36,280 bases of DNA from positions 1-36,280 of the forward strand of contig NZ_NIRT01000028.1 of NCBI RefSeq assembly GCF_003207795.1, written 5' to 3'. Numbering within the stretch: the first letter of the stretch is position 1; each line of letters opens with the position of its first letter. This document shows positions 1-36,280 of this stretch, piece after piece. A program made the translations under genes and the position numbers. Source of the stretch: Komagataeibacter nataicola. GTDB taxonomy: Bacteria > Pseudomonadota > Alphaproteobacteria > Acetobacterales > Acetobacteraceae. The notes under the pieces were generated by a model. The model searched no databases, was not told the DNA's origin, and saw only the letters and a list, made by a program, of their open reading frames with translations.

Positions 1-69
1 CGCCTCCATGAACTCCTGCCCTGGCACTGGAAAGCCCACCAGCAGGTCCACAATACCATCGCCGCCTGA
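1..69 (+). CDS. tnpC: IS66-family transposase TnpC, C-terminal end (partial)
   Basis: Frame 1 from the first base reads RLHELLPWHW, then a short tail ending in TGA at 67-69. The (D/H)ELLPWxW tail is the typical C-terminus of IS66-family TnpC transposases. Only the last 22 residues lie in the window; the rest is to the left. The sequence right after the stop behaves as the element's right end, and the disrupted trbG gene resumes from position 100. The family call rests on this short tail plus the terminal GTAA-type end, so it is good but not certain. Confidence 0.7.
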   Translation, partial: RLHELLPWHWKAHQQVHNTIAA

Positions 70-99
70 ATACGCCCGCGTCTCTCGCCGGATGATTAC
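1..99. mobile_element. Right end of an IS66-family insertion sequence
   Basis: The element's terminal sequence ends GGATGATTAC at 90-99. Read inward it begins GTAATCATCC, matching the GTAA start common to IS66-family terminal repeats. From base 100 the minus-strand reading frame of trbG resumes without a gap, which places the insertion boundary at 99/100. The other end and the target duplication (8 bp is usual for IS66) lie outside the window. Confidence 0.6.
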
Positions 100-661
100 G
101 ATAGGTCCGCCGGTCGGTGTTAACGATCAGGTTGGTGGTCAGGTCCGGCCGGGTCGGCTTGACCAGGATATGGATACGCTTCGTCGCCCCTGCCCCGCTT
201 TCGGTATCACCGATGATCCAACGTACGGTGTCACCTGCCGCCACGGGTCCGGTGCCGACCAGCTTCTCGCCTGGCTGGAGCATGATGTCGGTGATTTCGC
301 CGGGCGATGCATAGACCTGATAGAGGGCACCCGGAGAATAAGAATAGACCTGCACCGCGTTGATGAACCCGGCTCGCGTGGGCTGGATGCGCGCTGCCAG
401 ATTGGCCTGTGTCACACGCGCTGTCGGGTCGGCAGCCTCGGGGGCCGGATGGGCCGTGCGTCGCGACGGCAGCGGCTTGAGCTGCCCCGGCAGGGGAAGT
501 GGCTGCGGGACTTCGACGACCTGTACCGGTTTCGGCGGATCCGGCAGACGTGTCGCCTGAACAGCGTCATCATAGCGGATGACCGGCGGATGGTAATGCT
601 GCGCGCAGCCGGCCAGGGGCAGGATCAGCAGCGGCAGGACACGAAGAGCACGACGGATCAT
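100..661 (-). pseudogene. trbG: TrbG/VirB9-like conjugal transfer protein, truncated by IS66 insertion
   Basis: The ATG at 661 overlaps the trbF stop (ATGA). The product starts with a lipoprotein-like signal (MIRRALRVLPLL, then LAGC), followed by a proline-rich stretch and the VirB9/CagX-type beta region, with YSYSPGALYQVYASPGEITDI and a run ending NTDRRTY. About 187 native codons remain. TrbG proteins are usually near 300 residues, so the C-terminal domain that contacts the outer-membrane pore partner is missing. After the Y codon the frame continues into IS66 sequence. In IncP-type systems TrbG works with TrbF and TrbI in the type IV secretion core; trbI is not in the window. Confidence 0.85.
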
Positions 662-1350
662 TGGCTCAGCTCCTTCGACCAGTTGATGGCAGAGACGTAG
701 ATGCCCAGAGGGTTTTTCCGAAGGTGATCCGCGTCGCGGGGTGTACGCAGAACGACCGACACAATGGCGGTCCAGCGCTCGGTGCCGGTGAAAGCGCCGT
801 CGCGGTAATGACGCTCGGTCCAGGCGACCCGGAAGCTGCCGGGCGAGGCCCGGATCACCGAGGCGATGTCCACCTCGATCTGCTCATGCCCGATGCGCGA
901 GAACGGATCATTCAGACGGGCATAATCGTTGAGCGTCTGCGCGCCTGACGTGGTGGTGAAATCATAGGACCGCAGCCAGTTCTGCCGGACCACAACGGGG
1001 TCCGACGACAGGGCGCGCACGTCGTGAACGAACTGCGCCAGATACCAGGCGATCTGCGGATCAGCGGGCATATAGCCCGCTGTTGCGGGGGCCACGACCT
1101 GCGCCTGCCCCAGCCGGTCCACCTGCACGACCCACGGCGTGATGGTGCCGCGCGCGGATTGCCAGACCAGCCCTACGCCAAGGCCCGCGGACAGAAACAG
1201 GGAGCCGAACGCCATCAGCCGCCAGTTACGGGCCTGGATGCGGGCGGAACCGATCCGTTCATCCCACGCCTGCGCGGCTTTCTGGTACGGGGTGACAGGC
1301 TCGGGTGTGGTCCCGTAGCGTGTGGTGGAGCGACGGAACATCGTCCTCAT
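658..1350 (-). CDS. trbF: Conjugal transfer protein TrbF (VirB8-like)
   Basis: A 230-residue inner-membrane protein of the mating-pair formation complex. A cytoplasmic N-terminus contains PYQKAAQAWDERIGSARIQA, typical of TrbF. A single membrane segment follows at about residues 46-66 (LMAFGSLFLSAGLGVGLVWQ), then a periplasmic VirB8-like NTF2-fold domain with WTERHYRDG and a GIYVSAINWSKEL end. Length matches the family. The start overlaps the trbL stop by 4 nt and the stop overlaps the trbG start, so translation is probably coupled. VirB8-like proteins act as an assembly scaffold for the secretion channel. Confidence 0.93.
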   Translation of the reverse strand: MRTMFRRSTTRYGTTPEPVTPYQKAAQAWDERIGSARIQARNWRLMAFGSLFLSAGLGVGLVWQSARGTITPWVVQVDRLGQAQVVAPATAGYMPADPQIAWYLAQFVHDVRALSSDPVVVRQNWLRSYDFTTTSGAQTLNDYARLNDPFSRIGHEQIEVDIASVIRASPGSFRVAWTERHYRDGAFTGTERWTAIVSVVLRTPRDADHLRKNPLGIYVSAINWSKELSQ

Positions 1351-2759
1351 TCCTTTTCCGAAAGATCAATGCTGGAACTTCCGCCCCCGCCATCGGCGGA
1401 GCGGATGACATGCGCCGCCTCGGCGGCATGGGCTGCGGCATTGCGGCGCTTCATCTTTTGCGCCCAGCGGGGCGGTTCGCCGGAACCGCCACCAGAAGGA
1501 CCGCCGTTTCCACCGCCATCACCTCCTCCAGCCGGGCCACCGCCTCCAGAAGGTGCCGGTCCACTATCCCCGGCTCCGCCTTCGCCGCCTTCGCCTCCCT
1601 CCCCCATCCCGCGCGCGGCCCAGCGTCCACCGGCGGCATAGCTTTCCTTGAGCGATGAACCGGCACGTGAGGCCGCCCCTTTGACGGCATTCGCGACGTT
1701 CCCGCCGACGGCCCGGCCCATACCTCCGATCCCGGCGGCCATGCTGCCCGCACCACCTGATGCGCCAGCAGCACCAGCCGAATAGGCGGAGGTGGCGGCC
1801 CCGGCGATCGCGGCCCCGCCCCGCGCGGCGGCAGCCGTGGCGCCGAGGGCTGCGGCACCACCGGATGCGACAGCCCCGACACCGGCCGCAGCAGCAGCGC
1901 CCATGGCACCCACCGCCATGCCCGTGCCGACGGCCGCGCCAGCCCCAAGCTGGGGCGCACCGGAGATCAGGCCATTGGCGATGCTGCCGCCAAAAATGGA
2001 CAGGCCGACAATTGCAAGCGAGGCCAGCACCACCGAGACGGACTGCCCGATCGTGGGAACGTCACTGCCATAGGACGTCGTGAACTGGGCGAACAGAACG
2101 GACGCAATGGCGGAAATGACCGCCAGCACCATGATCTTCACGCCCGAGGAGACGACATTGCCCAGCACCTTCTCGGCAAGGAAAGCCGTGCGATTGAACA
2201 GGGCGAACGGGATCAGAATGAAACCCGCCAGCGTGGTCAGCTTGAACTCGATCAGCGCCACGAAAAGCTGCACGGCCAGAATGAAGAACGCCGCCAGCAC
2301 GATCAGCCAGGACAGGCAGAGCACGAAGATCTGGATGAAGTTCGTAAAGAAGGCGACAGGACCAAGCAGATTGTGGACAGAGTCCAGGAGCGGCTGCGCC
2401 GCATCGAAGCCCGTGGATGCCAGTCGGCCGGGCCGCAGGAAGTCTCCGAGTGCCAGACTCCCACCTCCGACCTTCAGGCCGAGGGCCGCAAAACTGTCAA
2501 AGACGGTCTTCGACAGACTGGAAAAATTGCTGATCAGAAAGGAAAAGAAGCCGATATACAGCGTCTTCTTCACCAGCCGCTGGATGATGTCCTCATCCGC
2601 AGCCCAGGCCCAGAACAGGCCAGCCAGTACCATATCCAGCACCGACAGCGTACCTGCCAGCGAAATCACATTCCCCTTCACCAGACCGAAGCCGCTGTCG
2701 ATGGTGGTGGTGAAGGTATTCAGGAAGGTGTCGATAACGCCCACATTGCCCATCGCCAT
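1347..2759 (-). CDS. trbL: P-type conjugative transfer protein TrbL (VirB6-like)
   Basis: A 470-residue polytopic membrane protein. The N-terminal half starts MAMGNVGVIDTFLNTF and carries at least five hydrophobic segments, including VLDMVLAGLFWAWA and a stretch around LSWLIVLAAFFILAVQLFVA. The C-terminal 200 residues are low-complexity, rich in Ala and Gly and then Gly, Pro and Ser, as in TrbL homologues. VirB6/TrbL forms part of the inner-membrane translocation channel. It lies 5 nt after trbJ, with a GGGAA ribosome-binding sequence before the ATG. A second in-frame ATG two codons later is an alternative start. Confidence 0.92.
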   Translation of the reverse strand: MAMGNVGVIDTFLNTFTTTIDSGFGLVKGNVISLAGTLSVLDMVLAGLFWAWAADEDIIQRLVKKTLYIGFFSFLISNFSSLSKTVFDSFAALGLKVGGGSLALGDFLRPGRLASTGFDAAQPLLDSVHNLLGPVAFFTNFIQIFVLCLSWLIVLAAFFILAVQLFVALIEFKLTTLAGFILIPFALFNRTAFLAEKVLGNVVSSGVKIMVLAVISAIASVLFAQFTTSYGSDVPTIGQSVSVVLASLAIVGLSIFGGSIANGLISGAPQLGAGAAVGTGMAVGAMGAAAAAGVGAVASGGAAALGATAAAARGGAAIAGAATSAYSAGAAGASGGAGSMAAGIGGMGRAVGGNVANAVKGAASRAGSSLKESYAAGGRWAARGMGEGGEGGEGGAGDSGPAPSGGGGPAGGGDGGGNGGPSGGGSGEPPRWAQKMKRRNAAAHAAEAAHVIRSADGGGGSSSIDLSEKE

Positions 2760-2764
2760 GGCGG

Positions 2765-3499
2765 TCAGTTCCCGCTGCTGCCGAACATGGAGACCGAAGT
2801 CGGGCTATAGGCATTATATTGGGAAAAATGCTGATACTGAGCTTCGCTCTCGGCTTCGGTGGCAGCATTTCGCGCCCGCTCCAGCGCCGTGGCACGCCCG
2901 TTGGCGGCGAGTTCGGCCAGGATGTCGGACAACTGGCGCGACTGAAGTGCTAGAAGCTGATTGCCGGCCTGCGCCGCCTGCAGGGCACCTGTGGAATCCT
3001 GGCTGGCCGAAACAAGTTGGGTCATGGCACTGCTGTCGGAAGGAATATTCCCCACAACACGCGCCTGCAGTTTCAGAGCATCTTCAAAGCCGCCTACGGA
3101 ATTCTGCCACCTTGTCTGCGCCTGGCTGAACAGGGCGCTGTCGGACATGCCCGATGAGACCGACGTATAGGACTGCTGATATTGCTGCTCGACGGACTGG
3201 ACGCTGTAGGCAATGTTCTGCGCCTGCGCGAGCAGTGCCGTGGTCTGGGAAATCGTTGATTGCAACGATGACAATGTCGAAAGCGGCAGGCTCGCCAGAT
3301 TACGTCCCTGATTGACCAGCATCTGTGCCTGGTTGGCCAGCGAGGTGATCTGATTATCGATCTGCTGGAGGGTCCGTGCCGCGATGAGAACATTCTGGAC
3401 ATGGTTGGCTCCATCATACACAGCCCATTGTGCCCGGGCCTCCGGCACGCCAATCGACAACAGGGCCGCTGCACCGCAGAAAAAGATCACCTGCCTCAT
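2765..3499 (-). CDS. trbJ: P-type conjugative transfer protein TrbJ (VirB5-like)
   Basis: The start at 3499 was chosen because its ATG overlaps the trbE stop (ATGA) and opens a clear signal peptide: MRQVIFFCGAAALLSIG, then cleavage near ARA/QW. The mature part is helical and Gln/Ser-rich (AARTLQQIDNQITSLANQAQ). The length, 244 residues, fits the TrbJ family. VirB5/TrbJ proteins are exported to the periplasm and act as minor pilus-tip or adhesin components. The gene sits between trbE and trbL, the usual IncP order apart from trbK, which was not seen. Confidence 0.9.
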   Translation of the reverse strand: MRQVIFFCGAAALLSIGVPEARAQWAVYDGANHVQNVLIAARTLQQIDNQITSLANQAQMLVNQGRNLASLPLSTLSSLQSTISQTTALLAQAQNIAYSVQSVEQQYQQSYTSVSSGMSDSALFSQAQTRWQNSVGGFEDALKLQARVVGNIPSDSSAMTQLVSASQDSTGALQAAQAGNQLLALQSRQLSDILAELAANGRATALERARNAATEAESEAQYQHFSQYNAYSPTSVSMFGSSGN

Positions 3500-5937
3500 G
3501 ACACGTCCCCTTCCCGCAGAAGGTCCGCAGCCCATGACACGCCACGCACGTCGAACCAGGCAGACAGAAAGCCACCACGTCCGTGTTCCGCCAGCACACT
3601 GTCGATCTGCCGGTGATCGTCCTTGCCGGAGGCCGCGCACAGCGCCAGGGCAACAGGACCAAGCCCAAGTTCAAACAACCGGTTGCCCCGTTGCGTCTGG
3701 CAGTAATACTCCCGCTTCGAGGCCGCACGGGCGATGATGGCAATCTGCCGGTCGTTCAGGCCGAAGTCCCGATAAAGCGCCATGATCTGCGGCTCGATCG
3801 CCCGCTCATTGGGCAGGAAAATGCGCGTCGGACAGCTTTCCACCACCGCCGGGGCAATGCGGGAATTGGCAATATCCGACAGGGACTGCGTGGCGAAGAT
3901 GACGCTGGCGTTCTTCTTGCGCAGCGTTTTCAGCCATTCCCGGAGCTGGCCGGCAAAATCGCCGTCATCCAGCACCAGCCAGCCCTCGTCGATCACCAGC
4001 AGGGTCGGCCGGCCATCCAGATGGCCCTCAATGCGATGGAACAGATAGGACAGCACGGAAGAGGCTGCGCCAGAACCGATCAGCCCCTCCGTCTCGAACA
4101 CCACCACATCGGCATCGCCCAGACGCTCGACATCCGCGTCGAGCAGGCGACCATAAGGGCCACCCAGGCAGTATGGCGTCAGGGCCTGCTTCAGAGCGTT
4201 GGACTGGAGGAGTGCGACCAGACCTGAGATCGTGCGTTCATAATCGGGCGAAGACGCTAGGGAATTCAGGGCCGACCAAAGGTGAGACTTCACCTCCGGG
4301 GTCAGCGTTACCCCTTCACCGACAAGGATCTGGCCGAGCCATTCGCTGGCCCATTTCCGTTCGTCGGGATCATCAATTCGCGCCAGAGGCTGGAGCGAGA
4401 CACTGCCACCCTGTTCTCCCGACAGATCAGCGTCTGTCAGCCCACCGCCGAGATCGTGCCAGTCACCGCCCATCGCCAGCGTTGCCGCCCGCATCGACCC
4501 GCCAAAATCGAAGGCGAAAATCTGCGATCCCGCATAGCGACGGAACTGCAACGCCATCAACGCCAGCAGGACAGATTTGCCCGCGCCTGTCGGTCCCGCG
4601 ATCAGCATATGCCCCACATCGCCGACGTGAAGGCTGAACCGGAACGGTGTGGCACCCGCCGTCCTGCCGTAGAACAGAGGGGCTGCCCTGAAATGCCCGT
4701 CCTGCTCCGGCCCGGCCCACACGGCAGAGAGCGGAATCATATGCGCCAGATTCAGGGTCGAGACCGGGGGCTGACGCACATTGGCGTAGACATGGCCGGG
4801 CAGACTCCCCAGCCACGCTTCCACCGCGTTCAGGCTTTCCACCATGCAGGTGAAGTCGCGGCCCTGAATGATCTTTTCGACCAGACGAAGCTTTTCGTCC
4901 GCGATGGAGGCTGACCCATCCCAGACCGTGACGGTCGCGGTGATATAGGCCTGCCCGACATCGTCAGCACCAAGGGACTGCAAAGCCAGATCGGCGTCGG
5001 CCGCCTTGTTGGCGGCGTCGTTGTCCACGAGGACCGAAGCCTCATTGGTCATCACCTCCCGGACGATGGCTGCAATGCTCTTGCGCTTTGCAAACCATTG
5101 CCGCCGGATCTTCGTCAGAACCTTGGTGGCGTCGGTCTTGTCGAGCAGGATGGCACGGGTAGACCAGCGATACGGCATCGCCAGCCGGTTCAGATCGTCC
5201 AGAATTCCGGGAAAGGTGCGGCTGGGGAAACCGGTGATCGTCAGCGTCTTGAGGAAAGCATCGCCGAGTTTCGGCTCCAGACCACCCGCCAGCGGCTGGT
5301 CCACCAGGAGCGCATCAAGATGCATCGGAATTTCCGACACTCTGACGCGCTGGTTCCGGGTTGAAATGGTCGAATGCAAATAGGTCAGGGTTTCGCCGTC
5401 ATCCAGCCACGTTGCTTCGGGCATGAAACCATCGAGTAAAGCGAGAAGACGATCACTACGATCAATGAAGGAATTCAATATGCCGTGCGGATCGGGGCCG
5501 TCCCGTTCCCTGCCTTCATAGAGAAAATGCTCGGCTCGGCCCGATGATTCCGCCGGTGGCAGCCAGACCAGGGTCAGGAAATACCGGCTCTCGAAATGCG
5601 CGCCGTCGTCCTCGAACTGCTCCCGGCGCTCCAGATCGACCATCTGACTAGCCGCATCGGGAAAATCGCTGTCGGGATAAAGCGTGGCGGGAACGCGCTG
5701 CGCCTCCACGAACACCGCCCAGCCGGAGCCAAGGCGACGCAGGGCATTGTTCAACCTACCGGTCACACCGACCAGTTCCGCTGGTGTCGCACTGTCCAGA
5801 TCAGGGCCACGAATTTTTGCCGTGCGCTGGAAACTGCCGTCCTTGTTCAGCACTACACCTTTCTCAACGAGCGCGGCCCAGGGCAGGAAATCAGACAGGA
5901 GGGCGGCACGACTGCGATATTCGCCAAGCGACATCAT
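3496..5937 (-). CDS. trbE: Conjugal transfer ATPase TrbE (VirB4-like)
   Basis: An 813-residue VirB4-type ATPase that energises pilus assembly and substrate transfer at the inner membrane. The N-terminal domain starts MMSLGEYRSRAALLSDFLPW. Walker A GPTGAGKS is at about residues 447-454, Walker B LLVIDEGW at about 644-651, followed by the ATQSLSDIA motif. The start at 5937 matches the family N-terminus; the open frame extends 35 codons upstream but that part overlaps trbD. It follows trbD by 13 nt and its stop overlaps the trbJ start. Confidence 0.95.
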   Translation of the reverse strand: MMSLGEYRSRAALLSDFLPWAALVEKGVVLNKDGSFQRTAKIRGPDLDSATPAELVGVTGRLNNALRRLGSGWAVFVEAQRVPATLYPDSDFPDAASQMVDLERREQFEDDGAHFESRYFLTLVWLPPAESSGRAEHFLYEGRERDGPDPHGILNSFIDRSDRLLALLDGFMPEATWLDDGETLTYLHSTISTRNQRVRVSEIPMHLDALLVDQPLAGGLEPKLGDAFLKTLTITGFPSRTFPGILDDLNRLAMPYRWSTRAILLDKTDATKVLTKIRRQWFAKRKSIAAIVREVMTNEASVLVDNDAANKAADADLALQSLGADDVGQAYITATVTVWDGSASIADEKLRLVEKIIQGRDFTCMVESLNAVEAWLGSLPGHVYANVRQPPVSTLNLAHMIPLSAVWAGPEQDGHFRAAPLFYGRTAGATPFRFSLHVGDVGHMLIAGPTGAGKSVLLALMALQFRRYAGSQIFAFDFGGSMRAATLAMGGDWHDLGGGLTDADLSGEQGGSVSLQPLARIDDPDERKWASEWLGQILVGEGVTLTPEVKSHLWSALNSLASSPDYERTISGLVALLQSNALKQALTPYCLGGPYGRLLDADVERLGDADVVVFETEGLIGSGAASSVLSYLFHRIEGHLDGRPTLLVIDEGWLVLDDGDFAGQLREWLKTLRKKNASVIFATQSLSDIANSRIAPAVVESCPTRIFLPNERAIEPQIMALYRDFGLNDRQIAIIARAASKREYYCQTQRGNRLFELGLGPVALALCAASGKDDHRQIDSVLAEHGRGGFLSAWFDVRGVSWAADLLREGDVS

Positions 5938-5950
5938 CGCCCTGCCCTCC

Positions 5951-6226
5951 TTAGACCCGCAACCAGGCGGGATAGCGCAGATGCCGCCGCCCCACCTCGA
6001 TGAAGAAAGGATCGCGCCTGGCACCCCAGACCGCGAGCCCATGACCCACGATCCAGAATGCGGCCCCGATCAGCCACAGCCGCAGGCCAAGGGCGATCGC
6101 AGCCGCCAGCGTGCCATTAGCGATGGCGACAGCACGGGGCGCGCCACCCAGCAGGATCGGGTCGGTCAGCGAGCGATGCACCGGGACATGGAAGCCCGGC
6201 ACCGCGTCATCGTCATATCCCGCCAT
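5951..6226 (-). CDS. trbD: Conjugal transfer protein TrbD (VirB3-like)
   Basis: A 91-residue membrane protein starting MAGYDDDAVPGFHVPVHRSL. The PGFxxPxHRSL opening and PILLGGAPR are hallmarks of TrbD/VirB3. Two hydrophobic segments lie around residues 33-62. A polar tail (DPFFIEVGRRHLRYP) contains the conserved DP(Q/F)F motif. The ATG overlaps the trbC stop by one base (TGATG). VirB3-like proteins work with the VirB4 ATPase, encoded by the next gene. Confidence 0.92.
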   Translation of the reverse strand: MAGYDDDAVPGFHVPVHRSLTDPILLGGAPRAVAIANGTLAAAIALGLRLWLIGAAFWIVGHGLAVWGARRDPFFIEVGRRHLRYPAWLRV

Positions 6227-6594
6227 CAGATTAGCGCTCCGCCCGAGAAGGAGAAGAACGACAGGAAGAAGCTGGACGCTGCAAAAGCGATGCTTAGTCC
6301 AAAGACAATCTGGATCAGGCGGCGGAACCCGCCGGATGTTTCCCCGAAGGCCAGGGTCAGACCCGTGACCGTGATGATGATCACCGAGATGATTTTCGCC
6401 ACCGGTCCCTGCACGGATTCCAGAATCTCGTTCAGGGGCGTTTCCCACGGCATGCTGGATCCTGACGCCCATGCCGATGACGCGAAAGCAAGCGACAGCA
6501 GCATGGAGGTTCCAAACACACGCAGATCCGGCACATGCCGGTCAGGACGTGCGACAGCGCGCACCACGGCGCGCAGACGTGAAGGCGGCATCAT
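6226..6594 (-). CDS. trbC: Conjugal transfer pilin TrbC (VirB2-like)
   Basis: A 122-residue precursor of the major conjugative pilin. A long positively charged leader precedes a hydrophobic signal (LLSLAFASSAWA, with the likely cleavage site after AWA). Two hydrophobic pilin helices follow, around ISVIIITVTGLTLAF and IQIVFGLSIAFAASSFFLSF, joined by a short loop containing GETSGGFRR. IncP TrbC pilins are cyclised by the TraF peptidase; a traF-like gene is present at 15457-16014. The start overlaps the trbB stop by 4 nt. Confidence 0.92.
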   Translation of the reverse strand: MMPPSRLRAVVRAVARPDRHVPDLRVFGTSMLLSLAFASSAWASGSSMPWETPLNEILESVQGPVAKIISVIIITVTGLTLAFGETSGGFRRLIQIVFGLSIAFAASSFFLSFFSFSGGALI

Positions 6595-7595
6595 GATGAT
6601 TCTCCATTGGCAGAGAATGGTGTTTCGGGAGAAGAGAGGCTGACCGGACGGATGCGATAGGTTCCGGTCGTGGGATCGAGACCGTCAATTTCCGCCAGTT
6701 CGGACAGGCGGCGGGAATTGCCGCGCCCGGACAGGACCGCGATCACATCGATGGTTTCGGCGATCATGGCGCGCGGCACCGTGACCACCGCCTCCTGGAT
6801 GAGTTGTTCCAGCCGATACAGAGCAGCCAGCACCGATCCGGCGTGCAGGGTGCCGATGCCACCCGGATGGCCGGTGCCCCATGCCTTGACCAGATCGAGG
6901 GCTTCGGCCCCGCGCACCTCACCGATGGGAATACGGTCAGGACGCAGACGTAGACCGGACCGGACAAGGTCCGAAAGGGTAATCACGCCTTCACGGGTCC
7001 GCAGGGCGATGAGATTGGGCGCCATGCATTGCAACTCGCGCGTGTCCTCGATCAGGACGACGCGATCGCCGGTTTTCGCGACCTCGGCCAGCAGGGCGTT
7101 GACCAGCGTGGTCTTGCCCGTGGATGTGCCGCCTGCGACCAGGATGTTCTTCCGTTCCGAAACAGCGCGGCGCAGAGACACCGCCAGCCCTTCTGTCATG
7201 ATCCCGGCGGCGACATAGTCATCGAGGGTGAACACCGCGACGGCGGGCTTGCGGATCGCGAAACTGGGGGCCGTCACCACGGGCGGCAGCAATCCCTCGA
7301 ACCGTTCGCCGGTTGGCAACTCGGCCGAGACACGGGGCGCACCCTCATGCACCTCAGCCCCGACGTGGTGTGCAACCAGACGCACGATGCGCTCGGCGTC
7401 GGCAGGTGTGATGGTTTCGCCCGTGTTGGCCATGCCCTCTGACAGCCGATCGATCCACAGCCGCCCATCGGGATTAAGCATGACCTCGACCACAGAGGGA
7501 TCGGCAAGGTGCCGGGCAATCGCCGGCCCCATCGCTGTGCGCAGCATGGACACGCCGCGCACTCTGGCCCCTTCATGGATGACGGAAACCGACAT
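6591..7595 (-). CDS. trbB: P-type conjugative transfer ATPase TrbB (VirB11-like)
   Basis: A 334-residue hexameric VirB11-type ATPase. Walker [10 protein letters not shown] lies at about residues 155-163. It is followed by the [10 protein letters not shown] Asp box, the [20 protein letters not shown] Walker B/His region and the GGIGTLHAG segment. The start at 7595 is preceded by GGGGGAAGG a few bases upstream, a strong ribosome-binding site, so the eight extra codons upstream are rejected. It is the first trb gene of the block. The intergenic gap before it holds a sequence motif that is repeated upstream of traG. Confidence 0.95.
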
Positions 7596-7717
7596 GACCT
7601 TCCCCCGTATGGGCCGCACGCGACGGACGAACAGCGACGGGGATCATTAAGAAAGGCTGGAAACAGCGCGTTTCAACAAGAATTCAGAGGTCGTAGAACG
7701 GCGGCGAAACACAGGGC

Positions 7718-7738
7718 AAAAATACTTGCGGGGTGCGG
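7718..7738. repeat. Conserved motif upstream of trbB, copy 1
   Basis: The plus strand reads AAAAATACTTGCGGGG, then TGCGG. A copy with a single mismatch (A for the second G of GCGGGG) lies at 10296-10317. Copy 1 lies 123 bp upstream of the trbB ATG in the gap between the copG-like gene and trbB. Copy 2 lies 100 bp upstream of the traG ATG. Placement before two transcription units in the same orientation suggests a shared promoter or operator. No -35/-10 pair could be assigned with confidence. Confidence 0.55.
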
Positions 7739-7741
7739 ATT

Positions 7742-8188
7742 TTACGCCTCCGGTTCATCCCGTGCGCCGGGGTCCAAAACATCCTCCGGGATTTCCTGCT
7801 GGAGTCTTGGCCCCTGGGCCAGCCTACGGCCGAGGGCGGCGACAAAATTATCGTAGCGCACCCCGGCCTGCGCGCGCGCCGCCTTCGCGGCCGGTTCGGG
7901 CAGCGGCGGGGTCGTGGTCAGCCAGAAACGGATGAACAGCGCTAGTGTCTCCACCGTGATGCCGATATCGCGCTCCAGCCGCGCGAGACGTCGGTCCTGC
8001 CGGTCGAGGCGCTTCGATGTAGCAGCCTCGCGGCGCTCTTCCCCGTCGGGCGAGAGGAAGGAAGCAACGGCGGCCTCGACGATCAGCGACATCGGCTGCG
8101 CGCGTCGCGCGGCATAGGCAGACAGGGTCTTCATCACATCGGGATCGAGATAGACGGAGATCTGGGCCTTCTTTTTCGGTATCGCCAT
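7742..8188 (-). CDS. CopG/ribbon-helix-helix family protein of the tra cluster
   Basis: A 148-residue protein with an N-terminal ribbon-helix-helix: MAIPKKKAQISVYLDPDVMK, then TLSAYAARRAQPMSLIVEAAVASFL. A coiled-coil-like segment (KRLDRQDRRLARLERDIGI) and a hydrophobic stretch (TLALFIRFWLTTTPPLP) follow. Proteins of this kind are regularly found between traG and trbB in alphaproteobacterial transfer clusters. They probably regulate transfer genes or help at the coupling step; which of these applies here is unknown. It starts 7 nt after traG. The start at 8188 begins the RHH strand region; the upstream extension lies inside traG. Confidence 0.85.
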   Translation of the reverse strand: MAIPKKKAQISVYLDPDVMKTLSAYAARRAQPMSLIVEAAVASFLSPDGEERREAATSKRLDRQDRRLARLERDIGITVETLALFIRFWLTTTPPLPEPAAKAARAQAGVRYDNFVAALGRRLAQGPRLQQEIPEDVLDPGARDEPEA

Positions 8189-8195
8189 GTCTGCC

Positions 8196-10196
8196 TCACA
8201 GTCCAAGCTCATCGCCACGGTCGAGCGACGCCTGCCGGGCGATGCCGCGCCTGAGATCGTTCATCCGGTTGTTGCGGGGCGCGATGTCGTCGAACTCATC
8301 GACCGGATCGGGCGTGAACTCGTTCTCCAACGGCTCCTTTTTCTCGACAGTGCCTTCGTCCAGTTCGGGCTGATGGCGTCGGGCGGACTGCTTCGGGTCT
8401 TCTTCCTCATCGTCCCCTGTCCGCGTTTCGGCCGCCGCATCGGGTGCCGGCGGCCTGGGCGGCAGGGGACGGCTACTCCAGTCGTCCGGGCACCCATCCT
8501 TCGGGGGCGTAGGCTTTGGCGGCGGCAGAATGCGTTCCTGGAAGCGCGCATCCTCGAAGTAACGGGCCTTCTTCGCACGGATCGGATAGAGGCCGGAGGC
8601 CATGACGATCTCATCCGCTGGCGGGAGCTGCATGACTTCTCCCGCCGTCAGCAGCGGGCGTGCCGTCTCCGAGCGCGAAACCATCAGATGGCCCAGCCAG
8701 GGCGAAAGACGGTGGCCCGCGTAGTTCTTCATCGCCTTCATCTCGGTGGCGGTCCCGAGCGCGTCGGAGACACGTTTTGCCGTCCGTTCGTCGTTGGTGG
8801 CGAAGCTCACCCGGACATGACAGTTGTCGAGGATCGAATTGTTCGGCCCGTAGGCCCGCTCGATCTGGTTGAGGGACTGGGCGATCAGGAAGCTCTTGAT
8901 CCGGTAGCCCGCCATGAAGGCCAGCGCCGATTCAAAGAAATCCAGCCGCCCGAGGGCCGGGAATTCGTCGAGCATCAGCAGCACACGTCGCCGCCGCGCC
9001 GCGGCATCAAGGTCTTCCGTCAGGCGCCGGCCGATCTGGTTCAGCACCAGACGGATCAGTGGCTTGGTGCGGCTGATGTCCGATGGCGGCACGGTCAGAT
9101 AGAGCGTCACCGGGCGATCACCATCAACTATGTCGGATATCCGCCATTCGCAGCGCCGCGTCACCTCCGCAACCACGGGATCGCGATAGAGGCCGAGAAA
9201 GGACATGGCGGTGGACAGCACGCCTGACCGCTCGTTGGGAGACTTGTTCAGCAATTCGCGCGCAGCCGAGGCAACGACGGGGTGCGGTCCTTTCTTCCCG
9301 AGATGGTTTGTCCGCATCATCGCTGACAGCGTTGTGGCGATCGGGCGTTTCGGGTCCGACAGAAAACTGGCGACACCGGCCAGCGTCTTGTCGGGCTCGG
9401 CGTAGAGCACATGCAGGATGGCGCCGACCAGCAGGGAGTGCGAAGTCTTCTCCCAGTGGTTGCGCTTCTCCAGACTGCCTTCCGGGTCCACGAGGATATC
9501 GGCGACGTTCTGGGCATCGCGGACTTCCCGCTCCCCACGCCGGATTTCCAGTAACGGGTTGTAGGCAGCGGAGGCCGCATTGGTGGGGTCGAACAGCACG
9601 ACGCGACCGAAACGGGCACGGAATCCCGCCGTCAGTTCCCAGTTCTCGCCCTTGATGTCGTGGACGATGGCGGAACCCGGCCAGGTCAGAAGCGTAGGAA
9701 TGACCATGCCGACACCCTTGCCGCTGCGGGTCGGTGCGAAGGTCAGGACATGCTCCGGCCCGTCATGCCGCAGGTAGGCCTTGCCGTACCGGCCAAGCAC
9801 CACCCCATCCGGGTCAAGCAGCCCGGCCTGGGCGATTTCATCCGACCCTGCCCAGCGCGCCGATCCGTAGGTCTCGATCTTCTTTGCCTCGCGGGCGCGA
9901 TGGACAGACAATGCGACGGCAGCGGCAAAGGCCAGCACGCCGCCAGATCCAGCGATCCAGGCGCCGCGTGCGAACACAGCCGGGGCATAGGCATCGAAGA
10001 CATACCACCACCAGAAGAACAGCGGTGGGGCATAGACCGGCCAACGGTGAAACAGCACGAACCAGGGCCGCCCGAGTTCAGGTTGAAAGGCCAGTTCCCA
10101 TGCTGTCCATTCGGTTGCAGTCCACCAGGACAGGACGATCATGGACAGGACCACCGCGACCTGTCCCCATTGAATACGTGTTCCGGGCTGTTCCAT
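8196..10196 (-). CDS. traG: Type IV coupling protein TraG (VirD4-like ATPase)
   Basis: A 666-residue coupling protein that brings the relaxase-DNA complex to the secretion channel. N-terminal membrane segments (VAVVLSMIVLSWWTATEW and a second one around WIAGSGGVLAFAAAVAL) precede the TraG ATPase domain. Walker A APTRSGKG lies at about residues 153-160 and Walker B LLMLDEFPALGRLDFFE at about 404-420, followed by SFLIAQSLNQIERAYG. The C-terminus is a charged, Pro-rich tail. The ATG at 10196 has GGAG at a suitable distance; an ATG six codons upstream lacks one. Confidence 0.94.
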   Translation of the reverse strand: MEQPGTRIQWGQVAVVLSMIVLSWWTATEWTAWELAFQPELGRPWFVLFHRWPVYAPPLFFWWWYVFDAYAPAVFARGAWIAGSGGVLAFAAAVALSVHRAREAKKIETYGSARWAGSDEIAQAGLLDPDGVVLGRYGKAYLRHDGPEHVLTFAPTRSGKGVGMVIPTLLTWPGSAIVHDIKGENWELTAGFRARFGRVVLFDPTNAASAAYNPLLEIRRGEREVRDAQNVADILVDPEGSLEKRNHWEKTSHSLLVGAILHVLYAEPDKTLAGVASFLSDPKRPIATTLSAMMRTNHLGKKGPHPVVASAARELLNKSPNERSGVLSTAMSFLGLYRDPVVAEVTRRCEWRISDIVDGDRPVTLYLTVPPSDISRTKPLIRLVLNQIGRRLTEDLDAAARRRRVLLMLDEFPALGRLDFFESALAFMAGYRIKSFLIAQSLNQIERAYGPNNSILDNCHVRVSFATNDERTAKRVSDALGTATEMKAMKNYAGHRLSPWLGHLMVSRSETARPLLTAGEVMQLPPADEIVMASGLYPIRAKKARYFEDARFQERILPPPKPTPPKDGCPDDWSSRPLPPRPPAPDAAAETRTGDDEEEDPKQSARRHQPELDEGTVEKKEPLENEFTPDPVDEFDDIAPRNNRMNDLRRGIARQASLDRGDELGL

Positions 10197-10295
10197 CTGC
10201 GCTCTCCGATCCATAGGAGAAACAGCGGACAGCCGTCATTTTATCGGAAGCAAGCAGCTTGTTGCCCCGATCGTGCCCGGTCGTTCAGGAGCGAA

Positions 10296-10317
10296 AAAAT
10301 ACTTGCAGGGTGCGGCA
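10296..10317. repeat. Conserved motif upstream of traG, copy 2
   Basis: The plus strand reads AAAAAATACTTGCAGGG, then TGCGG. It matches the copy at 7718-7738 except for one base and one extra A. It sits in the divergent gap between traG (minus) and the small gene at 10371 (plus), so it could serve either promoter. Confidence 0.55.
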
Positions 10318-10370
10318 GGCTCTCGAATTCTCTCAGAATACGCGCACGATCTGCATTAAGGAGTCGAGAC

Positions 10371-10544
10371 TTGGCAAGGCAAGTTATTCATACCCCAGCG
10401 TCTCATGCACAACAGGATGCCAAGACGGCAGTTACTAGCGGAAACGTCGAAGAAGATCAGCAGATACTTGACGGCGTGATCGACGCAATGAAAGAATTGC
10501 ATGAACAACTGGGCTTTCTGAGCAACAAGTTCTTCAACCTTTAA
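10371..10544 (+). CDS. Small hypothetical protein with TTG start
   Basis: A 57-residue frame opens at TTG 10371 behind a strong AAGGAG site seven bases upstream. It starts MARQVIHTPASHAQQD and ends in an amphipathic helix (DGVIDAMKELHEQLGFLSNK). It is divergent from traG and uses the gap that holds the repeated motif. No family was recognised. The helical, charged character and the ribosome-binding site support it as a real gene, perhaps a small regulator or transfer accessory protein; that role is a guess. Confidence 0.55.
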   Translation: MARQVIHTPASHAQQDAKTAVTSGNVEEDQQILDGVIDAMKELHEQLGFLSNKFFNL

Positions 10545-10638
10545 CCCGTCACCGTGTTTCGCTATTATTCCGACCACATAGCATATACAGGAAGACCGTT
10601 TTTCCTTACTCGACACAAAATTCGTGTGATCCTTGGGA

Positions 10639-11466
10639 TTACTCAAAAAGCTCCAAGACGTATGCGCACACCGTATGTGCCGAATGTATTGCAAGCCTTG
10701 CATGACGCGGCTTGATTGTAATGTTCTGAAACTGTTCTTCCGATCTCCCATGCGCACTGCTTTTGGCATTACGCAGATGTGCAATGCCATCAACGATACC
10801 GTACAAACCTGATGCAATCCTCTTGAGGTCTTTATTATCCCAATCGGCTGGCCTCAGCCCGATCACGTCTGCTGCCGATTTCCAGAGTTCTGCAAGCGTA
10901 TCAGTTGTATTATAGGCCTTTCGTTTGTGATCAAGATACGCCTTAAGCACAGCCTCAAGAACATTCCCGGCATATTGGGCTGCAGCATGCGGATCTTGTT
11001 CGATCTGCGAAAGTGCCCTCTGAATCTCGATATCAACAGATTTGAGTCCATATTTCTTGACGCTCTCATCAAGCGATAGGGTCGATACGGCACCTCCTTT
11101 AACGATATTGCCACCCCGAACATATGTCAGCCCTTCGCGTGTCAGGGTCTCGCGGATACGATCTTTTTCTGCCGCCAGCTTCGCAACATGGTCATCAGTG
11201 GAATTCAGCCAGAACGTATTCCCAGGTGACTGTTTTTCCAAAAAATCATCTAATATGGAGCCGAGAATTTTCAGCGGTTCATTGCACCTTGAATTAATCT
11301 GTCTCAGCCATGCCTGAACTTTCGTCGCCTTGCTTCCGTCTGGGATTGGCTCTGGAGCACCCGAGAATAGAAACAACGCATCTATTTCAGCCTGAGTATA
11401 ACGATCAGGGAAAATCTGACTTAACAACCCAATAATGCTGGTAGGTATTTTTTCCATCACATTCAC
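10639..11466 (-). CDS. Abortive infection (Abi_C) family protein with HEPN-like motif
   Basis: A 275-residue protein. The C-terminal third has the layout of the Abi_C domain: QIEQDPHAAAQYAGNVLEAV, then LKAYLDHKRKAYNTTDTLAELWKSA, then GLYGIVDGIAHLRN, AKSSAHGR. The R-x6-H spacing in RNAKSSAH resembles the catalytic RxxxxxxH motif of HEPN ribonucleases, which suggests RNA cleavage as the effector activity. The N-terminal part (FPDRYTQAEIDALFLFSGAP) is not recognised. The gene is more AT-rich than its neighbours and stands alone, which fits recently gained phage-defence cargo. ATG 11457 (MEKIPTSI) is an alternative start; neither start has a clear Shine-Dalgarno site. Confidence 0.75.
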   Translation of the reverse strand: MNVMEKIPTSIIGLLSQIFPDRYTQAEIDALFLFSGAPEPIPDGSKATKVQAWLRQINSRCNEPLKILGSILDDFLEKQSPGNTFWLNSTDDHVAKLAAEKDRIRETLTREGLTYVRGGNIVKGGAVSTLSLDESVKKYGLKSVDIEIQRALSQIEQDPHAAAQYAGNVLEAVLKAYLDHKRKAYNTTDTLAELWKSAADVIGLRPADWDNKDLKRIASGLYGIVDGIAHLRNAKSSAHGRSEEQFQNITIKPRHARLAIHSAHTVCAYVLELFE

Positions 11467-11638
11467 AGTGTTAATTACTTTTCCGTTTTGTTTTTAATCG
11501 AGAGAAAATGCGACCACAAATTTAACCTATATTTCCCTTTTCTGCCAGCATCTGCGCCGGGCTGGCGGCCCGCATGGCAGGATACCTATGCATGGCCCAA
11601 ACGGACGAGCATTGAATTTACTGGCCTCCCCGCCCCAA

Positions 11639-11658
11639 ATGTAGTAACGTGACTACAT
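11639..11658. promoter_or_regulatory. Palindromic operator of the toxin-antitoxin operon
   Basis: ATGTAGT and ACTACAT form perfect 7-bp arms around a 6-bp centre, 20 bp upstream of the antitoxin ATG. Phd/YefM-type antitoxins bind such palindromes with their toxin to repress their own operon, so autoregulation is the likely role. Confidence 0.65.
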
Positions 11659-11678
11659 TATGACAGGGAGGCGATGAC

Positions 11679-11933
11679 ATGAGCATCACCACACTTTCAA
11701 GCCGCGAGTTTAACCAGGATACCAGCCGAGCCAAAAAGGCGGCAGCCGATGGACCGGTGTTCATCACCGACAGGGGCAGGACTGCCCACGTCCTCCTCAG
11801 CATTGAGGAATACCGGCGATTGACGAACCACCCACGAAAAATCGCGGACGCGCTGGCGATGCCGGGACTGGCAGATATCGAGTTCGACCCACCCCGCGCG
11901 AATATCACGCTTCGATCGGCCGATTTTTCTTGA
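11679..11933 (+). CDS. Type II antitoxin, Phd/YefM family
   Basis: An 84-residue protein starting MSITTLSSREFNQDTSRAKK. It contains the family segment GPVFITDRGRTAHVLLSIEEYRRL. The Phd fold dimerises through its N-terminal half to bind DNA, and the C-terminal tail (LADIEFDPPRANI) is expected to wrap and block the toxin. A GGGAGG site precedes the ATG. Its TGA stop overlaps the toxin ATG by one base, so the two are co-translated. The pair is likely to stabilise the plasmid by post-segregational killing. Confidence 0.9.
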   Translation: MSITTLSSREFNQDTSRAKKAAADGPVFITDRGRTAHVLLSIEEYRRLTNHPRKIADALAMPGLADIEFDPPRANITLRSADFS

Positions 11934-12361
11934 TGTTCCTGCTGGACACGAACGTCGTTTCAGAATTGAGAAAGGTCCGCGCCGGAAAGTCCGATCCGAA
12001 CGTCGCGAAATGGGCCGATAGTGTCGACGCGGAAAGTCTGTACCTCTCCGCCATAACCGTCATGGAACTGGAGACCGGAATCCTGCGTATGGAGCGGCGG
12101 GACGAAACGACGGGTATGATCCTGCGGACGTGGCTGGATCGGTATGTCCTTCCGGCGTTCGAGGGGCGGATTTTACCCGTCGATGCATCGGTGGCCCTGC
12201 GCTGCGCCCGATTGCATGTGCCTAACCCCCGCTCAGAGCGTGATGCGCTCATCGCCGCGACCGCGCTGGTGCATGGCAAGACGGTCGTGACCCGCAACAT
12301 CGTGGATTTCCTGCCATGCGGCGTCCCCCTGCTCAATCCGTGGGAACCTCAACCGGACTAA
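11933..12361 (+). CDS. vapC: PIN-domain toxin of VapC type
   Basis: A 142-residue PIN-domain ribonuclease. The expected acidic residues are present: Asp5 in LLDTNVVSEL, a Glu in AITVMELETGI, an Asp in ERDALIAATAL, and the TRNIVDF end. VapC toxins cleave tRNA or rRNA when the antitoxin is lost. The start at 11933 overlaps the antitoxin stop; the in-frame TTG just before it is less likely. The combination of a Phd-type antitoxin with a PIN toxin is common in proteobacteria (FitAB/VapBC-like). Confidence 0.9.
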   Translation: MFLLDTNVVSELRKVRAGKSDPNVAKWADSVDAESLYLSAITVMELETGILRMERRDETTGMILRTWLDRYVLPAFEGRILPVDASVALRCARLHVPNPRSERDALIAATALVHGKTVVTRNIVDFLPCGVPLLNPWEPQPD

Positions 12362-12373
12362 CTTGCGCGCCAC

Positions 12374-14113
12374 TCATAAACCAAGCCCCCGATTACGGGT
12401 AAAGCTCCAGTCAATCCCGCCATCACCGCGCGTAACCCCGGACACATGCTGGCCTCGCTGCTTCTCCAGCGATGGCGTCCACGGCACGAGCTGGAACTGA
12501 AGCCCGTCATCGATCATCGCATAGCGACCCGAGGCCAGCACCATGCGCTGACGATAGGTACCCGTGACGTAATCTCCCGATGCCGACTGGCTGAACGTCC
12601 GGCCCGTCTCGGTGGCCAGCCGCTCTCCGACTTCCTGAACCTCGCGATCCCGCAATTTCCCGATCAGGTTGCGCGCCAACACCAATCCCTGTGCGCGGCG
12701 CTCGGCAAGCCCCTGCTCGATCAACTGCTCCGTGCGCCGCTCCATCGCCTCGCGCACTTCGGCACCGAAGCCCGCCTGCCCCAATGCAACAGGATCGCGC
12801 GCCACTGCCTGCCGGTCGAGCCAGGTAGCCCCGCGCGCCATCACCTGATCCTCGATCGACAGGTCAGAACGAACAGCCAGCGCAACACGACGCTGCCCCT
12901 TCCTGTCATCGAAGGCGCGCAGTTCCACCACCGAACCCATTACACTGTCCCCCGTCGCATCGAGATCGGGAAAGCGGATATGATGCGTACGCCCGTCCAC
13001 GCCGTCGATGACCGCATAGGCCGTGCCTTTCAGTTCATCGTCCAGACCACGATCAACCAGCCTGCCGATGACGGGAACATCCAGGCTTTCGCCCGCCAGC
13101 ACATAACTCGACGTGCTCCGCTCGATCCCGCGCTCGGTCAGCGATCGGTGGATGCGCTTGATGATGTCGCCGCGTTCGCCCAGTTCGCGCAACGTCGCCT
13201 CGGCGGACTCATCCAGCATCCATTGCCCCTGCCCGACCTGATGGGCGAGACCAAGCCCTTCCAGCCGACGCAGACGTCCGACCTTCAATGCCCCGAACGG
13301 ATCAGGCTGCCGATCCGGCGCTGGCGCCATGTCGATGATGCCGTTGCGGCCCGCATCACGGGTCAGTTGCCGGTCAAGCTGGGTCCAGTATTCGGCATCG
13401 ACCTGACGTTCCAGCGCACGATGAATTTCAACATCATTGCGCAGCCCGAGTTCCTGCGTCACCAGATCCTGGGCGCGAGCACGCAGGCCCTCCTTGATAT
13501 AGTCGCGGGAGATTACGAGATCGCTACCATCCTCGGCCACGCCACGCACAAGAATGTGGACATGGGGGTGCTGGGTGTTCCAGTGGTCCACCCCCACCCA
13601 GTCCAGCTTCGTGCCGAGGTCTTTTTCCATCTGCCCGACCAGTTCGCGGGCGTAACCCTTGAGGTCAGCCATATCGGGGGCATCTTCAGGCGAGACGATG
13701 AAACGGAAATGGTGACGGTCGTCCTCGCAGCGTTCGGCGAACGCCTTCGGGTCGGCATCGTCGATGCCGGGGCCGAAGAGCCGCGCCTTCTCGCCATCCT
13801 TCGTCACCCCGTCCCGGCGCAGGTAGCGAAGATGGGCGGCGAGTGGCGCCTTGCGCCCACTGTGGCGTACGACACGGGCCTTAACGGTCACGCGACGGGC
13901 ACGGCTGGTCAGTAGGCGGTTGGCCCTGGCTGCCGCGACACGGCCACGCCCGAAGGACGAACGGGAACCGCCGCCGCTGCGGCCCGATCGGAACCCGCCA
14001 CCTCCGGCGCGCTGGGCCGAAGCGAGGGCCTGGGCGACGAAGGGCTTGAGCCGCTGGGCGCGCGGCGAGCGGATACGACCCAGACGGGGCTGGAAGTCAT
14101 TCTCGCGCGCCAT
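12374..14113 (-). CDS. Relaxase/mobilisation nuclease with DUF3363 domain
   Basis: A 579-residue relaxase that nicks oriT and pilots the strand into the recipient. A basic N-terminal segment precedes the nuclease domain. The histidine motif HHFRFIVSPEDA lies near residue 133 and the metal-binding HxH motif (HWNTQHPHVHILVRG) near residues 178-192. A VirD2-like pattern and a long C-terminal DUF3363 region follow. The ATG at 14113 has GGAGGG a few bases upstream, so the 86-codon upstream extension is rejected. The catalytic Tyr was not assigned. The gap upstream holds an oriT candidate. A plus-strand open frame of 489 codons inside this gene is a GC-rich shadow. Confidence 0.92.
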   Translation of the reverse strand: MARENDFQPRLGRIRSPRAQRLKPFVAQALASAQRAGGGGFRSGRSGGGSRSSFGRGRVAAARANRLLTSRARRVTVKARVVRHSGRKAPLAAHLRYLRRDGVTKDGEKARLFGPGIDDADPKAFAERCEDDRHHFRFIVSPEDAPDMADLKGYARELVGQMEKDLGTKLDWVGVDHWNTQHPHVHILVRGVAEDGSDLVISRDYIKEGLRARAQDLVTQELGLRNDVEIHRALERQVDAEYWTQLDRQLTRDAGRNGIIDMAPAPDRQPDPFGALKVGRLRRLEGLGLAHQVGQGQWMLDESAEATLRELGERGDIIKRIHRSLTERGIERSTSSYVLAGESLDVPVIGRLVDRGLDDELKGTAYAVIDGVDGRTHHIRFPDLDATGDSVMGSVVELRAFDDRKGQRRVALAVRSDLSIEDQVMARGATWLDRQAVARDPVALGQAGFGAEVREAMERRTEQLIEQGLAERRAQGLVLARNLIGKLRDREVQEVGERLATETGRTFSQSASGDYVTGTYRQRMVLASGRYAMIDDGLQFQLVPWTPSLEKQRGQHVSGVTRGDGGIDWSFTRNRGLGL

Positions 14114-14395
14114 CGGACCCTCCAATGTGCGAAAAAGCCCGGAGCAACAGGGCAAAACAGGGTCGGCAAACATTGCCGAAGAAGAGGAAACATTGCTGGG
14201 AGAACGAAAAAATGCAGGAAAACCAACACCCCAACCGAGGCGCAATGTGCGCCCTTTTATCTCGCCTCTCATTCCCCATGCCCCAAAGTGCCTGTTCCAC
14301 CCTACCAGCACCCAATCCGCGATGCTGGTGCCTGCTCCAATGGCCGTGCGCGAACCACTGCAAACCGGCAAGGGAAAGGATGCGTGAACGCGTAT
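14114..14395. promoter_or_regulatory. Non-coding gap between relaxase and lytic transglycosylase, candidate oriT region
   Basis: About 280 bp without a supported gene, more A-rich than its flanks near 14190-14220 (GAACGAAAAAATGCAGG). It contains the perfect inverted repeat at 14239-14253 with a nic-like sequence. A relaxase gene starting immediately downstream on the minus strand is the usual context for oriT. No other structure was recognised. Confidence 0.4.
14239..14255 (+). other. oriT: Candidate oriT nic region with inverted repeat
   Basis: GGCGCA and TGCGCC form perfect 6-bp arms around ATG, and the plus strand continues to give GTGCGCCCT at 14247-14255. This 9-mer equals the core of the RSF1010/R1162 nic region (AAGTGCG/CCCT), as remembered from the family. 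It lies 126 bp upstream of the relaxase start. The match is short and the relaxase class is not proven to be the matching one. A terminator reading (hairpin followed by CTTTT on the plus strand) is the main alternative. Confidence 0.4.
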
Positions 14396-15112
14396 TCATG
14401 GCGTTGCCACCGATGCGGAAGAAGCGACAAAAAGCCCATCGGAAAGCGGCCTGACAGGTGCAAGACCATGCGCGATGATGTCACTTCGAACATCCTTCGA
14501 CGGCAGCTTCATTGCAACCGGAACGCCTTTCCTCGCGTCGTCCGATTGCATGACGAAAATCGGTGCACGGGTCCAGAACAGCGGATCAGGATGCGAAACC
14601 GGCAGCAACGATTCAGCACCGCCCTGACCGATCAGGGACAGCAATCCGGCGACATAGGCGCGCGTTTCGGGTGGCAGCGGACGTTGCCGATCACGGTAGT
14701 CCTCATAGCGCCCCGGCCCGGCGTTATAGGCTGCCAGGAAACCCGGCAAGCCGTAACGATCGTGCATCTCGCGCAGGAACGCAGCGCCCGCGAGGATGTT
14801 GTCATGCACATCGAACGGATCGCTTCCCAGCCCGTAACGGGTACGAAGGTCGCTCCAGGTCGCGGGCATGATCTGCATGAGGCCGAGCGCGCCTTTCGAT
14901 GAAATCGCGCCAATATCACCACCGCTCTCAGCGCTCATGACGGCCCGTATCCATGTGGCGGGAATGTTGAAGCGCTGCACGGCTTCAGCGATCACGGCAG
15001 CATAAGGATCGGTGTCAGCGGGCGCTGGAACCGATGCTGCCCGTGACGGATCGATGACGCCCGATACACCGATTGCAATGACACCAACAGCGAGGAAAAC
15101 CGTGCGTCGCAT
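14396..15112 (-). CDS. Conjugal lytic transglycosylase (VirB1/TrbN-like)
   Basis: A 238-residue SLT-fold muramidase that opens peptidoglycan for assembly of the transfer machine. A signal peptide (MRRTVFLAVGVIAIGVSGV) precedes the catalytic domain. The catalytic Glu is in AVMSAESGG, followed by KGALGLMQIMPATW and FLAAYNAGPGRYEDYR, the three standard SLT motifs. The start at 15112 opens the signal peptide; eight extra codons upstream overlap the DUF736 gene. It follows the DUF736 gene in the repA-traF chain. Confidence 0.9.
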   Translation of the reverse strand: MRRTVFLAVGVIAIGVSGVIDPSRAASVPAPADTDPYAAVIAEAVQRFNIPATWIRAVMSAESGGDIGAISSKGALGLMQIMPATWSDLRTRYGLGSDPFDVHDNILAGAAFLREMHDRYGLPGFLAAYNAGPGRYEDYRDRQRPLPPETRAYVAGLLSLIGQGGAESLLPVSHPDPLFWTRAPIFVMQSDDARKGVPVAMKLPSKDVRSDIIAHGLAPVRPLSDGLFVASSASVATP

Positions 15113-15116
15113 GGTC

Positions 15117-15455
15117 TCATTCCCCGCGTTCGACACGCCGTGACGGACGCGTCCAGTTCAGCACCCAGACCGCACGCTCCCCACCGGCACGGAAGAGATT
15201 GGCACGGATCGGCTGTGCAAAGGCGGGGTCGTCGAGGGCTACGGCGATGTATTCACCAGCCCTCTCGCCGGTGCGTTTCCAGCCAGCACCAACCTCCGGG
15301 CCATCGGCATCGGTGAGATGGATGCGGTAATCCGGGGCATGTTCGGCGTCGGAAAACTCGGCCGGAACGAGAAGGATATCCTGCGCCACGGTGAGGGTGC
15401 GGATGCGCCCGGCAAAACCGGTTTTCGTGCGCGTGAAAAGACCGATCTGTGCCAT
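15117..15455 (-). CDS. DUF736 family protein (copy 1)
   Basis: A 112-residue DUF736 protein starting MAQIGLFTRTKTGFAGRIRT and containing HAPDYRIHLTD, GAGWKRTGERAGEYIAVALD and DDPAFAQPIRANLF, the usual conserved stretches. Function is unknown; the family is strongly linked to alphaproteobacterial plasmids and integrative elements. It starts 1 nt after the traF stop. A second intact copy lies at 20336-20659 and a decayed one at about 20964-21253. Confidence 0.9.
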   Translation of the reverse strand: MAQIGLFTRTKTGFAGRIRTLTVAQDILLVPAEFSDAEHAPDYRIHLTDADGPEVGAGWKRTGERAGEYIAVALDDPAFAQPIRANLFRAGGERAVWVLNWTRPSRRVERGE

Positions 15456-15456
15456 T

Positions 15457-16014
15457 TCATTGCCCTTTCGGGGACGGATTGAAGGTCACGGTGACAGGCT
15501 GCCTGCTCCCGGACAGAAGCCAGACCGGGGTGGCGCGACCGATGACGGTGGACAGGGGCAACAGGCCAAAATACCGACCGTCGAGACTGCGTGGCTCGGC
15601 CGGGTTCATGACGAAGAGCTGGTCTGGAGCGAGGTGCTGGCACCCCTGCCAGACGGGCAATGGACGGCCCCGGTGATCGAGGGATTGCGCATCGCCTGCG
15701 AATTTTCCGTCGATGGTGACGCGCTGCCCGGTACGGCACACGGACTGCCCCGCGACAGCCGCTACGGGCTTGAGCAGGGGAACAGCGAGAGGAAGGTAAC
15801 CGCGCGTTGCAAGCAGCCTCGCCTCGCGCTCGGGCAGGCGGACAGCGACCAGATCACCGACATGCGGCGCGGGAACCGGGTGCAATCGGTAGAGCCCGAC
15901 GGGCACGCTCGCCGTCTCGTTCCAGATCAGGCGTGGCGCAGGATGAACGACCATCGACGCGCCAACACCGAGCACGGCGAAATAGGTCGCAAAGAACCAG
16001 CCACGCCGGGTCAT
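15457..16014 (-). CDS. traF: S26-family signal peptidase, TraF-like
   Basis: A 185-residue S26 serine peptidase. An N-terminal membrane anchor (GWFFATYFAVLGVGASMVV) is followed by the catalytic Ser region SVPVGLYRLHPVPAPHVGD and the general-base Lys region in LLKPVAAVAGQSV. TraF of RP4 processes and cyclises the TrbC pilin, and a TrbC gene is present in this window. The start at 16014 overlaps the DUF2840 stop (ATGA). The order repA-DUF2840-traF-DUF736 is a recurrent chain in such plasmids. Confidence 0.92.
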   Translation of the reverse strand: MTRRGWFFATYFAVLGVGASMVVHPAPRLIWNETASVPVGLYRLHPVPAPHVGDLVAVRLPEREARLLATRGYLPLAVPLLKPVAAVAGQSVCRTGQRVTIDGKFAGDAQSLDHRGRPLPVWQGCQHLAPDQLFVMNPAEPRSLDGRYFGLLPLSTVIGRATPVWLLSGSRQPVTVTFNPSPKGQ

Positions 16015-16508
16015 GACATCACCTGCCGCCGCTTGAGCCATGCTGAATGCTGCTCGCGCGTATAGGCACGCGGCTCATGTCCGGCCGTGATGCGATGGTG
16101 CAGATGCCGCCAGTATTCGGGCGCCGCATCCGCCGGATCGAGACCCAGCGCCTCAATGGCGTCGACCACCCGAAGCACATGTTCGACCCGTGGCCAGCTA
16201 TCGACACGCAGGAGGATTTCGCCGCCGGGACGCACGAACGGCAAAGTCTGGAACACTTCGCCAGCCCTGACCGCGCGCACGATATCCAGCCGGGAGACGG
16301 TGATACCGAGGTCATTGGACGCCCAGCGCACAAAGGCGAAAACACTTCCTGGCGCAAAACTGGAAATGCGACGGCGGTCATCAAGTATCTGCTCGTCGCT
16401 GCAATGCCCGAAGCGCAGCCAGTGTTCGATGCGCCTGTCGATCCAGGTCAGTTCGACATGCGTCAGTGCCGCCGGATGCCGATGGGAGATGGGAGGATGC
16501 CGGGTCAT
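16011..16508 (-). CDS. DUF2840 domain-containing protein
   Basis: A 165-residue protein with THVELTWIDRRIEHWLRFG, then PGSVFAFVRWASNDLGI and PGGEILLRVDSWPRV, the pattern of DUF2840. Function is unknown. It lies between repA and traF with 4-nt overlaps at both ends, implying coupled translation. The start at 16508 was chosen because it overlaps the repA stop; the 14 upstream codons lie within repA. Confidence 0.88.
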   Translation of the reverse strand: MTRHPPISHRHPAALTHVELTWIDRRIEHWLRFGHCSDEQILDDRRRISSFAPGSVFAFVRWASNDLGITVSRLDIVRAVRAGEVFQTLPFVRPGGEILLRVDSWPRVEHVLRVVDAIEALGLDPADAAPEYWRHLHHRITAGHEPRAYTREQHSAWLKRRQVMS

Positions 16509-17584
16509 GGCCCGTCTCCCGGCCCCGTGAAGGGGGCAATGGACGGGCAAGAGGGGTTATCCGCAGAACGGCGCTTCCCATCAACATAAGAGTTAGAGTC
16601 TAAGTTAGATAAGTTAAGGGCCGGAATCGCCGTTTCAGGCCAAAGACTTAGCTGGGGTTTGTGCGTGTGAAGTCCCGATAGTCCTGCGTGTGATGTCCCG
16701 ATAGTGGATGCGTGTGATGTCCTGATACTATTCACATAATTATCCACAGGATGTGTGGATAAGTCGGTTGGCAGGATGCGCAACAACTCGCGCACGCCGG
16801 CACGCTCAATGCTCAGGCGATAGCCTGGCAAGGGCTGGCTGGCGGCGGCACGCCGGATCTGGATGGCAAAGTCCGAGGGACGCATCAGGCTGCCGGATTT
16901 CTGGTGCAGATGCCCGATCTCGAAAGTCCAGCCGGTAGGTTGGCGACCCGCGTGTTTGCGGGCCACGCGGTAAAGCCAGCGCTCGATGCCGCCCGTCAGC
17001 CGGAAATAGGCCGGGTCGATGGCCAGCACCAGCGACCGGTCGATCACGCCACGATAGAGCCATTCCGGAATGACGATCTCGACACCAGCGGCGCGACCGT
17101 TGCGGCTGGCGCAGATTTCCCACTCGGTAATCCAGGAAAACTGCTGCCGTCGCCAGTTCTGGCCGTGGCGGATCGTGGTGGCGACCACGGTGGACTGGAG
17201 CCGGGCAAGTGCCGCCCTGAGGAGCCCATAATCCCGCGCCCCGGTCTGTCGGCCAATACCGGTGAGCAACTGGTAGGGGGTGAAGCGCAGGAAGCGTGAC
17301 GTTGTAAGGCCGAGATTTTCCGCCTCGACAATCTGGCTGGCAGCCCAGATCAGCACGTCAGCGTCCCAGATCGTCGCCATGCCGTGCTCGGGCATCCCGA
17401 ACACCTCGACGCGCGTGTCCCCTGCCGCGTAGAGGATTGGCGTCGTGCGCTTCGTTTTGGACAGCGAGAAAAACGGTCGCTCCATCAGATCGCGCTGGTC
17501 GCGCGGGCTGATCTCGCCACTGGCGACAACGAACGGCAGGAGCCTGCTGCGCTCGCTGGCCGTGAGGGTATGACGGGCCTGCAT
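16505..17584 (-). CDS. repA: Replication initiator protein RepA (RPA family)
   Basis: A 359-residue plasmid replication initiator. The RPA-family body is visible: ERPFFSLSKTKRTTPILYAA, then WDADVLIWAASQIVEAENLG, RFLRFTPYQLLTGIGR, GLLRAALARLQSTVVATTIR and TGGIERWLYRVARKHAG. The C-terminal 80 or so residues are unusual because their DNA carries iteron-like repeats (SIRTSHASTIGTSHAGLSG is repeat-encoded) and DnaA boxes. The start at 17584 has AGG at good spacing in GGGGAGG; the ATG two codons upstream abuts that sequence. Its stop overlaps the DUF2840 start. Confidence 0.9.
   Translation of the reverse strand: MQARHTLTASERSRLLPFVVASGEISPRDQRDLMERPFFSLSKTKRTTPILYAAGDTRVEVFGMPEHGMATIWDADVLIWAASQIVEAENLGLTTSRFLRFTPYQLLTGIGRQTGARDYGLLRAALARLQSTVVATTIRHGQNWRRQQFSWITEWEICASRNGRAAGVEIVIPEWLYRGVIDRSLVLAIDPAYFRLTGGIERWLYRVARKHAGRQPTGWTFEIGHLHQKSGSLMRPSDFAIQIRRAAASQPLPGYRLSIERAGVRELLRILPTDLSTHPVDNYVNSIRTSHASTIGTSHAGLSGLHTHKPQLSLWPETAIPALNLSNLDSNSYVDGKRRSADNPSCPSIAPFTGPGDGP
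16662..16731. repeat. Three iteron-like direct repeats inside repA
   Basis: Plus-strand units start at 16662, 16685 and 16709 (spacing 23 and 24 bp). Each begins TGCGTGTGA(A/T)GTCC and continues (C/T)GATA. The third unit is the least conserved. Tandem repeats with a period near two helix turns, next to DnaA boxes and within the initiator gene, are what iterons look like. They are presumably bound by RepA. Confidence 0.75.
16740..16762. promoter_or_regulatory. oriV: Inverted pair of perfect DnaA boxes (candidate oriV)
   Basis: TTATCCACA at 16740-16748 and its exact reverse complement TGTGGATAA at 16754-16762 are separated by 5 bp. Both match the DnaA-box consensus without mismatch. They begin 9 bp after the iterons, and the nearby TTCACATAATTA is locally AT-rich. 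Together these give the core of an iteron-type replication origin located inside the repA reading frame. Confidence 0.75.
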
Positions 17585-17597
17585 GTCCATCCTCCCC

Positions 17598-17849
17598 TCA
17601 CCGGCGATCAAGGCCGGCGGAGCGGGCCTCGTCATAATTCGGATCAGACGTGGACCGGCAGGCGCTGGCGGCAGCCCAGGCGTCGAGGTCGTCGATCAGG
17701 TAGACGACACGACCGCCAAGCTTGCGGAAGGTCGGGCCACTGCCATGGCAGCGGTATTTCTCCAGCGTGCGGGGAGAAAGGCCAAGAATCTGCGCGGCCT
17801 GATGTGTGCGCAGGTAGCGCGCCGGTGACGGCGCGTGTCTGTCGAGCAT
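17598..17849 (-). CDS. Helix-turn-helix protein (AlpA/MerR-type) upstream of repA
   Basis: An 83-residue DNA-binding protein. RYLRTHQAAQILGLSPRTLE and then KYRCHGSGPTFRKLGGRVVY form the winged HTH typical of excisionase/AlpA-like proteins, followed by LIDDLDAWAAASA. GGAGG lies six bases before the ATG. It ends 13 nt before repA. Short HTH proteins in this place are a regular part of RPA-type replication regions and may control repA; the exact role is not known. Confidence 0.85.
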   Translation of the reverse strand: MLDRHAPSPARYLRTHQAAQILGLSPRTLEKYRCHGSGPTFRKLGGRVVYLIDDLDAWAAASACRSTSDPNYDEARSAGLDRR

Positions 17850-18069
17850 GGTATACCTCCATCTGGTCTCGAAGCGCCGCGGGGATGGTGCGGCGGATCG
17901 GGATGACGGTGGCGGAGAAAGCGGGCGTTGGGGGTGGACGAAGATTTTTCGAGGTCAGTGTCCACCCCCGCGCGTCGGAGCGTATGCAGGAGGTGCCGGG
18001 CGGAGCCGGACGTGAAGCAGCGTGAGGAAAATGGGGGAAAGCAGCGGGAAGGAGCGAAAACCGGCTATG
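17850..18069. other. Leader region upstream of the HTH-repA unit
   Basis: A 220-bp gap with no supported gene. It contains the perfect 10-bp inverted repeat at 17930-17969. It is the only space for the promoter of the HTH-repA-DUF2840-traF chain. No clear -35/-10 pair was identified. Confidence 0.4.
17930..17969. promoter_or_regulatory. Inverted repeat in the repA leader
   Basis: GGGGGTGGAC at 17930-17939 and GTCCACCCCC at 17960-17969 are perfect 10-bp arms around a 20-bp loop, which itself can form a small CGAA/TTCG hairpin. It lies 80-120 bp upstream of the HTH start. It could be an operator, an attenuator or part of a countertranscript-type copy-number control. The sequence does not decide between these. 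Confidence 0.5.
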
Positions 18070-18856
18070 TTATCGCCCGCGTAAAAAATCCAGATAGCCG
18101 CCGCTGACCCGGTTCCGGGCGTCAAGAAGCAGGCGCTCCGCATGGCGACGCGCCGCCGTGTTGCGCCATTCGACCGCCGGTAAAGCGGCCTGCCATGAAC
18201 GATTGACCGCGATGGCGATATCACGGGTGGTGCCGCCCGCTTCGTGAATATCGAAGGCGAGCAGGAGCTGCATCTGCCGCGCGCGCTGCAGCGGCGTGAG
18301 TTGAAGAGCGCGCGGAAGCAGGCCAACGCGCTGACCGCGCTGCCTGCGAAAGAAACGCAGCGCCACGTCGAGACGCAGTTCGGCGGCGTCATCCATCGGC
18401 AGAAGCACAGCGGGGCGACCGATGGCCAGCGGGTTCAGAAGCCGGAGGTAAAGATCGCCCGTCGCATCGCCGATCACCAGCCACGTGTCGTCTTCCGCAT
18501 CATGACGGGCCAGGATGGTTCCGAGCACCGCCGGATTGATCGGGGTCACAATGGCGAAATCCGGTGGCGCGGGTGTGAGGATCAGCGTGGCCGGTGAAAC
18601 CTCGGGCCGCCAGACCATGCGCCCCTGAGGAGCGGGCTTATCGGGCGCATGGACAAAAACAGAGCCCCCAGCGTTGGGCGAACGCCGCGCACTCGGCAGC
18701 GGAATCCACGCCCCGGCGGCCAAGCCGCCGTTGCAGACGGGCATAATCGCGGCGATAGGTGGTGTTACGGCGGAGAAATTCGACGGCGAAACCGGAGCGG
18801 TCCAGACGGCTGATATGGTCGCGCAGTTCCGGTGAACGCCAGAAGGATGTGGGCAT
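18070..18856 (-). pseudogene. DUF6499-DUF2285 protein, frameshifted at a T5 run
   Basis: The N-terminal half starts MPTSFWRSPELRDHISRLDR at 18856 and includes GFAVEFLRRNTTYRRDYARLQ (DUF6499-like). It runs out of frame after RWGLCF. The rest continues in another frame as VHAPDKPAPQGRMVWRPE through to a DUF2285-type C-terminus (WRNTAARRHAERLLLDARNR, then GGYLDFLRGR). Removing one T from the five-T run (plus-strand A 18655-18659) restores one frame of about 261 codons. Both halves are otherwise well conserved. The causes could be recent inactivation, a sequencing error in the homopolymer, or slippage expression. The intact family is taken to be a plasmid-linked DNA-binding protein of unknown role. 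Confidence 0.75.
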
Positions 18857-18933
18857 ACGGGCCTCCCTGTCTGTCCCCCATGCGGCAAAAGGGGGAGATT
18901 CCATCAGCCAGATCGGAAACGGGAGTGCATAGA

Positions 18934-18952
18934 CCCTGATTTCTTATCAGGG
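18934..18952. terminator. Short hairpin between two minus-strand genes
   Basis: CCCTGAT and ATCAGGG form perfect 7-bp arms with a TTCTT loop. It lies between the gene at 18995-19258 and the DUF2285 gene. There is no strong T run, so a terminator or RNA-processing role is only suggested. Confidence 0.35.
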
Positions 18953-18976
18953 AGAGAAGCGCAGGGCCGATGCGCG

Positions 18977-18996
18977 AGCCGGGGCGAAGCCCGGCT
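18977..18996. terminator. GC-rich hairpin at the 3' end of the 18995 gene
   Basis: AGCCGGG and CCCGGCT pair around GCGAAG and touch the stop codon of the minus-strand gene at 18995. The stem is strong but no T tract follows, so it could be an intrinsic terminator without U run or an mRNA-stabilising end. Confidence 0.35.
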
Positions 18997-19258
18997 ATTG
19001 CAGGCGCGGTTGCAACAGATGCTGGAAACCGGCTTCGGTCATCCAGCGCGCCCGTGCCAGATGCCTGTCATGAACAGCCTTCGCACGCACCGGTTCACGA
19101 ACCGGATCAATTTCGAACAGCACGGCAACGACTTCGCGCCAGTCCGCCCCTTCTTCTTCCGCAACCAGAAGGCGCAGGTAGAGCCCGAGATGCGCTTCGT
19201 CGTAGGCGTTCACCCGTACGGTGAGAGGGGGATGGTCGAGGAAAGACGGGTCGGTCAT
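18995..19258 (-). CDS. Conserved plasmid-associated protein of unknown function
   Basis: An 87-residue protein starting MTDPSFLDHPPLTVRVNAYD. It contains EAHLGLYLRLLVAEEEGADW, then REVVAVLFEIDPVREPVRAK and HLARARWMTEAGFQHLL. From memory, this YDxAHLxxYLRLLxAxxxGADW pattern recurs in short proteins next to DUF2285 and S26 genes in plasmids and integrative elements. Function is unknown. It lies between the frameshifted DUF2285 gene and the XRE regulator, in the same orientation. Confidence 0.75.
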   Translation of the reverse strand: MTDPSFLDHPPLTVRVNAYDEAHLGLYLRLLVAEEEGADWREVVAVLFEIDPVREPVRAKAVHDRHLARARWMTEAGFQHLLQPRLQ

Positions 19259-19381
19259 GGCGGCTCCTCATGATACCGCTGCCAGATCGGTTCGATAACA
19301 AAGATCGGGATTGCTGACCGGCCTGGCTCGCACGCCCCGCCAGAAATCAGCGCACGCAAGGGGAAAAGAACGACATGAACG

Positions 19382-19405
19382 GAGCGGATCAGGAGAAATC
19401 CGCTC
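19382..19405 (-). terminator. Hairpin at the 3' end of the XRE gene
   Basis: GAGCGGAT at 19382-19389 and ATCCGCTC at 19398-19405 form perfect 8-bp arms. The minus-strand stop of the XRE gene is at its edge. The T content downstream (GTCGTTCTTTTCC) lies about 10 bases further on. It is a plausible but not classical terminator. Confidence 0.45.
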
Positions 19406-19673
19406 AGCCACGTCCCCGACCCTGCCGCGTCTGGATATCGGAAGTCTCGTTTAGAAACATGACGCCGCGTCCCTGTCCGGACTCGATGAACAGAATGCCC
19501 GCCGCTTCCAGCGCGCGACGGACCTGATCGATTGTGCCCTCATGAACGCCCAGACCGCGTTCGGATTCAAGGCGCTTGAGCGCGGTCAATGCTACGAGGG
19601 CCTTTTCAGCGAGCCTTTCCTGTGTCCAGTTCAGAAGTGCCCGTGCCGCCCTTACCTGTCGGCCAGTGATCAT
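19404..19673 (-). CDS. XRE-family transcriptional regulator
   Basis: An 89-residue helix-turn-helix protein: MITGRQVRAARALLNWTQER, LAEKALVALTALKRLESERG. The rest (VRRALEAAGILFIESGQGRG) is the usual C-terminal part of short XRE proteins of this type. A perfect palindrome lies 43 bp upstream of its start, suggesting autoregulation. It may control the neighbouring backbone genes, but no second copy of the palindrome was found in the window. Confidence 0.88.
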   Translation of the reverse strand: MITGRQVRAARALLNWTQERLAEKALVALTALKRLESERGLGVHEGTIDQVRRALEAAGILFIESGQGRGVMFLNETSDIQTRQGRGRG

Positions 19674-19715
19674 CCGCGATCACATCCGACACGCAAGGCC
19701 TGCACACCAGAAATA

Positions 19716-19730
19716 CGACTATAATAGTCG
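19716..19730. promoter_or_regulatory. Palindromic operator upstream of the XRE gene
   Basis: CGACTAT and ATAGTCG form a perfect 15-bp palindrome around a central A. A second small palindrome, TGAATATTCA, follows at 19736-19745. The stretch is AT-rich within a GC-rich region, as expected for a promoter. Binding by the XRE protein is inferred from position. Confidence 0.6.
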
Positions 19731-19841
19731 CATTGTGAATATTCAACGTCGTTCTTTCCGGACGATAGGAAAAAGGAATCGGCGTCCACGCACCATTCAG
19801 GCGGCTCCAGTCCTGTCGGACAAGACCGTCGGGCTGACCAG

Positions 19842-19868
19842 AAAAAAGCCCCCGTCAGGCGGGGGGCT
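19842..19868 (-). terminator. Intrinsic terminator overlapping the stop codon of the 45-residue gene
   Basis: On the minus strand CCCCCG and CGGGGG arms pair around a 5-base loop and are followed by a run of six T (plus-strand A at 19842-19847). The stop codon of the gene at 19855 lies in the loop. It is a textbook rho-independent terminator. Confidence 0.8.
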
Positions 19869-19992
19869 CGGCATCGCGTCGGGCAAGCGCTTCTTTGAGT
19901 TCGCGCTCGATCTGCCGGCGCTCGCGCCGGCTGAGGTGAAAGCTGGTCAGTTCGGCGCACAGCATCTGGATGTGGTCGTATAGCGTGGTCAT
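19855..19992 (-). CDS. Small conserved-looking protein, 45 residues
   Basis: The frame starts MTTLYDHIQMLCAELTSFHL at 19992 and ends in a charged helix (SRRERRQIERELKEALARRD). AAAGGAGCAGG gives a good ribosome-binding site before the ATG, and an intrinsic terminator closes it. Both signals support a real gene. No family was recognised. The basic/acidic helical composition suggests a small protein- or nucleic-acid-binding factor, which is only a guess. Confidence 0.65.
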   Translation of the reverse strand: MTTLYDHIQMLCAELTSFHLSRRERRQIERELKEALARRDAEPPA

Positions 19993-20052
19993 CGTCCTGC
20001 TCCTTTCGTTTCTCGAAGACAGGACGCACGGCTCATGCCGGGGCGGACCGGG

Positions 20053-20162
20053 TCAAGGATCGCCGCAGGCGACCGGCTCGCCGGCGCGTGGGGGAGCCGA
20101 TTTTGTTCGGCGTGCCCGGCACGGGTGCGTCGGGCAAAATTGGGGGGACCACGCGTCCTTGA
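20053..20162. other. Nested imperfect palindrome upstream of the 45-residue gene
   Basis: Several arm pairs are nested. TCAAGGA (20053-20059) pairs with TCCTTGA (20156-20162), CGCGTGG (20085-20091) with CCACGCG (20149-20155), and ATTTTG (20100-20105) with CAAAAT (20135-20140). A central CGTGCC-c-GGCACG lies at 20111-20123. The three inner pairs share nearly the same centre. G- or C-rich tracts on each side do not pair. It lies 93 bp upstream of the small gene on the minus strand and could be a leader RNA, an operator or a recombination/transfer site. No protein was supported here. Confidence 0.5.
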
Positions 20163-20277
20163 CGCGGTTCGCCCTCGCGCATGGTACAATGGGAAGGCTA
20201 AGGGAAAGCCTCGTGTTCCTCCTGCGTCCCACGTGGGGCGACCAGGATTGCCACCCACACCCCGGAAAAGCACGTGG

Positions 20278-20320
20278 AAAAAAAGACCCGGAAGGCCCCG
20301 CCCGGGGAGACCGGGCGGGG
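20278..20320 (-). terminator. Strong hairpin terminator after DUF736 copy 2
   Basis: CCCCGCCCGG at 20296-20305 and CCGGGCGGGG at 20311-20320 form perfect 10-bp arms with a 5-base loop, 15 bp after the minus-strand DUF736 stop. A run of seven T (minus strand) follows 11 bases later. The spacer is longer than in a classical terminator, but the fold is very strong. Confidence 0.65.
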
Positions 20321-20335
20321 TTGGGTGTGGGAGGG

Positions 20336-20659
20336 TCAGTCCCCGTTCCGGCTGCGGGGCCGGGTCCAGATCAGGGAGTAGCCCTCGCCGTCCTCGTCGG
20401 TGAACAGGTTTGCGAAGATCGGGGCGGCGAAAGAGGGATCATCCAGCTTCAGGCTCAGATAGGTGCGCCCTTCGCTGGAGCGGCGGGTCCAGGCCGCACC
20501 GAGTTCAATCCTGCCCAGATAGACGCGGTAGTTGGGGGCGTTGTCGTTGGGACGGTTGGTTTCGGCCACCAGCCGGACGTTGCGGGCCTGCAGGGCCAGG
20601 GTGACGATTTCGCCTTCGAAGCCTTCGCCCACCTTCTTGAAGGAACCGATGTTAGCCAT
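20336..20659 (-). CDS. DUF736 family protein (copy 2)
   Basis: A 107-residue protein starting MANIGSFKKVGEGFEGEIVT. It contains DNAPNYRVYLGRIELGAAW, SSEGRTYLSLKLDDPSFAAP and a YSLIWTRPRSR end, all typical of DUF736. Function is unknown. It is only distantly similar to copy 1. A cloverleaf-like inverted repeat lies 119 bp upstream of the ATG, and a decayed inverted copy of the gene lies beyond it. A strong terminator follows the stop. Confidence 0.92.
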   Translation of the reverse strand: MANIGSFKKVGEGFEGEIVTLALQARNVRLVAETNRPNDNAPNYRVYLGRIELGAAWTRRSSEGRTYLSLKLDDPSFAAPIFANLFTDEDGEGYSLIWTRPRSRNGD

Positions 20660-20777
20660 TGTCGTGTCTCCATGCTGTTATCGGGCCGCGACCACCGTGG
20701 CCTCGATGGCGATCGACCAGCCGGAGGCGAGCGGCAGAGCACCCTTCAGGGCCGCAGCGCAGCGGAGGACGGCAGGG

Positions 20778-20837
20778 CCGGAACTTTCTTGTCTCGCGAG
20801 GAATGACGGCGCAGCCGTCAGGGGAAGAAAGTTCCGG
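20778..20837. other. Structured element E1 upstream of DUF736 copy 2
   Basis: The outer arms CCGGAACTTTCTT (20778-20790) and AAGAAAGTTCCGG (20825-20837) pair perfectly over 13 bp. Inside are the self-pairing CTCGCGAG (20793-20800) and a 7-bp stem TGACGGC/GCCGTCA with triloop GCA (20804-20820). The whole can fold as a three-way junction. A matching element with different stem sequences (E2) lies at 22485-22547. E1 ends 119 nt from the DUF736 ATG. The sequence between element and gene shares CCTGCC(G/A)TCCTCC(G/A)CTGCG with the E2 leader. Confidence 0.7.
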
Positions 20838-20963
20838 AACGCCGTTGCGGCCAGCCGATCGAGGCGCAGCCGGTCTTCGGCTAGATCAGCCATCCAACAG
20901 AGGCCATGGTGTGCGGACCCGACAGCCCCCCAGGAGAGACGATGCCGGCATGACCGGTCCGAC
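20838..20963. other. Gap between E1 and the decayed DUF736 copy
   Basis: About 126 bp of GC-rich sequence. A minus-strand frame of 129 codons crosses it but also runs through E1 and has no recognisable protein features. I see no supported gene, and a small GCCGGTCTTCGGC hairpin is the only local structure. Confidence 0.3.
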
Positions 20964-21253
20964 AGGTGGGGAACGTGCGACACAGAAGAATATCGCGCTC
21001 GCCCGGTGCGACCGTCTTCCATGCTGGTGACACGGGCTGCGGCCTGACACCCGCCCCCGACTGCCACGTCCCTGCTGCGAACGGTTCGGGCCGCATCCTA
21101 CGGACCCGTCGTTCCAACGAAGGCCTGCCAGCCGGTTGCCCGCTGGACGATCCCTCCTTCGCCGCTGCTGTTTCGACCTGTTCACCGCCGAGGAAGGGGG
21201 CCACCGCCTCCCTCATCCATCGTCCCCGCAGTTGGAATGGGGCGAAAGGTCAC
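20964..21253 (+). pseudogene. Decayed DUF736 gene (copy 3), inverted
   Basis: The plus strand carries a degraded DUF736 frame: APDCHVP, then RTRRSNEG, LDDPSFAA and SLIHRPRSWNGAKG. These align in order and spacing with APNYRVY, WTRRSSEG, LDDPSFAA and SLIWTRPRSRNGD of copy 2. The stretch FDLFTAEEGGHR (matching FANLFTDEDGEGY) is in a neighbouring frame, so two compensating indels are present. The N-terminal third is barely recognisable and its start is approximate. It lies head to head with copy 2, with E1 between them. Confidence 0.65.
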
Positions 21254-21424
21254 GCCCCGCACCCGTTCTCTCCGGGTGGGGCCTCCCGGCGCGCGGGCAG
21301 TCCCGTTTGCTTCAACCGGAAGCGCGGGCAACGGGGAGCCCGACGGATACTTCTGATCGATCGACGCTCAGCGAAAAATCGTAAGCAGCGATCATCGTTT
21401 TCGGGATGTAGTCGAAAGAGACAA
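21254..21424. other. Gap downstream of the DUF736 relic
   Basis: About 170 bp without a supported gene. It holds GC-rich repeats of CCCG/CGGG type and a more AT-rich piece near 21370-21415 (GCGAAAAATCGTAAGCAG). I see no further function. Confidence 0.3.
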
Positions 21425-21440
21425 TGGCGCTTACGCGCCA
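21425..21440 (-). terminator. Possible terminator at the DUF2493 stop
   Basis: TGGCGC and GCGCCA pair perfectly around TTAC. On the minus strand the stem is followed by TTGTCTCTTTCG, a weak T-rich tail. It overlaps the end of the DUF2493 gene. Confidence 0.4.
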
Positions 21441-22366
21441 CTATCCTTGCGAAACCTCCAGACCGGGATGCCTATCTGTTTCGCCTTGTCGGCCAGATTA
21501 TCCTGAATACCGGAACCCGGAAACACCATGACCCCGATGGGCAGGACTTTCAGCAGGGCGTCGTTGCGCCGGAACGGGGCGGCCTTGCCGTGCCGGTTCC
21601 AGTCAGGTTTGAAGGCAATCTGCGCGACATCACGATGATCGGCCCAGCGGGAAGCGATGAATTCCGCTCCCTTGGGCGAGCCACCATGCAGCAACACCAT
21701 ATCGGGGTGCTTCTCCCGCACCTTGTCGAGACGGTTCCAGATCAGGTGATGGTCCTCGTAGTCGAGCCCGCCGGTGACCGCGACCTTCGGTCCGGGGGGC
21801 ACGAGCAATTCGGTTTCGGCCTTGCGGCGGGCGTTGAGGAAATCGCGGCTGTCGATCATCGACGCCGTCAGGGTGCTGCGGCTGACCAGCGAACCGGAAC
21901 GTGGCCGCCAGGGCGACATCGTCAGGCGTTCGAACTGGTCGCAGGCCAGGTCGCGGAAGATCTCGTAAGCATTGCGTCGCTCCAGCAGGGTCAGGCCCTC
22001 GGCGATGAGGCGCTCCAGTTCCACCGAGCGGATCTCGCTGCCATCCTGCTCCTGCTGGCTGCGTTTCTGCGCCACCTCGTTGCGGTCAAGATCACGCTCT
22101 ACCTGCCCGACCATGCGGTGAAAGACGTTGACCGTGGACCAGAGCAACGGTTCGAGATCGGGTTCCAGCCGCGTGTCCGTCAGAGTGGCTGACAGGGCGT
22201 CGAAGATATCGGCAACCGCGCCCTCGATCTGGCTGGCGTCGGGCAGCGGCCTCGCGTCCGGCTCGTCCTCAAACGGACGGTGGCCGTAAAGCTGAAGTTC
22301 CGTCAGCACATGGGCGGTGGAAGAGGTAGCGTGGGCGGGTTCGAAATCGTCCTGTGTGCGGGTCAT
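21431..22366 (-). CDS. DUF2493 domain-containing protein (SLOG-like)
   Basis: A 311-residue protein. An N-terminal helical region (TELQLYGHRPFEDEPDARPL) is followed by a C-terminal DUF2493 Rossmann-like domain. That domain shows KVAVTGGLDYEDHHLIWNRL, MVLLHGGSPKGAEFIASRWA and LPIGVMVFPGSGIQDNLADK, the nucleotide-ligand-binding layout of the YspA/SLOG superfamily. The ATG at 22366 has GGAGG upstream; the upstream extension is rejected. Element E2 lies 119 nt before the start. The function in plasmids is unknown; SLOG proteins often sense nucleotide-derived ligands. Confidence 0.88.
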   Translation of the reverse strand: MTRTQDDFEPAHATSSTAHVLTELQLYGHRPFEDEPDARPLPDASQIEGAVADIFDALSATLTDTRLEPDLEPLLWSTVNVFHRMVGQVERDLDRNEVAQKRSQQEQDGSEIRSVELERLIAEGLTLLERRNAYEIFRDLACDQFERLTMSPWRPRSGSLVSRSTLTASMIDSRDFLNARRKAETELLVPPGPKVAVTGGLDYEDHHLIWNRLDKVREKHPDMVLLHGGSPKGAEFIASRWADHRDVAQIAFKPDWNRHGKAAPFRRNDALLKVLPIGVMVFPGSGIQDNLADKAKQIGIPVWRFRKDSGA

Positions 22367-22484
22367 GGGTCTGTCCTCCGGTTCTGGCCGCGCCCCTCGC
22401 GGCCTTTCCGGGGGCGGATAGCGGCAGACGAGGGCCGGGCCGGAACCGCGCAACGCGCGGCCGGAACGCAGTGGAGGATGGCAG

Positions 22485-22547
22485 GGAGACGGCTATTTTG
22501 CTTCGCGATGCAAAGCGCGGCACGCGCGGCGGAAAATAGCCGTCTCC
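22485..22547. other. Structured element E2 upstream of DUF2493
   Basis: Outer arms GGAGACGGCTATTTT (22485-22499) and AAAATAGCCGTCTCC (22533-22547) pair perfectly over 15 bp. Inside are TTCGCGAT flanked by GC/GC and a 5-bp stem GCGCG/CGCGC with triloop GCA. This matches E1 in order, loop sequence and central TCGCGA, while the outer stem sequence is quite different, so pairing is kept by compensatory change. E2 ends 119 nt from the DUF2493 ATG. Confidence 0.7.
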
Positions 22548-22678
22548 GCCATTGCAGGCCCGGTCTGGCTGACGCCCGCTCCCCTTCCTGAAAGGCCGCG
22601 GGCGCGCCCCATCAGGAAATGGGACAGCCCCCGCACGGCAGGAAACGACGATGACCCTCCTCCCTTTCCCGGCCCGCC
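22548..22678. other. Gap between E2 and the Toprim gene
   Basis: About 130 bp of GC-rich, pyrimidine-rich sequence after the Toprim stop. I see no gene, clear terminator or repeat in it. Confidence 0.3.
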
Positions 22679-23758
22679 TCAGTGCGTGACCGGATGCAGG
22701 AACCGCACCACGTCCTGCGGGGCAAGCTGGGGATGCAGGATCGCCCGCATCGCCCCACGCCCGAGATAGCGGAGATCATCGTTGAAATCTGCCAGACGCG
22801 GTGACAGCACAAGGCATTCGATCCCGGCCTCCTGCGTCCGGGCCTGCAGGGTCATCACCGCATGATCCCCGGCCGGATCATCATCGCGCAGCACGTAGAG
22901 GCGGCGCAACGTGAACGGAAACATCAGGGCGGCGAGATGCGCCGAGGACAGGCAGGCGGCCAGTGGCAGAGCGGGCATGATCTCATGGAGCGACAGCGCC
23001 GTCTCGATCCCCTCGCCCGCGGCCAGAACGTCGGACACCATGCCAAAGCGTACGGCGTGGCCGAGCAGGTCACCCATCGCCCGACGGGGCATGGCGACGG
23101 GGGCCTTGCCTTTTCCGTCCCGCGCCAGCCAGGTACGATGAATACCGGTGACGCGGCCATTCAGATCGGTGACAGCGGCGATCAGCGCGGGCCATGTCTC
23201 AGTCGGACTATCGGCATCGACGCGATAGTAGCAATCCGAGTGGAAACGCAGGGACGACAGGTCCGTCAGGCGGGTCAGGTCACGATGCCGCAGCCAGGTT
23301 TCCGCCCGTGTGCCCGCAATCGGGCGGGACATGGACCAGAGCCGACGTGCGGCGTCTGCGGTGCCAGATGCCTGCCCCGAAGTATCGTGGCTGAACGCAT
23401 GGGAACGGCCGCGATCAGGGGCCGATCGTGGCTCGGACTGCGGCAGACAGAGAAAGCGCCGGGCCTCGTCGGCGACATCACGAAAATCCAGCAGCCCGAG
23501 GCTTTCACGGATGATGTCGAGCAGATCGCCATGCTGTCCCGTCGCGCCATCCGTCCATTTCCCCGCGCGACCACGCCCGTCCGGTCCACCATGCAGGCGG
23601 ACATAGAGCGACCGCCCCGGGGTGTTATGAACATCCCCGACCAGCCAGTAATTGCCGTGCCGTCGCCCGGCCGAGAGGTAATGGCGACAGACCGCCTCGG
23701 CGTTCTCGGCCAGCCTGCGGGCCAGATCGCCAGCACCCCATGATTGCGTATCTGTCAT
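22679..23758 (-). CDS. Toprim domain-containing protein (DUF7146-type primase-like)
   Basis: A 359-residue protein starting MTDTQSWGAGDLARRLAENA. The N-terminal half resembles plasmid primase-like proteins: YLSAGRRHGNYWLVGDVHN, then GAGKWTDGATGQHGDLLDII, with A replaced by R in this copy. The Toprim domain shows VLAAGEGIETALSLHE (the catalytic Glu) and RLYVLRDDDPAGDHAV (the DxD). It may act on plasmid or incoming single-stranded DNA, for example as a primase; that is inference. The start at 23758 is preceded by GGGAGG. Confidence 0.85.
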   Translation of the reverse strand: MTDTQSWGAGDLARRLAENAEAVCRHYLSAGRRHGNYWLVGDVHNTPGRSLYVRLHGGPDGRGRAGKWTDGATGQHGDLLDIIRESLGLLDFRDVADEARRFLCLPQSEPRSAPDRGRSHAFSHDTSGQASGTADAARRLWSMSRPIAGTRAETWLRHRDLTRLTDLSSLRFHSDCYYRVDADSPTETWPALIAAVTDLNGRVTGIHRTWLARDGKGKAPVAMPRRAMGDLLGHAVRFGMVSDVLAAGEGIETALSLHEIMPALPLAACLSSAHLAALMFPFTLRRLYVLRDDDPAGDHAVMTLQARTQEAGIECLVLSPRLADFNDDLRYLGRGAMRAILHPQLAPQDVVRFLHPVTH

Positions 23759-23847
23759 CTCACCCTCCCTGCAGGCTTGATGCCGCCATGATTCCCCCGT
23801 AACGGCAGAGGCAACGGGCACAGGCCCGAATGCAAAAGGATAGTTTC

Positions 23848-24123
23848 ATGAAGATTGCCGATCTGGTCGATCATATCGCCACCACCACCGACACGAGCAA
23901 GACCGATACCCGCAAGGTGCTGGACGCCCTGATCGAGGCGATGACCACTGCCGCCAAGGCCGGTGATGAAATCACCCTGCCAAACTTCGGCAAGTTCAAG
24001 GTCAGGGAAGTCGCCGCCCGCGAAGGCCGCAACCCGGCCACGGGAGCGACCATCCAGATCGCGGCCTCGCGCAAGCTGGCCTTCACGCCCGCCAAGGCGC
24101 TCAAGGACAACCTGAACGACTGA
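23848..24123 (+). CDS. HU-family DNA-binding protein
   Basis: A 91-residue histone-like protein starting MKIADLVDHIATTTDTSKTD. The family signature EITLPNFGKFKVREVAAREG, then RNPATGATIQI, is clear. HU proteins bend and compact DNA and can assist replication or recombination; a plasmid-encoded copy may cover the plasmid or act at its origin. AAAGGA lies seven bases before the ATG at 23848, so the six upstream codons are rejected. It is the only plus-strand gene in this block and converges with DUF932. Confidence 0.95.
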   Translation: MKIADLVDHIATTTDTSKTDTRKVLDALIEAMTTAAKAGDEITLPNFGKFKVREVAAREGRNPATGATIQIAASRKLAFTPAKALKDNLND

Positions 24124-24140
24124 CCTGCCGACAGGCAAAA

Positions 24141-24163
24141 GGCGGCGGACCTCGTCCGCCGCC
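24141..24163 (+). terminator. Hairpin terminator after the HU gene
   Basis: GGCGGCGGAC and GTCCGCCGCC form perfect 10-bp arms with a CTC loop, 17 bp after the HU stop. The following CCTTCCCC is pyrimidine-rich but not a T run. It lies between convergent genes and may serve both. Confidence 0.6.
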
Positions 24164-24200
24164 CCTTCCCCATCATGCCACTTTCTGATGATGGGCGCGT

Positions 24201-25403
24201 TCATCCGACCTTCTCCATCAGCTTGCGTGCCCTGCCCTCCAGATCCAGTCGTGTGTCCTGGTTGGTCTTCGTACGGGCCAACGCCGTAATTCCCTGTACG
24301 AAATCGAACACGCTCTCGGGCTTGCGTCCCTCCTCGTTCAGCACTGTTTCGATGATCCTGGTGGTTTCCGGTTTGGAGAACCCACGACGACGCAGGAAAC
24401 TTTCCCGATCTTCGTCGGTTTTTGCCACCAGCGCTCGACGCGAGGCCTGAATGCCCGAGACAAACGACGCCGGGCTAGCCGTGGCGAAATTCCGCAGGGC
24501 CGGTGTGGCCTGATGCACGAAACGCGAGGCCGCGAACTTGCTATGCCGGATCGTGATCTGTTCGAAATTTTCTACGCCCCACAAAAGGCGGTTTTGACAC
24601 ACCCCACGCAGATAGAATGACGCAATGCCGAGGCTCTTGCTGCCAACTTCGGAATTCCAGGCATAGAAGCCCCGGAAATAGAGATCGGGATCGCCGTTGG
24701 GCAGACGCCCGGCTTCGATCGGGTGTGTATCATCCACAAGGAACAGGAACACGTCCCTGTCTGACGCATACAGCGTCGTAGTTTCCTTGGTGATATCCAC
24801 ATACGGATTATGGGTCATGGTGGCCCAGTCGATCACACCCGGCACCTTCCAGTTGGTATCACCTGTGCCGTTACCGGCAATTTTCCGCACCGCACCGACC
24901 AGTTCATGGTCCCAGATGCGGCCGTAATCGGGGCCGGTCACGGCGCGCAGTTCTACGCGTCCGTCCTCGGTTTCCAGCGTCTTGACCAGCTCGGCCCGGT
25001 GCGACAGCAGCCCGTGCTGCAGATTGATCGCCGCCAGTGGGGCCGGCAGGTTACGCAGGTACGACGATGGCGCGCCGACCAGGCTGCACATCTGGCCAAA
25101 CGACCAGTGCGTGGGCGCAACCGGGTCATTCTGCCCCGGCACGGTCAGGGTCAGGCGCTCGGCATTGTCGCGCGAGGCCTCGACGCGAATGGCGCGGCTT
25201 TCCACCGTACGGGCGGTGGCCCGATCCGCCCGCGCCAGTGTGGCGGCATGCAGGTCGGACAGCGACAGGTAGCGCTCGTCATCGGGCCGCGAGAACCATT
25301 CGGACGAGACGCGGGCGCTACGCTCCCCACGCGAAGGATCGATCCGGAAGCTGCCGGACGCGGCGCCACGGGACGCAGGGGGCAGGATGGTGGTTGTGGT
25401 CAT
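24201..25403 (-). CDS. DUF932 domain-containing protein
   Basis: A 400-residue protein starting MTTTTILPPASRGAASGSFR. DUF932 features include LTVPGQNDPVAPTHWSFGQM, SYLRNLPAPLAAINLQHGL and ELRAVTGPDYGRIWDHELV, plus TTLYASDRDVFLFLVDDTHP and SFYLRGVCQNRLLWG. DUF932 proteins are common on plasmids and phages, and a link to DNA maintenance has been proposed but is not settled. GAGGAG lies before the ATG at 25403; the 39 upstream codons overlap the parB terminator. Confidence 0.92.
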   Translation of the reverse strand: MTTTTILPPASRGAASGSFRIDPSRGERSARVSSEWFSRPDDERYLSLSDLHAATLARADRATARTVESRAIRVEASRDNAERLTLTVPGQNDPVAPTHWSFGQMCSLVGAPSSYLRNLPAPLAAINLQHGLLSHRAELVKTLETEDGRVELRAVTGPDYGRIWDHELVGAVRKIAGNGTGDTNWKVPGVIDWATMTHNPYVDITKETTTLYASDRDVFLFLVDDTHPIEAGRLPNGDPDLYFRGFYAWNSEVGSKSLGIASFYLRGVCQNRLLWGVENFEQITIRHSKFAASRFVHQATPALRNFATASPASFVSGIQASRRALVAKTDEDRESFLRRRGFSKPETTRIIETVLNEEGRKPESVFDFVQGITALARTKTNQDTRLDLEGRARKLMEKVG

Positions 25404-25481
25404 GGAAAACTCTCCTCTATGCCGGTTATTCGGCACCCAAGGCGAAGCCGCCCTCTCCCTCTTTCCGGGACACCGGACATG

Positions 25482-25513
25482 AAAAAAGCGGCTTCCGGTC
25501 ACCGGAAGCCGCT
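25482..25513 (-). terminator. Intrinsic terminator of parB
   Basis: AGCGGCTTCCGGT and ACCGGAAGCCGCT form perfect 13-bp arms with a one-base centre, directly followed on the minus strand by six T. It lies 28 bp after the parB stop and before DUF932. Confidence 0.88.
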
Positions 25514-25541
25514 GTCTCAAAGTTCCTAGATCTCATAAGGG

Positions 25542-27623
25542 CTACTCGGCGGCGATGGCCTCCATACCCTCGTCCACCGTTGCCGTTTCAACCGACACCT
25601 GCTCTGCACCACCTGTCGTGCGCAACGCTTCGGGCAGCCAGCCCGAACCATCGAGCAGCCGCTCGGCCTCGCGCGCCATGTCGGGCTTCTTCAGGTGGGC
25701 AATACGGTCAGCCGCCTCGTCACCGCGTGCTTCCCGCACCGCCTGCAGGATGCGGGCCTTGGTGACGCGCCCGAGATAGTTCTCGACCGTGGGCTGCCAG
25801 CCTGCCTCCACCAGATCGAGGCTGAGGGCAGATGCCAGACGGTCTGCACGCTTGAGACGTTCGGTGACGCTGCGCTGGGACACCGCGCCATAGGCGGGCA
25901 TGCGCTCGTAGAGCGCGTTGATGCCGAAGGACAGGCAATGCGCTAGCAGTGCCATGCGGCTGGCATCGTCCAGCCCGTCGATCCAGCACCACAGCGCATC
26001 CTCGTCCTCGGGCAGATCGTGCTTCCAGCCCTCGTTGCGCTGGCGCAGCGCGTGGACTGGCAGGCTGCCCGGCATGTCGGGCGACTGGACCGGCAGCGGG
26101 ATTTCCCGGACATAGGCTTCAAGGCAATCCGCACCCGGCGTCTGCCAGTAAACATCACGCACCAGCGTATGCAGGAATTCAGTCAGGGCGATATGCGGGT
26201 TGCTGGCAAACGCGTCCCGAAGGGCCAGCGTGCGCCAGGCCGTCAGTTCGGTGAGCAACCGGTCTGGCAGCGGCTTGATCCCGTCTTCCTCCTCGGGTTC
26301 GACGTCGGGAGAGATACCGTCGCCCTCCCCATCCTCATCATAGCCATGGCCTGTGGTATCGTCGTCGTGCTGATCATGCGGATGATGACCGTATTCATCG
26401 GCGCTGCCCGCATCATCGGTCTCTTCGGGCTCGGCCGGCATGTCCTCGGGCAGGACGAAGCCCCGCTCCACCTGCAGCGTGCCATCACTGTCGAGGCTGA
26501 CGAACGCCCCCGCCCGCGCCATGTCAGCGGAATCGAACGTCAGGGGCCGTTCTTCCAGGGCAAGAATGGCCTGTTCGATCTCGCCCAGCCGCGCCTCGAC
26601 CTCGTCCGGATATTCATCGGCCTGGGCGTATTCAGCCTCGATACTTTCCTGCTCGGTATGAAGGGCCTCGAGACGGGCCGTCTCTTCATCGGTCAGGGGC
26701 ACTTCCGTGCCATCGATCTCGACGAACTGCCGTGTGTGACCCCATGGGAAAGATAGGGCCGTCTCGACCCATTTCCAGCCCTCGGCGCGGATATCCTCTG
26801 CGGCTGCATGCAATTTTTCCATGACCAGCCGGTCCACAATAGCCGGATCCTGCAGCCAGCCGCCGTCATCGGCCTCGAACAGGTCGCGCATGACGTGGCC
26901 ACCCGCTACGATATAGGCCTCCAGCCCGACGAAACGGGCACGGGCATCCGAAACCCGCACGGTCTTCTCCGTCAGCATGCGGCGAATGACATAGGGTTCA
27001 CGGTTATGGCTCTGGGACACGATGTCCCAGACCTGTTCCTGGCGGGCGTGGTCATCGCTGATGGAAAAGGCCATCAACTGCTCCAGCTTCATGCCATCCT
27101 GCTCATAGATATCCAGCAGCGTGTCGGAAACGGTCATCAGCCGCAAACGCTGTTTAACCACGGCCGGTGCGACAAAGAACGCTGCGGCGATTTCCTCTTC
27201 AGACATGCCTTTTTCCAGCATGTCACGGAAGGCACGAAACTGATCCAGCGGGTGCAGGGCCACGCGCTGGACGTTTTCGGCCAGGGAGTCGTCCTCGGCG
27301 AGAATGGCCGATCCGGCCTCGCGCACCACGCACGGTACCGAGGCCGTCTTTGCCAGCTTCTTCTGCTTCACCAGCAGTTCGAGGGCACGGAAGCGCCGGC
27401 CGCCAGCGGGCACTTCATAGGTGCCGGTCTCGGTTCCTTCGTCATTCAAAACGGGACGGACATTCAGGCTCTGCAGCAGCCCGCGGCGCTCGATGTCGCG
27501 GGCCAGTTCCTCGATCGACAGGCCGGACTTCACGCGCCTCACGTTGGACTGGGACAGCGCCAGCCGGTTGAACGGGATGTCACGGGACGAACTCAGGCTG
27601 ATTTTGGGAATAGCGGTCGCCAT
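25542..27623 (-). CDS. parB: ParB/RepB/Spo0J-family protein, large plasmid type
   Basis: A 693-residue ParB-like protein. The N-terminal domain shows LALSQSNVRRVKSGLSIEEL, YEVPAGGRRFRALELLVKQK (GGRR motif) and ILAEDDSLAENVQRVALHPL (the SLAENxQR motif). The HTH region follows with MSEEEIAAAFFVAPAVVKQR. An acidic, His-rich low-complexity stretch (about residues 394-448) separates it from a long C-terminal region. This size and layout are typical of ParB-like proteins on alphaproteobacterial plasmids and integrative elements; such proteins may have roles other than classical partition. No parA lies next to it. Confidence 0.9.
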   Translation of the reverse strand: MATAIPKISLSSSRDIPFNRLALSQSNVRRVKSGLSIEELARDIERRGLLQSLNVRPVLNDEGTETGTYEVPAGGRRFRALELLVKQKKLAKTASVPCVVREAGSAILAEDDSLAENVQRVALHPLDQFRAFRDMLEKGMSEEEIAAAFFVAPAVVKQRLRLMTVSDTLLDIYEQDGMKLEQLMAFSISDDHARQEQVWDIVSQSHNREPYVIRRMLTEKTVRVSDARARFVGLEAYIVAGGHVMRDLFEADDGGWLQDPAIVDRLVMEKLHAAAEDIRAEGWKWVETALSFPWGHTRQFVEIDGTEVPLTDEETARLEALHTEQESIEAEYAQADEYPDEVEARLGEIEQAILALEERPLTFDSADMARAGAFVSLDSDGTLQVERGFVLPEDMPAEPEETDDAGSADEYGHHPHDQHDDDTTGHGYDEDGEGDGISPDVEPEEEDGIKPLPDRLLTELTAWRTLALRDAFASNPHIALTEFLHTLVRDVYWQTPGADCLEAYVREIPLPVQSPDMPGSLPVHALRQRNEGWKHDLPEDEDALWCWIDGLDDASRMALLAHCLSFGINALYERMPAYGAVSQRSVTERLKRADRLASALSLDLVEAGWQPTVENYLGRVTKARILQAVREARGDEAADRIAHLKKPDMAREAERLLDGSGWLPEALRTTGGAEQVSVETATVDEGMEAIAAE

Positions 27624-27859
27624 GGCGAAAACTCCATGACGGGCGGACAGGAGACTCTCTCCCATCCTCTCAACCCGTCACGAAAATCCGCGCAGCCCTC
27701 TGACTCTAAAAGCTCCGGACACGCCCAAAATCCGCAGCCTTTTCCCGGCAGGAAACGACAGCAATGGCGAATGTCTGGAATTGAGAAGAAATCAGAGAAA
27801 CCGGGCAATGTAAAAGAAAAGCACGACCAGGTTTTAATTATGGATTTCGAAACAAATAC
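27624..27859. other. Gap at the backbone/island junction, parB promoter region
   Basis: About 236 bp between the parB start and the LysR stop. Base composition shifts here from GC-rich backbone to AT-richer island. It must contain the parB promoter. No insertion-sequence end or attachment-site repeat was recognised. Confidence 0.4.
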
Positions 27860-28759
27860 TTAAACGACCAAAGAAGGTAAAGCAGCGAATTCGATAAAAT
27901 CCTGCAGATATCGAACCTCTTCATCAGTTTCGCGGTAACCAAGAAATATCTGCTTTGCAATGCCCTTTTTACCAAGCTTGACCGGGTAAAGGTCAAAGCG
28001 TGGTGTATACTCTTCCACAAGCCAGCGTGGAAGTGCTGCAACGCCCCTTCCATGTGCCACCATCACCAGCATGATATCCGTAGTTTCAATCTGTTTCTGC
28101 TGCCGCGGACCAATACCGGCAGGCTGCAGAAACTGCGTATAGATATCCAGCCGCTCGGACAGAACGGGATAGGTGATCAATGTTTCGCCAGCAAGCTGTT
28201 CCGGCAGGACGAACTTCTCATTCCGCAGAGGGTGTTCAGGGCCAACGGCCAGAACGAGTTCATAATCGAATACCGGTGTGAATTTCAGGCCGGGTTTGTA
28301 AAGCGGATCAGGGGTGACCACGATGTCAATCTCATTGCTGAACAACGCGCCAATACCGCCAAACTGGAACTTCTGCCGTACATCCACGTCAACTTTGGGC
28401 CATCGCTCCAGATACGGAGAGACGACTTTCAGAAGCCATTGATAGCAGGGATGACACTCCATGCCGATGCGGAGTGTACCACGTCCGCCATTTGCGAACT
28501 GTTCAAGGCGGCTTTCCGCCAGCTCGAATTGAGGAAGCAGGCGGTTCGCCAGAGCAAGCAGCCATTCGCCTGCCTGATTGAGCACAAGGGAGCGTCCCTC
28601 CCGCCGCCATATCTTTACGCCAAGCTGCTGTTCAATCTTGCGGATGGCGTGACTGAGCGCCGGCTGGGTCAGGTTCAGACGCATCCCTGCGGCCGTCAAT
28701 GAGCCTTCTCGCGCGACTTCCCGAATAATTGTCAGATGATTGCGCTCCAGAACACCCAT
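27860..28759 (-). CDS. LysR-family regulator, MetR-like
   Basis: A 299-residue LysR regulator. The N-terminal wHTH reads MGVLERNHLTIIREVAREGS, LTAAGMRLNLTQPALSHAIR and KIEQQLGVKIWRREGRSL. The effector-binding domain includes GRGTLRIGMECHPCYQWLLK, a stretch seen in MetR proteins, and the GMECHPCYQWL Cys/His region. MetR senses homocysteine and activates methionine genes. Divergence from metF and proximity to mesX-mesD support a methionine role. Its ligand is not shown by the sequence. The gene is AT-richer than the backbone. Confidence 0.87.
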   Translation of the reverse strand: MGVLERNHLTIIREVAREGSLTAAGMRLNLTQPALSHAIRKIEQQLGVKIWRREGRSLVLNQAGEWLLALANRLLPQFELAESRLEQFANGGRGTLRIGMECHPCYQWLLKVVSPYLERWPKVDVDVRQKFQFGGIGALFSNEIDIVVTPDPLYKPGLKFTPVFDYELVLAVGPEHPLRNEKFVLPEQLAGETLITYPVLSERLDIYTQFLQPAGIGPRQQKQIETTDIMLVMVAHGRGVAALPRWLVEEYTPRFDLYPVKLGKKGIAKQIFLGYRETDEEVRYLQDFIEFAALPSLVV

Positions 28760-28976
28760 GGCTTACCTCTCGTAATGCACCAAATTTATATAATCATAAA
28801 AATATATCATTTCAGTTCACTTCCATAAATTTTTATCATGATGGCTTACATGATTCTTTCGGATAGTTTTCCATGATCCCGACCGATAATCGTGGCCTCC
28901 TGTGCTTTGACTCTGAATACAAATTCGATCTCCTGCATAAGACATGCACGGAAAGAGCCGTTTCCCTGCAACTGAC
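28760..28976. promoter_or_regulatory. Divergent LysR-metF regulatory region
   Basis: A strongly AT-rich gap of about 217 bp. It has ATTTATATAATCATAAAAAT next to the LysR start and the inverted repeat ATCATG/CATGAT near 28836-28855. LysR regulators usually bind such divergent gaps. No perfect MetR consensus (TGAA-N5-TTCA) was found. Confidence 0.5.
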
Positions 28977-30035
28977 ATGACAGACAGACTGAACGGATTG
29001 GTGTCGGAACAACGGATCGGTAACCTGCTGTCGTGCAGCCGCGACATGCCGACACCTGCGCTTTCCTTTGAATTCATCCCGCCAAGAACAGAACCTATGG
29101 AGCAGCGGTTATGGCAGTGCATCCGGCGCCTTGCACCGCTTTCGCCCCACTTTGTGTCCGTGACCTATGGTGCGGGCGGAAGCACTCAGGCCAGCACTTA
29201 TGCTACGGTGTTGCGCCTCAGGCGTGAGACTGACCTCGTACCGGCTGCCCATCTGACATGTGTCGGCGCGACGCGGGAGGAAGTCGATGCTGTCGCCCGC
29301 AGGTATTGGGAAGCAGGGGTGAAGCACATCGTGGCACTGCGCGGCGATCCGCCTGCCGGCGCGGTCGGCTACACGCCCCATCCGGGTGGTTACGCCTATG
29401 CCAGCGATCTTGTCCCAGGGCTGCGTCGCATCGCCGATTTTGACATCTCCGTCGCTGCCTACCCGGAAACGCATCCGGCGGCCCTGAGCCCTGAAGCCGA
29501 TCTCGACAACCTCAAACGCAAGCTCGATGCGGGGGCAACACGCGCCATCACGCAGTATTTCTTTGATGCTTCGACCTGTCTGCGCTTCCTTGAGCGGTGT
29601 CAGTCCGCTGGTATCACCGCGCCCATCATTCCGGGCATCATGCCGGTCTCGAATTACGAGCATGTGGCACGCTTCTCGACGCTCTGCGGGGTCACGGTGC
29701 CGGTCTGGCTCACGCGTCTTTTTGAAGACACCGACGGAAACCTGGAACTCCGGCGCATTGTCGCCAGTATCGTGGCGGTGGAACAGATCCGGACCTTGCA
29801 AACCAACGGTATCAACGAATTTCATATCTCCACGCTGAATCGCGCGGACCCGACTTTTGCAATCGCCCATATCCTCGGACTGCGGACGACCGGCCGTTGC
29901 ATGTCGGATAATGTGGCAGATTATTCGGAACAGGAAGAGACAACCGATGAACGAGAAGCCGAGACAGAGTCTGACACCCCCGGACGGGCAGAAGAAGGTG
30001 CTTCTCCATTCATGCTGCGCACCATGTTCGGGTGA
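28977..30035 (+). CDS. metF: Methylenetetrahydrofolate reductase MetF
   Basis: A 352-residue flavoenzyme that reduces 5,10-methylene- to 5-methyltetrahydrofolate. The conserved segments [94 protein letters not shown] and [12 protein letters not shown] are all present. The start is uncertain: ATGs at 28944, 28977 and 29046 are possible, and 28977 best fits the usual N-terminal length. An unusual acidic C-terminal tail of about 50 residues extends past the normal end (HILGLR) and overlaps queH by 89 nt. Confidence 0.92.
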
Positions 30036-30609
30036 GGTGATGGAGGCGATGATAGCATCGGGCATCGACTACACGATCTTCTTCTACACCCCGAACATCC
30101 ACCCCGAGCGGGAGTATCTCCTCCGGAAGGACGAGAATATCCGCTTTGCCGACAAGCATGGCGTTCCATTTGTCGACGCCGACTATGACAAGGACGACTG
30201 GTTCGCCCGGGCAAAAGGCATGGAGTGGGAGCCCGAACGTGGTGTGCGCTGCACCATGTGCTTCGACATGCGCTTCGAGCGGACCGCCCTCTACGCCCAT
30301 GAGCATGATTTCCCGGTCATGACCAGTTCGCTCGGCATTTCACGATGGAAGAACATGGCGCAGATCAACGAATGCGGGCAACGCGCCGTGTCTCCCTATG
30401 ACGGGCTGTCCTACTGGGATTTCAACTGGCGCAAAGGGGGAGGGTCCGCGCGGATGATCGAGATCAGCAAGCAGGAACGCTTCTACCAGCAGGAATATTG
30501 CGGCTGCGCCTATTCGCTGCGGGATACCAATGCGCATCGTCGCAGCCAGGGCCGCCCGGCGATCGAACTTGGCAAGCTGTATTATGGGACGAACGATGAC
30601 GCCTCATAG
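29947..30609 (+). CDS. queH: Epoxyqueuosine reductase QueH
   Basis: A 220-residue QueH (DUF208) enzyme that converts epoxyqueuosine to queuosine in tRNA anticodons. The cysteine motifs are present: [11 protein letters not shown] (Cys 23, 24, 27), [20 protein letters not shown] and [15 protein letters not shown], the ligands for its Fe-S and metal centres. [19 protein letters not shown] and the [12 protein letters not shown] region match the family. GGAAGAG precedes the ATG at 29947, which lies inside metF, so the two are probably co-translated. Why a queuosine gene travels with metF is unclear. Confidence 0.93.
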
Positions 30610-30784
30610 CACGCCGCAGGACGAGGAAACGTTTTCCGACACCTCGACGATTATGCCCCCCCTGAACGAGCAGGCCCGTCATGGAACCGGTCCATCCCTG
30701 ACCTGCGACGATCCGGAGAACGACAATCCTGATGATGAAAGTCCGTTCGGATGCCCATGTTGCATGGTGCCCTGGTTTCGTTGA
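30596..30784 (+). CDS. Small acidic hypothetical protein
   Basis: A 62-residue frame starting [20 protein letters not shown] overlaps the end of queH by 14 nt. It is rich in Asp, Glu and Pro and ends [14 protein letters not shown], a Cys-rich tail that could bind metal. The overlap with queH suggests membership of the metF-queH unit. No family was recognised and the ribosome-binding site is weak. Confidence 0.4.
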
Positions 30785-30808
30785 GCCGGATGAAATGCGG
30801 CTCAGGCT

Positions 30809-31180
30809 TTGACGCACACCATGCCACAGACCCTTGCCGCAGACATCATGCGCTATCTTCAAAGGCCTGATCGCCAGGTACTGTCCAAAGGAGAACAGAT
30901 ATCCCGTTTTGTCGATTTCCTCTCGGAAACTCACAAAATGATCGACTGCCGACGGGAAGAGTATCGAAAGCGTTTGCGCCGGTTCGGTCATGTCCTCAGT
31001 GCTGCCTGGCCCATGACAGGTATGGCAAGAGATGTCGAACGCCTGATTACAGCGATGGAGGACATCTGCACACGCCCCTCACGCCTGCCAGGCTTCAGAG
31101 CGCGCTGCGCATTTCCAGTCGGGAACGCATCCAATGAACCCGCGAGGGGAAACTCCGACCGATCGCAACCAAGGTCCTAA
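30809..31180 (+). CDS. Hypothetical protein
   Basis: A frame of 123 residues opening at TTG 30809 (or ATG 30821, giving MPQTLAADIMRYLQRPDRQV). The first 90 or so residues look like a genuine helical protein (EQISRFVDFLSETHKMID, REEYRKRLRRFG). The last 30 are low-complexity and may be read-through from a shortened gene. No family was recognised. It is downstream of queH in the same orientation. Confidence 0.35.
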   Translation: MTHTMPQTLAADIMRYLQRPDRQVLSKGEQISRFVDFLSETHKMIDCRREEYRKRLRRFGHVLSAAWPMTGMARDVERLITAMEDICTRPSRLPGFRARCAFPVGNASNEPARGNSDRSQPRS

Positions 31181-31361
31181 AGGACCGGGGCACTTCTCGC
31201 TGGCGTTGCATAGCGCGGAAGATGTTACGAGAGTGTTGACGTCCCTGGAAATTCTGGCGTCATGGAGGACATGAAGCGCCTCCTGCTTGCCCGAGGGAGA
31301 GCGCATCGACATGGTTGTCTCTACCTCTCTCCCTCTTTCGGAATCCACTTGCGGCAGTCTG
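31181..31361. other. Gap between convergent hypothetical gene and mesD
   Basis: About 180 bp with no supported gene. A small inverted repeat (GGTCCT-AA-AGGACC at 31173-31186) touches its left edge. No T-tract terminator was seen on either strand. Confidence 0.3.
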
Positions 31362-32390
31362 TCAGGCGGAAAGTTCTCTGCGAACGATTTCCGCACCCGC
31401 GCCCAGAGCATGGAGCTTGCCCCGCGCCACGTCACGCGGCAAAGGTGCCATGCCGCAGTTGGTGCAGGGATAAAGCTTGTCGGCGTCGACAAACTGAAGC
31501 GCCTTTCGTAGGATATCAGCGACTTTTTCAGGCGTCTCAACCGTGTTGGTGGCCACGTCAATGGCGCCGACCATCACCTTTTTCCCACGAATGAGTTCGA
31601 TCAGATCCATCGGCACGCGAGAGTTCTGACACTCCAGGGAAATCAGGTCGATATTGGATTTCTGGAGCTTGGGGAAAATCTCTTCATACTGCCGCCACTC
31701 TTCCCCAAGAGCATTTTTCCAGTCGATATTGGCTTTGATGCCATAGCCGTAGCAGATATGGACGGCGGTTTCACACTTGAGGCCTTCGATGGCCTTTTCC
31801 AGTGTGGCGATGCCCCAATCATTCACCTCATCAAAGAAAACATTGAAGGCAGGTTCATCGAACTGGATGATATCGACGCCAGCGGCTTCCAGTTCCCTCG
31901 CTTCCTGATTGAGGATTTTGGCAAATTCCCACGCCAGTTTTTCGCGGCTTTTGTAGTGACCGTCGTAGAGCGTGTCGATCATGGTCATGGGGCCAGGGAG
32001 CGCCCACTTGATCGGCTTCTTCGTCAACGAGCGTAAAAACGTCGCATCCTCGACAAAGACGGGCTTCTCACGCGTCACGGCGCCGACGACGGACGGCACG
32101 CTCGCATCGTAGCGGTTGCGAATTCTGACCGTCTGACGGTTATCAAAGTCGACACCGCTGAGGTGTTCGATGAACGTCGTGACGAAATGTTGGCGCGTCT
32201 GTTCGCCATCGCTGACGATATCGATGCCGGCCCGGTCCTGATCGTCCAGGGTCAGACGCAACGCATCCTGTTTACCTTCTACAAGTTCCTCGCCCTGCAA
32301 TTTCCAGGGCGACCAAAGCTTCTCGGGCTCGGCGAGCCATGACGGCTTGGGCAGGCTACCAGCCGTTGATGTGGGGAGCAGTGTTTTCAT
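31362..32390 (-). CDS. mesD: Core methionine synthase, MesD-like
   Basis: A 342-residue protein related to the C-terminal catalytic domain of cobalamin-independent methionine synthase (MetE), without the folate-binding N-terminal half. Expected zinc ligands are visible: His and Cys in AVHICYGYG, Glu in DLISLECQNSR and Cys in YPCTNCGMAPLPR. Early motifs STAGSLPKPSWL and IDIVSDGEQTRQHFV are typical. Pairing with a DUF1852 gene identifies it as MesD. MesD makes methionine from homocysteine without 5-methyltetrahydrofolate or cobalamin and needs MesX and oxygen (Price and colleagues, from memory). The methyl donor is not established. Confidence 0.88.
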   Translation of the reverse strand: MKTLLPTSTAGSLPKPSWLAEPEKLWSPWKLQGEELVEGKQDALRLTLDDQDRAGIDIVSDGEQTRQHFVTTFIEHLSGVDFDNRQTVRIRNRYDASVPSVVGAVTREKPVFVEDATFLRSLTKKPIKWALPGPMTMIDTLYDGHYKSREKLAWEFAKILNQEARELEAAGVDIIQFDEPAFNVFFDEVNDWGIATLEKAIEGLKCETAVHICYGYGIKANIDWKNALGEEWRQYEEIFPKLQKSNIDLISLECQNSRVPMDLIELIRGKKVMVGAIDVATNTVETPEKVADILRKALQFVDADKLYPCTNCGMAPLPRDVARGKLHALGAGAEIVRRELSA

Positions 32391-32416
32391 GAAAGATGAC
32401 CCTGTATTCTGATTGA

Positions 32417-33400
32417 TCAGGCGGCGTAGCTGGCGGACCACTGCTCAAGAGCATGGTGATAGGGTTCGATGAAATTTTCTTCCGTATACTTGCCCTGCGC
32501 GGTCGCCAGCTGGGTACGCTCCTCCCGATCGTAGACAATGCGAGTGTTTGAATAATCCTGATGCTTCAGGCTTGGCTTATAACAGTCCGCTGCCGCAGCA
32601 TTAGCGTTGTAGATTTCCGGACGGTAGATTTTCTGGAAGGACTCCATCGTGCTGATAGTGCTGATAAGCTCAAGCGTGGAGTAATCAGAGAGAAGATCAC
32701 CGAAGAAATAGAAGGCCAGAGGTGCCGCACTGTTCTTGGGCATGAAATAACGAACCTCCATCCCCATTTTTTTGAAATATTGATCGGTCAGGGAAAATTC
32801 GCGCTGTTCAAATTCAACACCCAGAACAGGGTGCTGATTTTCTGTCCGATGATAGGTTCGGTTGGTTGAGACACTAAGGCATATGACCGGAAGCTTTTTG
32901 AAATTCTTCTTGTAGGCAGTCGAATTCACAACGCTCTTGAAGAGATTGCCATGCAGATCCCCGTAATTGTGGGGAACGCTGAACTCCGTCTTGTCTTTGT
33001 TGTAGTTCGGCAGCAACACGCTGAAATCGTAGTCTCGGACATATGACGAGAAACTGTTCCCAGCGAGACCTTCTATGCGCTTGTTGTGCTTTTGATCGAC
33101 AATCGTTGTGTAAAGAACTTCGATCAGCGGAAAGCTGTCGTTCTTGCCGGCAAAGGCAAGGTCCATCTCAATGGAAACGATTTCAAGTTCGACGGAGTAG
33201 CGATCCCCCATGGAGTTGTCCCAATGCGCCAGGCCATTGAAACGATTGTCAATCATCCTGAGCACGTTGCGCAGGTTTTTCTGACGGCTTTCTCCTCTTG
33301 CCAGATTGGCGAAATTGGTCGTGAGACGCGTTCTGTCGGATGGATGATAATTCTCATCGAAGCGAATGCGCTTTATTTCAAATGCAGTTTCCCTGATCAT
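32417..33400 (-). CDS. mesX: DUF1852 protein MesX, partner of MesD
   Basis: A 327-residue DUF1852 protein. Conserved stretches are IKRIRFDENYHPSDRTRLTT, NFANLARGESRQKNLRNVL, RMIDNRFNGLAHWDNSMGDR and YSVELEIVSIEMDLAFAGK. DUF1852/MesX is required for MesD activity and its chemistry is unknown. It lies directly upstream of mesD with a 26-nt gap. The start at 33400 (MIRETAFEIK) has AAGG at good spacing; ATGs at 33412 and 33415 are alternatives. The gene is clearly more AT-rich than the plasmid backbone. Confidence 0.88.
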   Translation of the reverse strand: MIRETAFEIKRIRFDENYHPSDRTRLTTNFANLARGESRQKNLRNVLRMIDNRFNGLAHWDNSMGDRYSVELEIVSIEMDLAFAGKNDSFPLIEVLYTTIVDQKHNKRIEGLAGNSFSSYVRDYDFSVLLPNYNKDKTEFSVPHNYGDLHGNLFKSVVNSTAYKKNFKKLPVICLSVSTNRTYHRTENQHPVLGVEFEQREFSLTDQYFKKMGMEVRYFMPKNSAAPLAFYFFGDLLSDYSTLELISTISTMESFQKIYRPEIYNANAAAADCYKPSLKHQDYSNTRIVYDREERTQLATAQGKYTEENFIEPYHHALEQWSASYAA

Positions 33401-33473
33401 TGAAGCCTTCATCATGTCTGCAGTTAAGAGCCTTACCCGTCTTATGCCGGAAGACTCCATTGAACAGAAATGA

Positions 33474-33488
33474 TTTGATTTCATCAAA
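33474..33488. promoter_or_regulatory. Palindrome upstream of mesX
   Basis: TTTGAT and ATCAAA form perfect 6-bp arms around TTC, 74 bp upstream of the mesX start, in an AT-rich stretch. It is a candidate binding site for the LysR regulator. No copy of the exact palindrome was seen in the LysR-metF gap. Confidence 0.35.
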
Positions 33489-33534
33489 CCATAAATATCA
33501 TTCATGGAACGATGTGATCAGGGTCACACCGAAA

Positions 33535-33913
33535 ATGGATAAGTTCAGAGACCGACCTGCCCGCCTTCATCTGACTGCGGAGCAGGTCAATGACTTGAGA
33601 GGCGCAGACGTGCTTCTGCCAAACCGCCCCGATGAGATAAAAGAAGTCATCAGGGAAAGAGGCTGCGACAGCAACCAGATCAGGTTATCGCTTGCAGAAC
33701 GCAATATCACAGCCTGTATTCCGCCGGCGAAGAAACGGAAATCAAAACGACCTTACAATTGGCATCTGTATAAAAAGCGCCATCCGATCGAAAACATGCG
33801 TGCAAAGCGGAAAGACTGGCGAAGGAAGGCGACACGATACGACCGCTGCACTCATACATTCATTGTTCGCAATCCACATCGCAGCAAGCGTCATCTTCTA
33901 CCTCAAAGAATGA
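33535..33913 (+). pseudogene. Relic of an IS5-family transposase (C-terminal part)
   Basis: The frame shows ERGCDSNQIRLSLAERNITA, CIPPAKKRKSKRPYN, LYKKRHPIENMRAKRKDWRR and ATRYDRCTHT, the C-terminal half of IS5-family transposases (compare ENMFGRLKDWRRIATRYDR). The last piece, FAIHIAASVIFYLKE, is in a different frame, so there is a frameshift near 33860. The N-terminal half and the left end are missing, and F is lost from the ENMFGRLK motif. It is not functional. Confidence 0.8.
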
Positions 33914-33925
33914 ATGCTGAGCCTA

Positions 33926-34768
33926 GGGCCTGTTAGATCTTGAATTTCTTCCCATATTGTAGGGATGGAAGAAGGAGACAGAACAGGCACCTTTACGGAC
34001 GAGACATGGGCGATCTGGGAACCTCTGATTGAGGAGGTTCGCCCGAGGGGCAAGACGCCGCCACATGATCTGCGGCGGACGATAGCAGCGATTTTCTGGC
34101 GTCATGAGAATGGCGCGAAATGGCGGAGTATCCCCGCTGAACTGGGTCCGTGGTGGCGGGCTGCGCAGCTTTTCATCCGCTGGGCGAAGCTCGGCGTATG
34201 GGAGCGGCTGCTCGCACTGGTTCAGGAACAACAGGGAGTGGCATTCGGAATGACTTTTCTGGATGGCACAAACATCAGGGCTCACCACAAAGCGGCGGGA
34301 GCCCAAAAAAAGGGGCCTCTTTCGAAGAGCGAGACCATCGTGAAGCACTTGGCCGCTCTCGCGGCGGCTATGGCACAAAAGTCTGCGTGATCGCTGATGG
34401 ACATGGAAAAGCCTTCGGTTTTGCGCTGGCCCCTGGACAGGCTCATGAACTGCCTCTGGCACCAGCCATGCTCGACAGCCTTCCCGCCACTCCCCTGTGG
34501 GTAGTAGCGGACAAGGGCTACGCGTCGAACGCCATGCGTGAACGGATATGGGACATGGGAGCACGGCCAGCCATTCCCGCGAAACGTCGCGATGGCCCGG
34601 TCGCCTGCCCCAAATGGGCCTATCGGTGTCGGCATCTCGTTGAGAACCTCTGGGCTCGCCTCAAGGAGTGGCGCGCTGTCGCAACCAGATATGAAAAAAC
34701 AGCAACGTCGTTCCTCGCGGTCATCCACATCGCTGCCGCAGCAGACTGGATCAAGCCCTAACAGGCCC
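33926..34768. mobile_element. Complete IS5-family element, IS427-like group
   Basis: An 843-bp element. The ends are GGGCCTGTTAGATCTTGA on the left and GGGCCTGTTAGGGCTTGA (inverted) on the right, matching at 16 of 18 positions. TA dinucleotides at 33924-33925 and 34769-34770 look like the 2-bp target duplication. The left target reads CCTAGG-like sequence. It is inserted just after the transposase relic at 33535-33913 and encodes one frameshifted transposase. Confidence 0.88.
33965..34761 (+). CDS. IS427-type transposase expressed by -1 frameshifting
   Basis: orfA (33965-34390) starts MEEGDRTGTFTDETWAIWEP and holds the N-terminal domain plus the first catalytic Asp in FLDGTNIRAHHKAAGAQKK. 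orfB continues in the -1 frame with GASFEERDHREALGRSRGG, YGTKVCVIADGHG, the second Asp in VVADKGYAS and the Glu in ENLWARLKEWRAVATRYEKT. At 34306-34312 the slippery heptamer A AAA AAG lies in the orfA frame exactly where the frames join. This is the standard -1 frameshift that makes the fused DDE transposase in this group. Both halves look intact, so the element may be active. Confidence 0.88.
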
Positions 34769-34841
34769 TAATCACGACTCCCGTGAACAAGCAGATTCGC
34801 CTCGCACCTGCCCTGCAAGGAGTTAGACACATTGATATACG

Positions 34842-35750
34842 TCAGCGGCTATTGCTTTCTGAGTTCGAGCCATAACACGTCATAAGTCCCAAGTATCCTG
34901 CCAGGGATTCATGAGCAGGAACCACCTGGTTCCCAAATAAAGATTCCACCAAAGACGTTCCATTCCACTCCCTGATTCGATAAAGCGTTGCAAAAACACC
35001 CTGGTAACTCTGGGCCCCCTGCCCGAGAACAAGTTCTGAGCCTCGGCGGACGTTGTCCATCATCCAGGCCGGCAACCGCAAGTGATAAGGGTTACGTTTC
35101 AATTCTTTCCCGTGACAAAGAAGCGCATCAATAAGATGAGCAACGACCTCTGGAGTGGCACCAACCAGAAGATTTGGGGATTTCATAGGTGCCCAGTATT
35201 CAGTTTCCACAACCAGACAGCTCAGCTGAGGGCAGCGTGACAGCGCCGCCATAACCAGCCGGTTCGTACCCACATGCGTACGATTCCAGTCTTCCGCGTG
35301 GGGCATAAAAACAATGTCGGGCTTTTCTTTTTGCAGGAGTTCCGCAATCGATCTCACGGCATTAAGCCACCTGCGAGGATTATCACGCGCGGCCGTATCT
35401 GTGACATCTGAAAAACCCGTGCCTTCTGGCGCATAAAATGAAAACCCTATGTTGTTACAGGCGTTACGCGCCTCCTCAAGGCGTTCTGACCGTCGACAGA
35501 GCAGGCTTCCGGCTGTTACGGCCACGTTCATCACAGAAGCAGACATTTCCCTCATAAGACGAAGCGGTAACGTACCAGTAATGATTTCATCGTCGGGGTG
35601 TGGAGAGAACAGGACGCAGCGAGGACCGGACGTAACATGTTGAGTCATCACCGTATGGGCGACGTGCCATTCCTCGCGTTCCGCCGAGGCAAACGTTTCA
35701 TGTATGGTACGAACATACCGAAGGCACTTTTCAAATGACGACGATTCCAT
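34842..35750 (-). CDS. PIG-L (LmbE-like) family deacetylase
   Basis: A 302-residue zinc-dependent N-deacetylase-like protein. The signature VLFSPHPDDEIITGTLPLRL is near residues 46-66 (metal-binding HPDDE). A second segment, VFMPHAEDWNRTHVGTNRLV, supplies the third ligand (H in NRTHVG). Such enzymes deacetylate N-acetylglucosamine-containing or related compounds; the substrate here is unknown. It stands alone between two IS5-family elements. The start at 35750 (MESSSFEK) was chosen over an ATG seven codons upstream; neither has a strong ribosome-binding site. Confidence 0.85.
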   Translation of the reverse strand: MESSSFEKCLRYVRTIHETFASAEREEWHVAHTVMTQHVTSGPRCVLFSPHPDDEIITGTLPLRLMREMSASVMNVAVTAGSLLCRRSERLEEARNACNNIGFSFYAPEGTGFSDVTDTAARDNPRRWLNAVRSIAELLQKEKPDIVFMPHAEDWNRTHVGTNRLVMAALSRCPQLSCLVVETEYWAPMKSPNLLVGATPEVVAHLIDALLCHGKELKRNPYHLRLPAWMMDNVRRGSELVLGQGAQSYQGVFATLYRIREWNGTSLVESLFGNQVVPAHESLAGYLGLMTCYGSNSESNSR

Positions 35751-36124
35751 CTTACATCCATCCAAACACACCGCCTGCTGGTGCTGACTATTGAGTAATT
35801 TCGCACACAGTCCTCTGCCTTTGGCAAACTATTATATTATAACGTAACAGTTGATTCAGAAAGAGTTCCGCCCAAAACAGCGCCGCGAAGACGTCCCTCG
35901 ATTTCAGGAAGACACGCAGCTGCCAACAGGGACAGCGAGCCGGCAATCTGAGCGCAAATGCCAGCGTCTCCTGACTTTCGCCAAGCATAGCAATATAGCA
36001 TATTGCATATATCAAAACATCTACTGATTATCGCGCCTGTGCCGTGGAACGAAATGCCGTAGGAATGTTACAATCCGATCGGTTACCAGAAGCCGGTGTC
36101 CGCTGGCAGCATCTGACGCGGCTA
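35751..36124. other. Intergenic region with a possible gene remnant
   Basis: About 370 bp. On the minus strand near 35840-35985 a frame ending at TAA reads AWRKSGDAGICAQIAGSLSL, then AACLPEIEGRLRGAVLGG and TLSESTVTL. This looks like the C-terminal end of a real protein that lacks its start. I did not recognise the family. The rest is AT-rich near 35825-35850 and 35985-36020, with no clear signal. Confidence 0.35.
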
Positions 36125-36280
36125 GAGGGTGTTATGTACTTTCGTTCCTGATTGGTGCAGTAATGAGGGATGGCACCCGCACGCAAACCGTATCCCTCTG
36201 ATGTATCAGACGAAGAATGGTCTCTGGTCGTTCCGTATCTGGTCCTGATGCGAGAGGACGCGGAACAGCGGCGGCATGAT
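36125..36280. mobile_element. Left end of a second IS5-family element (cut by window edge)
   Basis: GAGGGTGTTATGTACTTTCG, preceded by CTA at 36122-36124, has the look of an IS5-family terminal repeat next to a TA target. A transposase start lies 45 bp inside. The right end is beyond the window, so the boundary is provisional. Confidence 0.55.
36170..36280 (+). CDS. IS5-family transposase, N-terminal part (partial)
   Basis: The frame from ATG 36170 reads MAPARKPYPSDVSDEEWSLV, then VPYLVLMREDAEQRRHD, and runs off the window. The YPSDVSDEEWxLVxPYL opening is the standard N-terminus of one IS5-family transposase group (DUF4096-type). It differs from the transposase at 33965 and therefore belongs to another element. 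GAGGG lies just before the ATG. Confidence 0.85.
   Translation, partial: MAPARKPYPSDVSDEEWSLVVPYLVLMREDAEQRRHD

Follow-up and report, generated by a model that had tools for sequence, protein, structure and literature searches.

A family of structured elements before leading-region-type genes of alphaproteobacterial plasmids, probably acting in single-stranded DNA during conjugative entry

What kind of signal is formed by two hairpin elements, E1 and E2, that precede two genes of a Komagataeibacter nataicola plasmid, and which strand folds? The window analysed here is the whole 36,280-nucleotide stretch of contig NZ_NIRT01000028.1. A preliminary description had proposed either a family of structured 5' mRNA leaders or a protein-binding DNA element, used in common by plasmid backbone genes.

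Both elements read on the minus strand. E1 has its core at 20778-20837 and E2 at 22485-22547, both recognised by the covariance model R1. The outer stem, P1, is perfect in each, as first described, with 13 bp in E1 (arms 20825-20837 and 20778-20790) and 15 bp in E2 (22533-22547 and 22485-22499). Within P1, E1 carries a C-rich strand, CCCC (20821-20824), a 7-bp hairpin, P2 (20804-20820), and TTCCTCGCGAGAC (20791-20803); in E2, P2 has 5 bp (22515-22527) and is followed by TTTGCATCGCGAAGC (22500-22514). TCGCGA is present in both elements, and both P2 hairpins have a TGC loop on the minus strand. E1 and E2 are the sole perfect inverted repeats in the whole window whose arms have 13 bp or more and whose spacer is 15-60 nt; any such repeat turned up in 7 of 200 first-order-Markov shuffles.

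The element extends beyond what was first reported: a further helix, P0, and flanking boxes belong to it. Upstream of E1 (20841-20848, minus strand) stand GCAA (20845-20848) and the 5' strand of P0, CGGC (20841-20844), and downstream (20764-20773) the 3' strand, GCCG (20770-20773), and a TCCTCC box (20764-20769). The corresponding parts of E2 are GCAA (22552-22555) and TGGC (22548-22551), together 22548-22555, and GCCA (22479-22482) and TCCTCC (22473-22478), together 22473-22482. Between the two elements P0 thus shows a compensatory change from C-G to U-A. A motif noted earlier as shared by the two leaders does occur in both, but it consists of P0' plus the UCCUCC box, and its G/A variants are the compensating side of the overlooked helix. 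With up to 3 mismatches allowed, this motif, CGCAGYGGAGGAYGGCAGG, has two sites in the window where 0.06 would be expected, and its 17-nt core has one extra 1-mismatch site and 24 2-mismatch sites in the 3.67-Mb genome. A second shared leader motif, TCTGCCGCT, is likewise in both window leaders but was not seen by eye in the other family leaders inspected.

E1 and E2 had been taken to be members of one family, and this was borne out. The covariance-model search for further copies, put forward as a test in the preliminary description, was carried out with a model trained without E2; it recovered E2 (39.2 bits, E=4e-9; E1, being in the training set, scores 86 bits) and, among 385 genomes sampled from the class, identified copies in 28, with a maximum of nine per genome. 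Members occur in rhizobia, agrobacteria, acetic acid bacteria and sphingomonads, on plasmids as well as on integrated elements. In two bacterial families the element was present in 104 of 247 and 53 of 199 genomes, and an order-level search gave matches in 1 of the 7 genomes reached. The family is widespread and apparently undescribed: searches of the open-access literature returned no title or abstract opening describing such elements in alphaproteobacteria, and nothing linking DUF736 with an RNA motif or Frpo with alphaproteobacteria.

The consensus runs GCAA, P0 (4 bp), P1 (13-15 bp), C-rich strand, P2 hairpin, UUCCUCGCGARRC, P1', P0', UCCUCCGCU. Its structure is retained as the sequence diverges. 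Indeed, in a sequence-only alignment (n=15), 85.4% of the P1/P2 cells are paired and 15 of 20 pairs show two-sided change; shuffles reached such values in 0 of 500 cases on four of five measures and in 5 of 500 on the fifth. For P0, whose anchoring used the motif alone (143 of 183 copies, the other 40 being left out), pairing is 78.7% in register, compared to 12-40% when slid. For P1 the figures are 81.0% and 29-37%, the former biased upward by a 5' anchor chosen for pairing. The outer half of P1 is almost free to vary, and the distance between its arms follows the length of P2.

In the window, E1 stands before a DUF736 gene (107 aa; 20336-20659, minus strand; Pfam PF05284, 5.5e-34) and E2 before a DUF2493/YAcAr (SLOG) gene (21431-22366, minus strand; PF10686, 1e-29). 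The distance of 119 reported for both holds as a position difference, to 20659 and 22366, but 118 nt lie between element and start codon (20660-20777 and 22367-22484), and the exact equality is partly luck, since spacings in the family mostly range from 106 to 127 nt. Of 86 non-redundant copies, 72 have their start codon within this range after P1 (median 119), the start codons having been chosen by an ORF scoring that adds a small bonus for starts 85-145 nt away. The genes behind these 86 copies encode DUF736 (58), DUF2493/YAcAr (13), ArdC (4), ParB (2) and a weak SSB-like protein (1); ArdA follows two further copies, outside the 86. A set of plasmid genes is therefore marked in common, as had been proposed, but it is narrower than the backbone and of leading-region type (DUF736, DUF2493, ArdC, ArdA, ParB), that is, of the type used by conjugative plasmids on arrival in a new cell.

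Around E1 and E2, co-oriented putative leading-region genes occupy 22679-27665 on the minus strand: DUF7146/Toprim (22679-23821), a gene (24201-25520) whose match to DUF932, at 0.00022, is under the Pfam cut-off and whose product shows by BLASTP no DUF932 similarity to the F protein, and ParB (25542-27665), homologous to a ParB encoded in the leading region of F (27% over 673 columns, 3e-44, in a single comparison). Transfer and replication genes, also on the minus strand, lie at 658-18888, on the side to which the elements point; they include VirB8, TrbL/VirB6, VirB4-like, T2SSE/VirB11-like and TraG/VirD4 genes, a DUF3363 relaxase (12374-14371), RPA (16505-17635) and a RovC-like gene (18070-18888). 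Across the family, the gene is ahead of the element and co-directional with it in all 36 pairs with RPA, all 13 with the DUF3363 relaxase and all 8 with TraA. Ti-type TraG is ahead in 26 of 26 pairs, and the oriT core is ahead of all 7 elements in four stretches of Ti-type plasmids, whose transfer polarity is taken from an RSF1010-like nic. With TraG of the window type, 14 of 26 pairs point away from the gene; in 11 of these (G380, G168, G295) a relaxase is ahead and co-directional, and the element contigs of the remaining 3 (G105) yielded no relaxase. In every case with a located relaxase, the element points toward it.

Folding energy cannot tell which strand folds: the folds of plus-strand DNA include the hairpin, but the sense strands, as RNA, also fold better than shuffles. 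The mismatches tolerated in the stems are more telling. They were counted on the sense strand in 183 of 207 distinct copies, 24 that could not be anchored being dropped. In P1 the ratios of observed to expected were 0.21 for G.U, 0.62 for A.C, 1.16 for C.U and 0.30 for G.A, and among 55 non-redundant copies 0.23, 0.46, 0.94 and 0.40, respectively. Gains reconstructed by tree parsimony lean the same way (A.C 61 vs G.U 17; C.U 47 vs G.A 12; C.C 21 vs G.G 4), and the excess of A.C over G.U in P1 has p <=9e-5 under the leader's own mutation bias. Counts in P2, which ignore relatedness, are C.U 84 vs G.A 3, C.C 28 vs G.G 0 and A.C 8 vs G.U 1. The tRNA stems of the same genome, taken as a control, behave in the opposite way, with G.U in 18 cells and A.C in 2. 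A rank correlation with the stability of DNA mismatches was not significant (rho 0.67, p 0.07). Since mismatches in P1 are more often A.C than G.U, the strand that folds should be the complement of the sense strand. This complement would be the template and, in Ti-type plasmids, presumably also the transferred strand. Such a spectrum of mismatches is at odds with a folded mRNA, and suggests a fold in the incoming single DNA strand instead.

A precedent exists in Frpo, a single-stranded-DNA promoter that acts for ssb in F, according to Samuel et al. 2024 (PMC11541004). Such promoters are known from some conjugative plasmids, and have been sought, in that study and in PMC12826799, by BLAST from five known sequences and candidates derived from them. 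Our preferred reading, which we consider probable, is that the family is a cis signal of this kind, a Frpo-like promoter or initiation site working in single-stranded plasmid DNA as the plasmid enters a cell by conjugation. The transferred strand (the plus strand in this plasmid) would fold into the P0-P1-P2 hairpin with its conserved boxes unpaired, and would recruit host RNA polymerase or another initiating enzyme. The same strand would be read as template for the gene whose start lies some 119 nt downstream, so that DUF736, DUF2493/YAcAr, ArdC, ArdA, ParB and others could be expressed ahead of second-strand synthesis, as ssb is from Frpo in F. We infer three things here: the identity of the transferred strand in the window plasmid, folding in single-stranded DNA and a transcription start at the element. 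A scan for sigma-70 promoters found no match in 20500-22800 on either strand, and among the 183 copies 6 sense and 4 antisense sites; the same scan is blank for F upstream of ssb, and so speaks neither for nor against a promoter.

The closest competitor is a single-strand initiation (ssi) site, at which the folded transferred strand loads a primase, a primosome or a primer-making RNA polymerase for second-strand synthesis, its position upstream of a gene being secondary. Primosome or G4-type single-strand initiation sites are folded single-stranded DNA with conserved loops, and the evidence on the strand serves this explanation as well as it does a promoter; from its title, the paper of Masai and Arai 1997 has Frpo making transcripts and primers alike. 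We nevertheless hold it unlikely. Priming needs neither the distance of 106-127 nt to a start codon kept by 72 of 86 copies, nor several gene families downstream, nor several copies per genome, whereas the family copies are numerous and tied to start codons at near-fixed spacing.

It is less likely again that an RNA copied as the plus strand, antisense to the gene, folds and regulates it in cis. The mismatch asymmetry suits any plus-strand nucleic acid. Against this stand the gains in P1, where purine-purine mismatches on the plus strand (G.A 47 and G.G 21) are together about as frequent as G.T (61) although the tRNA control is dominated by G.U, and the near-fixed spacing to, and common orientation with, the sense gene, which such an RNA would not need. 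No plus-strand sigma-70 match occurs at E1 or E2, a weak test in that the scan misses the F region too. A folded plus-strand RNA would leave the same asymmetry of mismatches as folded plus-strand DNA.

A structured mRNA leader controlling the downstream gene, a riboregulator and the first proposal of the preliminary description, would account for the near-fixed distance to the start codon, the covariation, the folding of the sense RNA and the additional conserved leader sequence with its hairpin, P4. It resembles in these respects the cis-regulatory leaders of Rfam, structured, covarying and set at a near-fixed distance from the start codon. It is very improbable all the same, because G.U in P1 is depleted to a similar degree as other mismatches, with A.C and C.U better tolerated; tRNA stems show the reverse (in P1, G.U reaches 0.21-0.23 of expectation and A.C gains outnumber those of G.U by 61 to 17, the tRNA cells being 2 to 18), and the spectrum is wrong for sense RNA. 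In the comparison with Rfam that had been called for, neither the window nor any of 20 loci reached the gathering score of a family, and permissive scans gave low-score matches only. Among these, Pseudomon-Rho over E1 (19.7 of the 45 bits needed) and BASRCII26 (E 0.002 but 27 of 218 bits, away from the element) were set aside as chance; a 'DUF3085 RNA motif', also considered, found no support in the Rfam scans or in the literature search, which led to work on plasmid host range.

The other earlier proposal, a protein-binding DNA element, comes nearer than the mRNA leader, but as a double-stranded operator, at which a plasmid regulator binds inverted repeats before several genes of one module, it is the least probable of all, since P1 is nearly unconstrained in its outer half, the spacing of its arms shifts with P2, and the strand-asymmetric mismatches, unexplained by a duplex, together with the variable length of P2 argue for folded single-stranded template DNA.

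The single-stranded-DNA promoter or initiation site that we prefer shares several traits with Frpo and ssi sites: position upstream of establishment and anti-restriction genes of the leading region (ssb and anti-restriction genes for Frpo) that run one way, secondary structure in a single strand, and several copies per element. Promoters of the Frpo class are further marked by -35 and -10 elements in the stem, and by RNA polymerase transcribing the single transferred strand toward oriT under stimulation by SSB. The family differs from Frpo in shape and boxes (a small P0-P1-P2, CCCC, TTCCTCGCGARRC) and no -35/-10 pair common to its members was seen, in a scan that misses the F region as well; in a comparison by covariance model, the leading region of F (48000-68000) contained no match to R1 at an E of 10 or below. 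With more reserve, we suggest that the family could be a new class of single-stranded-DNA promoter, defining an 'arrival regulon' common to conjugative plasmids and integrated elements across the Alphaproteobacteria and in certain other members of the phylum, in which DUF736 and DUF2493/YAcAr genes may serve early establishment or anti-defence; the odds seem to us slightly against it. If the promoter reading is true, the single-stranded-DNA-promoter principle extends to the plasmids and integrated elements of all the bacterial groups named above, the element becomes a sequence tag by which leading regions and the polarity of transfer can be read, and the DUF736 and DUF2493 genes, common but so far without an explanation, are predicted to act at arrival. 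The asymmetry of mismatches can, besides, be used to ask which of the two strands folds at a structured locus. The leader hairpin P4 gives a mixed signal by this measure, with A.C 63 and G.U 34, yet G.G 45 and C.C 32.

On sequence grounds, E1 (20778-20837), the hairpin element before the DUF736 gene, and E2 (22485-22547), its counterpart before the DUF2493/YAcAr gene, belong to one family. Their positions, their perfect outer stems (13 bp in E1, 15 bp in E2), and the TCGCGA and minus-strand TGC triloop present in each were found in the sequence as the preliminary description had them. The gap to the start codon is 118 nt for both, and the window holds no other perfect inverted repeats of this size and spacing (such repeats appeared in 7 of 200 shuffles of it). 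The leader motif reported as common to both elements is real, with 2 sites in the window against 0.06 expected; at 1 mismatch, its core has a single further site genome-wide. It had to be recast as P0', the 3' strand of an extra helix P0, plus a TCCTCC box; where it differs by G/A between the elements, the change compensates for CGGC/TGGC in the 5' strand of P0.

A covariance model of the family, R1, trained on 15 DUF736-linked elements with E1 included and E2 left out, recovers E2 with 39 bits (E=4e-9); after these two, the best remaining match in the same genome has E=5. R1 matches 28 of 385 genomes in a class-wide sample (E <= 0.01; up to nine matches per genome), 31 of 299 in a phylum-wide sample (E <= 0.001; four of the 31 outside the class), and 104 of 247 and 53 of 199 in two families (E <= 1e-4). 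By BLASTN, the E1 leader matches 871 places in 654 plasmid records, 497 of these records being from Agrobacterium, Rhizobium, Bradyrhizobium and Sinorhizobium, and DUF736 is named in 37 of the 40 matches listed; the E2 leader matches 90 records. The window itself resembles an acetic acid bacterial plasmid, since identical DUF736 proteins are encoded on contigs of both Acetobacter and Komagataeibacter. Its minus strand carries T4SS genes, a DUF3363 relaxase gene and an RPA replication gene. A second DUF736 gene (15117-15455), adjoining S26 peptidase and SLT genes, has no R1 match in front of it, so that DUF736 as such does not imply an element.

Read on the sense (mRNA) strand, the element consists of GCAA, P0, a short gap, helix P1, a C-rich strand, helix P2, a TCGCG box, a C, P1', a gap, P0' and TCCTCCGCT. 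P0 has 4 bp and is separated from P1 by mostly 2-4 nt, and P1' from P0' by mostly 3-4 nt; among 143 P0-anchored copies its pairs include CGGC/GCCG (43), TGGC/GCCA (20), CCGG/CCGG (3) and CGGG/CCCG (2). The inner 7 bp of P1 are A/T-rich and its outer part is almost unconstrained in sequence. The 5' strand of P1 is followed by CCCC in 147 and by CCG in 34 of 183 anchored copies, while TCGCG is preceded mostly by TTCC or TTGCA and followed by three variable bases, the C and P1'. The invariance of TCGC, of CC after P1 and of C before P1' in the 183 copies is built in by the anchor requirement; the same three sites are also invariant in a 15-sequence alignment, whose members were chosen by a similar pattern. 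P2 varies in length, and in some copies it contains inserts of about 40 nt (loci L030, L041, L050 with 42 nt and L157 with 38 nt); those of L030, L041 and L050 are GC-rich and palindromic, which suggests the insertion of a small repeat into a loop that tolerates it. A further leader hairpin, P4, often GGCCGCGA..GGGCGCGGCC, lies about 60-110 nt past the start of P1', upstream of the start codon, and was found by a permissive search in 163 of 173 distinct leaders.

In a structure-blind MAFFT alignment of the 15 sequences, 85.4% of cells are paired, with two-sided change in 15 of 20 pairs. Of 500 shuffles, none reached the observed value on four of five measures and 5 did so on the fifth, which scores further pair types; with the partner displaced by 1-3 columns, pairing fell to 39-51%. 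The pattern that found these sequences demanded six complementary bases in inner P1, which biases that part to pairing; it did not demand outer P1, P2 or P0. With motif-only anchors, which 143 of 183 copies have, 78.7% of P0 cells are paired in register and 12-40% out of it. For P1 the values are 81.0% and 29-37%, the former leaning upward because the CC site that gave most Watson-Crick pairs served as 5' anchor and copies below 5/8 were removed; these choices are neutral between G.U and A.C.

Predicted plus-strand DNA folds contain the hairpin in both leaders, but sense-strand RNA folds of the leaders are likewise better than shuffles, so fold energy alone cannot pick the strand. Mismatches can be read for this purpose. 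In RNA, G.U is the usual non-Watson-Crick pair; indeed, in 29 distinct tRNAs, obtained from 30 of the genome's 46 tRNA matches, the acceptor and T stems gave 18 G.U cells and 2 A.C cells. P1, read as mRNA in the distinct copies (24 of 207, lacking anchors, left out), has observed/shuffle-expected ratios of 0.21 for G.U, 0.62 for A.C, 1.16 for C.U and 0.30 for G.A; in 55 non-redundant copies these are 0.23, 0.46, 0.94 and 0.40. Mismatch gains on the tree are 61 for A.C against 17 for G.U (36 against 5 in the inner nine pairs), 47 for C.U against 12 for G.A, and 21 for C.C against 4 for G.G. Mutation bias does not explain the A.C excess, since the leader's own substitutions predict an A.C share of 0.35-0.57 (p at most 9e-5). 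P2 in 171 copies, uncorrected for relatedness, has C.U 84 against G.A 3, C.C 28 against G.G 0 and A.C 8 against G.U 1. A.C, C.U and C.C of the sense strand are G.T, G.A and G.G on its complement, and the selected structure therefore appears to sit on the plus strand, from which the genes are transcribed. RNA of this strand in place of DNA would produce a similar mismatch pattern, whereas a double-stranded operator would not give one so strand-asymmetric.

A structure on plus-strand DNA would recall the Frpo promoters, which in certain plasmids express leading-region genes from single-stranded DNA (PMC11541004). The search described there used five known sequences and island candidates, and the main text does not contain the words Agrobacterium or rhizobia. 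In the F stretch used here, the ssb, anti-restriction, ParB and psiB genes are all co-directional, and the ParB is homologous to that of the window. F Frpo and the element family share the kind of position and probably the direction and a single-strand fold, but an R1 search of the F stretch detected no similarity. A scan for -35/-10 consensus boxes found none at E1 or E2, 6 sense and 4 antisense among 183 copies, and none upstream of F ssb either, so that it does not discriminate. For these reasons the element is likened to a single-stranded-DNA promoter, a predicted function that we regard as rather likely, and is not classed as an Frpo.

Orientation was determined by tblastn in the 41 loci that contain, besides an element, a gene for transfer or replication, counted as element-gene pairs. 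RPA (36/36), the DUF3363 relaxase (13/13) and TraA (8/8) lie ahead of the element and are co-directional with it. Ti-type TraG is ahead in 26/26 pairs, while window-type TraG is behind in 14/26; in 11 of those 14 a relaxase is ahead and co-directional, and for the other 3 (genome G105) no relaxase was found on the element contigs. Stretches of pNGR234a, pAt2788b, pRM41A and S. chiapasense pB contain 7 elements, all of them on the traG side and all with the oriT core, situated between traC and traA, ahead of them. The complement of the Ti-type core, TTGCG/CCCTTGG, is one that we take to resemble the RSF1010 nic. From this likeness, Ti-type transfer would pass traC, traD and traG before reaching the element genes, whose template would be the transferred strand; for the window we infer the polarity by analogy. 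The Ti plasmid oriT is described as flanked by traA and traC, and DUF736 genes as present on every element that this study compared (PMC8627217).

Among 89 non-redundant copies (P1 arms <85% identical), a downstream ORF was picked for 86, and its start codon lies 106-127 nt past P1 in 72 (median 119), the choice mildly favouring starts 85-145 nt away. Pfam assigns DUF736 to 58 of the 86, YAcAr to 13, ArdC to 4, ParB to 2 and, below the cut-off, an SSB-like domain to 1, the remaining few having a weak match or none; the sample is skewed to DUF736 because R1 was trained on DUF736-linked elements. ArdA follows two more copies, both of which had failed anchors. Small proteins of 76, 72 and 94 aa downstream of elements (L132:11645-11872, L205:2269-2484 and L224:6259-6540), from ORFs chosen by position, have no Pfam match and are candidate new early-expressed genes.

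Directly past DUF736, at 20034-20183, lies a 150-nt, almost fully paired, multi-branched hairpin that R1 does not match. Its plus-strand DNA fold has z -7.2 (0 of 200 shuffles as good), and BLASTN against the collected loci gave 53 alignments; those listed include 31 distinct ones, at 82-100% identity. It is a candidate oriT or second kind of single-strand element.
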